Assembly: GCA_964036195.1 (NCBI GenBank)
Contig: OZ038450.1
Location: 6,946,701 to 7,010,700 of the forward strand
Length of the DNA: 64,000 nt
Reading direction: 5' to 3'
Source of the DNA: Sphaerolaimus hirsutus
Taxonomy: Eukaryota > Nematoda > Chromadorea > Monhysterida > Sphaerolaimidae
Shown piece by piece: positions 1 to 64,000 of this stretch; within the stretch, counting starts at the first letter, position 1; the number at the start of each line of letters is the position of its first letter. The translations under genes and the position numbers were made by a program. The notes beneath the pieces were generated by a model, which worked only from the letters and a program-made list of their open reading frames with translations, had not been told where the DNA came from and made no database searches.

Positions 1-419
1 TTTTCAAAATTTTATTTTTCAAAAGCTTTTTGGATTTTTTCATGTTACAGTACTTAAAATCGATATTCTTTTGCGAAACATTGCGAAACAAGGGGAGTCT
101 TATTCAAGGATATACGGTAGAAGATATTTTCTTTCATTTCCTTTTCATTCTTGTGGAATCCTTGTGATTATATTAGCACGTCACGACAGTCCAGCCGCAT
201 TCCACATGCTGCACTAACACATTTTTACTTGTGTAGCTGTTTTTTCGTAAGCAGTTCAGCGGTTTGTGGGCTGTATTGAAATGCCTTAAGTAATTTGGGA
301 GTAAATACCGTCACCTGGAAGCCAAACGAAGATAATAATCCAATGTGTTTAGTAGCACCCGCGTCACACAAAGTAAGCAAAGGCGCCAGCAAAATGGCGC
401 CTTTTATATACCATTCCAT

Positions 420-545
420 ATATACCATTTCTTCTAATAGAACGGCTTACCTCCAATAGTACGGCACCTCTAATATAACGGCAGGTAAAGAAGTTGACGA
501 AAAAAATCGAACGCGCTCTTCTATTAGAAGAAATACGGTAGCTAG
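420..545. repeat. Short repeat built on TCTAATAGAACGG-like units
   Basis: Imperfect units of the type CTAATAGAACGG, CCAATAGTACGG and CTAATATAACGG follow each other and end in an inverted TCTATTAGAAGAAATACGG. Similar units occur near 5890-5955 and 25520-25650, so this is a dispersed repeat. No gene is seen between positions 1 and about 1580; the long frames there show no conserved motif. Confidence 0.45.
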
Positions 546-1190
546 TGCGCCACTCGCTCATGCAACTTCACGCTGCCACAGTAATCGTTTGAATAAAGCC
601 CCAGTGCGTGAGAAAAGAATGCAATCTGAAAGAAAGTGATGGATAGCTGATCTCGACATTCCGTTGCAAGCACACGGCGTTGCAAACGCATTCATCACGC
701 GAGAAATGCGAAATTTCCCGCACTCGGACGTTTGACCCATGGGAAACGGGAACCGGCAGCGGGTACCCGCTTCTGAACTCGCATGGTCCACACTGCAAAT
801 GCGGATCAAAAGAGACAGAAAAAAACTATTTTACCTAGTGAAGCACATTTCCGCTATATCTGCACCTTCGACCATTATGTAACGGTCGCAATTCGCGTGA
901 GTGGGCGCGGCGAGAGTTATGCAGTCGGCGTCAAGTTACGGCTTGCAGCTGAAGCGACAACCTGCCGCTGCAGTCGCTCCCGGCCGCAGTCGTTCTTTAG
1001 AGTCGCGTGAGTTGAGCGGCTGGTGCAGCCGTGTGTCGCTCTGGTGATATGAAAGCGCTTTGACGTCATCTAGTTATTATGCGGAACATTTTTTAATCCA
1101 CGCCTACGCGGCTGCTGTGAATAAATTACAACAGATATTCTGTTGACTGGCGCCATTCGCGCTAGAAGATATGACTGCTAATACCCTAGC

Positions 1191-1472
1191 TAACACAGCA
1201 AAAAATTGGTTCGTGAAGTGTGTGAGTGAAAGCGGGCTGGATGTGCGTGGAACTTCACTTCACCTATCACCACATAGTCAAAATTTCGTGAAACGACGCC
1301 TACGCTGACGAACTGAAGACTCTTCACCAAACATTTGTGCAGCGTTGTGGCACGTTTGTGAATTTCGTGAAGCGCCGGGAAGCGCCAGCCAGCTGTTCAC
1401 AGCGTCTGGAAGTGTCGCCATGAAGGCACTTCGCGACACTTTACGACGCATCACACCTATTTTTGCTGTGTA
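1191..1472. repeat. Short inverted-repeat element (MITE-like)
   Basis: AACACAGCAAAAA at the left is mirrored by TTTTTGCTGTG at the right, about 280 bp apart, with TTCGTGAAG-type words in between on both strands. This is the layout of a non-autonomous DNA transposon. No coding capacity is visible. Confidence 0.5.
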
Positions 1473-1583
1473 GCATTCCTTAAGCATCTGGCTATTTTGA
1501 CACTTGCTACAAATAGCGTGACGTAACAGTGACCCCTTGAAAAATACCCACAGTAGTTCAAACACCCGTCCATCCTTCGACAG

Positions 1584-4500
1584 ACACGAATCACTGTCAA
1601 AACGACATCGAGATTCACTCAAACAAGAGCCAGCCGAAATCGAACACCATGGCGATCGGCGTGAACGCCAAGCCATGGCACCGCAGCCAGAGTCCGAGCC
1701 GTTGCCCACCGATCTCCTCCAGCTCAACAGGCACTTCGACGGCGCCGACAAGGGGGGTAGGCATTCCGCACAGCAATTCCTACAGCGGAGTGGGGGTGCT
1801 GCACGCGCGCAGTTTGCTAGGCGCTCGGATGGCCTATGGGGGCGGAGTTTTCAGTTTCGCTGGAGACCCGGGAAGAAGACACTCGCCGAGGAGATCCCCT
1901 GAAAGGGCAGGCGGCCCTCTGATGAGACCGTTCAGGTGTGGAGCGGGATATTTTTAGCAGTGCCGGAACATGCAAAATCAACTTTTCTTTCGTGGAAATT
2001 TGGGCTCAATGTAAACCGAAGCGCCGAGATGCGTTTCTGTGCTGAAGTGAAAACCACAACGACAGAATTTGCAACGCTGAGACAGGTGCTCTGGTTCAAT
2101 TGGGAATATTAAAAGCCATTTTAATCTCGTAAAAACGACAATAGTATCTTTGAAACATTGAAAAATTCTAAAGCGTTCCAAAATTTTGATGATTATAATT
2201 TATTCAACTTAAAATTTCATCTAATGTTGTTTTGAGTTACTTACTAGGTAAATGAGGCAACTTCCGCCAGAAACTCGAACTCGAACACCACTCTAGCACA
2301 CAAACCTGCACACATTTACCTGCAGATCGCGCCAGCCGCAGCCGGGCGGCTTGGTGCACAGCGCCACGATGCACTTCGGCACCGACACCGGCGCCGTGGA
2401 GAACGGCGGCATGGACATGCGCTGGGCGGCGAGAAAACTGTCGCTCGACCCGCTGGATGCGCGAGTGCAGGAAAGTCGCCAGCACTCGCTACTGGCGCAG
2501 AATTTGAGAGTGCTGGCTGATGAACGTACGCGGTGAGAGTTGTTGTCAACGTGAGAATGATGTTTTGGAGACACGGTAGATAAAAAACTTTTTGGCTTCT
2601 ATTATCAGAAAGTCCGTAATAGTATACCGTATTACCTCGAAATACCTCCATGGGGCTTTATTTTTTCGCCAGCAAAATTTGAGGATGGTTAATTCGATGT
2701 GGGGTTAAGGGTAAGGGGAAATAATTCGAGGTAATACGGTAATTGGGGGGTGAAGTAGTGACGGTAAGACGAAGAAAAAAGGCGCCAGGCGCCAATGGAA
2801 ACAGGGCTCCATCGTCACAGAAAAACGGCGCCATGGCACGGCGCCAATTGGCCTCTCGAATAGCGCCAGCGCCATGGCGCAGTTCCATCACTATATAAAT
2901 ATGTAGTTTGAGGTAAAATAATACCGTAATCATTTATCGAATGTTCACAAGGGCTTTACCTATTTTTTTTCAGCGCGCATGACAAAGTGGTCGCTTTGGT
3001 GCGCTTGAAGCAGATGACCAGACACGGCGCCATTACTCTCTGGGATGAATACTTCAAAACTATTTTATGCATGTTGCTCGACTTTTTGTCCGTCGACAAT
3101 TATACATGGCGGCAGGAAAGAACACCTGAACTGATTGTGGCTTCACTAAAATTGCTCAGAGAGATGTGGTAGGCTTTTGGGGCGATTTTTTGTTTTGATA
3201 ATCCATTTCTCGCATCAAGGCTGAGGTTTCACGATCATCCAGCGTTGAAAGATATTCCACACTCTTTTGAAAATGAAAGCCGACCACTGAAACTGAAATT
3301 TTTCTACTTCTATCTTTGATCTACAGTGATCTACTCTACTTTTCTAAAAATATATAAATATTTATGTTTATTCGTGTATTTATTGTGGTTGCACACACTA
3401 GTTTACTAACACAAGTAAACTCAATTTGGGTGCCCACAAATCAGCTTTGAACGTTTTGAGTTTACCTGAATACGTTTTTTTAGATCCTCGTCAACTGTAG
3501 TTTACAGATATCTCATTTTGGTAAACTCAAATGCGTTCAAAGCTGATTTATGAGCACCCAAAATGAGTTTACTTGTGTTAGTAAACTAGTGTGTGCAGCG
3601 CCATAAAATACATGTATGATAAATATTTCATATGCGTGCATCATCTCATTGACTGACATCGTCCACGATCAGAAACCACTCGGATCAAGTACTGGGCGTT
3701 CAAAAAAGTATACCGCCCAATTTGGGCGATTTGTATCCCAAATTGGTCAATTTCAGTATTTCAGTTCGTTCGCAGCGTGTCGCACGCGTGGCGCGTGCGC
3801 GCCTACGCCGAGCTGTGCGTGCTGCGCGTGCTCGCCGCCCACCAGTGCGTGTCGCCCGTGGCCGCCGCGCCCGTACTCGCCGCCGCGAGCGACTGCGCCG
3901 CCACGCTGGCCGCCCACCTGCCGCCGATTGTGTGCGTCAGAACGCTGAGTCCTCTCGTCGCTGCGATCTTGTCCGCGTCGAGGGGACACGCGGCCGACGT
4001 CGACGGCATGCAGTTGAACGCGGCGCTGCGCATGATTATCAAGGTGGGGTTTGATTTTTTAAAGTGGACAAAGTGCGCTGGCAGTTTGCCAAACTTGTGA
4101 AAAAGGGAGATCGGTTGATTTTGCAGGTGTTAGAACAGTTGGGCAGCGATGAGGCGACGGCTTTGCTGATCGTCGTCGTACCCGTTCTTTCCGCCGTTAG
4201 TTGACGTGCTTTTTGAGTATAAATCTCAATTTTATGTTTTTTAAAACGTCGGCAGTCCCAAGCTTATTTTTTGGCACAGTGCCAAAGTGCTCGAAATCGG
4301 CTTCTATATCGGAGATTTTGCATAATTTTTTTTGGCCCATTTACATATAAAGCTTGACGGGTTTGGCGCTGCACACACTACAGTGCGCGCAGATATTTTG
4401 CTTTGCATGCGGCGGTCAGCGGAAGCTCCGCCCACTTTCGTGTAAATGCCCACTAGCGCTAACCCCAAAAATCACGAACGTTCCGTCAGGCTTGCCTTTT

Positions 4501-7500
4501 TTTGTGTGTGAGCTCAATAGCGACAGTTAAATTTCTACGATTTTTTACATTTGACAGAGAACGCACATAATTTGAGCCCTCTGCGTGTACGCTCGACCCA
4601 CAATTCCCATTTTAAAGCGCGTGGTGGGCCTCGAAATGTTCGTAAAAATCACGAGTTTGTATGGGGAAAACGGGGCGCGCGGCCTGCCAAAATTCGCGTG
4701 CAGTTTTAAGATGTAGGCTGGCGCGAGTGCGCGGAGTAACAGTGGCACTTGGGTCGGTGCCAATACGCACAGGAGTTTCTGCGCGCACTGTAGTTTACTA
4801 ACGGTAAACTGAGAATTTCGTAAACTCATTTTTCAGCTACCGAGCGCATCTGAGTTTACCGGAATGAGCTGACTGTCAACTAGTAGACGTGTGTACTAGT
4901 GTGGCCATTTCAGTTTTCACATCAGTCACGGTGCAAACTAGTGTGTGTAGGGCCAATGCGACACATGAAAACAATGCGGCATAAAAACATTGAGTTGACA
5001 ATACATGGGTGCCCTTGGCGCACCGCACACTGATTTTGGACGTTCAGCGTTCGAACGTTTGAAATCCGCTGAATTGTAACTCGAAATCTGCGGTTCGGAC
5101 GGTTTAAGTTCAGCGGTTGAGCGGTCGCCATATTGATTTTTCAAAACGTCCGGATGAATTCGGACAGATTTACATGCATTTTTGACCAGTTTTGGTCATT
5201 CGCTGAACTCGACATTTCAGCGCCGATCAAAATGAAAGTGTCCGAACACTTTTATCGGGCGGTTCAGCGTCGCAGTTCCGCATCGAGGTTCAGCGCCTGA
5301 GTCGAGTTCAGCGGACGAGCTACTGTTGTTAAATGATATGTATCTCATTCACAATGTGAGATACATTCATGAAATTTGAATACGTATAAGATTGACATTT
5401 TAGCTTCATAAAAGAAGAGAGAAATGTTTTTCCAAAAATCATTTATTTTAGAGTTTTTGCAAATTTTCACAAATGCATGAAATTTGAGTTCCGCGTCTGA
5501 ATCTCGTGAATCTCAAAACAACTGGAATCATAAACACCATGCTCAAAAAACGTCCGGATGGTCTGAATTCAGCAACAATCATAAGTAGGGTATTTATAAT
5601 TGAGACATAATTGAATTGAGATGGGGGGATCTGGATCAAATTTCAAACTGGACCAGTTTTTTGGGCAGAGACTGGGACCGGAACTTTTTGATAGGAATGG
5701 ACTGCAATTTTATCGGAAGTGCGACTGGGGTACCGGGACCAGGACTAAGTATTGGGGCTGCCAGGATTGAGATACCATGACAATTTTGCATACACAGTGA
5801 CGGAAGAGCGCCATGGCGCTGGCGCCAGTTGTGTGTGCCACGTCATGGCGCCCTAGGCGTTGGCACTGGCGCTGGCGCCAAAAATTCTATTGGTTGTGTC
5901 GTTCTATTGGAGGTGCCGTTCTATTGGAGGTATGCTGTTCTATTAGAAACAATATGGTAATCAAATCTCTCTGAAAAACAAATTACAATACCGTATTACC
6001 TCGAAATACCCCCAGGGGGTTTATTATTTCGCCAGCAAAATTTGAGGGGGGGATAATTCGAGGGGGGGGGGTCTATTATTTCGCCAGAAATTTTCGAAAA
6101 TTCCCCATACGCAGACGTAGAAAAATCGAACAATTACATAGATGTATGTGTGTTTATAGGCATCTATAACTGTATATATACACAAAAACCCTTCCCTAAC
6201 GTCACTTAATCATCAGTTTTAACGTGTGTTCTGCATTGTACAGAACACAAACTGCGGTATTTGTCATGTACGTTCACGTTACACTCAATTTTAGGGGGGG
6301 TATTTCGAGGGGGGGGGTTTATCATTTCCTCAGCCGAAATTTAGGGGGGTATTTCGAGGGGGGGGGGGTTAATTCGAGGTAATACGGTACATTACATTTG
6401 AAAATTGAAAAATTACATTACATTTGACACTTTACTTAACATTTGACTTGACACTTTACTTTACATTTGACATATGACTTAACACTTTACTTTACATTTG
6501 ACACTTTACTTTACACTTTACAGGGCTTGGGATTGGCACCTGGCGTGTCCCCTGTTTACATGATGCATTTGTTACTGCCAGTTTGCATTCCAGCTACACA
6601 TATAAACTGGTGGACAATTTAAATGGAAAATTGACTACATAAATTTTCGAAAAATTCTCATGTGCAAATGATCAGCCCAATCTAGCTAAAATTTTATGTG
6701 AATGTGGGGCCAACATTTCTTTACATTGTCCGCAAATGGCATCCCCCAGCACCCCCCTGGTTAGCCGTGACAGCCTTCTATATATTTTTTCCGATTTTTT
6801 TTTCTGGCCAATATAATTGGAAAATTTTGGAATCCCACTCAGAATATTGCTGCGGGAAAGCGCGCTGCCATTTTTGGCATGCTGCCAACACAAGCATTGG
6901 ATACGCTTGTGCTGGCAGTTTTTTGATGGAAAAAAAATCACTAATGGCTCGCTCAGAGCTGCACATAGGTTGCAGGGTGATTTTTACCCGCTGCTGTCCC
7001 CACACTGCTGCTGCCTCACAAAAATCCATCCTAAATTGCAGATATCAGCCACTTCATGACATTCAAACATATTAAGAACTTTATAAGTGCAAACATTTTG
7101 ATTGTGATTGCAAAAACCACAAATTTACACTTTCTGGGAATGACCTCTTCATCTGTCTGGCCCATTTACACAAAATACAGGACACATTTCCAGTTGTCCC
7201 CTGGTATATGTTTAACAGATAATTGTTGCCTGAATTCAATGGGCACTAGCATTTAATGATTTGCATGCAGATGCTGCAGAGGCCGGTCACGCTTTTACGG
7301 AAATGCTGTCTTTGAACAGTGGTATTTCCACTGATGGCCATAAATGCAATTTTCGTGCAACAATGTGGTGCAGGACCAGCCACATGTTGCTCATGACACT
7401 TAGGAAGCCAGTCCTGGCCACCATGTGCTGTATCATAAGCCTGGGGCTGTGTAAGACACATTAGTTCCAATATATGTTTTGTTCAAAAAAATATTTCAGG

Positions 7501-10500
7501 TTTGATCTGCAGCAAAATTTTGGTGTAGGGATTGCGTCGGTTGTGAGGGGGTGGAATAGTTGCAGGAAGTTACCATCTCATATGTCCCAAAAAATCAGTG
7601 GCCTAAACCATCCCCAACCCATTTTATAAATAAATCAAATTCTGGCCTGAACAAAAATTTGTATGGATTTTCCATTTATATTGAGCAGAAAAAAAGTGGG
7701 AAAAAAATATTTTCAGCAACAAGGGTGGCCTGAGGGGGTGCCACTTTGGTTATATATAGTATATACTTTGGGGCACCATCACACTAAGTGACAGCCTGAT
7801 GGCTTGCTTGTGTGATTTTTAAAATGTTTTTTTGTGAATTTTCCATTTATATTGTCCACCAGTTTATTTACTAGTGTGTGTTGTGGTTAGGGTGTCAAAA
7901 AATTTTTTTATGGAAAACGGAAAGGTGAAACAAAATTCTGCTGGAAAACGGAAAGGTAAAAAATTTTCACTCAGCGGAAAACGGAAAAGTAAAAAAATTA
8001 TTGGCTGTAAAACAGAAAATGCAAAAATGAAATGCCGGAAAACGGAATGTGAAATTTTCACAGAAACAGAAAAATAAAGCAAAATTTTCACGGAAACGGA
8101 AAAAAGAGTGAAATATTTAAAAATGAGAATACAGTAGTATGTACACACAACATATGTTCATTTCCTGAAATGTTTTTTCTTTTTTTGGGACATATTTGAT
8201 TCTATAAACAATGACAATGGAGCATTTTCTTCAGAAAAATAGCATGCAGTCTGCTGAGTATATAAGAGAGGCACAAGAACCTGGTAGTTATATACACCAT
8301 TGTGGAAAAAGGTAAGTACAGATTGGAAAAATAATGGAAAAATGCCAGAAAACTGAAAATCTAGCCAGAAAACGGAAAAATTGCCTGGAATAACGGAAAC
8401 GGAAAGGTAAAATTTTTTCAGCCGGAAAATGAAAAAATGGGCCGGAAAAACGGAAATGTAAAAAATTTTCAGCTGCCGGAAAACCGAAAGGTCAACAAAA
8501 TTTGGTTGCTGGAAAACGGAAAGGTAAAAAAATTTCAGCTGCCGGAAAATGGAAAGGTAAAAAATTTCCTGCGGAAAAGCGGAAACGGGAACGGAAATTT
8601 GACACCCTAGTTGCGATGTACGTCGATAGGGCCAAATACCGGGAGGTGCACGTCAGGCGCATGGATTCAATCGGCTCCCAACACGTCAATTTTGAATGAA
8701 AACTGCTCAAATTTGGTATGGGAGTAGATAAATGTCCCCTATTTGTTGTTTTAAGTGCATAATTTCATATCGCAAGATATCATGTCAGAAGTGAAGCACA
8801 GTTTCATATGTGTTTGAACGTGGTGCACAGTTTAAATCATCTGCCAAAGCACCAATTCTTGATAAAAATAGTCTAAATTTGGCATGGAAGTAGGTAAATG
8901 CACCCCATTTAATATGTTAATTTGTCAGCTTGACCGCATCTTGAAAGTTCAGCATTTTGCTGTTGCTGTTCAACCATTTGCGCATCCAAACACAACGGTA
9001 CATATGGAACTGTCCTTCACGTTCCGACATGAAATCTTGCGATATGAATATATGCATTTAACACAATTAATGGGGGACATTTATCTACTCCCATACCAAT
9101 GTTGAGCAATTTTCATTCAAAATTGACGTGTTGGGAGCCAATTGAAATCGTGCGCCTGACGTGCGCCAGCCAGTATATCCTATTTGATTACATTATTTAC
9201 CGGTTTTGGGTATGTAGAAGCGTATACTTTAAATACTATGCATTTCATGAAAATTTCTGATGAAATAATAACCCCACCCCTCGAATTAATACCCTCAAAA
9301 TTTGCTGACGAAATAATAAACCCCGTGGGGGTAATTATAGGTAATACGGTGTATGAAACATGACAACGTACTGTGACTTTGTTGATGCCTGACTATATTT
9401 GGGAAGTTACGGTTTAATAGTGTCGTGGCTAGGGTGTCAAAAAAATGTTTTTACGGAAAACGGAAAGGTAAAATTTTTCCACTTTACGGAAAACGGAAAG
9501 GTAAAAAAAAAATTTCTGCCGGAAAACGGAAAAGTAAAAAATTTCACTCAGCGGAAAACGGAAAACGGAAAGGTAAAAAAAAAATTGTCGGCCGGAAAAC
9601 GGAAAAATGAAATGCCGGAAAACGGAAAACGGAAAGCAAAATTTTCACGGAAACGGAAAAAAAATAAAGTTAAATTTGCATGGTAATAGACAAATTTGCA
9701 GAAGGAAAACCTGCATGCAGGTTTGCCTGTTTGGCTTTGATTGTGGTAGCTGTACATTCTGCAACTATGGATCATGCCTGTAACTTCACTTGTAGTTCAA
9801 GCTTAACTGAACCAACAAAAAATCATCAAAAAGTAGCCATAGTGGCCATAGGAAAGGAAACATTACGACAATTTACAGTCTAGAAGCAGTGGGAATCACT
9901 GATGACCCCTATGCAATTGATGACGACACTGCAGAGGAGATGATAATAAATAGCATAAAATTCAATGACAACAACAAACAATACTAATATGACTGGCCGT
10001 ATAAAAAAGAGTGCCCACGGGAAAAGACATGACCTGCCCACGTGAAAAGCAGAAGCCTTGGTGCGGTTTAAATCACTGATAAGAAGATTCAACAAAGATC
10101 AAAACTTATTCGAACAATACCGGAAAGTTTTGGACGACCAACTAGAAAAGGGAATAATTGAGATCTGTGATGACAAAACAGACAACAAGGGGATTCATTA
10201 CCTGCCACACCAGCCAGTAATCACGCCGGGAAATCGACATCATGCAGAATCGTGTATGATGGGTCGGCAGGTAAGCCCAGTTTCAACGAGTGCCTTTTTA
10301 GAGGACCAATTACAACACCATTAGCACTGGGCCTACTCCTGAGGTTCAGGGCAGGCAATCTAGCATTAATTGCCGATATTGAAAAGGCATTTTTGCAAAT
10401 AGGATTGCATGACCAAGCTAGAGACTACACACGATTTTTCTGGCTGAAAGATGCCTCAAAACCAGTAACTGAAAATAACTTAATAGTACTTTGTTTTAAA

Positions 10501-13157
10501 CGCGTACTGTTTGGACTTGTCTGCAGCCCAGCAAATTTGGGAGCAGTCATAAAATACCATTTAAATGTGACAATAAACAACATGAATGAATATGAAGAAA
10601 ATGAAGGGGAACGAAACCAGTTGGCGATGATAATAAACAACATTTACATCAATAACTTCATCATGAGTGTCACGAATGAAGTTGAAGCTTTAGAACTATA
10701 TTACAAAGTCAAAGCTTTATTTAACCAATGTTCTATGAACATGAGGGAATGGCTGTCAAACTCTAGATCAGTCATGAATGAAATAGCAGAAAACGACAGG
10801 AGTCCAAAGGTGAATAAAATTGTCGCAGTAATGGGCATGAAAAAAAATCACCGAACGGACATGCTGGCAATATCAACACCAAAATTGCAAATTGACAGCA
10901 TCAAAACACCAACCAGACAAAACTTGAATAAATTATTGGTGTCAGCATATGACCCAATTGGGTTCACAGCACCTGTTTCACTGACCCTGAAATGCCAGTT
11001 GTCAATGCTGCTCCAAGAGACAAAAACAACACAATGGGATGAGCCAATTGAAAATAAATACAGATTGGAAAAACAATGGAAAAATGCCAGAAAACTGTAA
11101 ATCAAGCCAGAAAATGGAAAAATGGCCTGGTAAAACGGAAACGGAAAGGTAAAAATTTTTCAGCCGGAAAACGGAAAAATGGGCCGGAAAAACGGAAACG
11201 GAAAGGTAAAAAATTTTCAGCTGCCGGAAAACGGAAAACGGAAAGGTAAAAAATTTTCGGCTGCTGGAAAACGGAAAACGGAAAGGTAAAAATTTTTCGG
11301 CTGCCGGAAAACGGAAAGGTTAAAAAATTTTCCTGCGGAAACGGAAAACGGAAACGGAAATTTGACACCCTAGTCGTGGCTGCATTACGTTCATTGCACG
11401 GTTGCATTGCACGTACTGCACACTGCGACACCAATCTACCTGAAATTCCGTTCTGCACCTGCACCATCTTATCTTTAAAGTTCAGTGTCAAATCTGAGTT
11501 CAGCGTTCGAGATCATTTCAGCGCACCAAATCGTCCGAATTTTTCACTCGCTGAATTGACAAACCACCCAATTTTAATCGTACGGACGATTTGGAGTTCA
11601 GCGCTTCTGTCGGTTCCGCGTTTTTAGTTCAGCGGATGTCAAAAAACGTTCGAACGCTGAACCTGAAAAGGCAGTGTGCGGTGCGCCATTTGGTGTGTGC
11701 CGCTCTGACCCCCAAAATGCAAATGTCAATTCTGACATCATAAACCATTCCAAGCCAAATTACGGTCAGGACACAACAAATAAAAAGTGCCCAAGCCATG
11801 TGCGGGGCTTGGGTTATGCTGTAGTGTATAAGTCACCGCTACGGAAAAACATACCCGAGTTGTGTTTTTCATTTCCGTCAACTAGTTGACAGTCAGCTCA
11901 TTCGGTGAACTCAAATGCATTCAAACCTGGTTTATGAGTGTTCGAAAATTCCGTTAAAACGAAACGAAACGTTAAGCCCGAAATAGCGAAATTCAAAAAG
12001 TGCCGCGGAATATAACTCAGTGGAGTCAAATCAACGCGGCTTTATTCTTCCGCAGGCTGGTGAGCACCGGTCAAGTTCAATAAGGAAATTGGCCGTTCAG
12101 GCGCTTGCGACGCTTCACAGGTCGTTGGGGCCACATACCGGTCATCTCTTGTTTCAACATTTGGCTTCCTGGCCCCCAAGCAAGGTTGTGCGAATTGCGT
12201 TTTGGGTTTGGTGCGGTTATGTGGAGTTGAAGCATGGGGATTGTACTGGGAATGTTTGTTATACGTTTCTACGGTTCAAACGAGACTTGGTTTTTGGACC
12301 GGGACTAGAATAGGGATAAAAGAGACGTTTTTTAACCACCCTGTTTTTAAAACAACGTTTTTAAACGTTTTTGTTACAAGACAACGTTTTTAAGCGTTCA
12401 AATATGGTTGTGAGACAGGTATATTAAACAGGTGCCAGTACTTTGTGAGTTATAGCCATAGAATGGTTGTGGAGCCATGGGGTATCATTATAGTAATCAT
12501 TTCTTTCGAAAGTATCCATTTTTATGTACGAGTACGTACTGTATAAATACTAAAAATTTGGGCCGCTATAAAAACTTATAAAAAACCAAAAACTGTGTTA
12601 AAATCAACGTTTGAAAAAACGTTTAAAAAACACCGGCCATCTCTACTAGGGTTACATTGGCGTACCGCACACTGAAATTTTGAGTTCAGCGTTCGAACGT
12701 TTTTGCACGCTGAACTACAAACGCTGAAATCAAAATCTAAAGGACACAAGGTTTTTGAAGCGTAAAAATTCGGAATTTGTAATTCTTCGCGTAATTTACA
12801 TTAGAGCCGAAATTTTTACGCTTCAAAAACGCTGTGTTCTTCAGATTTTGATTTTAAGCGTTTGTAGTTCAGCGTGCGAAAACGTTCGAACGCTGAACGC
12901 AAAATTTCAGTGTGTGGTGCGCCAATGTGTGTGAACCAAAACTGGGGTGTCGTTATGCAGAGGTTGCTAAAAGTGAGTAAGGAGGGTAAATTGGAAACAC
13001 TTAAACAGTCTAGTGAATTTTGTTAAATTTTCAAAATCATTATGGTAATAATTGTACCACTGCTTTATGCTTTATACCAATGTTTTTTTCTCAGGTGAAA
13101 CTGCTCGAAATTTACATTCGGAAGGCGGCCAGCGTATCTGTAGACAGTTTGATATGA
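1584..13157 (+). CDS. CLASP: CLASP microtubule plus-end binding protein, C-terminal part
   Basis: Exons read as 1584-1935, 2326-2532, 2974-3168, 3776-4043, 4127-4195, 12056-12184 and 13095-13157 (TGA). Every junction is phase-consistent and GT-AG. The first exon is Ser/Pro/Arg-rich and contains GVGIPHS, which resembles the SxIP-type linker of CLASPs. The rest is the C-terminal HEAT/TOG-like domain: WDEYFKTILCMLL matches the CLASP signature WDEHFKTILLLLL, VRAYAELCVLRVL matches the following helix, SSSIRKLAVQALATL matches ESSVRKACVFCL, and the last exon KLLEIYIRKA matches KLLNLYIKRA. CLASPs stabilise microtubules at plus ends and kinetochores, and this domain binds CLIP-type partners. The donor of exon 5 is GTTAGT; reading through it would give a false stop at 4202. 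The start of the first exon (1584 or 1628) is uncertain, and the N-terminal TOG domains lie upstream of the window. The 7.9-kb intron at 4196-12055 is filled with transposons. Confidence 0.9.
2625..2741. repeat. TACCGTATT-family palindromic MITE
   Basis: TACCGTATTACCTCGAAATA at the left is mirrored by TTCGAGGTAATACGGTA at the right. It lies in a CLASP intron. This family (ends TACCGTATT(A/T)CCTCGAA, then C-rich and G-rich stretches) is the commonest repeat of the window. Confidence 0.75.
2756..2892. repeat. GGCGCC-rich MITE
   Basis: It starts TAGTGACGG and ends CCATCACTA. The interior is a run of overlapping GGCGCC, GCGCCA and GCCATGGC palindromes. Other copies lie near 21209, 36022, 49038, 51460, 60125 and 60783. 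Confidence 0.7.
3391..3597. repeat. Hairpin MITE with TGCACACACTAGTTTACT ends
   Basis: Two arms of about 70 bp mirror each other almost base for base (TGCACACACTAGTTTACTAA versus TTAGTAAACTAGTGTGTGCA). It lies in the CLASP intron between 3169 and 3775. Confidence 0.75.
4373..4793. repeat. Inverted-repeat element in CLASP intron
   Basis: CTACAGTGCGCGCAG at the left is mirrored by CTGCGCGCACTGTAG at the right. Its outer words (GCGC...CACACACTA) resemble the ends of several other families here. It is followed at about 4930-5330 by a diverged element containing GCACCGCACACTG and repeated GTTCAGCG words. Confidence 0.5.
5989..6389. repeat. TACCGTATT-family MITE, 400 bp
   Basis: It begins TACCGTATTACCTCGAAATA and ends TTCGAGGTAATACGGTA. 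Runs of C then G flank the tips, and the middle holds TGTGTTCTGCATTGTACAGA-like sequence that recurs in copies at 22825, 24203 and 52053. Confidence 0.75.
6390..6545. repeat. Truncated copy of the introner-like family
   Basis: Tandem ACTTTACTTTACATTTGAC words end in ACAGGGCTTGGGATTGGCACC, which is one terminus of the family that interrupts coding exons elsewhere (15935, 49437, 51076). The other terminus is missing, apparently cut by the neighbouring TACCGTATT element. Confidence 0.6.
6602..7868. repeat. 1.27-kb inverted-repeat element
   Basis: CTGGTGGACAATTTAAATGG near 6607 is mirrored by CCATTTATATTGTCCACCAG near 7847-7866. The interior has no recognisable protein, so it is a non-autonomous element or a decayed transposon. 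Confidence 0.55.
7888..8610. mobile_element. hAT-like non-autonomous element with GGAAAACGGAAAGG arrays (short copy)
   Basis: It starts TAGGGTGTCAAA and ends TTTGACACCCTA, tips typical of hAT transposons. The flanks GTTGTGGT and GTTGCGAT agree at six of eight bases, as expected for an aged 8-bp duplication. Both ends carry tandem GGAAAACGGAAAGGTAAAA units in the same orientation. Sequence around 8316-8360 matches 11060-11110 in the longer copy, including the end of its BEL/Pao frame. Confidence 0.7.
8642..9172. repeat. 530-bp inverted-repeat element
   Basis: The left arm contains CCAACACGTCAATTTTGAAT and ATGGGAGTAGATAAATG. The right arm at about 9075-9165 carries their reverse complements. 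No gene is seen. Confidence 0.65.
9430..11373. mobile_element. hAT-like element carrying a captured BEL/Pao fragment (long copy)
   Basis: Tips are TAGGGTGTCAAA and TTTGACACCCTA, and an exact 8-bp duplication GTCGTGGC flanks both sides, which is diagnostic of the hAT superfamily. The two ends hold tandem CGGAAAACGGAAAGG arrays. Between them lies a fragment of a retrotransposon polyprotein (about 9880-11100) and no hAT transposase, so the element is non-autonomous and has picked up foreign sequence. Confidence 0.8.
9880..11100 (+). pseudogene. BEL/Pao retrotransposon pol fragment, inactive
   Basis: The frame at 10252-11100, preceded by 10058-10250 in another frame, reads as BEL/Pao reverse transcriptase. 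DQLEKGIIEI is the segment before the palm; YDGSAGKPSFNECLFRGP matches the Pao motif YD-S-K-G-SLND-L--GP; LIADIEKAFLQIGL is the first catalytic block. The YVDD box is replaced by IYINNF, so both catalytic aspartates are asparagine. A frameshift near 10250 and stops near 9987-10030 break it further. Protease, RNase H and integrase are missing. It ends in YRLEKQWKNARKL and runs straight into the GGAAAA arrays of the enclosing hAT-like element. It lies in the big CLASP intron on the same strand. Confidence 0.85.
11400..11695. repeat. Element with GCACACTG / CAGTGTGCGGTGCGCC ends
   Basis: Repeated TTCAGCG(C/T)TCGA words and the end CAGTGTGCGGTGCGCC relate it to 12653-12929 and to about 4990-5330. 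The arms are diverged. Confidence 0.45.
12653..12929. repeat. 277-bp hairpin element, ACATTGGCGTACCGCACACT ends
   Basis: The arms mirror each other over more than 100 bp: GTTCAGCGTTCGAACGTTTT on the left, AACGTTCGAACGCTGAAC on the right, with GTAGTTCAGCGTGC mirrored inside. It lies between the last two CLASP exons. Confidence 0.75.
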
Positions 13158-13794
13158 TCTGATTTTATCCTTTTTGCAAGTTTCTCATGATGCATTTTAA
13201 CTTTTTTTACGTGTTTCTTCCACGCCATGACTGCTTGCCAAAACGTTCACAGTTGAAAATGAATTTGCTATTTGAATTGTTACCAGATGACATAAACTTG
13301 TCCTTGGTTTGTTACAACTTTGTAATGAAACAATTGAAATACTCATTTAGTTTGGAAATACCTTTACTTGTATTACAATGATCCTACCGTTTTTTTATTC
13401 CTTCCAAACATTTTGGTTAACGGCAAAAAATTACGCAAAGTTTTTGTCACAAAGGCACAACATCAACATGTAAGTATGGCTTTCCGAAACCTGTTACGTT
13501 AAACATTTTGTAATTGGCTTTCGAATCCTTTTGAAGATTTACGGACTTGAATCTGATTAAAGAACCGCCTATTTAGCACGAACGATAGGATGATTTATAT
13601 TTACCTGCATGTGTAAATATAAATAGGGATGGAAAAGCGCTTTTTTTAAGAAGCTTTTTATCCCGTTTTTTTAATTATAATTTTTTAATCCCTTGATTTA
13701 AAAAAAATATTTTTTTTAGATTTATCATTTTTTAATTAAAATTATCATCAGACCAACTCGGATCCATACATCTCTGCATCCCACGCTCTGAACA

Positions 13795-16700
13795 ATGAGC
13801 TACGCCCGCGTCGTCGCGACTGCAGCTGCGGGCCGACTCGACGAAACCGAACCGGAAGACCCGGCGCAATGGCGGCACACTCAGCCGGTCGACCCGCCGC
13901 CGGACTCGCGACCATTTTCCGATTCTAGTGCCATTCCGCCGGCTCAGGTTGTTCGGTTTACTACAGAGTGTTTTACTGTTGCTGGGGAAGTGCTGTGTGC
14001 GGTGGGGTTGGGGATTTCGATAATTTTTTTGTTCCATTTGTTTCAAAAAGATTCGGTATGGATCTTTGTTACATCTAATTTTTGGTTTCGATTCTGCGGT
14101 TTGTTATTTTCGGTTCCAAGGTCATTTCAATTTCGATTCCTGGTAAGACAATTATCAGGTCAAAAGGGGGTCCACAAGAATCACATGATGTACCTTATTG
14201 CTTATACACCGAATTATATATAGTTTCTACGTATTTTTAGCGATTTTTCTCCCTTCCTTCATAATGCACCTTGAAAAAGCATATGTTGACGTATATATTA
14301 CTATATTAGACTTCTATGTGACCTAAATATTTCATTTATTATAACCATTTCGAACATAGGTCGACGTAACTATCACCGCATCTGGGCACATAAGTATTGA
14401 GCCACGCGGGGTGCGGGAACAAGTGCCCATGGCCGTAGTAAACTCTGGGCAACTCGTTGGACAGAAGAAAAATGACAGGAAAGGAAAGAATAGACGCAAA
14501 GTGGGTAAAAGGGGTTTGTCGCGAAGATTTTTTTTTTAATTTGGTAGTTGTTATGACTAGGTGCTGGCCGGTGTTTTTTAAAACGTGTGTTTTTTAAAGA
14601 TGTTTAAACGACGTTGTTTTTCAACAAGCTCCTTAAAACGTTTTTTTTCAATCCTAGTTGTGACTTTTCCAAACTCTATTTTCCCTTCATACCCTGCATA
14701 ATCCTTGGTAATTAACAGCCGCACAAGTGCAACCCCCCCCCCCCTTCGCACAGTCTGATGCAATTGGAAGTACGACTGCGCACACGGCGGTAACTTTGCC
14801 CGCCAGCAAAACAGCGCTGGGATGGCTGCAGAAAGTCACAATTAGCCCGGCGGCGCAATGCGTTATTTATGCGCACGCAAATTCTATAGAAACTGAAGAG
14901 GTGGCTGGGCTACTTATTGGTCATTTTGATAAAGAAAAAGGTGCGTTATGTTAACCGGGTTTTGGATACATTTTTTGTGCTGATACTGATTACTTAATCA
15001 CCTTTTTTCATTTAATTTTGCAACAACATTCGCACTGGTGGAAATAAAATACCTACATGCAACGTGCCGCAGAGTTGCAAAATTAACCGTACCATTTGTC
15101 AACTTGTCAAATTTGTCAACGTTACCCGTACCGTACCGTTTGCCGTACCGTACCGTTTAACTACAATCCGTTTACCTACCATTCGCCACTCAAATCATAC
15201 TCATTTTATTTGTCCACATCCAGGCGTCGTGCACGTACACTGCGCCATGCCGACGGTTCGCGTGGACAAGCGGCCGGATAGGGTGGAAATCGACCCGGCC
15301 GACATGTCGCGCTGCAGACTGCACTGCGACAAGCTCGGCGAGCGCTTCAAGCTGCTCGGTTGGTACCACAGCCATCCGAACGGCATCCCCGTGCACCCGT
15401 CCAGCGTGAGTCCCTAGAGCCGTGTTCGAGACCGACATTAAATGAAAATGCATTCGCGTTCACTTCCACAATGATTTACGCAGTGCTTTCAGCAAAAACA
15501 TGCAGTTTTCAGAGACAAAATTGCTACAAAAAGGGTGAAATTTTATTCATATACAGCAAATATATGAGTAAAATTATTAAAATTGAAAATAACCGACTTT
15601 CATGCTATGGCAAGGCAATGCTCTACAGTAATTAGATGAACAGAGACGACAAGTGGCGTGGCCATCATTTTTTATCATATTTTAGTTTCATGTTTACAAT
15701 TCTGAGAAAATAGTGATTTTGAGAAAATGTAATCAGATATAATCTCAGATTATGTCCCAAAACCAAAAACAATCATCCGTGTATGACAATTTGCATATCG
15801 CTGATATTGATTTCAGTATCACCGAAGGTCCAAAGTCGTAAAATTAATAAAAAATAGAGTTACAAAATACAGGTCGACTGCCGAATGCAAAAGCAATGGG
15901 AAACGAGCGTGTGCAGCGACGGCGATTCAGCCTGGTGCCATTCCCAGACCCTGTAAAATGTCAAATGTCATGCAAAGTGTCAAAAGTCACGTAAAATGTC
16001 CGGTAAAATGGCAAACGTACGTTGACACTTTGCATGACATTAGATATTTTACAGGGTCTGGGACTGCCCCCAGGGTGGGCATCATCGTAGCGCCCGGCCC
16101 GGCGACACGAGCGCCAAACAGCCCCGGCGCCAGTGCGACCAACGTTTTTGAGACTGCCATGATCGCTTTTGTTTCCGCCGGTGGCCACGATCAGACCGAC
16201 GCGCTGAACGAATTGCAGCGCGCTGATATTAGTGAGGGAGAAGTAAGTGAAGGGTTTGGTCTGTGATTTATAAATACCGTATTACCTCGAAATACCCCCA
16301 TGGGGGTATTATTATTAAATTTGTAAACGTAGGTAGCTAGCTACACACTAGTCTATGTGTAGCTGCTATGCAAATTAGTAATAAATACATTATGTACATT
16401 GCATACGTGATGTAAACACCTTCCCGGTCACGTCCGGCACCCATTTGTTGATTTTACTTCTCACATCCTATACCCAGTTCTAGGGTGCCGCAGAGGCTGA
16501 AACTTGGGGGAGATATTGGCGCAACCCCCCTCTACCTCGCATGAACTAGGGGGGTCGCGGAGACCCCTCTCAGGGTGGGTCGCCGCGACCCCCCTAATTC
16601 ATGCGAGGTAGAGGGGGGTTGCGCCAATATCTCCCCCAAGTTTCAGCTTCTGGCGCGCCCTAGAACTGGCGATAGGGTGTCACAAGTACGATCAAAAATA

Positions 16701-17599
16701 GGGTGCCGGACGTGACCGGGAAGGTGTTTAGATCATTCCTTAAGGGGGAATATTTCGAGGGGGGGTCATTAGAGGGGGCATAATTCGAGGTAATACGGTA
16801 GTCGAGTATGGTGTCAAAAAAATTTTACGGAATAAGAAAAGGTAAAAAAATTCATATGGCGGAAAACGGAGGGGGGCGCCACCCCCCCTCCGTTCGCCGG
16901 ACTACAATCCGCCCCCCACTTTATAATCCTGGCTACGTTTCTGCTCATCACATTACATTCAGTCAACAAATTTCACGCAGTTCGACGCGCGCCTAGCTGC
17001 CAGCGAGCAAATGCACCACTGCGAGTACCGTCTGATCCCTTTGCGCATATCGCGATTTGAAAACTCCGCCCATTATAAGCAACAATTGGTCGACGGGCTG
17101 CAGTCTGTGTCCAAAGTTGTATTGGAAGAAAACAGGCGCATGTTTGATGCGGTGAATAATGATTGGGTGAATTCGAATTTGGTTGGTTTGAATGTTTTAA
17201 TTGCGTGTCGGGTTTTTTTGTGTCGTCTCCGATGAATAAGAGTGACCTTTTGTCCACCACTTTTCAAAGCATCGTCTATCTAGAATTTGAACAGATCAAA
17301 ATACGTCGTTCAAAAAATCCAAAAAGTGGGGTATAGAGTAAGAAAAATGTTAAAATACTAAAGTTCTCAATAGCATCAATAATCGAGTTAATTCTGATTA
17401 ATTTGAATTTTTACAACGACCCCGATTTTAAAAATTAGTTTGCTCTTTTGCCTGATCATCGAACAGCTTCTACCTGGCGCAGAACTGGGAGGACACCTCA
17501 CGGGAACAACAGAGCGTGTACAACACGTTGGCGCTGAGATACGAGCGCCTGGTCAGTCGACCCTTGATGCGGCAAGTGAACGAGCATTTTGCTAGTTGA
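13795..17599 (+). CDS. BRCC3: BRCC36-type JAMM/MPN+ deubiquitinase
   Basis: Exons: 13795-13947 (ATG), 14360-14500, 14754-14940, 15224-15405, 15873-15934, 16074-16242, 16981-17181, 17483-17599 (TGA). All phases agree. BRCC36 is the zinc metalloprotease that cleaves Lys63-linked ubiquitin in the BRCA1-A and BRISC complexes. The MPN core is clear: VDKRPDRVEIDP matches human SDKRKDRVEISP, LLGWYHSHPNGIPVHPSS carries the zinc-binding HSHP with the downstream Pro-Ser, and VGIIVAP follows. IPLRISRFENS and the helical end NWEDTSREQQSVYNTLALRY match the C-terminal region that pairs with Abraxas. The first two exons form a hydrophilic N-terminal extension not seen in the human protein. The sixth exon also carries an Ala/Ser-rich insertion. 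The intron 15935-16073 is a transposon (separate entry). The acceptor of the last exon is set at 17482 because the upstream AG at 17466 breaks the frame. AATAAA occurs near 17782. Confidence 0.88.
15935..16073 (+). mobile_element. Introner-like MITE acting as an intron of BRCC36
   Basis: The 139-bp piece starts GTGCCATTCCCAGACCCTG and ends CAGGGTCTGGGACTGCCCCCAG, with ATGCAAAGTGTCAA mirrored inside. It sits in the middle of the JAMM domain. Unspliced, it gives an in-frame TAA within its first 30 bp. Removing it tip to tip (GT...AG) joins GATTCAGCCTG to GGTGGGC and reads DSAWVGIIVAP, the conserved strand after the active site. Splice donor and acceptor are both supplied by the element tips. 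Confidence 0.82.
16275..16800. repeat. TACCGTATT-family MITE with two nested hairpins
   Basis: The outer tips are TACCGTATTACCTCGAAATA and TTCGAGGTAATACGGTA. Inside, GGTCACGTCCGGCACCC (about 16425) mirrors GGGTGCCGGACGTGACC (about 16702). Inside that, TGAAACTTGGGGGAGATATT (about 16498) mirrors AATATCTCCCCCAAGTTTCA (about 16627). Three elements appear inserted into each other in a BRCC36 intron. Confidence 0.7.
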
Positions 17600-17858
17600 A
17601 TCGAGTTGATTTTGATCTCTGTATGTCTTGGGGTATTTTGGGTTTTTAAAAAGCCCTTCGATTTACATTGTCTCGATGAACATTGTCTTTTTCATCAGCC
17701 TTCTACGCATAATGTGCCAAAATCTATGGATGTTTTCGCAGGTTACCACCGTTTGTTTTTTATTCACTGGGCTTACTGTTCAATAAATACCTAGATGAAT
17801 CCGCATAGCACTGTCATTTGGTGTGGAGTAATTTATCCATGTTTGAACGGCTAGGGCC

Positions 17859-18223
17859 TATTCCGCATGTAAACCCATCCCGCATGTAGACCCATTATAG
17901 ACACATTATACCCGCAGGGGTAAGAGAGGGGGGTGGGTGACCTCACCCCAAACCGCCCAGCTATCTATCTATCCCTGGGACATTTTTGGAAACTTTCCCC
18001 TGAACATCCCCCCACCCCGCGAATTACCTAGCTATCTAGCTATCCGGAGCACTTTTGAGCAATTTTCACTAATTTTCACCCAAAATGGTTAATTTTCATA
18101 CTTCAAACATATTTTCAAATTCAAATTCATTAAAACATGTGTTTTATTGCCTATTTTCAGCATGCGGAGTATAATAAAATGTGTTCCGGGTCAACATGCG
18201 GGATGGGTTTACATGCGGAATAG
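17859..18223. repeat. 365-bp MITE with TATTCCGCATGTAAACCC ends
   Basis: CCGCATGTAAACCCATCCCG on the left mirrors CGGGATGGGTTTACATGCGG on the right. The interior has CCCCA-rich text and AGCTATCTATCTATCC. A second copy lies at 22053-22426, and a related inverted one at 63060-63560. Confidence 0.8.
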
Positions 18224-18489
18224 TGCAGTGCCGTTTGAACTGTGCTCCGTGGATTTTACACTTTCATTCACGTTTCAATATTCATAATCATCTAGAAATG
18301 ACAATAATCCATATTAAATTTAGTGATAATTAAGTTTCTTTACTGGGGTACGACATACATATTTACGAAAATGAAAATTGTACTTCACATGTATATACAG
18401 ACCGGACGAGCTACGAAATTGATGCAATACTATACAAGCCCTATGTGATGCTTCCCGTCAAGTTAATTCAAAAACCTGCGACAGAAGTG

Positions 18490-18745
18490 GTATACTCCAG
18501 TTACTTTACACCTTGCACGCGTGGTTACCGCTGGAAGTGTGCCAACGATGGTTAAAGCATGCGAGTTTCATCAAAAGATGACAAAATTGATTGTTGTTAT
18601 AATGTTATTCAGTAGCATATTCACATCGATGAATTTTTCATCTTTCTACGGAAATCGCATGATTTAATAATCATTGGCACGCTTCCAACACGAGACATAA
18701 ATCAGTGAGAGGGCAGAGTATCATGTCCGCCGAGTATAACCTCTC
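18490..18745 (+). repeat. Dispersed repeat with small hydrophobic frame (broken copy)
   Basis: About 250 bp from GGTTACTTTACACC-like sequence to CGCCGAGTATA match 53915-54165 closely. The copy at 53971 has an open frame starting MVSACEFHKK with a hydrophobic stretch. Here the frame starts MVKACEFHQK and stops after about 39 residues through a base deletion. Confidence 0.6.
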
Positions 18746-18747
18746 CC

Positions 18748-18941
18748 AGGGGGCACTCCTAGACCCTGTTAAGTGCACTGCAAAATGTCAAATATCATGC
18801 AAAGTGTCAAAAGTCATGAAAAATGCCCTGCAAAATGGCAACCGAGTTGGCATTTTGCAGGGCATTATCCATGATTTTTGACACTTTGCGTGACATTTGA
18901 CATTTTACAGGGCACTCTTCGGGGTCTGGGAGTGGCACCCA
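18748..18941. repeat. Introner-family MITE, intergenic copy
   Basis: Left tip GGGGGCACTCCTAGACCCTG, right tip GGGTCTGGGAGTGGCACCC, with TTGACACTTTGCGTGACATT inside. It belongs to the family spliced from BRCC36 and the lectin gene, here outside any gene I can see. Confidence 0.7.
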
Positions 18942-19106
18942 GAGGTTAACCAGAACCAGACTTTGGACCTCGGTGCTTAAGGGGTCTAAAATGAGATTGT
19001 TTCCTGGATGAAAACAAGAGATTCCTTCTAGTGAACCCCTGACGTGACCCCTATTTTATTGTAAAACAACAACATTTTCAATGGACACCGCAAGTGTGTG
19101 CAATAC

Positions 19107-21069
19107 TCAATACGGCACTGCAAAATAATTGGGTGTATAATAGCCGGGGTATCCGTAAAAATTACTCTGCTGCACATATGGCTGCGGGAACCGGTAAGAG
19201 TTCGGGTCGGGTATCACTGGTCGGTTATAACCGTAGTCGGACGAAAATCTGGGCCACCCTGTAATTTAGAATAGGTTTTATTTTTGGCGTTACCGTAACT
19301 GATTAATTGTTCCTGCCGCAATTTGCCATGTTAAGTGTGTCATGACCCTGTGAAACTCCTCATCAAATGTCTAATTTCGCATAAACACGGAACATTTCCT
19401 TTTTATTTCAATTTTTCGCTATGAACTCAACAACCAGTTTGAAGGGCCACAGAAAAATTCTAGGGTTCAATTTCTCCAGTTCACCGTGTATCGAAAAAGG
19501 GAGCTTTTCCAGCATACTGTATTTTTAATTAAAAAGCCGTCTAGCCCTGAAACTGACTCACCACTGTCTAGCGGCACATACTGGGGCACCATGGCGCTGG
19601 GCGGCACTATTTGACCGCGCTGGTACGGCGCCCAGTGCACGTTGTGGCCGTAGCCGCCGTAGGCTTGATTGCCGTACTGCATTCGCATGAGCTGTTGTCG
19701 CTGCCCCTGCATGAACTGCTGTCGCTGCAGTTGCATTCGGTTCTGTTGCTGCGACGGCGGCGCTCGCCCTCCCGCGGCGGCGGCGCTATGTGGTTGTGCA
19801 GTCGCCCCGGGTGCGTACGCGCTGTTTTGAGGTGCCGGTTTCGGTGCGAGCACCGGTGGCGGTGTCGCGATTGCGCTCGGTTCCGGTGCCGTAACCACGT
19901 ATAAGACTGGTGCCACGACCCCGTAGGGGTTTTCGTGACCGCGTCCTCGAAATTGCGACCTGTGAGTTGTGATGAATGGATGGCTATTCGGTTCAAATAT
20001 ACGCTGACCTAGGAGGCGTGTTAATAGGGTTCAAGCGGGATCCCGAAATATTTCTGGATTTTGCGGTCCGATCCCGGTTCCAAAAACTCCAAAAAACAAT
20101 CCCGATCCCGAAAATACAATTCCGTCTGAAACCTGACGGAAAATATGGAGCCATCTGTGCATTTGCGCTGGTACTGCAAACAGCCATTTTAAACGCTCTA
20201 CTCGCGCTACACTTAATTCTAGCTCTCAAATATACAAAAAATTGATGATGAATTTTTTTGTAATTACCTACCAGTATGGGTGTGGGTCGGGGAGCTCCAG
20301 GGGTGTCGGGGTCTTGTTGGGTGGGACCGCATTGTTTGCCGGTCGCGAGTTGCCTGCGATTTTACCTCAATAGTACACTGTTTGCTCATTTCGTTGGCCA
20401 GGTGCCAGTTCCGCAAATTGAGAAGTGAAATGGCAAAAGCGAAGTGAAATGGCAAAAGTGAAGTGAAATGGCAGGGAAATTGGCAAAGGCGTGGTAAAGA
20501 AATAAAAAGTAATTACTCTTCGCTTTTGCCATTTCACTTTGCATTTGCCAATTTACTGCCCATTACTCAATTTTCGGAACTGGCACCTGGTGAATTTTGA
20601 ATACCCTTATGTTTTACAGTCTTCCAAGCTATTACTTCGGGTACATCCGCACTTTTTTGCTTTGCCGCTAGGCATGCATCCATGGAAAATTAATGTAATC
20701 TTCACTTGAAATGCGCATTTTCAACTAAAAATACAAAAAAATTCGAAAACACTTCCGAATTTTTCTAGAAAGAAAATAGATTTAAGGTGTTTCTCAGTTG
20801 AATGTAAAAACTCGAAAACTCAAAAAAAAATTCAAATTCGAAAACGTTTTCGAATTTTTGTTTGCCACCGTTACCCACAGCGCGGTCCCTGAAGCTCACC
20901 TGCACTATAGCCATTTGCGTCGGCGTCGGGAGCGATGACCACCATTCCATGGGGTTCCGATTTCTTATCGACCGCAATCGGAATTAGGTAGGTCGGTTTC
21001 GGTTTCCGTACAATTTCCGGTGTCTTTGTCGGTGCCGCTGCCCTCGCTGTCGTTCTCGATAAAGAATTG
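19107..21069 (-). CDS. Unrecognised Pro/Gln/Tyr-rich protein, C-terminal four exons
   Basis: On the minus strand the exons are 21069-20900, 20353-20272, 19959-19562 and 19258-19107 (TGA). All junctions are phase-consistent, with donors GTGAGC, GTAGGT and GTGAGT and clean CAG acceptors. The product starts mid-protein. It contains KPTYLIPIAVDKKSEPHG, a short segment ending HPYW, FRGRGHENPYG, a Pro/Ala-rich region, a Gln/Arg/Met-rich stretch (QQQNRMQLQRQQFMQGQRQQ), and a Tyr/Pro/Gln-rich tail ending FAVPY. Such composition is typical of disordered RNA-binding or scaffold proteins, but I recognise no family. A polyadenylation word AATAAA lies on this strand near 19053. The upstream exon must end in phase 2 and was not found; the last visible Twist exon ends in phase 0, so this is not a simple continuation of Twist. 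Exon 21069-20900 is also open in another frame (beginning QFFIENDSEG, stop after 34 codons) that would fit phase 0 from Twist. Confidence 0.6.
20398..20590. repeat. MITE with CCAGGTGCCAGTTCCGCA ends
   Basis: Left tip CCAGGTGCCAGTTCCGCA is mirrored by TTCGGAACTGGCACCTGG. Internal words are AGTGAAATGGCAAAAG and their complements. The outer tip is nearly the same as that of the introner-like family (GGTGCCAGTCCC), so the two are sister families. It lies in an intron of the minus-strand gene. Confidence 0.75.
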
Positions 21070-21208
21070 CTGAAAGTTGTTTAAAGTTAGCTGAGGTGGT
21101 GTTGAAGTGTTTCAAGTACCATAAGATAAATTGAAGTGTTTAAAGTACGTGGGTATTTTCGTAGTGTTGAAAATACCTTGTATGATTTTTTGTTCCACCG
21201 GAGACTAC

Positions 21209-21328
21209 AGAGTGATGAAAAAGCGCCAGGGAAAATGGCGCCATGCGCCCATTCAAAAAATACGCGCCAGGCGTCAGATGGCTCCACAGAAAAGGGCGCC
21301 AAGCGCCAATGGCGCCATTCGATCACTA
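21209..21328. repeat. GGCGCC-rich MITE
   Basis: Ends AGAGTGATGAAAAAGCGCC and GGCGCCATTCGATCACTA, interior GCGCC words. Same family as 36022-36390. The stretch 21330-22050 holds GC-rich frames around 21780-21980 that I cannot assign. Confidence 0.65.
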
Positions 21329-22052
21329 GATTACAGTCATCGAAAATACAAAGACAAAATTTCCATTTACCTGCGAGTGTTCGGCGGGCCGACTAAAAGT
21401 GTATGGCAATAGCCAAAAGGAAATAAATAGTGATGTCCAAGCGGTTCCACGCATTTTGGCGATTTTGTATTATATTTCAATTCGATTCACATCGAAATCA
21501 AAATAATATGGCCTCTGTTCTTCGTTCGGTGTCCTTATATGGCGCAGTGGGAAAAAACAACCAGTATCTTGCAAACATTTTATTACTGTGGCGGCTCCTG
21601 CGGGGATAATTGCCTCTAGTATCGCTGCGGATAATCGCTTATATGGGATCATTCCTAGCCGGTCTGATCGGCAGATAATATTTAACGCTCAGCATGGAGT
21701 CCTTTGCAAAAACAAATTGTCATACAATGCGTTGCATAATTCTGCCCACAAGCGCGGACTCGAGTACCCCGGGAGCTTATCCGAAATGGAGCTATAAATC
21801 GCCCATCAAAGGGCCGTGCCGGGCCACACACGGCTGCCGGGCTGCCACTTTTCGACACTTCAGCAACGTCACCGACACCGCCCTACCCAGAGCCCAGACC
21901 GACCCGCTACACTTGAAGTGGGTTGCCGGACGGCCGACTTCGTCGCTGGCGCCATGGCCGTGGCGCGGGCGCCAGTAATGAATTTGTTGAGGATGCAGTT
22001 CGGTGGCGCTGTTTAGGCGCTAGTGCTTGCGCCTAGGCGCCGCGCCGGCGCA

Positions 22053-22426
22053 GCCTATCCCGCATGTAAACCCATCCCGCATGTAGACCCATTATAGACA
22101 CATTATACCCGCAGGGGTAAGAAAGAGGGGCGGGTGAGCCCACCCCAAACTGCCAAGCTATCTAGGTATCTATCCCTGGCAGATTTTTTTTTGTCAACTT
22201 TCCCATGAACACCCCCCCCCCCCGAATTGCGTAGCTATCTAGCTATCTGGAGCGCTTTTGAGCAATTTTACCCTAATTTTCAATCAAAATCGCTAATTTT
22301 CATACTACTTATAGATTTTCACCTTCAAAATTATTAAGTCATGTGTTTTATCACCTATTTTCAGCATGCCGGGTATAATTAAATGTGTTTCGGGTCAACA
22401 TGCGGGATGGTTTTACATGCGGAATG
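22053..22426. repeat. MITE, second copy of the 17859 family
   Basis: Tips CCGCATGTAAACCCATCCCG and CATGCGGGATGGTTTTACATG. The internal order of motifs matches 17859-18223. Confidence 0.8.
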
Positions 22427-22520
22427 GCACAGTGCCCGCCGCGCCATGGCGCCCTTGGCGCTTGGCGCCATTTTGCCGCGGCGCCATTTGACATCCCTAA
22501 TCAGCCACTCTCTCGCAGCT

Positions 22521-23463
22521 ATGACGTCGTGCTACATGGGCGTGCCCAAGGCGGCCGACAACGCCGACTTCAAGCCCGTGGGCCGCAACGTGCCCGGCGG
22601 CGCCCGCGGCTCTGGCGGTGGAGGGGGCGGCAGCGGCGGCGGCGGAGGTGGCGGCGGAGGTGGCTTTGGCGGCGGCGGAAAGTTGGTTTGATTCGAGCAG
22701 TGCACCACCCCTGTTTACACCCCCCACTGTGGTGGTAAGCATGACCGCTCACGAGGCAAAAAGCCGAAATAGGATTGGGAAGAACCCTGCCTAATTACCA
22801 TACTAATACTAATTACTTGTAAATTACCGTATTTCCTCGAAATACCCCCTCGACACTATGAATTTATAAACTCCCCCCCCCCCCCGAAATACCCCCCAAC
22901 ATATAGTGTATACCTAGGTAACGTAAATGACAGAAGCTACGGTTTGTGATCCGATAAACGCAGAACACACATAAAAACAATGACTGTGTTTTGTTAGAAC
23001 AGGGTTTATACTGTCTACGTCTATATAGAGTCTTATATTTACACGTACATATGTATGTACGTTACAAACAACAATTTCGTACTGGGATTTCAAAAAATTC
23101 TGGCGAAATAATAAAGCCCCTCTCAAAATTCTCACTCTGGAAAAATAAACCCCCTGGGGGTATTTCGAGGAAATACGGTATCAATGAATGGTGAAAATGT
23201 ACCATAAATAGACTTTCCCGGCTACCATTTTCTACCACTCACCGAGCCCTTCACCTGATACACTTCCTTCACTGGCCAAACATCACCGTTTACCCCCCCC
23301 CCCCCCCAGGTACATCGAGGAGCAAGAGCTGGGCGAGGGCGGCGGCGCCGCTGAGGGCTTCGCCGGTCAGCAGCGGGCCGCGGGCGGCGGCGGCGTTCAA
23401 GTCGTCCCTACCGGCGGCGAGGGCCAGCGCAAAGACGTCTCCTGCTACATGGGCCCCAAGTAG
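22521..23463 (+). CDS. Small Gly-rich protein with SCYMG motif at both ends
   Basis: Two coding exons: 22521-22681 (ATG just after a tctctcgcag acceptor, so a 5' untranslated exon lies upstream) and 23310-23463 (TAG). The junction AA|G restores a lysine. The product is 104 residues: MTSCYMGVPKAADNADF, a long Gly/Ser run, then KYIEEQELGEGGG, a second Gly-rich stretch and KDVSCYMGPK. SCYMG followed by P-K occurs 3 residues from the N-terminus and again at the very C-terminus. There is no signal peptide or membrane segment. I recognise no family. The 628-bp intron contains a TACCGTATT-family MITE. AATAAA occurs near 23867. Confidence 0.65.
22825..23180. repeat. TACCGTATT-family MITE in the Gly-rich gene intron
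   Basis: Begins TACCGTATTTCCTCGAAATA and ends TATTTCGAGGAAATACGGTA. The middle carries CAGAACACACATAAAAACAA-type sequence shared with the copies at 24203 and 28450-28760. Confidence 0.8.
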
Positions 23464-24048
23464 AACGTGACGAAACGATACCGTGACCAAACGGGTGTGC
23501 CGAGTGCGGTGACTCTCTGCGCTCGGGCTTCTGCGTGTCTATTTTTTGAATGGCTGAGATTGTTGTGTTATGAAGTGCCAAAAAGACTTTTGATGGATTG
23601 TAAATTTTGTGTAAAAGGCGAGCGCGAAATTCCGAGCAGCATTGAATCGTCCCATTCATTTGTGATAAATGCTGTAAGAATGAGAAAGCGATTAATTTCT
23701 GCCGGTGATGCGCGCGAAATTTTTGTGAACAAAAGCGTGAAATGCCTGTGAAACACCTGGTGATCGGCTAATGTCTGTTTATTGTGTACTGTACATGTGA
23801 AACATTAGCGAAGCTTTGCACCCTATTTTTGGCAGTGTTCAAATGAGCGGTAAGAAATAAAGCAGTGTAGCGTGATAAAAACGAAAAATGAAACAAGTGG
23901 ATGAGAAAGCACTTTTGACGCTTGAGGAAGCAAATTGACGTTTTTACTTTACAAATGCGATATTTACAATTACATAAGATACGATTACGGCAGTTCAGGC
24001 CCCATCCAATAACTTTGGCACTAATTGAACCAAAAATTGAAACTGAAG

Positions 24049-24740
24049 TACCGTATTTACTAGGATAATCCCCCGGGGAATTATGTTTGCTTCAGAGTTT
24101 TTTTGAAGGGGGACTATTTGAAGGGGGATTTTTTTAAGGAGGGATTTTTTTTCGTTAAAATTTTGAGCATGTTTCTATCAACTCATTTCATAAAATATGC
24201 TTTACCGTATTTCCTCGAAATACCCCCCCCCTCAAAATACCCCCCCCTCGTTTGACCCCCCCCCCCTCTCGGGACCACTATGAAACAATTACCCCCCCCT
24301 CGAAATAGCCCACAAATTGAGTGTAAAGGGAACGTACATGACAATAACTGTAGTTTGTGTTCTGTGTACTGCAGAACACACGTTAAAACAATGTCGGTAT
24401 CACGTTAGAACAGTGTACATACCATCTACATACTAATATTAGTCTACAGAACCTTATAAATGGCAGTTTTTGTTGCATTTTTCGACGTCTGCGTACGTTT
24501 CAGACGACAATTTCGTACTTGGTTTTCAAAAATTTTCTTGTGAAATAATAACCCCCCCCTCGAAATACCCCCCCCCCCCTCTCGGGACCATTATGAAACA
24601 ATCACCCCCCGGGGGGTATTTCGAGGAAATACGGTATATACAGCATAACATACCATTTGTATTGAAATTATAAACAAATTTATCATACGCTTAAAGGGGG
24701 TGAATTATTCAAAACGGTAGAATTATCCGAGTAAATACGT
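24049..24740. repeat. Nested TACCGTATT-type MITEs
   Basis: An outer, diverged element (TACCGTATTTACTAGGATAA ... GAATTATCCGAGTAAATACG) encloses a fresh inner one at 24203-24635 with tips TACCGTATTTCCTCGAAATA and its mirror. The stretch 24740-25310 shows no gene. Confidence 0.65.
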
Positions 24741-25311
24741 TAAAATAGAAATTCGAAAGCACGTTCGTGATTGGTGGAAAATGAGTTGAAATGTACTGGA
24801 AATCATCGGCCAATTCCAGTAGCCAGGATGATAAAACGTGATATATTAATTGAAGTAACTTTGTTGCGTAAGTAGATCGAGAAGTCTACACAAATCTAGC
24901 ACCATCGAACCGCCCGAAATACCACGATCGACTGGCGCCATCGTTTTGGAGTGCCATTTGTTCTGACAAATTGCCAAATTCCGCAGCAGCGCTAGCCTAG
25001 AAGCAGTCGAAAGCTAGTTACAGAAATTGGGTCATTTGATTATTCAATAATTTATATTGCTGAATCATGTCGATCATGTTATGCAACTTTCACTTTGGCC
25101 CGTAAATACGTAAAGATTTAAGATTTTAGCGCGGAATTCACGTTACTTTTTGACTAACGTCACCGCATTTTCGATTCATTCGAATATTTTCATAATACAG
25201 CAAAGGGCATACCTAATTTGATTCAATCCAAAAGGTGCTTATTTATGCCTAAAAAGAACAGTTGAGCATCAATCAACAAGAGTTGAAAGTTTCATCGGCC
25301 AAGAAACTCAC

Positions 25312-27635
25312 ACTATCAGCCACATCCACATAGGTGACATTTTGTCGTAGTCTCTCGTCATGTCCTCTATCAATACCAACACCGACACCGCAGTGGATAT
25401 CCGAATCTGTGTCCGGTACCGGTACGGGTGTACGGTGCGCCAAGGCGACGGCCCATTGTGCTGACCCGGCGCCCATTTCCATTCGATAGGCACTGAATGC
25501 CTGTGATAGGTGTGAGTGTAAATACCTCCAATATAAGGTATACCTCCAACATAAGGTACCCTCTAATAGAAGGTATGACATTGGCTTGTTTGAGCGTGAT
25601 GAAATAATTACCTAATAGAAGGTATACCTCTGATTTGAGGTACAGCTGGCTGCGCGCCAGAACGCGTAAAATCGAAAAGACAAGTATTTCGAGGAAATAC
25701 GGTATTATACAACGTATAAATTTTACTTTACACTTCACAAATTTTGACATTTTACACGGTTCCAGGACCGAACACTCCACAATTAGCTATAGCTTTCATA
25801 AATAACTGCGAACACACCCTAACAGAAACCGATATTCACCTGCGCCAGTCTATCCTTCACATCGATATCCTCCTGCTGATGCATTGAGCTGCAGCGGCGC
25901 TGCGCAGTCGAAGTAGAGCAGTCGCTGTAGTAGTGCGCCGCGGTCGATGTCGATGCGACAGTAACTGCTGTTGACGCTGCCGCTGTCGCTGCAGGTGTGC
26001 TATCATCTTGCAGCACCTGGGTTGACGTGGAGTGTTTGAAACGGTTGTTGGTAGATTATTTTGTGAGAATGCGAAGCTACCGATGGCGGTGGCGCCGACT
26101 CTGTGCCTGTAGTCATGTAAACCCACTAGTCATGTCGATTCACTAGTCACGAATTTTAGGTAGGATTAGCACGGCATTGAGGTTAGCGGCAGCGGGTTTA
26201 CATCATTAGTAGAGTAAACAGCGTGGGACGCACTCTCATTTGATTATCCCCTGTGCTATGATAATCCTCCTTAAATACATGACTAACGGGCTTAGATGAC
26301 TAGTAGTCCTACGTCACGGGCGCCGCTCAACGCCAGTCACTTACTAAAATGTTCAAAGTGCATATCGCCTACCGCGCCCGATGATATTCTCACCACAAGC
26401 GCCAATAAAAAGTGACCACGCAATGGTTAAATGATCCCATCCCAACGGCACACCTGCGCCAAAAACTGGATGTAATATGACGCGAGCTTGAGCGTCTGTA
26501 TCTTGCTCAATTTGTCCGACGGCAAGGTGGGTATGATGCGTTTGAGTCGGGCGAACGCGTCGTTGAGCGATTGGGTGCGTTGGCGCTCGCGCACGTTGGC
26601 TAGGTGGCGCTGCCGTTGCATCTGCGATGTGGCACTGGCATTGGGCGCCTCAGAACGACCTCGCAAATACCGTATTTCCTCGAATGAATCCCCCTCGAAT
26701 TAACCCCCTCAAAATTTGCTGGCGAATGAATAAAGCCCCTGGGGTATTTCGAGGAAATACATTAGTACACATTTTTACACAATTGGGTATAAAAGTTTAA
26801 ATTTTCAGTATTGTTGTCTCTATGAATCCGCGGTATGTACATATACCGAAAAATCTCAAGCTGCGAGCGCATGCAAGGTTACGCTCTTGTAAATTTGGAT
26901 TTTATGTTTAATTCTATTTATGTTTGTTTTTACTTCTTTTAAAAACAAATATTTACCTAGTACTTCTCCCTTAATCAACCCCCACATATATTGTCACAGT
27001 GACAAAGTCGTCACTAATCACCTTCACCTCGTCACAGTTCCCTTGCAAACTGCGTCGATCCTTGCCCCCCTTGGCGACACCCCCGCGACCCCTTTTTCGT
27101 CCAGCCGCGGGTGCTGCACTCGAACTCACGGGGGCCACCCGCTTGGTGTCTTCACTGTCAAAGTCTGGTGAATCGCTGCCCTCTTCACCTGTGTGAGAGA
27201 GTGAAGCGTGAAGTGTGATGGGGTGATGGGAGTTTAATAGATGTGCTACAAAAGATAAGATAGCGGCTTTTTGATCAATGTTATGACCAATTCCGCAAGT
27301 TGAGAAGTGAAGAACCATTTTCAAAGTGATCAGTAAAGTGAGAAGTGAGAAACGAAATGAGACGTAAAATTAGAAGTCAGAAATGAAATGAGACGTAAAA
27401 AGTTTAATAGAGTACTTTCTTTACTACGCGATTTATACCCGATTTCGAGAATCGGGCGAATAGAAATAAGTTTCAGGTCACAAGATCCGAAAACCGGTTG
27501 AGTCGGGTCGAATTTCTCAAGTCGGGTATCACAATATCAAATGCGCTAACATCCGTGCCGGGCGTGTTCCGTCGCGCCGCTGGTGCTGTCAGCCGCCGCG
27601 GTGGCCGTCGTGCCCGGCGACATGATGCCCGACAT
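25312..27635 (-). CDS. twist: Twist bHLH transcription factor
   Basis: Minus-strand coding exons: 27635-27551 (ATG), 27188 to about 27030, 26659-26454, 26016-25840 and 25500-25312. The third exon has the full Twist b[19 protein letters not shown], then [20 protein letters not shown] and [12 protein letters not shown]. The fifth has [10 protein letters not shown], the match to the Twist WR motif AFSVWRMEG. The N-terminal exons are acidic then basic ([18 protein letters not shown]), as in Twist. Twist proteins dimerise with E-proteins on E-boxes and specify mesoderm. The segment between bHLH and WR is stretched to about 60 Ala/Thr/Ser-rich residues. Most known Twist genes carry the whole coding region in one exon, so four introns here are unusual. 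The second donor is unsure (two GTGACG sites fit, about 27023-27035). The last visible exon ends in a good GTGAGT donor, so a further 3' exon exists; a frame at 21069 could supply a stop. Confidence 0.88.
26667..26762. repeat. TACCGTATT-family MITE abutting a Twist splice acceptor
   Basis: Tips TACCGTATTTCCTCGAATGA and TATTTCGAGGAAATACATTA. On the minus strand its end lies only a few bases from the acceptor of the bHLH exon (26660). Confidence 0.65.
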
Positions 27636-27703
27636 TTCCGTTACGATCGATTTTATTCCGATCAATTTGTGAGCCACTTTTCAACACGCCGGCTGGACTA
27701 CGC

Positions 27704-27711
27704 CTATATAA
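27704..27711 (-). promoter_or_regulatory. Possible TATA box of Twist
   Basis: TTATATAGG on the minus strand lies about 70 bp before the Twist ATG, with no other frame between. Only spacing and sequence support it. Confidence 0.3.
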
Positions 27712-27961
27712 GATCGGCAATAAAGTTTAATGTAAACAAAACGCACTGGATGCGTAATGCAATCGATTCGGCGAAAAGCCTAAATTCAATCTCAAGACAG
27801 AAATGCCCATAACTACCGTAACCCAGTCGGACAGAAGTGCACATCAGTAGAGCTCCATTTGCTAGAGTTGACAACACTGATTGTTTAAATTGAAGAGGCT
27901 TTCAAAAACAAATTGAGTTTTCGTTTTACAAGTACCTTATTTCCCCGAAATCCCCCCAAGG

Positions 27962-28439
27962 GGCAGTCCCAAGCCCTGTAAAGTGTAAAGTAAAGTGTCA
28001 AATGTAAAGTCAAATGCAAAGTCAAATGTCAAAAAAAAGTAAAGTGTGAAATGTAAAGTCAAATGCAAAATCAAATGCAAAGTCAAATGTCAAATGTAAA
28101 GTAAAGTGTCAAATGTAAAGTAAAGTGTCAAATGTAAAGTAAAGTGTCAATTGTGTATCCAAATCTTATTTTTTGTATCCAAATCTTATTTTTTTGTATC
28201 CAAATCTTATTTTTCGACATAAGCTTTTGATACGACAATAAAGATATGGATACACAATTGACACTTTACTTTACGTTTGACACTTTACTTTACATTTGAC
28301 ATTTGAATTTGCATTTCACTTTACATTTGACAATTTACTTCACATTTGACAATTTACTTTACATTTGACATTTGACTTTGCATTTGACTTTACATTTGAC
28401 ACTTTACTTTACACTTTACAGGGCTTGGGATTGCCACCA
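27962..28439. repeat. Introner-family MITE, long hairpin copy
   Basis: Tips GGGGCAGTCCCAAGCCCTGT and ACAGGGCTTGGGATTGCCACC. Both arms are about 200 bp of AAAGTAAAGTGTCAAATGT repeats, and the centre has TGTATCCAAATCTTATTTTT three times. It lies inside the C-run of the MITE at 27932. Confidence 0.75.
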
Positions 28440-28836
28440 GGGGGGTTATTTTTCAGAGTGAGATTTTTGAGGGGGGGGTTAAACAGGGGGGTATTTCGAA
28501 GGGGTTTTATTTCACCAGAAATTTTTTGAAGTCCCAGTACTAAATTGTTGTCTGTAACGTACACAGATGTCGAAAAATGCAACAAAAACTGCCATGTATA
28601 AGACTCTATAGACTTATATATGTAACTAGATTGTATAAACCCTGTCCTAACATAACACAGTCATTGTTTTTAATGTGTGTTCTACATTTCCCAGATCACA
28701 AACCATAGCTTTTGTCATTTACATTCTCTATACACTATTTTGGGGTGGGGGTATTTCAAGGGGGCTTATAAACTCATAGTGTTCATTTTGAGGGGTGGCA
28801 TTTCAAGGGTGGTATTTCGAGGGGGGTATATCAAGG

Positions 28837-29184
28837 TGTAGTGCGCCAGGCTGTGAGAGCTCTGGGCACCAAAGAATGTCCGCTTTCAAGTGTTCAGGAC
28901 TCAAGACTGGCAAAAGGTCTGATCCTGCTGTCCACTTGCAAATATGCAGAAATGGAAGAGAGTTCCCTAAATGTTCTGCTGACCTCAAATCTCAACCTTC
29001 TAAAGTATCACAACTTTATTGGTAAAGGCATAAGATGATATCTGAGCACCTGGGGAAAGGGGGAAATAGATCTGTAAATGAGTCAGAAGTGACTCATGCT
29101 ACTTACTTACTGCTACCTTACATATGAACAGTGAAACATAATAGTTGCGGGTTCAATCACTATGTGCATTCCACATGCACAACA
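28837..29184 (-). repeat. 3' LTR
   Basis: 348 bp, TG...CA on both strands. Almost identical to 32543-32890. The polypurine tract GGAGGGGGG lies immediately inside it at 29185-29193. Confidence 0.92.
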
Positions 29185-29398
29185 CCCCCCTCCATGGCAA
29201 CTGAAGGGAGCCACAAAGAAAAACAGAAAAATACTCATGAAAAGATAGTAAAATTTGTTGAACATACCAAAACACTAGGAATAAATTTACAAATCAGGTA
29301 AAATAAACTTGAATAAATTGGATAAAATGTGAAAAACAGTGTTTCAAATGAACAGCGCAGAAATAAACCAAAGTACAAGATCACAGATCCATAGCACA

Positions 29399-31993
29399 TC
29401 ATTCATTCAGCTGCCATTTCACTTTGGGCTTCCCTGCATGCTTGTGCACATTTCCAACTGCCAACTTTCCCATTGCTTTCCCATTGCTGGCTGCAGTGAT
29501 GTTCACTGGTTGAGTCATTGTGTGTGCTATGCTTGCACCATTCTCACATTCTGGCACCTGTGCTGAGGTTGGAAAACCTGTGCCACCAAAGGGTTCTGTG
29601 TGCATTGCAAGCAATGCTGAGCTTGTCCACCTGGCCTTGGTAACTGCGCCTGCCAACTCTAGAAGTCTTTCTGCAGTGGTGCTGAAGGTTTTTGGCAACC
29701 CTGTATGATTGCATAGGTAATCTATCATTTGGTCTGTCTGTGTCAGAACTTGCACATTTGCAGCGCAGAAAGTACTGCCATTTTGTTCTTTTCCTGCATA
29801 AAATGTGCTCTGCGACTCCTCGTACATCTGTGATAACCTGTCCAGTTCTGCATGTGCATCCTGCAAAATCTGTAACTTTCCCCAAATTGCTGTATGGCCT
29901 AACAGCAGCAGTGGGTCCGCTGGCGGCAAATGCGCCATCAGCTTCACTACAGCAGGGAGGTTGTCAGTGCGTGTGACCTGGTCGGGTGTCCTGTGTGTGA
30001 CCTGCATTTCATACACCCTCAAATTTTTCCCTTGAATCGCTTCACCTGAAGTGCGCAGTTTGGCATATGGGTATGGCTTAAATTTCTGTCGTTCAGCCTT
30101 TGGATCACATCCTGCTTTTGCCCATGCCTGCTCTAGCACCGTGTCATCTATAAAAATCCCAATGTTACAGCCAGTGTCGATGTGTCCTTGAATATCTACT
30201 CCCATAAACTGTATTGTGGCCATGGGATCTGGTTCCCCCACCTGTGAGCACCTGTGCACGCTTTCTGGATTGTCAGTCCAGGATGCAATGGGGCACCAGT
30301 CTTCAATGTCACCTTCATCACCTGTTTCGCTGATTGGTGCATCCCAGTCATCACTCACAGGTTCCTCTAGTGTGCACATGGCTGCGCTGTCCTGGGCCTG
30401 GTATGTCACTCCCATTTCTTGGCACTTTTTCTTCATCCATGTGATGGCATCATCTTCTGTTTTCCCCCTCCGTGCCAACCCTTGCCTAATTCTCTCCACC
30501 CTGTCTGGCTGAAATTCCACGGAGCTGGGGTTGACGTAACACTGTGCTGAGTCATGTGGCAGGGGTTTTCTGTGCATGAAGTGTGTACACCATGGCCCCT
30601 TGTGTGTCTGCGGATCGAAAGTTGCCTTAACTGCCGGTTCACCAGCAACTGCACTCTGCAACCTGTAATTTGAGGTCCAGTTGTGGCACCGGTCCTTTTG
30701 CTCATCCTGCTTCTGGGATCGATTTTTCTGGATCTCGATTCTGGCTGCTTCCATTTTTGATACTGCAGTATCTAGGTCACATGAATTCTCCTGCCACCTT
30801 TCTCGCCATGAGTACCAGCATGCCGTCGGAATCAGCTTAATGACCTCAATGAAAAGCTTATCACCAATCATTTTTTCCCGGTCTTTGTCAGACATGGTGG
30901 TGCTGACATGGTGGAAAGCTGTGCTCAGCCTAGTCTGCAATTCTACAATGGAATCGCCCGGCTTCGCTTTCAGCGCGTACCAGTCTGACACTGAGTGCAG
31001 CCGGTGGTCAATCCTGTAAATGTGCGTCAATCTGTCAATGACAAACAGTGCATCATGGCGCCGGTCTGCACGCACAGCCTGGTACCTATGCTGCGCTTCC
31101 CCTGTGAGGCAAGTGGTAAAAACTAAGGTCCAATACATCTGCTGGTGTGCCTCTGGCACTCCAATCGCCTGTTGCGCAATTCCATGGAGCCACCATTTAA
31201 ATGGCCCAGTGGTTGCGTTGGACTCTCCATCAAATTGCTGTTGCTTCCTGGCTGCCCCTGCAACATGACCTGCACCCATTTTGTCACGTGATGTGGTCAA
31301 CAGCGCCGCCTGTGATAGGGACTGCATGTGGTCAGCTGGGGTCATCACAAACAATTCGATGTACTGGATGATTTCATTGAGCAATGTATCCTGTCGCAAC
31401 GTGGCCAGTCGGGCTTCAGTGGTTGTTTTCCAGCAGTCTGTACCTGCATTGATCGGCATTGCCGGCTTCACATCTGGTGGTGGTACTTGGCTGCTACTTG
31501 CCATTGTACCCTGCCCCTGTTGCACCTGTACTGTCAACTTTGCGATGTCCACCTGTTGCTGCTGCAATGCAGCTTGTTGCTGTCTCATTGTGTTTTGGAC
31601 CAGTTGGATCAAATCATCCACTTTGCTTGCTGTGTCATCCTCATCTGGGTCAGCAGTCACTCCTGTGTCACCTACGCCATCCCCATATGGGTCATCAATT
31701 GTCAATGTGTTGTTAGTAGCGAAATACGCTGTTGCCATAGTCTGCAAATCTTTTGCTAGCGTTTTTGTGGTCGATTCTGCCGGGTTTTTAAATTTTGGCC
31801 ATGTGGCCTGCCGTTTTTCTAGCAACCTGAATGCCATGAACACTAGTGCTGGTCGTTTCCGCCCTGCTAACCACTCTGTGATTTTATCTGTGAATTCATC
31901 ACTGGTCAACTGCAACTTGCCCGCCATTCTGCGTGAATTTACGCTTTCTGGGCTGAAAAAACTGTCGTCACTCATCGACACCTGTCGCTCCAC
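29399..31993 (-). CDS. gag-pro: Retrotransposon Gag with aspartic protease
   Basis: The frame encodes 864 residues. The first 110 are a helical/acidic leader. Residues 120-160 are Gln-rich and probably coiled coil. Around 265-330 lies a capsid-like stretch (FKWWLHGIAQQAIG, then LTGEAQHRYQAV). At 468-487, WCTHFMHRKPLPHDSAQCYV has Cys-His-His-Cys spacing like a zinc knuckle. At 602-617, GHIDTGCNIGIFID is the active site of a retroviral-type protease (Asp-Thr-Gly). The rest to WQLNE is of unknown role. It is intact, and codon use does not look decayed, which fits the near-identical LTRs. The family (Gypsy, BEL or other) cannot be told without the missing reverse transcriptase. Confidence 0.85.
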   Translation of the reverse strand: MERQVSMSDDSFFSPESVNSRRMAGKLQLTSDEFTDKITEWLAGRKRPALVFMAFRLLEKRQATWPKFKNPAESTTKTLAKDLQTMATAYFATNNTLTIDDPYGDGVGDTGVTADPDEDDTASKVDDLIQLVQNTMRQQQAALQQQQVDIAKLTVQVQQGQGTMASSSQVPPPDVKPAMPINAGTDCWKTTTEARLATLRQDTLLNEIIQYIELFVMTPADHMQSLSQAALLTTSRDKMGAGHVAGAARKQQQFDGESNATTGPFKWWLHGIAQQAIGVPEAHQQMYWTLVFTTCLTGEAQHRYQAVRADRRHDALFVIDRLTHIYRIDHRLHSVSDWYALKAKPGDSIVELQTRLSTAFHHVSTTMSDKDREKMIGDKLFIEVIKLIPTACWYSWRERWQENSCDLDTAVSKMEAARIEIQKNRSQKQDEQKDRCHNWTSNYRLQSAVAGEPAVKATFDPQTHKGPWCTHFMHRKPLPHDSAQCYVNPSSVEFQPDRVERIRQGLARRGKTEDDAITWMKKKCQEMGVTYQAQDSAAMCTLEEPVSDDWDAPISETGDEGDIEDWCPIASWTDNPESVHRCSQVGEPDPMATIQFMGVDIQGHIDTGCNIGIFIDDTVLEQAWAKAGCDPKAERQKFKPYPYAKLRTSGEAIQGKNLRVYEMQVTHRTPDQVTRTDNLPAVVKLMAHLPPADPLLLLGHTAIWGKLQILQDAHAELDRLSQMYEESQSTFYAGKEQNGSTFCAANVQVLTQTDQMIDYLCNHTGLPKTFSTTAERLLELAGAVTKARWTSSALLAMHTEPFGGTGFPTSAQVPECENGASIAHTMTQPVNITAASNGKAMGKLAVGNVHKHAGKPKVKWQLNE

Positions 31994-32139
31994 AAGTGCA
32001 CCTTTAAAACTTCACACTATCACTGCCATGATCTGTCACACAGAGCAGATTCAGCAATGCTTTCAGCTGACACTCATCTGGTACACTGTTTTATCTGTGT
32101 TGAGCCCACAGGCTCAATAAGTGCACTTCATAAGCACTA

Positions 32140-32480
32140 TTGTTTTTTATACTCAGGCACCCTGAGTGTATGCCGCAGTACCTTAAACTGACGCTCAGCC
32201 AAGTGCACCACCTGTGTACGCTGCGTAATTCAGCCCACGGCTCAATGAGTGCGCTTCACAAGCGCTGTTTTTTTTTATACTCAGGCACCCTGAGTGTATG
32301 CCGCAGTACCTTTAGCCGACACTCGGCCGAGTGCACCACTCTGTGTAAACTGCGTAAATCTGCGTTGAGCCCGCGGCTCAGTGAATGCGCTCCACGAGCG
32401 TCAAATCAGCATCCCTTGCCCAGGCGCCCTGAGCACTCGCAGCGATACCTATAGCCGACACTCAGCTGGGTGCACCACCT
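32140..32480. repeat. Leader repeats of the LTR element
   Basis: Three to four imperfect units of about 115 bp, each with TCAGGCACCCTGAGTGTATG, GCCGCAGTACCTT and GTGCACCACCTGTGTA-like words, lie between the 5' LTR and the gag start. They probably belong to the untranslated leader. Confidence 0.7.
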
Positions 32481-32542
32481 GTGTATGCTGCTCCGGGATT
32501 CAACTGAAAACTTGTGCCGTTTTCAGTAAAGTACGATCACCA

Positions 32543-32890
32543 TGTAGTGCGCCAGGCTGTGAGAGCTCTGGGCACCAAAGAATGTCCGCTTTCAAGTGTT
32601 CAGGACTCAAGACTGGCAAAAGGTCTGATCCTGCTGTCCACTTGCAAATATGCAGAAATGGAAGAGAGTTCCCTAAATGTTCTGCTGACCTCAAATCTCA
32701 ACCTTCTAAAGTATCACAACTTTATTGGTAAAGGCATAAGATGATATCTGAGCACCTGGGGAAAGGGGGAAATAGATCTGTAAATGAGTCAGAAGTGACT
32801 CATGCTACTTACTTACTGCTACGTTACATATGAACAGTGAAACATAATAGTTGCGGGTTCAATCACTATGTGCATTCCACATGCACAACA
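32543..32890 (-). repeat. 5' LTR
   Basis: 348 bp copy of 28837-29184. The primer-binding-site-like sequence TGGTGATCGTACTTTACTG lies just inside it on the minus strand (32524-32542). Confidence 0.92.
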
Positions 32891-33153
32891 AAGGAAATAC
32901 AGTAGTTGTGAAGTTGAGAAATCGGTGAATGTCATATTGAATGGAAGTCTGGTGAGTGTGTTTTTATGGAATTTCAAACATAGAGCATGACTATTATTGA
33001 CAACCAATGAGAAGGAAAAATTATGACATCAAGATTTGTATTTAGAATGGATACTGTATTGCACATTCGAATTGAAATGCAATTGAAATATTATATTTAC
33101 CTTACTGCAACAAAGCAAAGCAATGAAGGTGGCCATGGCGAAATTCACAGAAA

Positions 33154-33250
33154 ACGCCTACGCCAACGCCAACACCAACGCCAATGCCAACGCCAACGCC
33201 AACGCCAACGCCAACGCCAACGCCAACGCCAACGCCAACGCCAACGCCAA
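33154..33250. repeat. Hexanucleotide repeat (AACGCC)n
   Basis: About 16 copies of CCAACG/AACGCC. One frame would read Asn-Ala repeated, but the flanks carry no recognisable protein, so I treat it as a microsatellite. Confidence 0.8.
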
Positions 33251-33349
33251 TTTAACACCAGTGCGACTAAACAGAAAGACGCATCCTGTGGCTTACCGCA
33301 CTGTGCCGCGCGCCGCTGCACGGTCATAAACTGCAGCGCCTAACTGCGA

Positions 33350-34960
33350 CTAGCATTCGAAAAATAACCCGTGATTTATATTTTCGAAAATCACAATAAA
33401 TATAAATAACCCGTGATTTATATATATTTATATTTTTTTCAAATTCTGAGTGATATATTTATATATATTTTTCAAATTCAAAAAAAAATCACTGAGAAAA
33501 TCACTCATACTAGATACATTGTGGTTCAAGTATTGTGCTTCATGACTAAAACATGTAATTTGTGCAAGAGAATTTAGAATTTTGCAAGAGAATTTTCTCC
33601 TGAAAATCTCTCATCTGCTCATGTAGAGCATTATTGAGTTTAAATAGTGTTTGAAGCAGGTAAATATTGTGCCTACACACACTAGTTTTCACCATGACTT
33701 TTTCTGAAAACTGAAATGGCCAAAAGTGGTGACATGTCACCATCCAGTTTTCCACAATAGAATGCTGTAGATATTCAGTTTTCACATATTGCGTGAATTT
33801 CAGTGGGGTTGTTTTGGCAAGTCACTAGTTTGCCACTGTGTTTACCTAATGTGAAAACTCAAATGATGACAAATGGTGATATAACCATCACTTAGTCTTC
33901 ATTGTGTGTGTGACAAAGATGTAAACTGTTTAGTAACTTTTTATGTCATCCTGCTATGAATTGTATAGTCAAGTTTGAGTGTATAAAGCATCTCTCTATC
34001 TTATAACATACTTTTCTGAAATAAAACATAACATTGAATCAAAAATACCTGCTTGATGTAATCAAAAATGATCTACAGTAATCGAAAACTCACTTCACCA
34101 CTTTTGAAAGCTGGCAACACTTGGTGACATCCACCAATGTTGCCAGTTATCAAGTATGGGGGACAACTGTGGAAAACTGTCACCATGGTGTCACCAAAAT
34201 GTCACCAAAATTTTGCTGAACATGTAGCCGTGTGCCCTGAGTTTTCACAGCTCACCACTGTTGAAAAAGTAGCTTTTTAAAACACTAGATGATTGCATGA
34301 ACTACTGCATTTTGTCTAAATACCCCCCCCCCCCTCAAAATGGACACTATGAATTTATAACCCCCCTGGTTTAACCCCCCTTAAAATTCTCACTCTGAAA
34401 AAATAAACCCCCTGGGGGTATTTCGAAGAAATATGGTAGTGAATTTGCACTAAACTTCCTCAGTATACCTGGCACTGCTGCAAGTACTAAGCATCTATTT
34501 AGTCAAACATCACTGCCACAACAAGGCGCTATAGGTTCAGTGCAACATGTTTGCAGTGCAAAATGTTTTTGAAGTTGTCATTGAGGTTGTAGGTTGAATT
34601 TTTCTGTTGTGATATTTACGTGATATTTTCACTTGACAATCTTGTATGAAATGACTACTGCTTGTGAAACAATAATAAATAGATTGTAGGATGTTATAGT
34701 ACATTTTTGTGCTTGCAAATGGTAAATTAAGCCCACAATAGCCCACAATTTTGCTTGTAATTGAAGAAAAAAACCCAAGTGATTTTTTGTGATTTTTTTT
34801 GAGCTTAGAGTTATTTTTTCAGTGATTTAATTATATTTTCTGAAGGCCTTGAGTGATTTATATATATTTATATTTTTTCCAAGTTTGGGGTGATATATTT
34901 ATATATATTTTCCAAACAATTGGTGATTTTTTTGAATGCTAACTGCGACCAGATGTGTGC
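33350..34960. other. AT-rich region without a gene
   Basis: It contains GTGATTTATATATATTTATA-type runs near 33360-33480 and 34850-34920, a diverged TACCGTATT-type MITE at about 34310-34440, and GTCACCA/ACACACTAGTTTTCACC words between 33670 and 34260. The stretch 34970-36020 also shows nothing I can assign. Confidence 0.6.
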
Positions 34961-36021
34961 ACGCGCCGCGTTATTTGCTCAAATAATTGGGATTACTCCA
35001 TTTTCGTCTTGCCGCTTTTTGTCATGCTTTTGGTAGCCGTGAATGTTGAAAACGGTCACAAGAGTGGTGGGAAAAATATTTGGGGTTCGGGAGTGCTAAC
35101 TTGCAAAATATAAGGTGTGGATTTTTTGACCTTTTGACCTTCAGGACGAAAAGCATCCTGACGAAAAACGAATTTCCTTAACACTACTGTGAGCAAATTT
35201 CGGTTGTTGTGTGAATGGTGATTCTAAATGAAGGCCGCTTCTCGGCGATAGAAAAAGAACTAGGTACCTACTTTTTTGTTTTTTTGAGGTTTTGAAACGG
35301 GGGCGTGGCGGGAATCTTGCATCAAAAGTCATCGATCACTCGTAGACACCGGAAGAGAGCATAAGTCACATTATGACTGGGGTCCAAATTTGAAAAGCAC
35401 AAAGGGAAGCGACAAGTGCTACTCCCACGATTTGAAAAGCTCGCCGCCCAATACCTTTGTCTTTAGCTGGCAACGTCAAAGGGCGGGATTCAATTAACCC
35501 GGCAGATTTCCGAGTTTTTTCTCTTTAGTAGGACGGTAAATATTTTTCTCAGGGATTCAATTCACTCAATTCAAGCCTAAATTTCTAATTCATTTATGCG
35601 TGCAAATAAAATGGGATGTTGGAACAGAAAACATATGTCAGGCTAACGCAATTTCACTCAAAGTTGTGGTAAAATGGGGATCAAAGTTCAACAGGTCACT
35701 ATTTAGAACAAGAGAGACAAAAACGAACATGGGAATTAGCAACGCACGAAAAATCGGCTTCTGTGCGGATCGTATATTTTTAGTATACTAAATAGCTGGG
35801 GGAAAAAACAACGAGTGCCGTCAGCGGTGTATCAAAATATAAATCTACTTCCTAATCGAACTAATGAGAAGCACCATGTAAATATTACACGAATCAATTT
35901 CCCGATACCCGATGCGAATCGTAAATCATCAATCACCACTGTGTTGTTTTTATACGTTTACAAGCGCACAGCTTACTCAATTGGTGTGAAAGCGAGAACT
36001 CAAATTTCGGTTACGCTTGAC

Positions 36022-36390
36022 TAGTGATGTAAAAGCGCCATGGCGCTGGCGCCAACGCAAAAAGCGGCATGGCGCTTTTGGCGCTATTTTGCTGTGGCGC
36101 CATTGGCGCCTGGCGCCACGCCCATGAAAAGCGCCATGGCGTTTTGGCGCTTGTCGCCATTTTTGACCGGCGCCAGGAACAAAATGCCTGGCGCTGGCGC
36201 TTGGCGCAGCAAAAAGCACCATGGCGCTTGGCGCAGCAAAAAGCACCATGGCGCTTGGCGCAGCAAAAAGCACCATGGCGCTTGGCGACTTTTTGCTTTG
36301 GCGCCATTGGCGCTTGGCGCCAGGGATCGGAAAAGCGCCATGGCGCTTTTGGCGCTTGGCGCCAAAGTTCTGGCGCTTTTCACATCACTA
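36022..36390. mobile_element. GGCGCC-rich hAT-type MITE with 8-bp duplication
   Basis: Starts TAGTGATGTAAAAGCGCC and ends GGCGCTTTTCACATCACTA. CGCTTGAC lies directly before and directly after, an exact 8-bp target duplication. The interior holds four near-identical units of AAAAGCACCATGGCGCTTGG and many GGCGCC palindromes. It is probably a non-autonomous hAT relative. Confidence 0.8.
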
Positions 36391-37154
36391 CGCTTGACCC
36401 ATCGTTGTCCCCCATGTGGCGCTACCGTAATGCAGTGATTGTATTCGTAAGTTGAAAATGCGTCAACTTGTATTTTTACTGTTCGAAATAAATGTGCTTC
36501 GTTTGGGTTTTGATTTTCGTGGATTTATTCTTAGAGCTTTTTTAATGGTGATCAACTTTTTCTCAAAAATTCCTTAGTAATATGAGAAATTGAACTGCTT
36601 GTTCTCACTTTTTATAAGAGGTCCACACTGCAACTTAAATCAACAATCACGTTAATGTAAACTAAATAGTAACTTGGCATTTTCCGGTAATATAGATTAC
36701 GACATAACACAAACAAATACAGGGAGAGGAGGGGCACTTGACGAAACGTATCAAATTTCACGTTGCACTAATGAACTGCTCTTGTGTGCACGTGACACAA
36801 TTTTACATAAAATGTATTGTAAAAAAAATGTACCTAAACATAATTTTTGTACTGTTATTTACACTATGTATTGTTTAAAAAAAAATCTCGATGTGAGCGA
36901 AAAAATATTCATTAAAAAATTACAAGCAAAAAATGAAGAACAGTGAAAACAAGCAACGATTAAAGAGGTCCCATAAATTTTACAAATTTCAGTGCATTCC
37001 AAATTTCAGTCCAAAACCCAAACACTGTTTATGTTAAAAAAACACATTCAAAAATTGATTTTATATGGGTAAGCATTTCATGACAAGACAGTGTTGCTAT
37101 TTGTCACCGAGTCCGCCGAGTATACCGAAACGCGCGTAGTTGAAGGGTAAATCA

Positions 37155-37318
37155 TCGCACGATTGAACCCGTAATTGTCATGTTTCAATGTAGGACTCTC
37201 ACTGAACGTGACGATGCAACGTCGCTGTCTTACACAGTTCAGGGCCTTTCGCCGAAAGACCCAATGGACAATTTTTGGTGCCCTCTTGGTGTTTTAGCCA
37301 ATGGGGAGATGCTTTCCT
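37155..37318 (+). pseudogene. Unrecognised coding-like fragment
   Basis: An open stretch reads HRTIEPVIVMFQCRTLTERD and later LSPKDPMDNFWCPLGVLANG before a stop at about 37318. Composition is protein-like but no family is recognised and no neighbouring exon fits. A GTAAGT follows at about 37322. Confidence 0.25.
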
Positions 37319-37807
37319 GACTGTAAGTGTGACGCTTGCTAATTTGATTTTTTTGAGAAAACATAGTCGTCGCAACAAAGTTTAATATTATGTATTACGT
37401 AATACGACTGTGTATCAGTTTCACGCTTCTGAAAATGAATGATTTTTTTCAATTCTAATGGTGGTATTGATTTTTGATTTTTTAAAAACATTTTCACATT
37501 GCAAGTGACCAAACAACATTTGAAAAACTTTATCCACTTCTTTGGAATAACTGTCGTACAAATAACTACAACAGAGAGTAGTACGTTCATAAATACAAAT
37601 TCACATTTTTACATGTAGATCCGAATCACAATGACCTACTGAGAACTGCAGAAAATTCTCAGGCAATCTAATAATAATGAAATAAATCATTTGCTTTCCT
37701 AAGTACCTACATACATTCACAAAACTTTGCAGTTCTAGACATAATATTTAAATGTTCTAACTTCCAATTTCCGATAAAATTTTCTTCTATTTATATCTAT
37801 ACATATA

Positions 37808-38113
37808 CTGTATTTACTCGAATAATCCCACAGCCATAAATAATTCCCCCTGTTAGATGAGTATGCAAAAAATTATTCCCATAGAATAATCCCCCTTTGG
37901 ACATTAGATAAAGTTTTTGTGTCCAATTTGAACCAAAATGGCACATTATTTATGAATTTATTTCATGAAATCAGTTAGTAGAAACATGCTTGAAATTTTT
38001 GGCTAAATAATACCCAATTCACCTTGAATAATTCCCCAATCTTGAATAGGCCCCCCTCAAAAACGACTGACGAAAAATAATTCCCCGGGGGGATTATTTG
38101 AGTATATACGGCA
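37808..38113. repeat. Diverged TACCGTATT-type MITE (ACTCGAATAATCC variant)
   Basis: Starts ACTGTATTTACTCGAATAAT and ends ATTATTTGAGTATATACGGC. It ends just before the first exon of the lectin gene, so it may lie in its promoter. The stretches 36400-37150 and 37325-37800 show no gene. Confidence 0.6.
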
Positions 38114-38125
38114 GCTAAATCCAAA

Positions 38126-41100
38126 ATGTGGAAATCCATCCTACTCACACTAACCCTTGTGCTTACATACATAAGCATATATCACACCCAAGACATTAAT
38201 GGCCAATATTTGTCCCGGTCGAGCCAAAATGGTTTGATCAGTAGCCGTCCAAAACAACCAGTGCATGTTTTCTATCTGCGTCGCTGTCGGACACCTCCCA
38301 GCACCTTCTCGAACAGGTTTCTTTCAAATAAAATTAGTGGGGTGCACCGTAAATATGAATTAAAATACTTCCAGTAACTCACCAGTACTGTTTGAAATGC
38401 ATTTAATTGACAGATTTGAAAATCAGCCAGAAATTTGTGTGCTGGAGTCAAAGTTGTGAAAGTACTGTACTTTTTCAAAGTAAATGTGAACATGAAGTAT
38501 TTGACCGCAAATCCTTGAATAAGACCCCCCTCGAATAACTCATTCTTTGAATAACTCCCCCTGTTGACGAGGTGAGGAAAAAATAACTCCCCCTCGAATA
38601 ACTCCCCCCTCTTGAATAACACCCCCCTCTCGATGAAAAGGATACAATAAAAAAGGAAGAAGAATATTAGCCTACAGCAGCGACAGCAGATACATGATGT
38701 CTATGCAAATGTATACACGTATTTTTGTTGTTGTTTAACAGTTAAATACCTGAATTACATGAGTTGACAGACTGCACCGTACAATGAATTAAGTCCAAGT
38801 TTTCTGAGGAAAAAACACCTGCCCTCCTCGAATAACTCCCCCTTGAATGACTCCCCCCTTTCAAAAACGTCTGACGAAAAAATAACTCCCCCCCTCGAAT
38901 AACTCCCCACAAAAACGTGTCACGAAAAGATAACTCCCCTGGGGATGTAGGGATTCGAGGATTTAGGATATTTTTACTCACCCCTGAGTACAGAAAACGT
39001 AATGTAATCTTTTTACACTGCGTAATAGGCAGTGTAAATGTAAAAGCCAGTATTTTCACACAAGGAAAATGTAAAAGCAAGTATTGGTTAGATTTTGTAC
39101 TCAAGAAAACATAAAAGTGTATAAAAGTAAAAGTGAAAGTGTTCGCTTTCCCTACCCATCACAACTTCATTCATTTCCGCTGCCATTTTCGCCAATTTTT
39201 CTGAATTACGTTTTATGTACTCGCGTCCTTTCAAAAAGTACGCGTAGAGGTGAGTACAGTTCTTCAGAGTAAACCTAAACGAATTTACTCAGTACTCGAG
39301 TAAACATAAATACGTTTTCACACCTATGGTGTAGAGAAGAAAGCGCCGACGCAGTTCGCTGGGATTATCAGATGCCCCAGCGTCATGGCGCTACACCAGT
39401 AATCCACAGGCACCCCACAAAATTTTCTGCACGTCCGCAGGCGAAAAGTAGCACAAATTCGACGAAAATTGGGGCAGCGTTTGTTTCAACTCTGCACTAA
39501 GTATGCACGTTTACTGCGTAAACTTCCGCCGTGCCCGGCGAGCGCCAGGTAACCACATTTTCACTTAATGGCGAGAAGTTCTTGCCTTGTTTGACACTGG
39601 GAGATGGGAATAAATAAAGATTCTGATTGTTTTATGCTTTATTCCGTAAAGATTACATTTTGCCTATTTTTGAGAGTGCCTACACGCAGGCCCAAATTAC
39701 AGTAGTTTGCGCTTGGTTGGCCCAATTTATATTCACCATTCCATTAACTACAATAAAAGCGCCAAACTGCCTGTGCTGGGGGTATTTCGAGTGGGGCGGG
39801 GTTCAATTCAAGGGGGAATAATTCGAGGAAATGCTGGGGGGAGTAATTCGAGGAAATGTGTATTTAGCTGCGATGCAAATTGGCACGAATAAATACATAT
39901 TTATGTATTTACATTGCATATTTACATGGTGTACATCATTCCAGACAGGGGGTACTTTGGCGGGGGGGGGGTATTTTTTCCTCAGCTCGCTCACACCTGA
40001 AGGTATTTCGAAGGCGGGGTTAATTCAAGGGGGTACTTCGAGAAAATAGGGCAGTTCATCTCGTTACAGGTCCAAAAACGCGGCCAAGATGCCAGGAAAC
40101 TGCAATCCTTATGCAAAACCGACCAGGAGAAGCGGAGAGAACCCCGAACCATTTATGTCTTACAACAAGATCCAATCCACAGTGACTAGACTGATGCCAC
40201 CGTGGTCCCTGACTGAGATGAGAGATTTCGAGAATCCACGCGTCAGACTTTCCAGATGGGTGCAGCAGTTGAGTGAGTTTGCGGAACATGTGAATGAGGC
40301 GTCCGAACAGAAGTGATCACTTCTGATTTTTTGGTCCTTTGTAATCAAAGCTACTGTATGTCTGGAAAAGTGAGGCAAAATGTGAAAGTGCTGTTGGCTT
40401 GGCTTTTTTCGCAATTTTTCGATTAAGGCGTCATTTACATTTGCACATCTTAGGGGTCGAGGCAACCAGCATCAAAGGGGCGTTTTTCCGACATTTCTTA
40501 GCGGGTTTCGCAAATGGCACTGAGCTCTGCAGCATGTTTACGGTGACACTTTCAAACACTATTTCGTATTTCAAACATTTCGGGTTCGGGCATCGGATCA
40601 AAAAAATCTACGGTATTCGGTTCGGGTACCCAAAACTATTCTGCCAAACGCAAAAAGCCGTTCATTTAGCCACTCTGGGCGTCTCAACTCAACCCAGCTG
40701 AAACTCAGAACTGCCCGATCCTGGGGACTGCAAAGCGATGTCATCTGACCTGAGATACTGTTACACATTCATAAAGACGCCCGATCTGAACGATCCCGCC
40801 GTCCCGCCATACAATTTGAATGAGGTGGGAGGAGTGGATAATGGCTCTCACAACGAAATTACTTTTTGGCCATATCACGCGTGTTACAATGACAATATGG
40901 GACGCGTGACAACCGTGACGGCTGGTGACCAACTGCCGTTTCTGGCTTCTGTCCACGCCGAGACACTGAGGTAGCGCCTGTCAATTGCCAATGGAGTAAT
41001 TGTCAATTAATACGCATTTAAAATGAATTTTGAATGAATCCAAAACAATCCATTAAATGAATCCAAAAGTGCAATGGCGTATACCGTATTTCCTCGAAAT

Positions 41101-44100
41101 ACCCCCGGGGGGTTTATTGTTTCAGAGTGAGACTTTTGAGGGGGGGTTAAACGAGGGGGGGGGTATTTCGAGGGGGGGGGTTTATAAGTTCATAGTGTCC
41201 ATTTTGAGGGGGGGTATTTCGAGGGGGGGGGGGGGTATTTCGAGGGGGGGTATTTCGAGGAAATACGGTAATTATGACGGTGCTACATACTACATACAAG
41301 CCAATATCACAGTCTGTATCCCTATACATACACAGGTGGCAATATCACAGTCTGTTACCCTACACATACACACATGCGCTCTTAACAGTCAAACAGGTGC
41401 GATATACATAAACAGGGTGCACGCCAGGTCCGCCACCCAAATTCTGGGTCGGTGCCGGACGCCATATCTCCAGTTGTAGTGGGTGGATTTATTCGAAATT
41501 TTGAGGGCATATACTCGAAACCCACCCACTACTATATACGGGCTGGGGAAGGTCGGCGACCCACCTGAGTGTGGGTCGCCGTATAAATGAATAGTTTTTT
41601 TTGAAAAAATCGCTGTCCACGCGAGGTCCGCCACCCGTTGTTTTTTTGATATAACGGGCTGCCAAACTAAAACTGTTGGGGGGAATTGATCGAAATTTTG
41701 AGGGGGTGTACACGACACCCCCCACTACTTTTCACGGAAGGTTGAGCCCTCTGGCGACCCCCCTGAGAGTGGACCACTGGAAAATAAAATGATATTTTTG
41801 AGAATTCGCTGTCCAGGTTTAGCACTGGACAGCAAAAATAAAAATTACATTAGAATGTCCCTTGGAGGACAATGTATACCACTGTAAAAAGTGTGTATTC
41901 AAAAAGCAAATTTTAAAACAAAAATTTGATCTGGTATGAAAGTGTATTTGACACGCATACACAAGTTCCAGATTAAATTTCGATTTAAGTCAAATCCTTA
42001 ATACACACTTTTAAAGCTGGTTTACGATGCCTTCTAGGAGATGATTTAAGGTAAAAATTCGCCTAAACAACATTGCCCCAAAAATCAACCATGGAGAAGA
42101 TTTGATGGGGTTACTGTAATGATGTCATCGATGACATCATTCCAGGAACAAAATTCGCCTTGTGGGACAGCTTTTGTGTTGACCCCCATCAAATCTCCTC
42201 TATGGTTGATTTTTGGGGTAATGTTGTTTACGCGAATTTTTACCATAAATCATCTCCTAGAAGGCATCGTAAACCAGCTTTAAAAGTGTGTATTAAAGAT
42301 TTGACTTAAATCGAAATTTAATCTGGAACTTGTGTATGGGTGTCAAATACACTTTCGAACCNNNNNNNNNNNNNNNNNNNNNNNNNNNNNNNNNNNNNNN
42401 NNNNNNNNNNNNNNNNNNNNNNNNNNNNNNNNNNNNNNNNNNNNNNNNNNNNNNNNNNNNNNNNNNNNNNNNNNNNNNNNNNNNNNNNNNNNNNNNNNNN
42501 NNNNNNNNNNNNNNNNNNNNNNNNNNNNNNNNNNNNNNNNNNNNNNNNNNNNNNNNNNNNNAATAGTTAGTTAGTTAGTTGATAAATTTATTTATTGAAT
42601 GAGAAGTTTATGTGTTCATAGGTTAATTGTGTGAAATCTCTTTACAGTACTATGAAACGTAAATATTGAGATCAGTGATTATAACAGAGGAATTTTTTAG
42701 TGATAAGGCATAACACATTCACAAATGAAGTTTCAATAATGAAGACAAATGACAATCTGTAACAAATTTTGTAACAAGACAGGATAATTAGTAATGTGTT
42801 GCCTTGAAAAATCACGTTTACATGCAAAATTGTCCCAACATACATTTACAATGGTGATATTAAAATCACTCTAAGGGGGTTTTTCAGGGCAACAAAGTTG
42901 TAAATACATTGTTAGTACAAGCGACCGACAGCACACCTAGTATGGAAAACTACCATGATTAAATCTATACAATATTGTGATAAATTTCATAATAAATTAT
43001 TGCATAGTAAAAAATGAAATACTAATATTGATAAAGAAACTAGGTACCGTATTTCCTTGAAATACCCCCAAGGGGTGATTGTTTCATAGTGGTCTTGAGA
43101 GGGGGTAGAACGAGGGGGGGGGGTATTTCGAGTGGGGTATTTTGTGGATATATGGTAAATCGAAATTTCATTACATTGCGATGAAAAAACTAATGTACTT
43201 TTCCATTTTTGGTTGTTTTTTTACAAAAATTTATTAACATCACAGAAAATCTAAAGGACTGTATTTAACTGCAAGAAAATTTGAAAAACTCACACAACAT
43301 GCACAGTGACCCGGTGCTTCTTGTTAACTTTTGTACAATTTCCACACTGAAATGACCGGGTGCCATTCTTGTTATTTTTGTTGAGGCTCCACTTGAAGAC
43401 ATGGCTGGGTAAATCTCTGGACTTGTAGAAGTATAATGGGTTCTTTCCCTTTGTGGTCAAACCGGCTGGAAATGCCTCAGTGACACACGGGCCAAAGTCG
43501 GCCATCACCCACTAAAACAATCACTCTAAAAAATACACCGTAAACAACTAATAAATGCACCAATTGGTTACGCACACATGCGGTAAATCAATATCTTAAC
43601 AATCAAAATCATGGTTGGTGCCAGTCGCGCTTTCACACCTTGTCGATCAGGGTGATAATTACTGATAGTGATTTCATACTGATTATTTGTATGGACACAT
43701 GCTCACAATGCAATGGAATGTTGCAACACCGCCCCATATGTATATCGCACCTGTTTGACTGTTAAGAGTGCATGTGTGTATGTGTAGGGTAACAGACTGT
43801 GATATTGCCACCTGTGTATGTATAGGGATACAGACTGTGATATTGTCTTGTATGTAATATTGGATTCAGTCTATAATTATCCGTAGCTATGGCCCTTTTA
43901 TTAGTGTGGCGCTAGCGTCATCTTTCTTTTTGAGATTACATTTGATCACATTTTCTCAGGGAAAAACCAAAATCCAAGTGTACATAGTCTATTCCGCAAA
44001 ATCCACGCAGTTTTTACGCATAATCCAAGCACTTCAGAAGATAAATCCACTCACGTTTTTAACTTTAAACAACAGCATAGCACAAATAAAAATTGGGCAT

Positions 44101-47100
44101 AATCCAAGAGAAAATTAAGCATAATTCAAGCCCTTTTCTGGTGTATTCATGTTTGTTCATGTAAAAATTGCATTATACATACCTATTATAATGGACCAAC
44201 TGTGAAGAGATTTACAGGGTCATGCAGATGGCAGCTTCACAATATGGTCACATGCATCTAGATTCTGCCAGGCTAATCATATTTACTTTCAAAAAAGCAA
44301 AGCTACATTGCAAAGTATTAAGATACAGCACACCTGCAGTATGTATGTTAGATGAAAAGTGTATGTATTATGTGGCACTTTTGTGCGGATTCTGTATTAT
44401 TTTTGCTGGGATTATGTTTGATTTTGGGTGCAAAGGTGTGAAGCAGAGTTGTGCAAATACTGGTATTTTTGGAAAACGTAAACGTAAACGTAAATACCTT
44501 TTCCAAATCAAAAGTATAAATACTAAAACGTAAGGTATTTTTAAAATACCAAGGAATACGTAAAAAAAAACGTAAACGTAAAATTTTTACACACAGTAGG
44601 TATTTGCCATTGTGCTTTGGAAAATACCATTATTTTCACATTTAGATGGGTCAATCGCTCCATCCGCACCACTTTCTGTTGTATGTGCGGCCAAATCCAA
44701 CTACGTTGGTGATTCTGGGTGAGTCCCAGACCCTGTAAAATGCCTTGTAAAATGTCAAATGGCATGCAAAGTGTCTAAGTCATGGAAAATGCCCTGGAAG
44801 GTGGCAAAACTTTGCCATTTTGCTGGGCATTTTACATGAGTTATGACATTTGCATGAAAATTTACATTTTACAGGGCATCCTACAGAGTCTGGGATTGGC
44901 ACCAGAGCTTGCACTCGCCCTGCCAGTTTCAAAACATGTGCTACTCACAGTTGTTGCAAGTGGCGTCATTGGAATTCATCACAAAAATTTATAAACACAA
45001 GGCTCCACAAACAAAAAGGTTTCTGTGTTCAGCATTTGAACACATTTATGAATATGTACCCAGTATTCCATGTGTAAGTGAAAGCGTGCAGTCACTTTTT
45101 TCATACATCGTTTTTTTGTATGTATTTATACATGTTAAGTTTATGCAAAAACATTAGAATATTGTTGGCTGCAGATGGTGCGGCCCATTTGACCATGTGC
45201 ACGTGTGAACGATCATAAGTTTTGTTACGTTTTCCCTAGTACCCGGGTATTTTGGTCAGGAAAACGTAACAAAACGTAATGGTATTTTTGGAAAACGTAA
45301 ACGTAAACGTAAGTATAAATACACGAATAACCGAATATTTCGGGTAAAAGTAAATACGTTTTTCCAACTCTGGTGTGAAGTACTTTTGCTTGGATTTTGC
45401 AGCAATCTAGGAAGGATTTTGCACAATTTTGTGCTTGAATTTTGCCTGATTTGATTATGCACACTTGGATCAAGGTACAGACTTTATTTTTTCAAAAACA
45501 CAACGTCCAGCGCCATAGCCATAGAAGCGACGAGAAACTACGTGGTTGAAGTGTTTCAGATGCAGATCTCAATAATTTAAAGCAAGAGATAGGTAGCTAA
45601 TTCACAAACTATTCACTACACAGGAAACACTATGGCAAAGCAACAATGGACGCCTGGAACGACAATGAAAAATGGAGCAAATGCGCATTTGTAGATGGAC
45701 GCGTGAGGGGATCAAGCCCATCGAACCCCAAACAAAGTGGATATTATGGAGATTGGATTACACAATTTGTGCCACATTTGAGTGAGAATGAGCTGAAGAA
45801 AAAGCCAGATGTAGAGTTTCAGATACCAGTTTCAGCGTGGGCAGGTGGTATGTTGGAGGGCGCGGTGCAGCGGTGTATTTTATTCACTGATGTATTATAT
45901 TTATAGTCGGCGGACCGCATGCTATGCATTTTTCAAAAGGAAACACTCCATCATGACGTCATCATAAATAAAATAATAATAATTCCAGCAAATAAGAAAA
46001 AACATTTCGGTAAAAAATATTTCTCATTTGTATGCGACTCCGCCACTTTCTTTTTTAAAATATTTTTCTTTTTGTGAAAGTGCATACGTAAGTATCCCGC
46101 TTGCGCACTATCGACCAAGACATAAATAATTTTGGGTGCATACTTAAAGCCAGAGTTACAGCATAACGATAAATAGAAGGTGAAGCGACAAATACATGTC
46201 GCCGCAAATTCGATTACTCAAGAACGCTTAACGATATCCATCCCTAAATTGACATGTTGACAGCACTAACTGATATCTGCATCGTGTCCAAAAATTTCTC
46301 GTTGAGATTGCCGACATATAGCGAAATTTTCGTTTTTCATTGATATCTCAAGAACCATTGGAGCGTTTTGGATAATTTTTGGACAAGATGTAGATATCAG
46401 TTAATGCTGTCAACGTGTCAATTTAGGGATGAATATTGTAAACCGTTCTTGACTAATCGAATTTGCGGCTACATGTGAAGGGTGTGCTTCTAAAAGTACC
46501 GATCTACAAATTTTTCAAATTTGAGTTAGGACCATTTTTGGGGTCCCCATAAACATGCGCTTCAAAAAAATATATATTATGTGGGGGGTGCGAAATTCAA
46601 TTTTGCGATATGGGGGGTCGAAAAAAGCAAAAAAAATCGCAAAATACGGTTTTTGAAATTTTAAAAGTACCGATCTACAAGCTTTTTCAGCTTTTGTGTC
46701 TTTAAAAGTACCGATCTACACACTTTTTTCGAAATTGTTCTTTTAAATGTACCGATCTGCACATTATTTTTTGTGCTTCTGAAAGTACCGAAGTCAGATC
46801 GGCGTCTGATTCAGCAAAAACTCGTTTTGTGCTTTTTTATTATGGGTAAAAGTACCGATCTACAGCTGTCTGATTTTGTGCTTTAAAAAATACCGATCTA
46901 CATGCTATTACCAATTTGTTCCTTTAAAATGTACTGTACTACAAAAGTATAATTCACTAAATTTTATATAGCTAGTGTTATGTGTATAATCAATGATTAT
47001 ACACATGCATGTGGATACCCAACAATATGGCCGAAATACCCATACCCAAAATTCCCATACCCAATACCCATGTATGGGTATTGCATACTCCAAACTTTCA

Positions 47101-50100
47101 ATTGCGATTATCTCAAAATCGATTTTTTGTAGATCGGTACTTTTAGAAGCACACCCTTCATGTATTTGTCGCTTCACCTTCTATTTATCGTTATGCTGTA
47201 ACTCCGGTTTAATAAGTTATTATTCTTTTTGAACATGTTGACACAAAAAAATTTTAGTTGCGTTCAATTTTTGAATAAGCCATTTTGGGGAATGTAAAGA
47301 CTGGGGTTCAAATTAGTCTCTGGTTTCAGTTTCAGTTTCGACAAAATGTGAAGAATCCTTTGTCTTTGTGTTGGTTTCGATGCCTGGTCTCGATCTCAGT
47401 TTAAAAAACATTGTCTTTTGAACCCTTATTGCGACGGCTCAAATATTTAGGAACTCAGGAAGCTTAATAGAGCAATGCTAGACTGTAATAACTCAATCTG
47501 TTGCTGAACGTTTAATTGCTCTTCACCGTACTTACCTACCTAGGTATGTTCGTTTTGTCCCCACAAAATCTCGGGCCAGTTCCGCACATATTTTCCACTC
47601 GTGGAACCAGCACCAGGAGGCAGTAACAAAGTGTCAAATGTGTATCCAAATATTATGTTCCTGTATCCAAATCTTATGTTTGATAATAAGATCTAGATAC
47701 AAAAACATACAGTTTGGATACACAGTTGAGACTTTGGGACTGCCCCCTGGTGCTGGTTACACAAGTTGAAAAATAAAGAGTAAAGTAAAAAGTAAAGAGT
47801 AAAGCCAAGAGTAAAGCGAAGAGTGAAGCGTAAAGTGTTCCATTTTACTTTACTTTACCACCTGCGGAACTGGCCTCGGCTCATCAAATTTTCTATTAAA
47901 TCACATTTAATGTAAACCTTTTTCGATGAGTGGTGTCAACCCGACGGCGATGGCGACCCGCCAGAGAGCTGCGCGTGTCTGGCCTACGCTAGTAAAGCGT
48001 TAGAGGACAGCCACTGCAGACAGTGGGAATGGATTGGTTGCCAGTGGAGCAGGGGTCAGTTCGTTAGCTTGTGCATGAAACATTTTTACGTGATTCGGCC
48101 GTGGTATGTGACTAAATTTTTTTGTAAAGGTGGATTTACAGCACAACAACAAATAAAAGGTGAAACGTCAAATAAAACGGCACCGATAAATTCATTAACT
48201 ACGTGTTTTAGAGTTTTTTATTCAAACTTAGTGTTCGATACTCGAATTAGAATGAAACATTTTGAATATGGGAGAGGTCTAATTCGAATTTGAATGAAAA
48301 ACTTTCGATGAAAAATGGCCCACCTGCAAATCAATTAACCGTTGACACCCTAAAATCAATTTGTCGTCGGTCATTGCATGCAATGATCACCGACAAATGA
48401 ATTTAGGGCGTCAACGTGAAAATGATTTGTTGTGAACCATTGTTCATCCAATGTTTTTCATTCAAATTCGAATTTAAGATCTACCATGGGCCAGTTCCGC
48501 AAAATGAGAAGTGAGAAGTGAAATGCCAACGGCAAAGTAAAAGCGCAAATGCGAAGTGAAATGGCAAGTGAACTGAGAAGAAAATTGGCAAAAGCGAAGG
48601 GAAATTACTTTTTCCTTTTATTTTTTCACTTCACTATTGCCAATTCTCTTGCCATTTCACTTCGCCTTTGCGCTTTGACTTCGCCTTTGCCATTTCACTT
48701 CTCATTTTGCGGAACTGGCACCAGAAGGTACATTTTTCATTCAAATTCGAGTATTGAACATTGATTTTCAATAAAAAATTTGAAAACATGCAAATAATGA
48801 ATTTATCGGTGACGTTTTATTTGTCGTTTCACCTTTTATTTGTCGTTGTGCTGTAAATCCACCTTAAAAGTTGGCTTAACAAAAAAATTATCTATAAATA
48901 CCGTTCTGGTAAATTTGCTGAAACATTTAGGGCCGATTTGCCCAAGAAAACGACAATTTAAATGTAGCAAATGAGCGGAAACATGTAATGTGCCGATTTA
49001 ATGTGGAAAATCTGCTTACCGAAGTTGTTGGCTTCTGTAGTGATGGAATGACGCCACGGCACTGGCGCCACTGTGGCGCCGTTAGCGGCGATTCACAACC
49101 TCTTTCAAATGGCACTTGGCGCCATTTTTCGGATTGCGCCAGCCCCCATGGTTCCCTATTTTCTGGCGCTTTTCCAACACTACTTCTAAGTATGCTGTAG
49201 AAATAAAGGTGAATATTAAAAAATGATACATGCACGTAGTTTAAAAAACAACTATTGATGTCACTCACACCACCATTTCAGAAATGCCGAGATTTTGCGT
49301 CCCGCTGAAGAGCGAACCATGGCGCTGTTTCAAACTGAAGCAAACTGTGGTGAAGAACTACCATCCGATAATAGGGCACTTGGATGCGAACGAATTCCAC
49401 GCTAGGGAGTGCCACGATCGCACGCCCGGCCGCCTGGTGCCAATCCCAGACCCTGTGAAGTACAAAGTGAAGTGTCAAATGTCATGCAAAGTGTCAATTG
49501 TCAAAGTAGCATGACAAATGTAAAGTGTCAATTGTAAAGCAAAGTTCATTAATAATATCTTTACTTTTTTGTTTAGATTAACATTTTGCATGACATTTGA
49601 CACTTTACTTTACACTTTACAGGGTCTGGGACTGTCCCGGCCAACGTGGACTCTTGGGAGGCGCTCACCCTGGCCAATCAGCTCATTGCAGCGATGCAGA
49701 TAACCCCGGAAAAGGTTTTCAAGCATGTCCAAACCATTTTTTTGCAATTGGCTCTTACTAAGTGGGACCACTTAGGGTGTGCGCATGGCAACCTTGGACC
49801 ACTTCCACTAGAGACAAAGTAAAATGACAAATGATAGAAGCAAAATAATTTAACGAATGGTGGGTGAAGAGTAAAGTAAAGAAAAAAGTTTAAAGTTGAG
49901 AGTAAAGTGAAAAATTAAAAGTAGAGTAAAACTCCTATCACCGAATTCTTTACTTTTTTCTCTTCAATACATTTTCTTGTCATTTGCCATTTGTCTTCAA
50001 TTTTTTTTAGTGTACCCTTAACTTCGTTTTTAATCATTCGTTATTTCATTTTGCCTCTAGCGGAATCGGCACTAGAGCAGACTATCTGCTTTTCTGAGTA

Positions 50101-53100
50101 AAATATTTAACCTTCTCCATTTTGTGGAAGTCGACGAAATATTTGATAAAATTTATAAAACCCCAATTATGCAACAAGTCAAGTGACAAAAAAAGGGGTG
50201 GGGGGATAATTGTTTATTGTGTGTCATGGTGAAAAGATACAAGAAGAAACACGCAAGTAAGATCTTTGAACGACAACAGTAAGTTTTTAGATTGCAGCGT
50301 ACGCGTTCATCGATCTCCCTAGTAACCCCCCCCCCTAAACATTTACCTATACAGGGTGCGGCAATTTAGACAGACGCTCAGGATTTCAAATAACTCATTA
50401 CTGGGTGGTCGGATTAACGTCACATTTTAGGTCAACATTAACAACTAAATAGGAAAGGATCCCTGAAAATATGGCTGCGATAGCTTTACTCGTTCTCAAG
50501 TTATTCATGCAAACACCAATGTGTCGCTTTACTACCACCCCGTGATAGGTTTCAAACGGAATTCAGTTTTCAGGACCCGGGTCGGGATCGGGATTGTTTT
50601 TTTCACATTTTTCTCCCTTTATTTTCGCAGCGGCATGTCAAAATGCGCGCGCGCGCCACTAATCCGCCTTACCGATAAGGAAATCGGCAGACACTTGCGT
50701 AGTTGGTTGTAAAGCAAGGTAGTAAGTAGTAAGGCGACAATTCTTGGTGTTTGCGTGAACAACTTGAGAACGAGTGGAGCTATCGCAGCCATATTTTCAG
50801 GGATACTTTTCTATTTAGTTGTTAATGTTGACCTAAAATTTGACGTTAATCCGACCACCCAGTGACGAGTTATTTGAAATATAGAGCGTCCGTCTAAATT
50901 GCCGCACCCTGTACATCTGTGAATTCTTCGATGCAATAAAGCATTAATAAGAAGCCAAAGGCCAGAATGAAGCCAAGTTCCCCAGCCATAGATTTGGGCA
51001 TGTCTAGAACGAATGCATCCTAATCGACGGGGCGCCGTGGTTCTTCGACGGCACGGCGGCTAACAGGGAAGCCAGGTGCCAGTCCCAGACTCTGTAAAAT
51101 GACTTGTAAAATGTCAAATGTCAAGTGTCGAAGGTCATGTACATACCCTGTAACGTGACACATGTACGCTTGCTGTAAAGTGACAAAAGTACAGGGGATT
51201 TTATATGACCTTAAACACTTTGCATTTGACGTTTTACAGGGAATTTTACAGGGTCTGGGACTGCTCCAGGTTCAACCCGTCAATCAACAAGGAAGATTGG
51301 CGCGCGGGCGGCGCGACCAAATTATCTCCTAAATATGCCAACATGAGCAAGCAAATGCCCGATTTCTGGGCGCCCGGTGCGTTTCAGGATCGATCACACA
51401 GGAATTGAAAAAAACTGGTTGTAAAATGGCGTTAAAATTAGCGGCGTTAATGTCTCAAACGTTCTGGCGCCTAGCGCCTTTTCAACTAAAATTGCGCCAT
51501 GACGCTTTTCCGAACACCAGCGCCAATAGCGCCAGAGAAAAATGGCGACAGGCGCCATGGCGCTTTTTGCTGTGGCGCTAGCGCCAAGTGACAAAGGAGG
51601 TAATTATGAAATGTCTTAAGTGATAAGAAAAGATGTGCCACTTGACGACGCAGTGCCAGTTTATTCCGAAGGATCGCCTACTGCCAGCAACAATAACTGG
51701 ACAACATAATATTTACAGGTAAAAAGTGTAATTATTTTACCAAATGCAGGGCAGCCAGACAATAACGGCATTCACCAGACCTGTGCGTGCATATCTACAA
51801 CCGAGGGACAATTCCATGACTGGAAATGCGACTTGGATTGGAACCACATTCTATGCGAATACAACACTCGTTTGTATTACGGTATTTGTTCGAATCTCCC
51901 CTTGAATCGACCACCCTCGAATTAGTCCGGTTGAATCGACCACCCTCGAATTTCCCCCTTTGTATCGACCCCCATGTATGCGATGTATAATAGATAATGT
52001 ATTAATTGCTGCCAATTTGCATTGCAGCTACACATGTCCACACAAATATAGGTACCGTATTTCCTCGAAATACCCCCAGGGGGTTTATTTTTTCAGAGTG
52101 GAAATTTTTAGAGAAAAACGTGAAAAATGCAAGAATAACCACCATTTATAAGTTTTTACAGCCTTATATAAGGATGTAGATGGTATAAACGATGTTCTAA
52201 CGTAACACAGTAAGTGTTTTGAACGTCTGTTATGAATTTCCCGGACCACAAATACATAGTGCCTATTTTGAGGGGGGTATTTCGAGGGGGGGGGGTATTT
52301 CGAGGAAATACGGTATCCTGTTTTGAAACATTTATAACCTGTTCTGGGTATGTAAAAGATATTCTTGCTTTACTATGATACTTCACGAAAATTTCTGACG
52401 AAATAGTAAACCCTTTCGAATAACCCCCCCCCCCCCTCAAAATTTGCTGGCGATAACTTAGGCCCAGGAATACAAGAATATGCCATATCGCAGCGGTGGC
52501 AGTTTGGGGCAAGAAGTTTCACTACCAACACGACTGGCTTTTTCTTAAATGTCGCACTGAAGACCCCGCGGCTTGGAACGAACACGTGTGGACCACCTGC
52601 GAAGGAATGAAAAATAATTTGATTGAGTACTACTGCCCATGTGAGTGAATGAACTTGGCTCCGTTTTCATGACACCGGCTATTTTTTTGGCTACTATTCC
52701 ACAGAGTTGCAAAAGCGTAGTTACGCTTAGCTAAAATACCCAGGTATGTATGCTTACGCGTACGCTTTCATAAAATACCCTTACGCTTTATTACGCTTTC
52801 CTGACCGAAAAACCCGGGTACTGAGAAGCGTAAATTTTTTTTGCAAATTCGCAAAGTACATGGTGAAACAGTGCTGCAAATTTCAGCTGCGGTTTAAAAA
52901 AACCATCTCTATGCATGTGATTTACCATAAAAATGCTCGCCATCCCTGCAGTTATTCTCAATGCTTTCAATGGTTGCATTTTTTTAATAAATTTTTTTTA
53001 ACGGTTTAAAAAAACTCCAGTCATCCCTAGTTATCAAGTTTTTTTACATGGACATATCTATCATTCTACACGGTAAATTTACACCCCTAAACATTCACAA

Positions 53101-53315
53101 CAGGTAAAATAGAAATCGACGCATACTTCGAGGCATACGCATGGGAAAAAGAATGCTGCGATGGCGCCCAGGGAAGTTGTTCCCAGGAAGCTGTGGTATA
53201 TTATTGCTGCAGAACGTATGGCCTATACCAAAAGAGAAATGTTGGCGATATAACAGAGACACATCTGAAAAAGTTGACAAAAGACTTGGCAGATGATGAT
53301 GATGATATGGATTGA
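38126..53315 (+). CDS. Secreted protein with two C-type-lectin-like domains
   Basis: Thirteen exons: 38126-38348, 39410-39548, 40070-40272, 40709-40970, 45624-45864, 47931-48054, 49282-49436, 49640-49714, 51008-51075, 51270-51376, 51750-51869, 52494-52640, 53104-53315 (TGA). Together they give 2076 bases, 691 residues, all phases matching. MWKSILLTLTLVLTYISIYH is a signal peptide. A basic segment (HVRRRKVAQIRRKLGQRLFQ) follows. Domain 1 ends with WCQPDGDGDPPESCACLAY and CRQWEWIGCQW. Domain 2 begins PWRCFKL, has ECHDRTPGRL then ANVDSWE, and ends with FWAPGQPDNNGIHQTCAC and WNHILCEYN. These are the W, G-x-P-D/N and paired Cys positions of the fold. A Cys-rich tail (CCDGAQGSC, YYCC) ends in poly-Asp. 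Canonical EPN/QPD sugar-binding triplets are only partly kept (GQPDN in domain 2), so ligand is unknown. Two introns are introner-like MITEs. The 4.6-kb intron 40971-45623 contains a 200-N gap. Confidence 0.82.
38520..38950. repeat. CTCGAATAACTCCCCC-rich repeat
   Basis: Repeated TCGAATAACTCCCCC and GACGAAAAAATAACTCCCC words belong to the same broad TACCGTATT-type group. It lies in intron 1 of the lectin gene. A further copy lies at about 39776-40050, just before exon 3. Confidence 0.55.
41082..41270. repeat. TACCGTATT-family MITE
   Basis: Perfect tips TACCGTATTTCCTCGAAATA and TATTTCGAGGAAATACGGTA with GGGGGGTATTTCGAGG repeated inside. Confidence 0.85.
41935..42361. repeat. Large hairpin, arms about 190 bp
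   Basis: The left arm (GAAAGTGTATTTGACACGCA, AAACCAGC complement, CTTCTAGGAGATGATTTA) is mirrored at 42190-42361 almost base for base. The right tip runs into the assembly gap at 42362, so the true end is not visible. Confidence 0.85.
42362..42561. other. Assembly gap (200 N)
   Basis: A run of exactly 200 N placed at the tip of a hairpin. True length and content are unknown. It is in an intron, so the lectin gene model is not affected. Confidence 1.
43046..43157. repeat. TACCGTATT-family MITE
   Basis: Starts TACCGTATTTCCTTGAAATA. The right end is diverged (GGTATTTTGTGGATATATGG). Confidence 0.6.
43293..43508 (-). CDS. Exon-like frame with FLYWCH-like Cys/His pattern
   Basis: On the minus strand, after a tgattgttttag acceptor, a frame reads MADFGPCVTEAFPAGLTTKG, then NPLYFYKSRDLPSHVFKWSL and FQCGNCTKVNKKHRVTVHV up to a GTGTGAG donor-like site. 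W, Cys-x2-Cys and basic residues recall FLYWCH or related transposase zinc fingers. It lies within the inverted-repeat element 41287-43870, so it could be a transposase fragment. No partner exon was found. Confidence 0.4.
44718..44904. repeat. Introner-family MITE with a perfect GTGAGT tip
   Basis: Tips GGTGAGTCCCAGACCCTGT and GTCTGGGATTGGCACCAG. The left tip differs from the family (GGTGCCAGTCCC) in a way that creates a consensus donor. Flanking sequence on both sides is open in compatible frames (ending ...SNYVGDS before, and at 44905-45081 after). Confidence 0.7.
44905..45081 (+). CDS. Possible exon, unrecognised
   Basis: One frame reads LLQVASLEFITKIYKHKAP, then FLCSAFEHIYEYVPSIPC, and meets a perfect GTAAGT donor at 45082. 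A second frame of the same stretch is Cys/His-rich (CATHSCCKWRHWN) and ends in a stop at about 45077. Neither fits the phase of the lectin gene exons on each side. It may be a transposase remnant. Confidence 0.25.
46145..47210. repeat. 1.07-kb element with repeated AAAAGTACCGATCTAC motif
   Basis: GAGTTACAGCATAACGATAA at the left mirrors TTATCGTTATGCTGTAACTC at the right, and AACTGATATCTGCATC mirrors GATGTAGATATCAGTT inside. Between 46490 and 46940 the word AAAAGTACCGATCTACA occurs about seven times with drift, and once inverted at about 47130. No protein is seen. Confidence 0.75.
47573..47877. repeat. Two nested MITEs of the GGTGCCAGT group
   Basis: The outer one has GGGCCAGTTCCGCA ... TGCGGAACTGGCC tips. 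The inner one (about 47604-47762) has AACCAGCACCAGGAGGCAGT and CTGCCCCCTGGTGCTGGTT, with GTGTATCCAAAT repeats shared with 27962-28439. Confidence 0.7.
48126..48866. repeat. 740-bp element, relative of 46145, with nested MITE
   Basis: AAGGTGGATTTACAGCACAA mirrors TTGTGCTGTAAATCCACCTT. AGGTGAAACGTCAAATAAAA is mirrored too. A CCAGTTCCGCA-type MITE lies inside at 48485-48722. Confidence 0.8.
49038..49192. repeat. GGCGCC-rich MITE
   Basis: Starts TAGTGATGGAATGACGCC and ends GGCGCTTTTCCAACACTA. CTTCT flanks both sides. Same family as 36022-36390. Confidence 0.65.
49437..49639 (+). mobile_element. Introner-like MITE splitting lectin domain 2 (non-canonical intron)
   Basis: The 203-bp piece starts GTGCCAATCCCAGACCCTG and ends CAGGGTCTGGGACTGTCCCG. 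Before it the frame reads CHDRTPGRL, after it ANVDSWEALTLANQL, together the usual G-x-L-A-x-V-x-S-x-E run of C-type lectins. Unspliced reading hits a stop within the element. The tip-to-tip intron would be GT-CG (or GG-CC / TG-GG by sliding one base). A canonical AG at 49661 is in frame but would delete seven conserved residues. Confidence 0.72.
49796..50070. repeat. MITE with TAGAG / CTCTAG tips
   Basis: ACTAGAGACAAAGTAAAATGAC mirrors TCATTTTGCCTCTAG. The inside is AAGAGTAAAGTAAAG repeats and their complement. It lies in a lectin gene intron. Confidence 0.55.
50350..50913. mobile_element. Tc1/mariner-like MITE, TA-flanked
   Basis: TACAGGGTGCGGCAATTTAG is mirrored by CTAAATTGCCGCACCCTGTA, and inner blocks such as CCGACCACCCAGT and CTATCGCAGCCATATTTTCA are mirrored over about 190 bp per arm. 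A TA at each tip fits a mariner-type target site. A short frame (about 50636-50710) between the arms has no recognised domain. Confidence 0.75.
51076..51269 (+). mobile_element. Introner-like MITE acting as a lectin gene intron
   Basis: The 194-bp piece starts GTGCCAGTCCCAGACTCTG and ends CAGGGTCTGGGACTGCTCCAG. Tip-to-tip GT...AG removal joins GAAGCCAG to GTTCAACC and reads ANREARFNPSINKEDW with no frame change. Unspliced reading stops at TAA within 20 bases. CCAGGT occurs at both junctions. Confidence 0.82.
51460..51595. repeat. GGCGCC-rich MITE
   Basis: GGCGCCTAGCGCC-like words and GCGCCATGGCGC without clear outer tips. It lies in a lectin gene intron. Confidence 0.5.
51876..52315. repeat. 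TACCGTATT-type MITEs beginning at a splice donor
   Basis: TTACGGTATTTGTTCGAATC starts seven bases after the end of exon 51750-51869. A fresh copy lies inside at 52053-52315 with perfect tips. Together with a C-run to about 52440 they make up nearly the whole intron. Confidence 0.65.
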
Positions 53316-53636
53316 GAAGGGGAAGGGTCCTGGTGTGGTTAGGGATGGAAAAAAGCGCTTTTTACAAAGATCCTGCTTAAAAAAGTGTTTTCTTATAAGA
53401 AACACTTTTACTTTTATCAAAAAATGTTTCGAAATTTCTAAATTTGACCATTTCACACTCAAAACACACTGCAGTTTACATCAGTGCAGCCAGGTAAACG
53501 TTCTGTGGGAAATTTCTGCCAACTTTAACCTTCAAAATCACTATTCAGTTGTAATGTAGCATATACCTACTTTGAGCTGTTTTTAACCCATTTTGATATA
53601 CTTTTCCCCTTTTCTGCTTCTATAGCTTGAAAAACC

Positions 53637-55383
53637 CGGTATGAACGAGTCTGCACTGCTCGGCATCTAAACCTGCATGGCATCTGGACCTGGATAGCAT
53701 GGATTTCTGCCTGCTTGGCATCTATCGTCCCATAGATGCCAAGCGGGCTACATGCCGGCACATGCCATGCGGTCTCCATGCCGTGTGGGTGTAGATGCCA
53801 AGCAGGCTGAACCCCCCCCCCACACACCCATGAGACGGCACATGTATGCATCTGACCCCCCCTCCCCCCCCCCGCAGCCGATTTTAGGCTTTGAATGTGC
53901 ATATCATTATACTTATACTCTGGTTACTTTACACCTTGCACGCGTGGTTCCCGCTGGGAGTCTGCCAACGATGGTTAGCGCGTGCGAGTTTCATAAAAAG
54001 ATGACAAAATTGATTGTTGTTATAATGTTATTCATTTACATATTCACATCGATGAATTTTTTCATCTTTTTACGGAAATCGCGTGACTTAACAATCATTG
54101 GCATGCTTCCAACACGAGACATAAATCAGTGCGATGGCGGGGTATCATGTACGCCGAGTATACTATTGATGCCGTGCCTTTTTTATTTTGCATTTCAAAT
54201 TAATCGATTTGATAGGTAGTCTCGACGTTACACGTGCACACAGAACGGAACTGATTTTAAAGTTCTGTATCTATTTGTGTGGTGCACGTGCAAACACACG
54301 TGGACACGTGCACGCGCACCGCATTGGAATATTGCCAGCTGCGAAAACGCGTGCACACTTATCTAATAATTGCACTGCATTGGACTATCGCCAATGCAAA
54401 CTGCACAAATCTACTAATCACTAATCTACTACAAATCCTATAATTACACGTGAATTTTTCTTGTATTGGAATTGGGGACTTCCGTTCCAAAAGTTCACAA
54501 GCGCCAAATCTAGAAAAATCGAGTTAAGCGTGGAATTGACCTCCACATATAGTTGTTCACATTTTAGAGAAAAAATTTCAGCATTATAGTCCATTTCAGT
54601 CCTGAGATTTTGTTCATTCCGATTTTCAGTAAAATCACAATTTTCATATCGAAAGTTCACATATCCATCTCAAATCCCCTATGAAAAACAGAAGTTTCAC
54701 GTCGAAAGTTCACATATCCATCACAGACCACTTGAGTTTCATTTCTTGAGTTCATAAGTTCACAAGTCCAAAAAATATTTTCATTTCCATTTCCGATGCA
54801 CCGTTAGGAAGTTATTTACATTTCAAGTTCAAATTTTCAAATTTACATATTTTGGGTGGTTTACAAAATATGATATAACTCCCAAAATTCGGGATCGGGA
54901 TTGGCTTTTTAGGATTTTGGTCAATGTCAATGTTCGATATTTATGTTCGACATCAATTAATTAATTCGATCATTGCATGTTGCACCGACGTCTCTCCCAA
55001 ACAAACCCAATCAAAACATCATGACTTGCTATCGATCGGTGTGGGCAGCGGGGGTGGGGGGGGGTATGCGTCAAACATTGAGCTCAGAAGCCAAACACAA
55101 AGGGACATCCATTGTTATGTGTACTTACATTCTTCTTTGCCCTTTGTATTTGCCGCCTGAGTTCACATACCTCCCCGCGCCACCCGCCCGCGCGCCCGGA
55201 TGGCATCTAGCCCGCTTGGCACCTGGCCCCAGCCGTCCGCTTGGCACCTACACCACCGCCCGCTTAGCATCCAGCATTGGATAGATGCCAAGCAGGTCTA
55301 GATGCCAAGCAGGCAGAAATCCATGCTATCCGGGTCCAGATGCCAAGCGGATTAGATGCCATTTAGGCCTGACCCGTATGAAC
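53637..55383. repeat. 1.75-kb element with AGATGCCAAGC repeats
   Basis: The left arm (about 53640-53800) carries GCATGGATTTCTGCCTGCTT and several GCTTGGCATCT words. The right arm (55180-55383) carries their complements, ending near GACCCGTATGAAC. The dispersed repeat 53915-54165 lies inside. The stretch 54250-55100 shows no gene. Confidence 0.65.
53915..54220 (+). repeat. Dispersed repeat with intact small hydrophobic frame
   Basis: The copy of 18490-18745 here has an open frame from 53971 (MVSACEFHKKMTKLIVVIML) with one long hydrophobic segment (IVVIMLFIYIFTSMNFFIF), about 80 residues. The other copy is broken. Whether it is translated cannot be told. The stretch 55384-56770 shows no gene. 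Confidence 0.5.
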
Positions 55384-56772
55384 TACCCCCCGACACCCCT
55401 AGAACATTTTACAGCTATCTATCCCTCCATAGGAGCAATTTACTATGTGTCTCTGAATCCCCAAAAGGGTCCGAATCAAGACTTTATTTACTAGGTAAAT
55501 TAAGTAGTATGAGTGCTGGTATAGCCTCAGATATAGGGAGATATACCCACAACAGACCAAAAGCAATCCAGAACAAATAAAACCTAACCAAGATCTTCTA
55601 AATTGCAGAAAAAAAGTTTGCCAGCGTTTTTTGGAAAAGCGCTCGGAACCTTGCGCTTTTCAAAAAAGTAACCTTTTTAAAAAATAGTTGAAAAAAGCAC
55701 TGGCCAACCCTAGCTATGGTAATATTATAATTCGTAATATTATATTTATTGTGTGGTGAATGCAAATAATGTTGAACAATAAGAAAAATCAATGTTTTGC
55801 ATGGATCCGTTGATCACTGATATTTGTCGCATTTTCAGCGTGGAATTGTGGAATAATGTAAATAACTGACATCCAGCACAAAAAAGGCATACAAAAACAT
55901 ACATAAAACATAAATAGCAAAGAAAATTTGAATTACCTGAACAGAAATAATAAAACTAAATAGTATCTGCCCAAGTTCAAGTTTGCGGTATCTACGGGAT
56001 TTGAGAGATAAAACCGTAAACCGAGAGGGAAATACAAAGTGTTAATTATCGCGTAAATACCTATAAAATTTGGATTGGACTGGTGCCAAAAACCTGCACA
56101 TCACTTGCGAAATCGCTACAAAATTATTGAGAGATCGAGTCACGTAAATATGACGAGTTGGCCCACGTCCAGGTTACCAGTTACGTATTGTATTTTGAGC
56201 GATAGCTCCACAATTTTTGAACAAAATCGCTAAATATTGCTCCATTTTGCCAATTTTCACCTTCAGAATTGTTTTTTGCCGTCTATATGCTTGTTAATAT
56301 ACCTTTCTTTTAGCTTTTTTTAGCCAATTTTATTTTCGATTTCGAAAGTTTTGGCCGGCTGCCAACTTGTCATACGGGGGGTATCTCCGTGATTGAGCGT
56401 CATATAAATATTTTGCCACCTTTGGTTGTTTGTGAAATGAAATAATATTGATAGGATTTGTGTATTTTTAACAGATTTCCTGTAATATTCTAGCTTGAAA
56501 GATTTTAAAGGATTCTTCCGCAACTGGAGTGTTGTTAATTTAATGCGTTAGACAAACGTACGCCAATTCCGCAGACGTATCCTAAACATTATAATCGAAT
56601 ATAAAAATAATGTTTTTGTCGCACTCAAGCCGCTCGCACGCTTCTCTCGTTCCATTTCGAAAAATTCTCATATTTACATGAATTTTCCGCCCCACCAATC
56701 CACCTGTATTCCACATACACTCCGCATCGACGCACACACTCAGCACCATTCCCAGTCGACCCAAGCACGAAG

Positions 56773-57359
56773 ATGGTGGCCGACGTGTCGTCGTCAAAGC
56801 GCTGGCCGAACCTGGGGCTGGCGGCCGCGTTGGGCATGGGCGCCTTGGCCGGGGGCACGATGCTCGCCGCCGTGCCCTTCGTCACGCCCGCGCTGCGAAG
56901 ACACGTTTTGCCCTATGTGCCCGCTACTGATGCGCAGGTTTGGTTTGGAGAGGGTGGTTTGGTTTTGAAGCTACAGGGGTTTGGTGAAAATCGATATGGA
57001 CTAAAAGAATCACTTAACAAAAACAGTGAAAATCAAGTGGCATGATGTTAAAATGACTATGCTTTATCAGAATGTTGAAATCACATAATTCACTAAACTT
57101 CTATTGACACGAATTTAGTTGACATGCAGCGTGTGTGGCGCCAATCAGCAAATGTTATCAATACTCGTTGTAGTCGTCAAATGAGAAAGGTTACTGATAA
57201 ATCTCATATGCCATAATTTTCATGCCACGGGAGCTAGAAAACTCAAATTGATCACTGCAAATTATACAGGTCAACAATGTGGTTTTCGCGGTGAATCGAC
57301 TGAAACGTGCTGCGGGGGTAAAAATGGCGGTGGATTTGGGCAGCGGAGATGGCAGGGTG
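56773..57359 (+). CDS. ATPSCKMT: ATPSCKMT/FAM173-type lysine methyltransferase, first two exons only
   Basis: Exon 1 is 56773-56937 (ATG), exon 2 is 57270 to about 57359. Residues 14-40 (LGLAAALGMGALAGGTMLAA) form a membrane or presequence-like segment, followed by RRHVLPYVPATDAQ, which matches LPFVPATMKQ of the family. Exon 2 has VNNVVFAVNRL and then AVDLGSGDGRVV, the S-adenosylmethionine binding motif I (human LVDIGSGDGRIV). These enzymes trimethylate the ATP synthase c subunit in mitochondria. After GRV a GTTGGT donor is possible. The remaining catalytic exons (the family continues with AAAKKG and ELNPWLV-type sequence) are not found before the next gene at 62024, so the gene is either truncated or has its rest misassembled. 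Confidence 0.75.
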
Positions 57360-57909
57360 GTTGGTCCTGACAATCTTTCCCGGGATTCCCTTTGTTTTTT
57401 ATCTCGAATTAAAAAACTATGTTTTTGGCGAATCTGTTTAAAGTTAAACAAAAAAATTTTTTTCAAAAATTTATAACGATTTTTTCCAAAAAGCGAAGTT
57501 CTTTTAACGGTACAGCTTTGGTGCATCACGCACTGTAATTTGGTGTCATGTGTTTGAACATTTTATTGGAATACGGAAACGAAACTCGATCATTCAGCGA
57601 ATCTTAAAAATTGTAATTGTAATATTGAAGAAAAAGGCTCATTTTTGGCTCAAAAATTTTGTAGGTATTTCAGGTCCTCTAAGAAATTCGCATGTAAGCC
57701 TAACCGCTTTCCCTACAGTTTCTGCTCAGTAGATTTCTTATTTCTGCATTCTAGTTCCCCATCCAAAATTTTTTTCTCGCAATAGATGGTAAATTTGGCT
57801 CCGCCTTCTAGCGGTTTTTGTTGTCATTTCCAGAAAAAGCTTTGAAGCTTGAAAAGTGAGAAAAGTTTGAAATTAACGTTGTCTTTTTATAAAAAGTGTA
57901 AAACTGTAG

Positions 57910-58348
57910 CAGTGGCGTAGCCAGGATTTTTGAGCGGGGGGGGCGGATTGTATACGGAGCCAGGCGAACGGGGGGGGCGGCGCCCCCCATAAAATTTGGC
58001 CCTATGGTAGCGGAATGGAGTTATGGCGCTGGCGCCATTCGTAGGCGCCGCGCGATGGCGTGATTGGCGCCCGCGTTGGCGCCAATGGCTACAATATAAG
58101 AAAAGTTTTATACCTAGATGTCTGAAAATTTGTATCGCATTTTGTAATTTGAAGCGGTATTGCTACTAATGCGACGTACATAACAACAAGAGAGATTGTG
58201 AGGGACGAAATGCGCGCTTGCGCGCAAAATTTTTGAAAACAACCTACAAAATCGGTATAGAAATGTGCCATTCTCGGCAGTTTTTATGTGCGGCCCGGGA
58301 AGGGGGGGGGCGGCCGTCCCCCGCCCCCCCCCCCTGGCTACGCCACTG
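57910..58348. repeat. MITE with CAGTGGCGTAGCCAGG ends, GGCGCC insert
   Basis: CAGTGGCGTAGCCAGGATTT at the left is mirrored by CTGGCTACGCCACTG at the right. GGCGCC words fill 58015-58085. Related fragments lie at 16868-16935, 59955-60000 and 61115-61215. Confidence 0.75.
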
Positions 58349-58618
58349 AACTGCAATAAAGTGTAAAAAAACTCCCGCCATTTCAAGTTCTGATATTTTT
58401 TTGGAATTTTCGCACCGCGTCAGGTGTGCCGATCGCCGATCTTTCGTTGTCAGTGGACCAATATTGAAGGCAATATATTGACTTTTTTGTATGTTTGAAA
58501 AGGTACGGACAGAAATTTTTACGAAATTCTCTGAATCACTGAATGTTTTGTCTGTCATTTTTTGTTAAAACAATCCGTCAAGATGTCGTGATTTTTGAAA
58601 ACTAATTTTGTAAGGAAA

Positions 58619-58870
58619 ATGGCTGTCAACTTGGCCACAGACGCTGGACTGTATTATCGCGAATACGGTATTGCGTTAGAAAATAAGGTTTATGTAGATT
58701 CTAAAGATGTTCACACGTTTCACACACTTTGTGCAAATAAAACAAAATCTTGACGGTAGTTAATGGAAAATTTAAATATAAAAATTGGCGTCGATTATCC
58801 AAAGGCGGTGCATATCCTTATGAAGTATGGAAATGCGCCGCGCCCGATATAGTTTGTGACTTGTCTAGGG
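58619..58870 (+). pseudogene. FLYWCH-like fragment with frameshift
   Basis: MAVNLATDAGLYYREYGI opens a frame that stops at 58753. Shifting one frame at an A-run gives VVNGKFKYKNWRRLSKGG and YPYEVWKCAAPDIVC, with the Y/W/C spacing of FLYWCH zinc fingers. Probably a transposon remnant. A minus-strand frame at 59002-59253 next to it is unassigned. Confidence 0.35.
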
Positions 58871-59278
58871 ATGGCCGCTGTTTTTTCAAAAAAAAAATTT
58901 ATTGAAAAAACGTTTTTTATTAAAAAACAGGGCTATTGAAAAGAAACGTTTTTTTCACATCCCTAGACTTGTCATCAAATTTTCAGTCACCTGTGCAAAC
59001 ACTAGTCTTTTTTACAATCGTCTGTAATAGGCGCACTGTACAGCGTAAATTCTATTTCCGTGTCCGGACGAATTTTAATTGCACAGCGCGGGATAAGTAT
59101 TTTCAATAATTCATTTCTGTTTTTAGAACTTTGGTTTGAAACTAGAACATAACGACACTTTTTATGGCGAAAAGTTCCCCCACCACATAATGTTGGAACA
59201 TAATTTGTTCTTCGCGCCAAAAGCCTTGCGTGAGCCAGAAAAGGTTGAAACATTTTTTTGAATTCGGCAGATTATTTA

Positions 59279-59337
59279 CCTGTGTGTTTCCGCGTCTGCA
59301 ATTCTGCTTCTAAAAATCATGCGGACGCGGAAACACA
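59279..59337. repeat. Short perfect inverted repeat
   Basis: TGTGTTTCCGCGTC and GACGCGGAAACACA face each other about 30 bases apart. The stretch 59340-59900 shows no gene. Confidence 0.6.
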
Positions 59338-60124
59338 TTTTCCAGCTGGTTTTACGCCATACGGGTTGGCCATTGAAAGTTTTGAAGTGAGACACGAAGT
59401 GTTTGTTTACATAAATATTTAGTTTGCGCGTTCTGGATGGCATTTCTCACATACGTAAATCGCATTTATAGCAGGAAGGTTTATTTGTACATACTGCAGT
59501 CGCTCCCACTTCGTTTTGCGACGTAAAATTTTTATCGTTTTTTTTCAATGCGTCATTAAGTTTATGCTTAATTTTATCTGGCTACATGCAGCGGGTAATC
59601 AACTGTGCCGCCATTAAAATACATATGTACATTTTCATCGTGTTAGCAACCAGATGGTCGGGTACTGTGCCTTTCTTATCATTCCTCTGTTTTAGTGCGT
59701 TTTTTTATGATATTAGCTGATTTTCCTGAAACTGCTGCGCAAGTTTTCTTTGATCTTTGCTAGCATCCTTCATTTTACATTTTGGAATTTTTCGTTGTAT
59801 TTTTTTGGTCTGAACGAGAATTAGTGGCGCGGTAAATATGTAAATATTTCATTCTGATTGGGACCGTTGACAGCTTAGCGAGGTACTATTTATCATAGCT
59901 GGAAACCCCCCCCCCCCTGGAAATACGTATGCCTGACAAAACTCTGGAAATACCAAGGACGTAGCCAGGGGGCGGGGGGGCGGCCGCCCCCCCCCCTTCC
60001 CGGGTCGGACAAGAAAATATACCCGAAATGGTGCTTCCGTAAAGCGATTTTGTCGCCAGTCCGGAAAAATTTTGAAAAGCACAGAAAAAAGCACTGAAAA
60101 TTCGCCCCCGTCGCTGTATATGTA

Positions 60125-60350
60125 TTAGTGATGGAAAAGCGCCAGAAAAAATGGCGCCAGGCGCCAAGGGCGCCATGGCGCCATTCGGAAAGTGGGCGCC
60201 AAGCGCCAAGGGCGCCACAGAAAAAGGGCGCCAGGCGCCAAGGGCGCCATGGCGCCATTCAGAAAGTGGGCGCCAGGGGCGCCACGGAAAGAGGGCGCCA
60301 AGCGCCAAGGGCGCCATGGCGCCATTTGGAAAATAGGGCGCCAGGATAAA
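60125..60350. repeat. GGCGCC-rich MITE array
   Basis: Starts TAGTGATGGAAAAGCGCCAG, followed by four units of GGCGCCAAGGGCGCCATGGC type. The right tip is lost. Confidence 0.65.
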
Positions 60351-60782
60351 AAAGTGCCTACAACACCATGCGTGTGCTAGAAATGTTTCTACAGCACCAT
60401 TGTACGCGCATTCACTTCTTAATTTGCGTTCTCCAGGATGTAATGAACAAAGACAAGGCTAGCAACAAATTTTTTTTGAATAAAATCCACATGACGAATT
60501 CAAACGCAATGGTAATTGTCATTTGACAACAATCCATTCATTACAAATAGACCTTTCCAAACAATGTTTCCTAATTGCAACGATTTATATTCGTTTATTT
60601 ATGATTTTGCAAGTTAGACGGTCCATCATTCTGTCTTCTGATCCGTCAGACAGATCTGATGAACCGTTGGACGAAAGATTTCCACCCACTCACACCACTC
60701 CGTCCATTTTTCTGGCGAAATTAGATCATCCACGGATGCGTTTTTCTTTTTTTTCGTTTACACAGCACTCACCGTGAAACCC

Positions 60783-61110
60783 TGCTGGCGCCTTTTTGGC
60801 GCCCTTCTAAAGCAGGGCGCCAGGTGCCAAGGGCGCCACGGAAAAAGGGCGCCAAGCGCCAAGGGCGCCATGGCGCCTTTCAGAATGTGGGCGCCAGGCG
60901 CCAAGGGCGCCACAGAAAAAGGGCGCCAAGCGCCAATGGCGCCATGGCGCGGCGCCCTCAAATGGCGCCAGCGCCATGGCGCCATTCCATCACTAATATG
61001 TATGCAAAATACATACAAGTACAGCACTATTTGGCGCCAATGCCAACGCCAATGGCGCCATGGCGTCGCGCCTACGAATGGCGCTGGCGCCAAGGCGCCA
61101 TTCCTTTACC
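60783..61110. repeat. GGCGCC-rich MITE pair
   Basis: GGGCGCCAAGCGCC units run to GGCGCCATTCCATCACTA at 60995, followed by a second GGCGCC block at 61030-61110. Confidence 0.65.
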
Positions 61111-61231
61111 ACAGGGGTCAAATTTAGGGGGGGGGGGGCGCCGCCCCCCCCCCGTTCGCCGAGCTCCATATACAATCCGCCCCCCCCCGCTCAAAAATCC
61201 TGGCTACGTCCCTGGGAAATACGTGTGCTAA

Positions 61232-61352
61232 TGGCGCCACACACACTAGTTGACCTCGAAATCAGGGTCAACTCAGCGTCAACTAGTGTTTAGTTGACAC
61301 AATCGACACCCAAAAACTGATGTCTAGCCAAAAAACTAGCGTGTATGGCGTC
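61232..61352. repeat. MITE with GGCGCCACACACACTAGTT tips
   Basis: Left GGCGCCACACACACTAGTTG, right AACTAGCGTGTATGGCGTC. Internal GTCAACT words. The stretch 61360-62020 shows no gene. Confidence 0.6.
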
Positions 61353-62023
61353 ATTTATTAGGCATACATTTTATAGTGAAGTGAAAAATCTGTATTGTTC
61401 GAACTATTATACACATTCCCCACACTTTTTTCGGTTTAAATGGTAATTTCATACAACACTGACCCGTTAATTCTTGATCAGATCAAGCCTATAGACTGCG
61501 TCTGACAAAGCTTTGGCCACCTAATGTTTGTTTGCCTTCCCCCTAGAACCTACGTAAATACATGAATAATTTATTTAGCTGCAGCCTGAAACGAATCACG
61601 AATTTATGCTCACAAACGATAGAAATTTCAGTAAATAGTTTGCCAATTTACAAAGGCAAATTGTTTACGATTTGTTTTTAAAATGTATTAGTCTAATTGT
61701 TGTTTTTATATTTATTATGTAAATTTCGTGGGCATTTGTGTTGCGTTTCGAGCCTGGTATAGACCTAAGTAAGACCTTGTAAAATTGCATTTATATAGTG
61801 TGCCAAACTTTGATTGGATGCAGTTTGTCAATCAACACATTTTTCTCCACTGGTATTTTTATGATTTTCCAGCTGCCGCTCACACCTGCCATTCACATTT
61901 TAAAAATTCGAACGATATTTTCCCCAATTCATAACACATGGGGCCCGGTTGAATTGCAACTTTTACATTCCTAAGCTAATATTTAGTTTAGCCAAAAACG
62001 CGGAAAGGATCAAATGAGTCAAA

Positions 62024-63819
62024 ATGAAGTTTGGAGAACAATTGTCCACGCATTTGACGCCGGAATGGAGAAAGCAGTACATTCGATATGACCAGCTCAA
62101 AAAGTTGCTCTACGATGGGCTTGCATCGGCACCTAGTCGGTTTTTTTTCTTTTCACAATTTTTAATGGAGATTTTAGCGTGGTTGTCGGCAACCATACAT
62201 GCAAACAGCAACAGAGCAGACAAAACGACTTCTTTGGGCAAAATAACCGCAATTCAATTTTGCGGCTAGTAGCTGGCCATATTAGAGATGGCGGTACATT
62301 AGGTACCACATACAATATATTTACCTTGCATTATACCATCTCCTAGGTGATTGTTGCAAAATACAAACATGTCGTTTAAGTGGGGTCATTGCAAAAGCCG
62401 TTTCCGAAAAAAATTCCCGAACAAAATGTTGGTGTAAAAAATTATTATGAATGACTAAAAGGCCCCACCCCTCCTGGATCTCCCACACCACCCCCCTGAA
62501 AAGCCATCAAATTCAAATAATCCCCCCCCAATCAGACGAGGAAGAGGACGCGGAGGGTCGGGCGGCGCACGTGGCCAAAATCGAGGAGAGATTCCTGGCC
62601 GACTGCGCCATGCAGCTGAACGATATCGACCTGTTCTTCAAGATGAAGCTCGCCGACGCGGAGAGGAAACACAATGAATTGAGACACGAGCTGGAGGCGT
62701 TCAAACGCATGACCAAGATGAAACCTGTGAAGGCGGTGAGTGGATTGATTGGGTGGGATTGGGGTGTCGGAAAAATGTTTGGAGAAGGGAAATGGAAAAT
62801 TTTGCAATTTGATAAGGCCTAAAGCGGAAAAGAAAACTTGTTTTGACTTTTTAAACTTTTTAAATTTTTTTTTTTGAATGTTATCAAAATACTTAAGAAA
62901 CACAAACAAAGGCAACCTGGAAAACAGAAAACGAGGCAGAAATTGGAAAATGAGCCAGAAAATGGTGAAAAATTGAGTGGCCGGAAAACAGAAACAAAAA
63001 CTTGACACTGTAGGTAGGGTGCAAATATAAACGCTATAAAAATATAAACATCTATCGCAGCGCTGCTCAGCTATCTATCTATCCGGATACAAACTACGGC
63101 CCCCCCACCAGGGGTATCTTTAATTTTGACCCTCCGGGGGTTGGATAGGTAGCTGAGCGGCCTCCGAGATACATAGATACGTAGCTGGAAAAATTCGATA
63201 TATAGGGGTTCGATATATAGGCTTTTTGCAAGGTGTATAAGGAAGAAAAGGGAGAAAAATCGCTGAAAGTAGGTGAAAAATGGCTAAAAATGGGTATATA
63301 TGCGCATATAGTACTAAAATAGCTAAAAATCGGCAGTTAGACGCATGAACTAGTGATTTTGGAGGTGAAAATCTTTAAAACGGTATGAAAAATAGCGATT
63401 TTGATCGAAAATTGGGGTATAGTTTCTCAAAAATCGCTCCAGATATTTTCAAAGCTGGCCGATTTGGGGGGGGGGATAATAGCCCAAAATTTTGCCTCCG
63501 GGAAAGATAGATAGCTGAGCGGCCTCTGGGATTGATAGATAGCTGGGCGGTTTAGGGGGGGGGGTGACCCCCCCACCCCCTACCTAGAAGACCCCTGCCT
63601 TCAACTTTCCTACATTTACACAACCAGGTTGGCGCCGAACCAGCAGCGACCACGTCCGCAGCGGCGACTGCAGCCGGCAGCTCGGACCGCGTCAAATTGC
63701 TGCAGCGCGTCGTGGGCGGGCGGCAGGAAGCGCGCGAAGAATTCAAAACGCTGCAGCAGTTGAAGTTCGCATTTTCAGAGTTCTACCTCAGTTTGGTGCT
63801 GCTGCAGAATTTCCAACAG
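62024..63819 (+). CDS. XPR1: XPR1-type phosphate exporter, SPX domain (5' part)
   Basis: Exons 62024-62135 (ATG), 62536-62735 and 63628-63819, phases 1, 0 and 0, last donor GTTCAG; the gene continues past the window. [20 protein letters not shown] matches human [20 protein letters not shown] at the N-terminus of the SPX domain. The second exon has the acidic link (EEEDAEGR) and helix [16 protein letters not shown]. The third has [20 protein letters not shown], nearly identical to [22 protein letters not shown] senses inositol pyrophosphates, and XPR1 exports phosphate from the cell; its membrane and EXS parts lie downstream. The start is the only ATG fitting the family N-terminus. The next intron contains an introner-family end at 63893. 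Confidence 0.9.
63060..63570. repeat. Element with AGCTATCTATCTATCC ends
   Basis: GCTCAGCTATCTATCTATCC at the left mirrors GATAGATAGCTGAGC at about 63505. It is related in inverted form to the copies at 17859 and 22053. An old right end of the TAGGGTGTCAAA hAT-like family lies just before it (about 62920-63010). Confidence 0.6.
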
Positions 63820-63892
63820 GTTCAGTTTTTTGGGGGTTTTGAGGAAATTTTCAATTTTCCATTGAATTCAGATATGCTATTGTTTACGCCAA

Positions 63893-64000
63893 GGGGGCAG
63901 TTCCGCACCCTGTAAAATGTAAAGTGTCTGATAAATGGTCGAAAAAATTTGCGTGAAGCTTGACGTTTTGTGTGATTACTACGGTGTGTGATGTATTTTA
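63893..64000. repeat. Introner-family or sister MITE, cut by the window end
   Basis: GGGGGCAGTTCCGCACCCTGT followed by AAAATGTAAAGTGTC. The tip combines GGGGGCAGT with TTCCGC, joining the two sister families. It lies in an XPR1 intron. Confidence 0.6.

Follow-up and report, generated by a model that had tools for sequence, protein, structure and literature searches.

Apparent intron gain from a small transposon in a nematode genome: a MITE with a CWG target as the probable intron of BRCC36

The origin of new introns is a long-standing question. Introners have been reported in 175 of 3,325 genomes, with Micromonas, Aureococcus, Symbiodinium and others, copepods included, among their hosts (PMC9860276), and a nematode intron survey addresses the lack of success in finding the sequences from which introns arose (PMC9169325). 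No nematode introner was found in a literature search at the level of titles and abstracts, subscription papers and preprints lying outside it. A stretch of 64,000 nucleotides from the nematode Sphaerolaimus hirsutus (hereafter the window) poses the question at a single locus. In a preliminary description of the window it was proposed that a miniature inverted-repeat transposable element (MITE) is the exact intron inside the JAMM domain of a BRCC36 gene, that its tips provide both splice sites and that the intron was gained by transposition. Does a transposon act as an intron here, and by what route could it have become one?

The DNA is eukaryotic, and the region of 14.8-17.6 kb encodes a BRCC36-type JAMM protein. 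The closest solved relative of the gene product is DrBRCC36 (5cw6; 2.4e-17), with the next family (Rpn11-like) at 6.6e-8; Pfam JAB is matched at 3.6e-16, and four relatives were found in the protein set (top 8.3e-13), one gene accounting for two of them as isoforms. The features of the locus, all on the plus strand, are as follows.

14802..14940, plus: BRCC36 exon, 5' limit provisional
15224..15405, plus: BRCC36 exon with the HSHP-PSS JAMM residues, from homology and reading frame
15873..15934, plus: BRCC36 exon ending in the residues DSAW, from the exact junction
15932..15934, plus: left target copy of copy A, CTG, which remains in the exon
15935..16070, plus: MITE or candidate introner, copy A, 136 nt; GT tip GTGCCATTCCCAGACCCTG, GG tip (inward) GGGGCAGTCCCAGACCCTG
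15935..16073, plus: putative BRCC36 intron, GTGCCA..CCCCAG, 139 nt, phase 2, from exact rejoining
15953..16054, plus: stretch with the inner pair GTAAAATG / TTTTACAG at its two ends, within the hairpin stem of the fold
16071..16073, plus: right target copy of copy A, now CAG, source of the acceptor AG, from the target duplication rule of the genome copies
16074..16242, plus: BRCC36 exon beginning with (W)VGIIVAP, from the exact junction

The JAMM loop at 15360-15405 has one residue more between HSH and the S of PSS, reading HSHPNGIPVHPSSVD where the relatives have HSHPNLTVWPSHVD. The next BRCC36 intron contains an inverted repeat at 16408-16735 with 89% complementary arms and a 10-nt loop; it is a different element, and its ends do not coincide with splice sites.

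Joining of position 15934 to 16074 restores the conserved JAMM strand as DSAW/VGIIVAP, the W/V junction falling at the site where the four relatives carry F or L and then V/I-G-L-I-F, and the C-terminal parts are still alignable to the relatives. None of the other treatments tried has this effect. Shifts of the junctions by one or two nucleotides destroy the strand; use of the inner GTAAAATG and TTTTACAG sites leaves 37 nt in the message and loses the frame; an outer donor joined to the inner acceptor also loses the strand; and retention yields DSAWCHSQTL and a stop, six codons past the exon. With GT and AG ends and a restored frame, the stretch has the form of a U2-type GT-AG intron, and its splicing is predicted. 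The proposals that the element, as 136 nt plus a 3-nt target copy, is the exact intron of the domain, that its removal restores the strand and that reading through it meets a stop were thus borne out in the sequence of this locus. Copy A is also a strong hairpin: its inverted arms (15928-15983 and 16022-16077) are 56 nt long and 89% complementary, and its RNA fold of -77.1 kcal/mol (z -13.1) was equalled in stability by none of 200 shuffles.

The assembly of the same genome (348,482,957 bases in 762 contigs) was searched for relatives of this element. Copy A as query gave 2640 first-look candidates, of which 40 were scored, and 29 other fetched copies were 79-93% identical to it; the family is therefore not a very recent burst. 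A search of the whole genome for the tip, as suggested in the preliminary description, gave 2501 exact 19-nt GT tips (0 for the reversed control), whether in exons or elsewhere, and seven Pfam-verified exon junctions are described below; the exact tip was absent from viral contigs. The tips were preceded by CAG in 1119 cases and by CTG in 980, in total 2099, so that CWG stands before 83.9% of the GT tips as compared with 2.9% of the trinucleotides of the window.

Copies of both kinds were read to their far ends, namely the 70 of the 1119 CAG copies that come first along contig C1 and, among the 980 CTG copies, 20 of the 22 that head the list (one was passed over and one is copy D of the window). 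A far end was recognisable in 66 of the 70 and in 16 of the 20. The far target copy of the 66 CAG-left elements was CAG in 50, CTG in 6 and another triplet in 10, and that of the 16 CTG-left elements was CTG in 13, CAG in 2 and another in 1, so that left and right copies agree (Fisher p 4e-8, 'other' rows excluded) and are unequal in 8 of the 71 scorable pairs. Because the left and right CWG copies match, the family generates a 3-bp CWG target duplication. A 5-bp CCNGG duplication, considered from the few window copies, was dropped since the genome copies show the 3-bp CWG. The sets of 70 and 30 loci are not fully independent, as L097/L098, L009/L013/L014 and L016/L017 seem to be duplicates; loci L031-L041 were fetched and left out of every count. 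The flanks of 62 folded copies have an exon-like GC of 0.57-0.59, as against 0.42 in random 60-mers of the window.

The target rule suggests how such an insertion would become an intron. The element inserts at CAG or CTG and lies with its GTGCCA tip after the left target copy and its ..GCCCC end before the right one; a CAG target gives CAG/GTGCCA on the left and CCCC-CAG/ on the right, the length removed being the length added. The 5' GT would then come from the element and the 3' AG from the duplicated target. Hence the proposal that the tips supply both splice sites holds for the GT, which belongs to the element, and fails for the AG, which belongs to the target copy. In BRCC36 the target was probably CTG originally, as part of a Trp codon where the relatives have F or L. 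Since the two target copies are now unequal (CTG and CAG), the acceptor probably arose by a later T-to-A change of the right copy, which would have turned CTG into CAG and given a normal GT-AG intron. The proposed gain by transposition is strongly supported by the genome-wide family, its 3-bp target duplication and the exact rejoining of domains elsewhere, with the reservation that the differing target copies make the BRCC36 insertion less than spotless.

Exact rejoining was assessed with 40 joined peptides from 39 loci, chosen by eye as likely coding and submitted to Pfam in four batches of 10. A match above the cut-off spanned the junction in seven peptides, from six conserved genes:

L006: DExH helicase, ResIII 2.1e-8, target copies CAG/CAG
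L027: DMAP1, 1.6e-13, CAG/AAG
L054: Oscp1, 3.4e-19, CAG/CAG
L069: cadherin, 5.2e-9, CAG/CAG
L101: ABCF gene, ABC_tran 1.2e-11, CAG/CAG
L118: Oscp1, 4.4e-17, CTG/CTG
L121: chondroitin GalNAc-transferase, CHGN 2.4e-11, CTG/CTG

The other 33 peptides gave no above-cut-off match across the junction, so that most loci could not be judged; the match lay only beside the junction in L047, L082, L087 and L109 and, below the cut-off, in L025 and L066, and the remainder were without a match. A match of L119 to Pfam nec1 (17.2 bits against a cut-off of 27) was taken as chance. Open-frame length across the junction was discarded as evidence, random 190-nt deletions from the window giving a median of 67 codons (best of three frames).

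The joined L101 peptide aligns with bacterial YheS at 1e-38 without a gap across the junction, which is also covered by the alignments to ARB1 (2.1e-34) and ABCF1 (8.2e-34). L054 and L118 lie 0.8 kb apart in a single OSCP1 gene (G000:C1:3592144-3593278), one with a CAG and one with a CTG target and both in the sense direction; 0.3 kb upstream there is a third tip of the GT kind, which points the other way. L066 (C1:7115717) and L128 (C1:7109906) are zinc-finger segments related to each other and separated by 5.8 kb, either paralogues or repeats of one gene, and are reciprocal: each has the element where the exon of the other is continuous. The L066 exon is continuous at the L128 site in a DNA alignment of 87 columns at 74%, and the L128 exon at the L066 site, which that alignment does not reach, as judged from a comparison of peptides (DGIFR^CVCC with DGYYRCSCC).

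The window contains eight recognisable copies of the family, of which two fall within one lectin-like gene. Besides copy A, these and the other features are as follows.

6390..6539, minus: copy G, one recognisable tip, no coding context found
18750..18938, minus: copy B, no coding context found
27960..28437, minus: copy F, longer, no coding context found in a scan of the minus strand
37221..37307, plus: SmY spliceosomal RNA, 44 bits (gathering score 39)
44717..44902, minus: copy C, no coding context found
49282..51876, plus: C-type-lectin-like gene, exons set by eye at about 49284-49436, 49640-49714, 51008-51075, 51270-51376 and 51750-51876
49437..49639, plus: copy D with right CCG, ends GT..CG, PGRL/ANV joined in frame; this half of the gene is without independent homology
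51076..51269, plus: copy E with right CAG, putative GT-AG intron of the lectin-like gene, CCAG/GTGCCA..CTCCAG/GTTC
63893..64000, plus: copy H, GG tip, passing the window end, from sequence

The five eye-set exons of the lectin-like gene form one common open frame, and C-type lectins make up all 25 sequences that its last exons match at E<=10, though the matches are weak (best E 0.019); the gene had no Pfam match and no relative in a set of 5.8 billion proteins, and the copy D half alone matched nothing relevant. An AG 21 nt downstream of copy D would preserve the frame but lose ANVDSWE. Pfam scans around copies B, C, F (minus strand) and G detected no family spanning the element, and five of the eight copies, these four and copy H, are without a found coding context, the scans covering the four. 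A second inverted-repeat element at 20401-20587 has related tips (GGTGCCAGTTCCG) and CCA before both ends, and is perhaps a sister family. Long open frames at 10174-11100 (plus) and 29399-32011 (minus) are retrotransposon-like, pol- and gag-like by eye; a helix-loop-helix domain lies at 26460-26612 (minus; Pfam 1.7e-15), and a tRNA scan found none. SmY RNA is described as specific to nematodes, among which it can be detected in clades III, IV and V alone (PMC11229312), and is likewise termed nematode-specific in PMC5006418; its presence in the window makes a nematode host probable in its own right.

Hairpins were folded for 62 of the 90 copies read, and their mean energy is -0.575 kcal/nt, as compared with -0.248 in 60 segments taken from the window. 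Of the 62, 39 carry the inner GTAAA together with TTTACAG, and in 35 of these 39 both sites are base-paired, while the last three nucleotides are unpaired in 59 copies and the first two in 53. Pairing of the inner decoys within a hairpin that leaves the outer ends open and close together would favour tip-to-tip splicing, and the fold may thus steer splicing to the tips.

Several other accounts of the locus were weighed against removal of the element as an intron. Splicing at the inner GTAAAATG..TTTTACAG pair, with the outer arms turning exonic, might be expected as that pair resembles ordinary splice sites more than the tips do (by eye); we regard it as highly improbable, however, given the frame that it would destroy in BRCC36 with 37 extra nucleotides, the pairing of both inner sites in nearly all copies that have them, and the seven Pfam loci, in which the domain is restored by joining tip to tip, the one joint tried at them. 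That BRCC36 is a broken gene and the element merely an exonic insertion would agree with the JAMM loop being one residue longer (HSHPNGIPVHPSS), yet an open frame on either side requires removal of the element, the C-terminal parts still align, and the same precision is found in ABCF, OSCP1, DMAP1, the DExH helicase, cadherin and CHGN; we consider this account extremely unlikely. An equally remote chance is given to an old, pre-existing intron nearly all of which the MITE later replaced. Elements do enter old introns, as the unrelated repeat with 159-nt arms in the next BRCC36 intron illustrates, but after a replacement one would expect ends that do not belong to the element, whereas the ends of intron and element coincide at BRCC36 and at other loci, with target duplications, and the zinc-finger segments L066 and L128 provide reciprocal empty sites.

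Programmed DNA elimination occurs in some nematodes, and the element could be cut out of somatic DNA, as the internal eliminated sequences of ciliates are, with one target copy left behind and canonical splice sites made irrelevant. Removal with a single target copy left fits the verified exonic copies, including the CTG copies without AG, and antisense frames at L011 and L131 look coding-like by eye, though neither matched Pfam. Against this, the GT tip is 5' in the gene sense in 10 of the 10 Pfam-matched loci of the positional CAG and CTG sets (L047, L054, L066, which is below the Pfam cut-off, L069, L082, L087, L101, L109, L118 and L121), where only sense peptides were submitted. In 39 other loci an antisense Pfam scan gave no family, but neither did a sense scan of these loci, and the pair is uninformative. 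Since all ten have the same orientation, RNA splicing is favoured over an excision that is blind to orientation, and somatic excision is held to be very unlikely. The element is therefore read, with high confidence and on the evidence of genomic sequence, as an introner, that is a non-autonomous DNA transposon (MITE) that duplicates a 3-bp CWG target and would be spliced from tip to tip.

The CTG copies present a puzzle for this reading. A far end of CTG, as in 13 of 16, provides no 3' AG of the U2-type GT-AG kind, and such copies nevertheless interrupt conserved exons exactly in OSCP1 (L118) and the chondroitin GalNAc-transferase (L121), with more in frames coding-like by eye and without a Pfam match (L115, L117, L124 and L130). 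Either these copies are spliced as GT-TG introns, or the genes are damaged, or the element is removed otherwise than by splicing. Our tentative suggestion, to which we give slightly less than an even chance, is that both targets yield working introns, CAG a GT-AG intron and CTG a precisely spliced GT-TG intron, with the hairpin hiding decoys and holding the ends. Judged by its title, a paper by Aroian et al. 1993 (cited in PMC10946897) makes acceptors other than AG less surprising for a nematode. In some tunicate genomes 95% of introns escape GT/AG (PMC13326754), whereas in the present genome, from a different phylum, only the CTG class would.

Among the features by which introners are recognised, the family has many similar predicted introns whose similarity reaches both splice sites, terminal inverted repeats with a target duplication, and insertion in exons with the coding sequence unchanged on removal. 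A design with splice sites of mixed origin is reportedly described for introners by Huff et al. 2016. The introners of PMC9860276 likewise form families of similar introns, some with terminal inverted repeats and short target duplications, and some take one splice site from the element and the other from the target copy, leaving the spliced exon mostly unchanged; the present family differs in its nematode host, its 3-bp CWG target, its thousands of tips and its second class ending in TG at a CTG target. The introner elements of Amoebophrya are also hairpin introns with inverted repeats, with direct repeats of 3-5 nt at the exon borders and many non-canonical ends, but their ends are very variable and no family-specific inverted-repeat motif was detected among them, where the present family has a fixed GT tip and a CWG target (PMC7789003). 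A 5'-CWG-3' target duplication is shared with the NuwaI group of the PHIS (PIF/Harbinger-like) superfamily, found mainly in animals, the likeness being one of target site alone (PMC4482050).

Introners as such are already known, and what appears to be new here is a probable nematode family that targets CWG and has 3' ends of two classes. A transposon seems to be supplying the genome of this worm with introns. If the CTG copies are indeed spliced, about a thousand CTG-type tips would mean that non-AG 3' ends are used on a genomic scale in a worm, and the CAG and CTG classes form a natural experiment on the need for a 3' AG. With thousands of related insertions at a defined 3-bp target, intron gain, splicing efficiency and selection become directly measurable.
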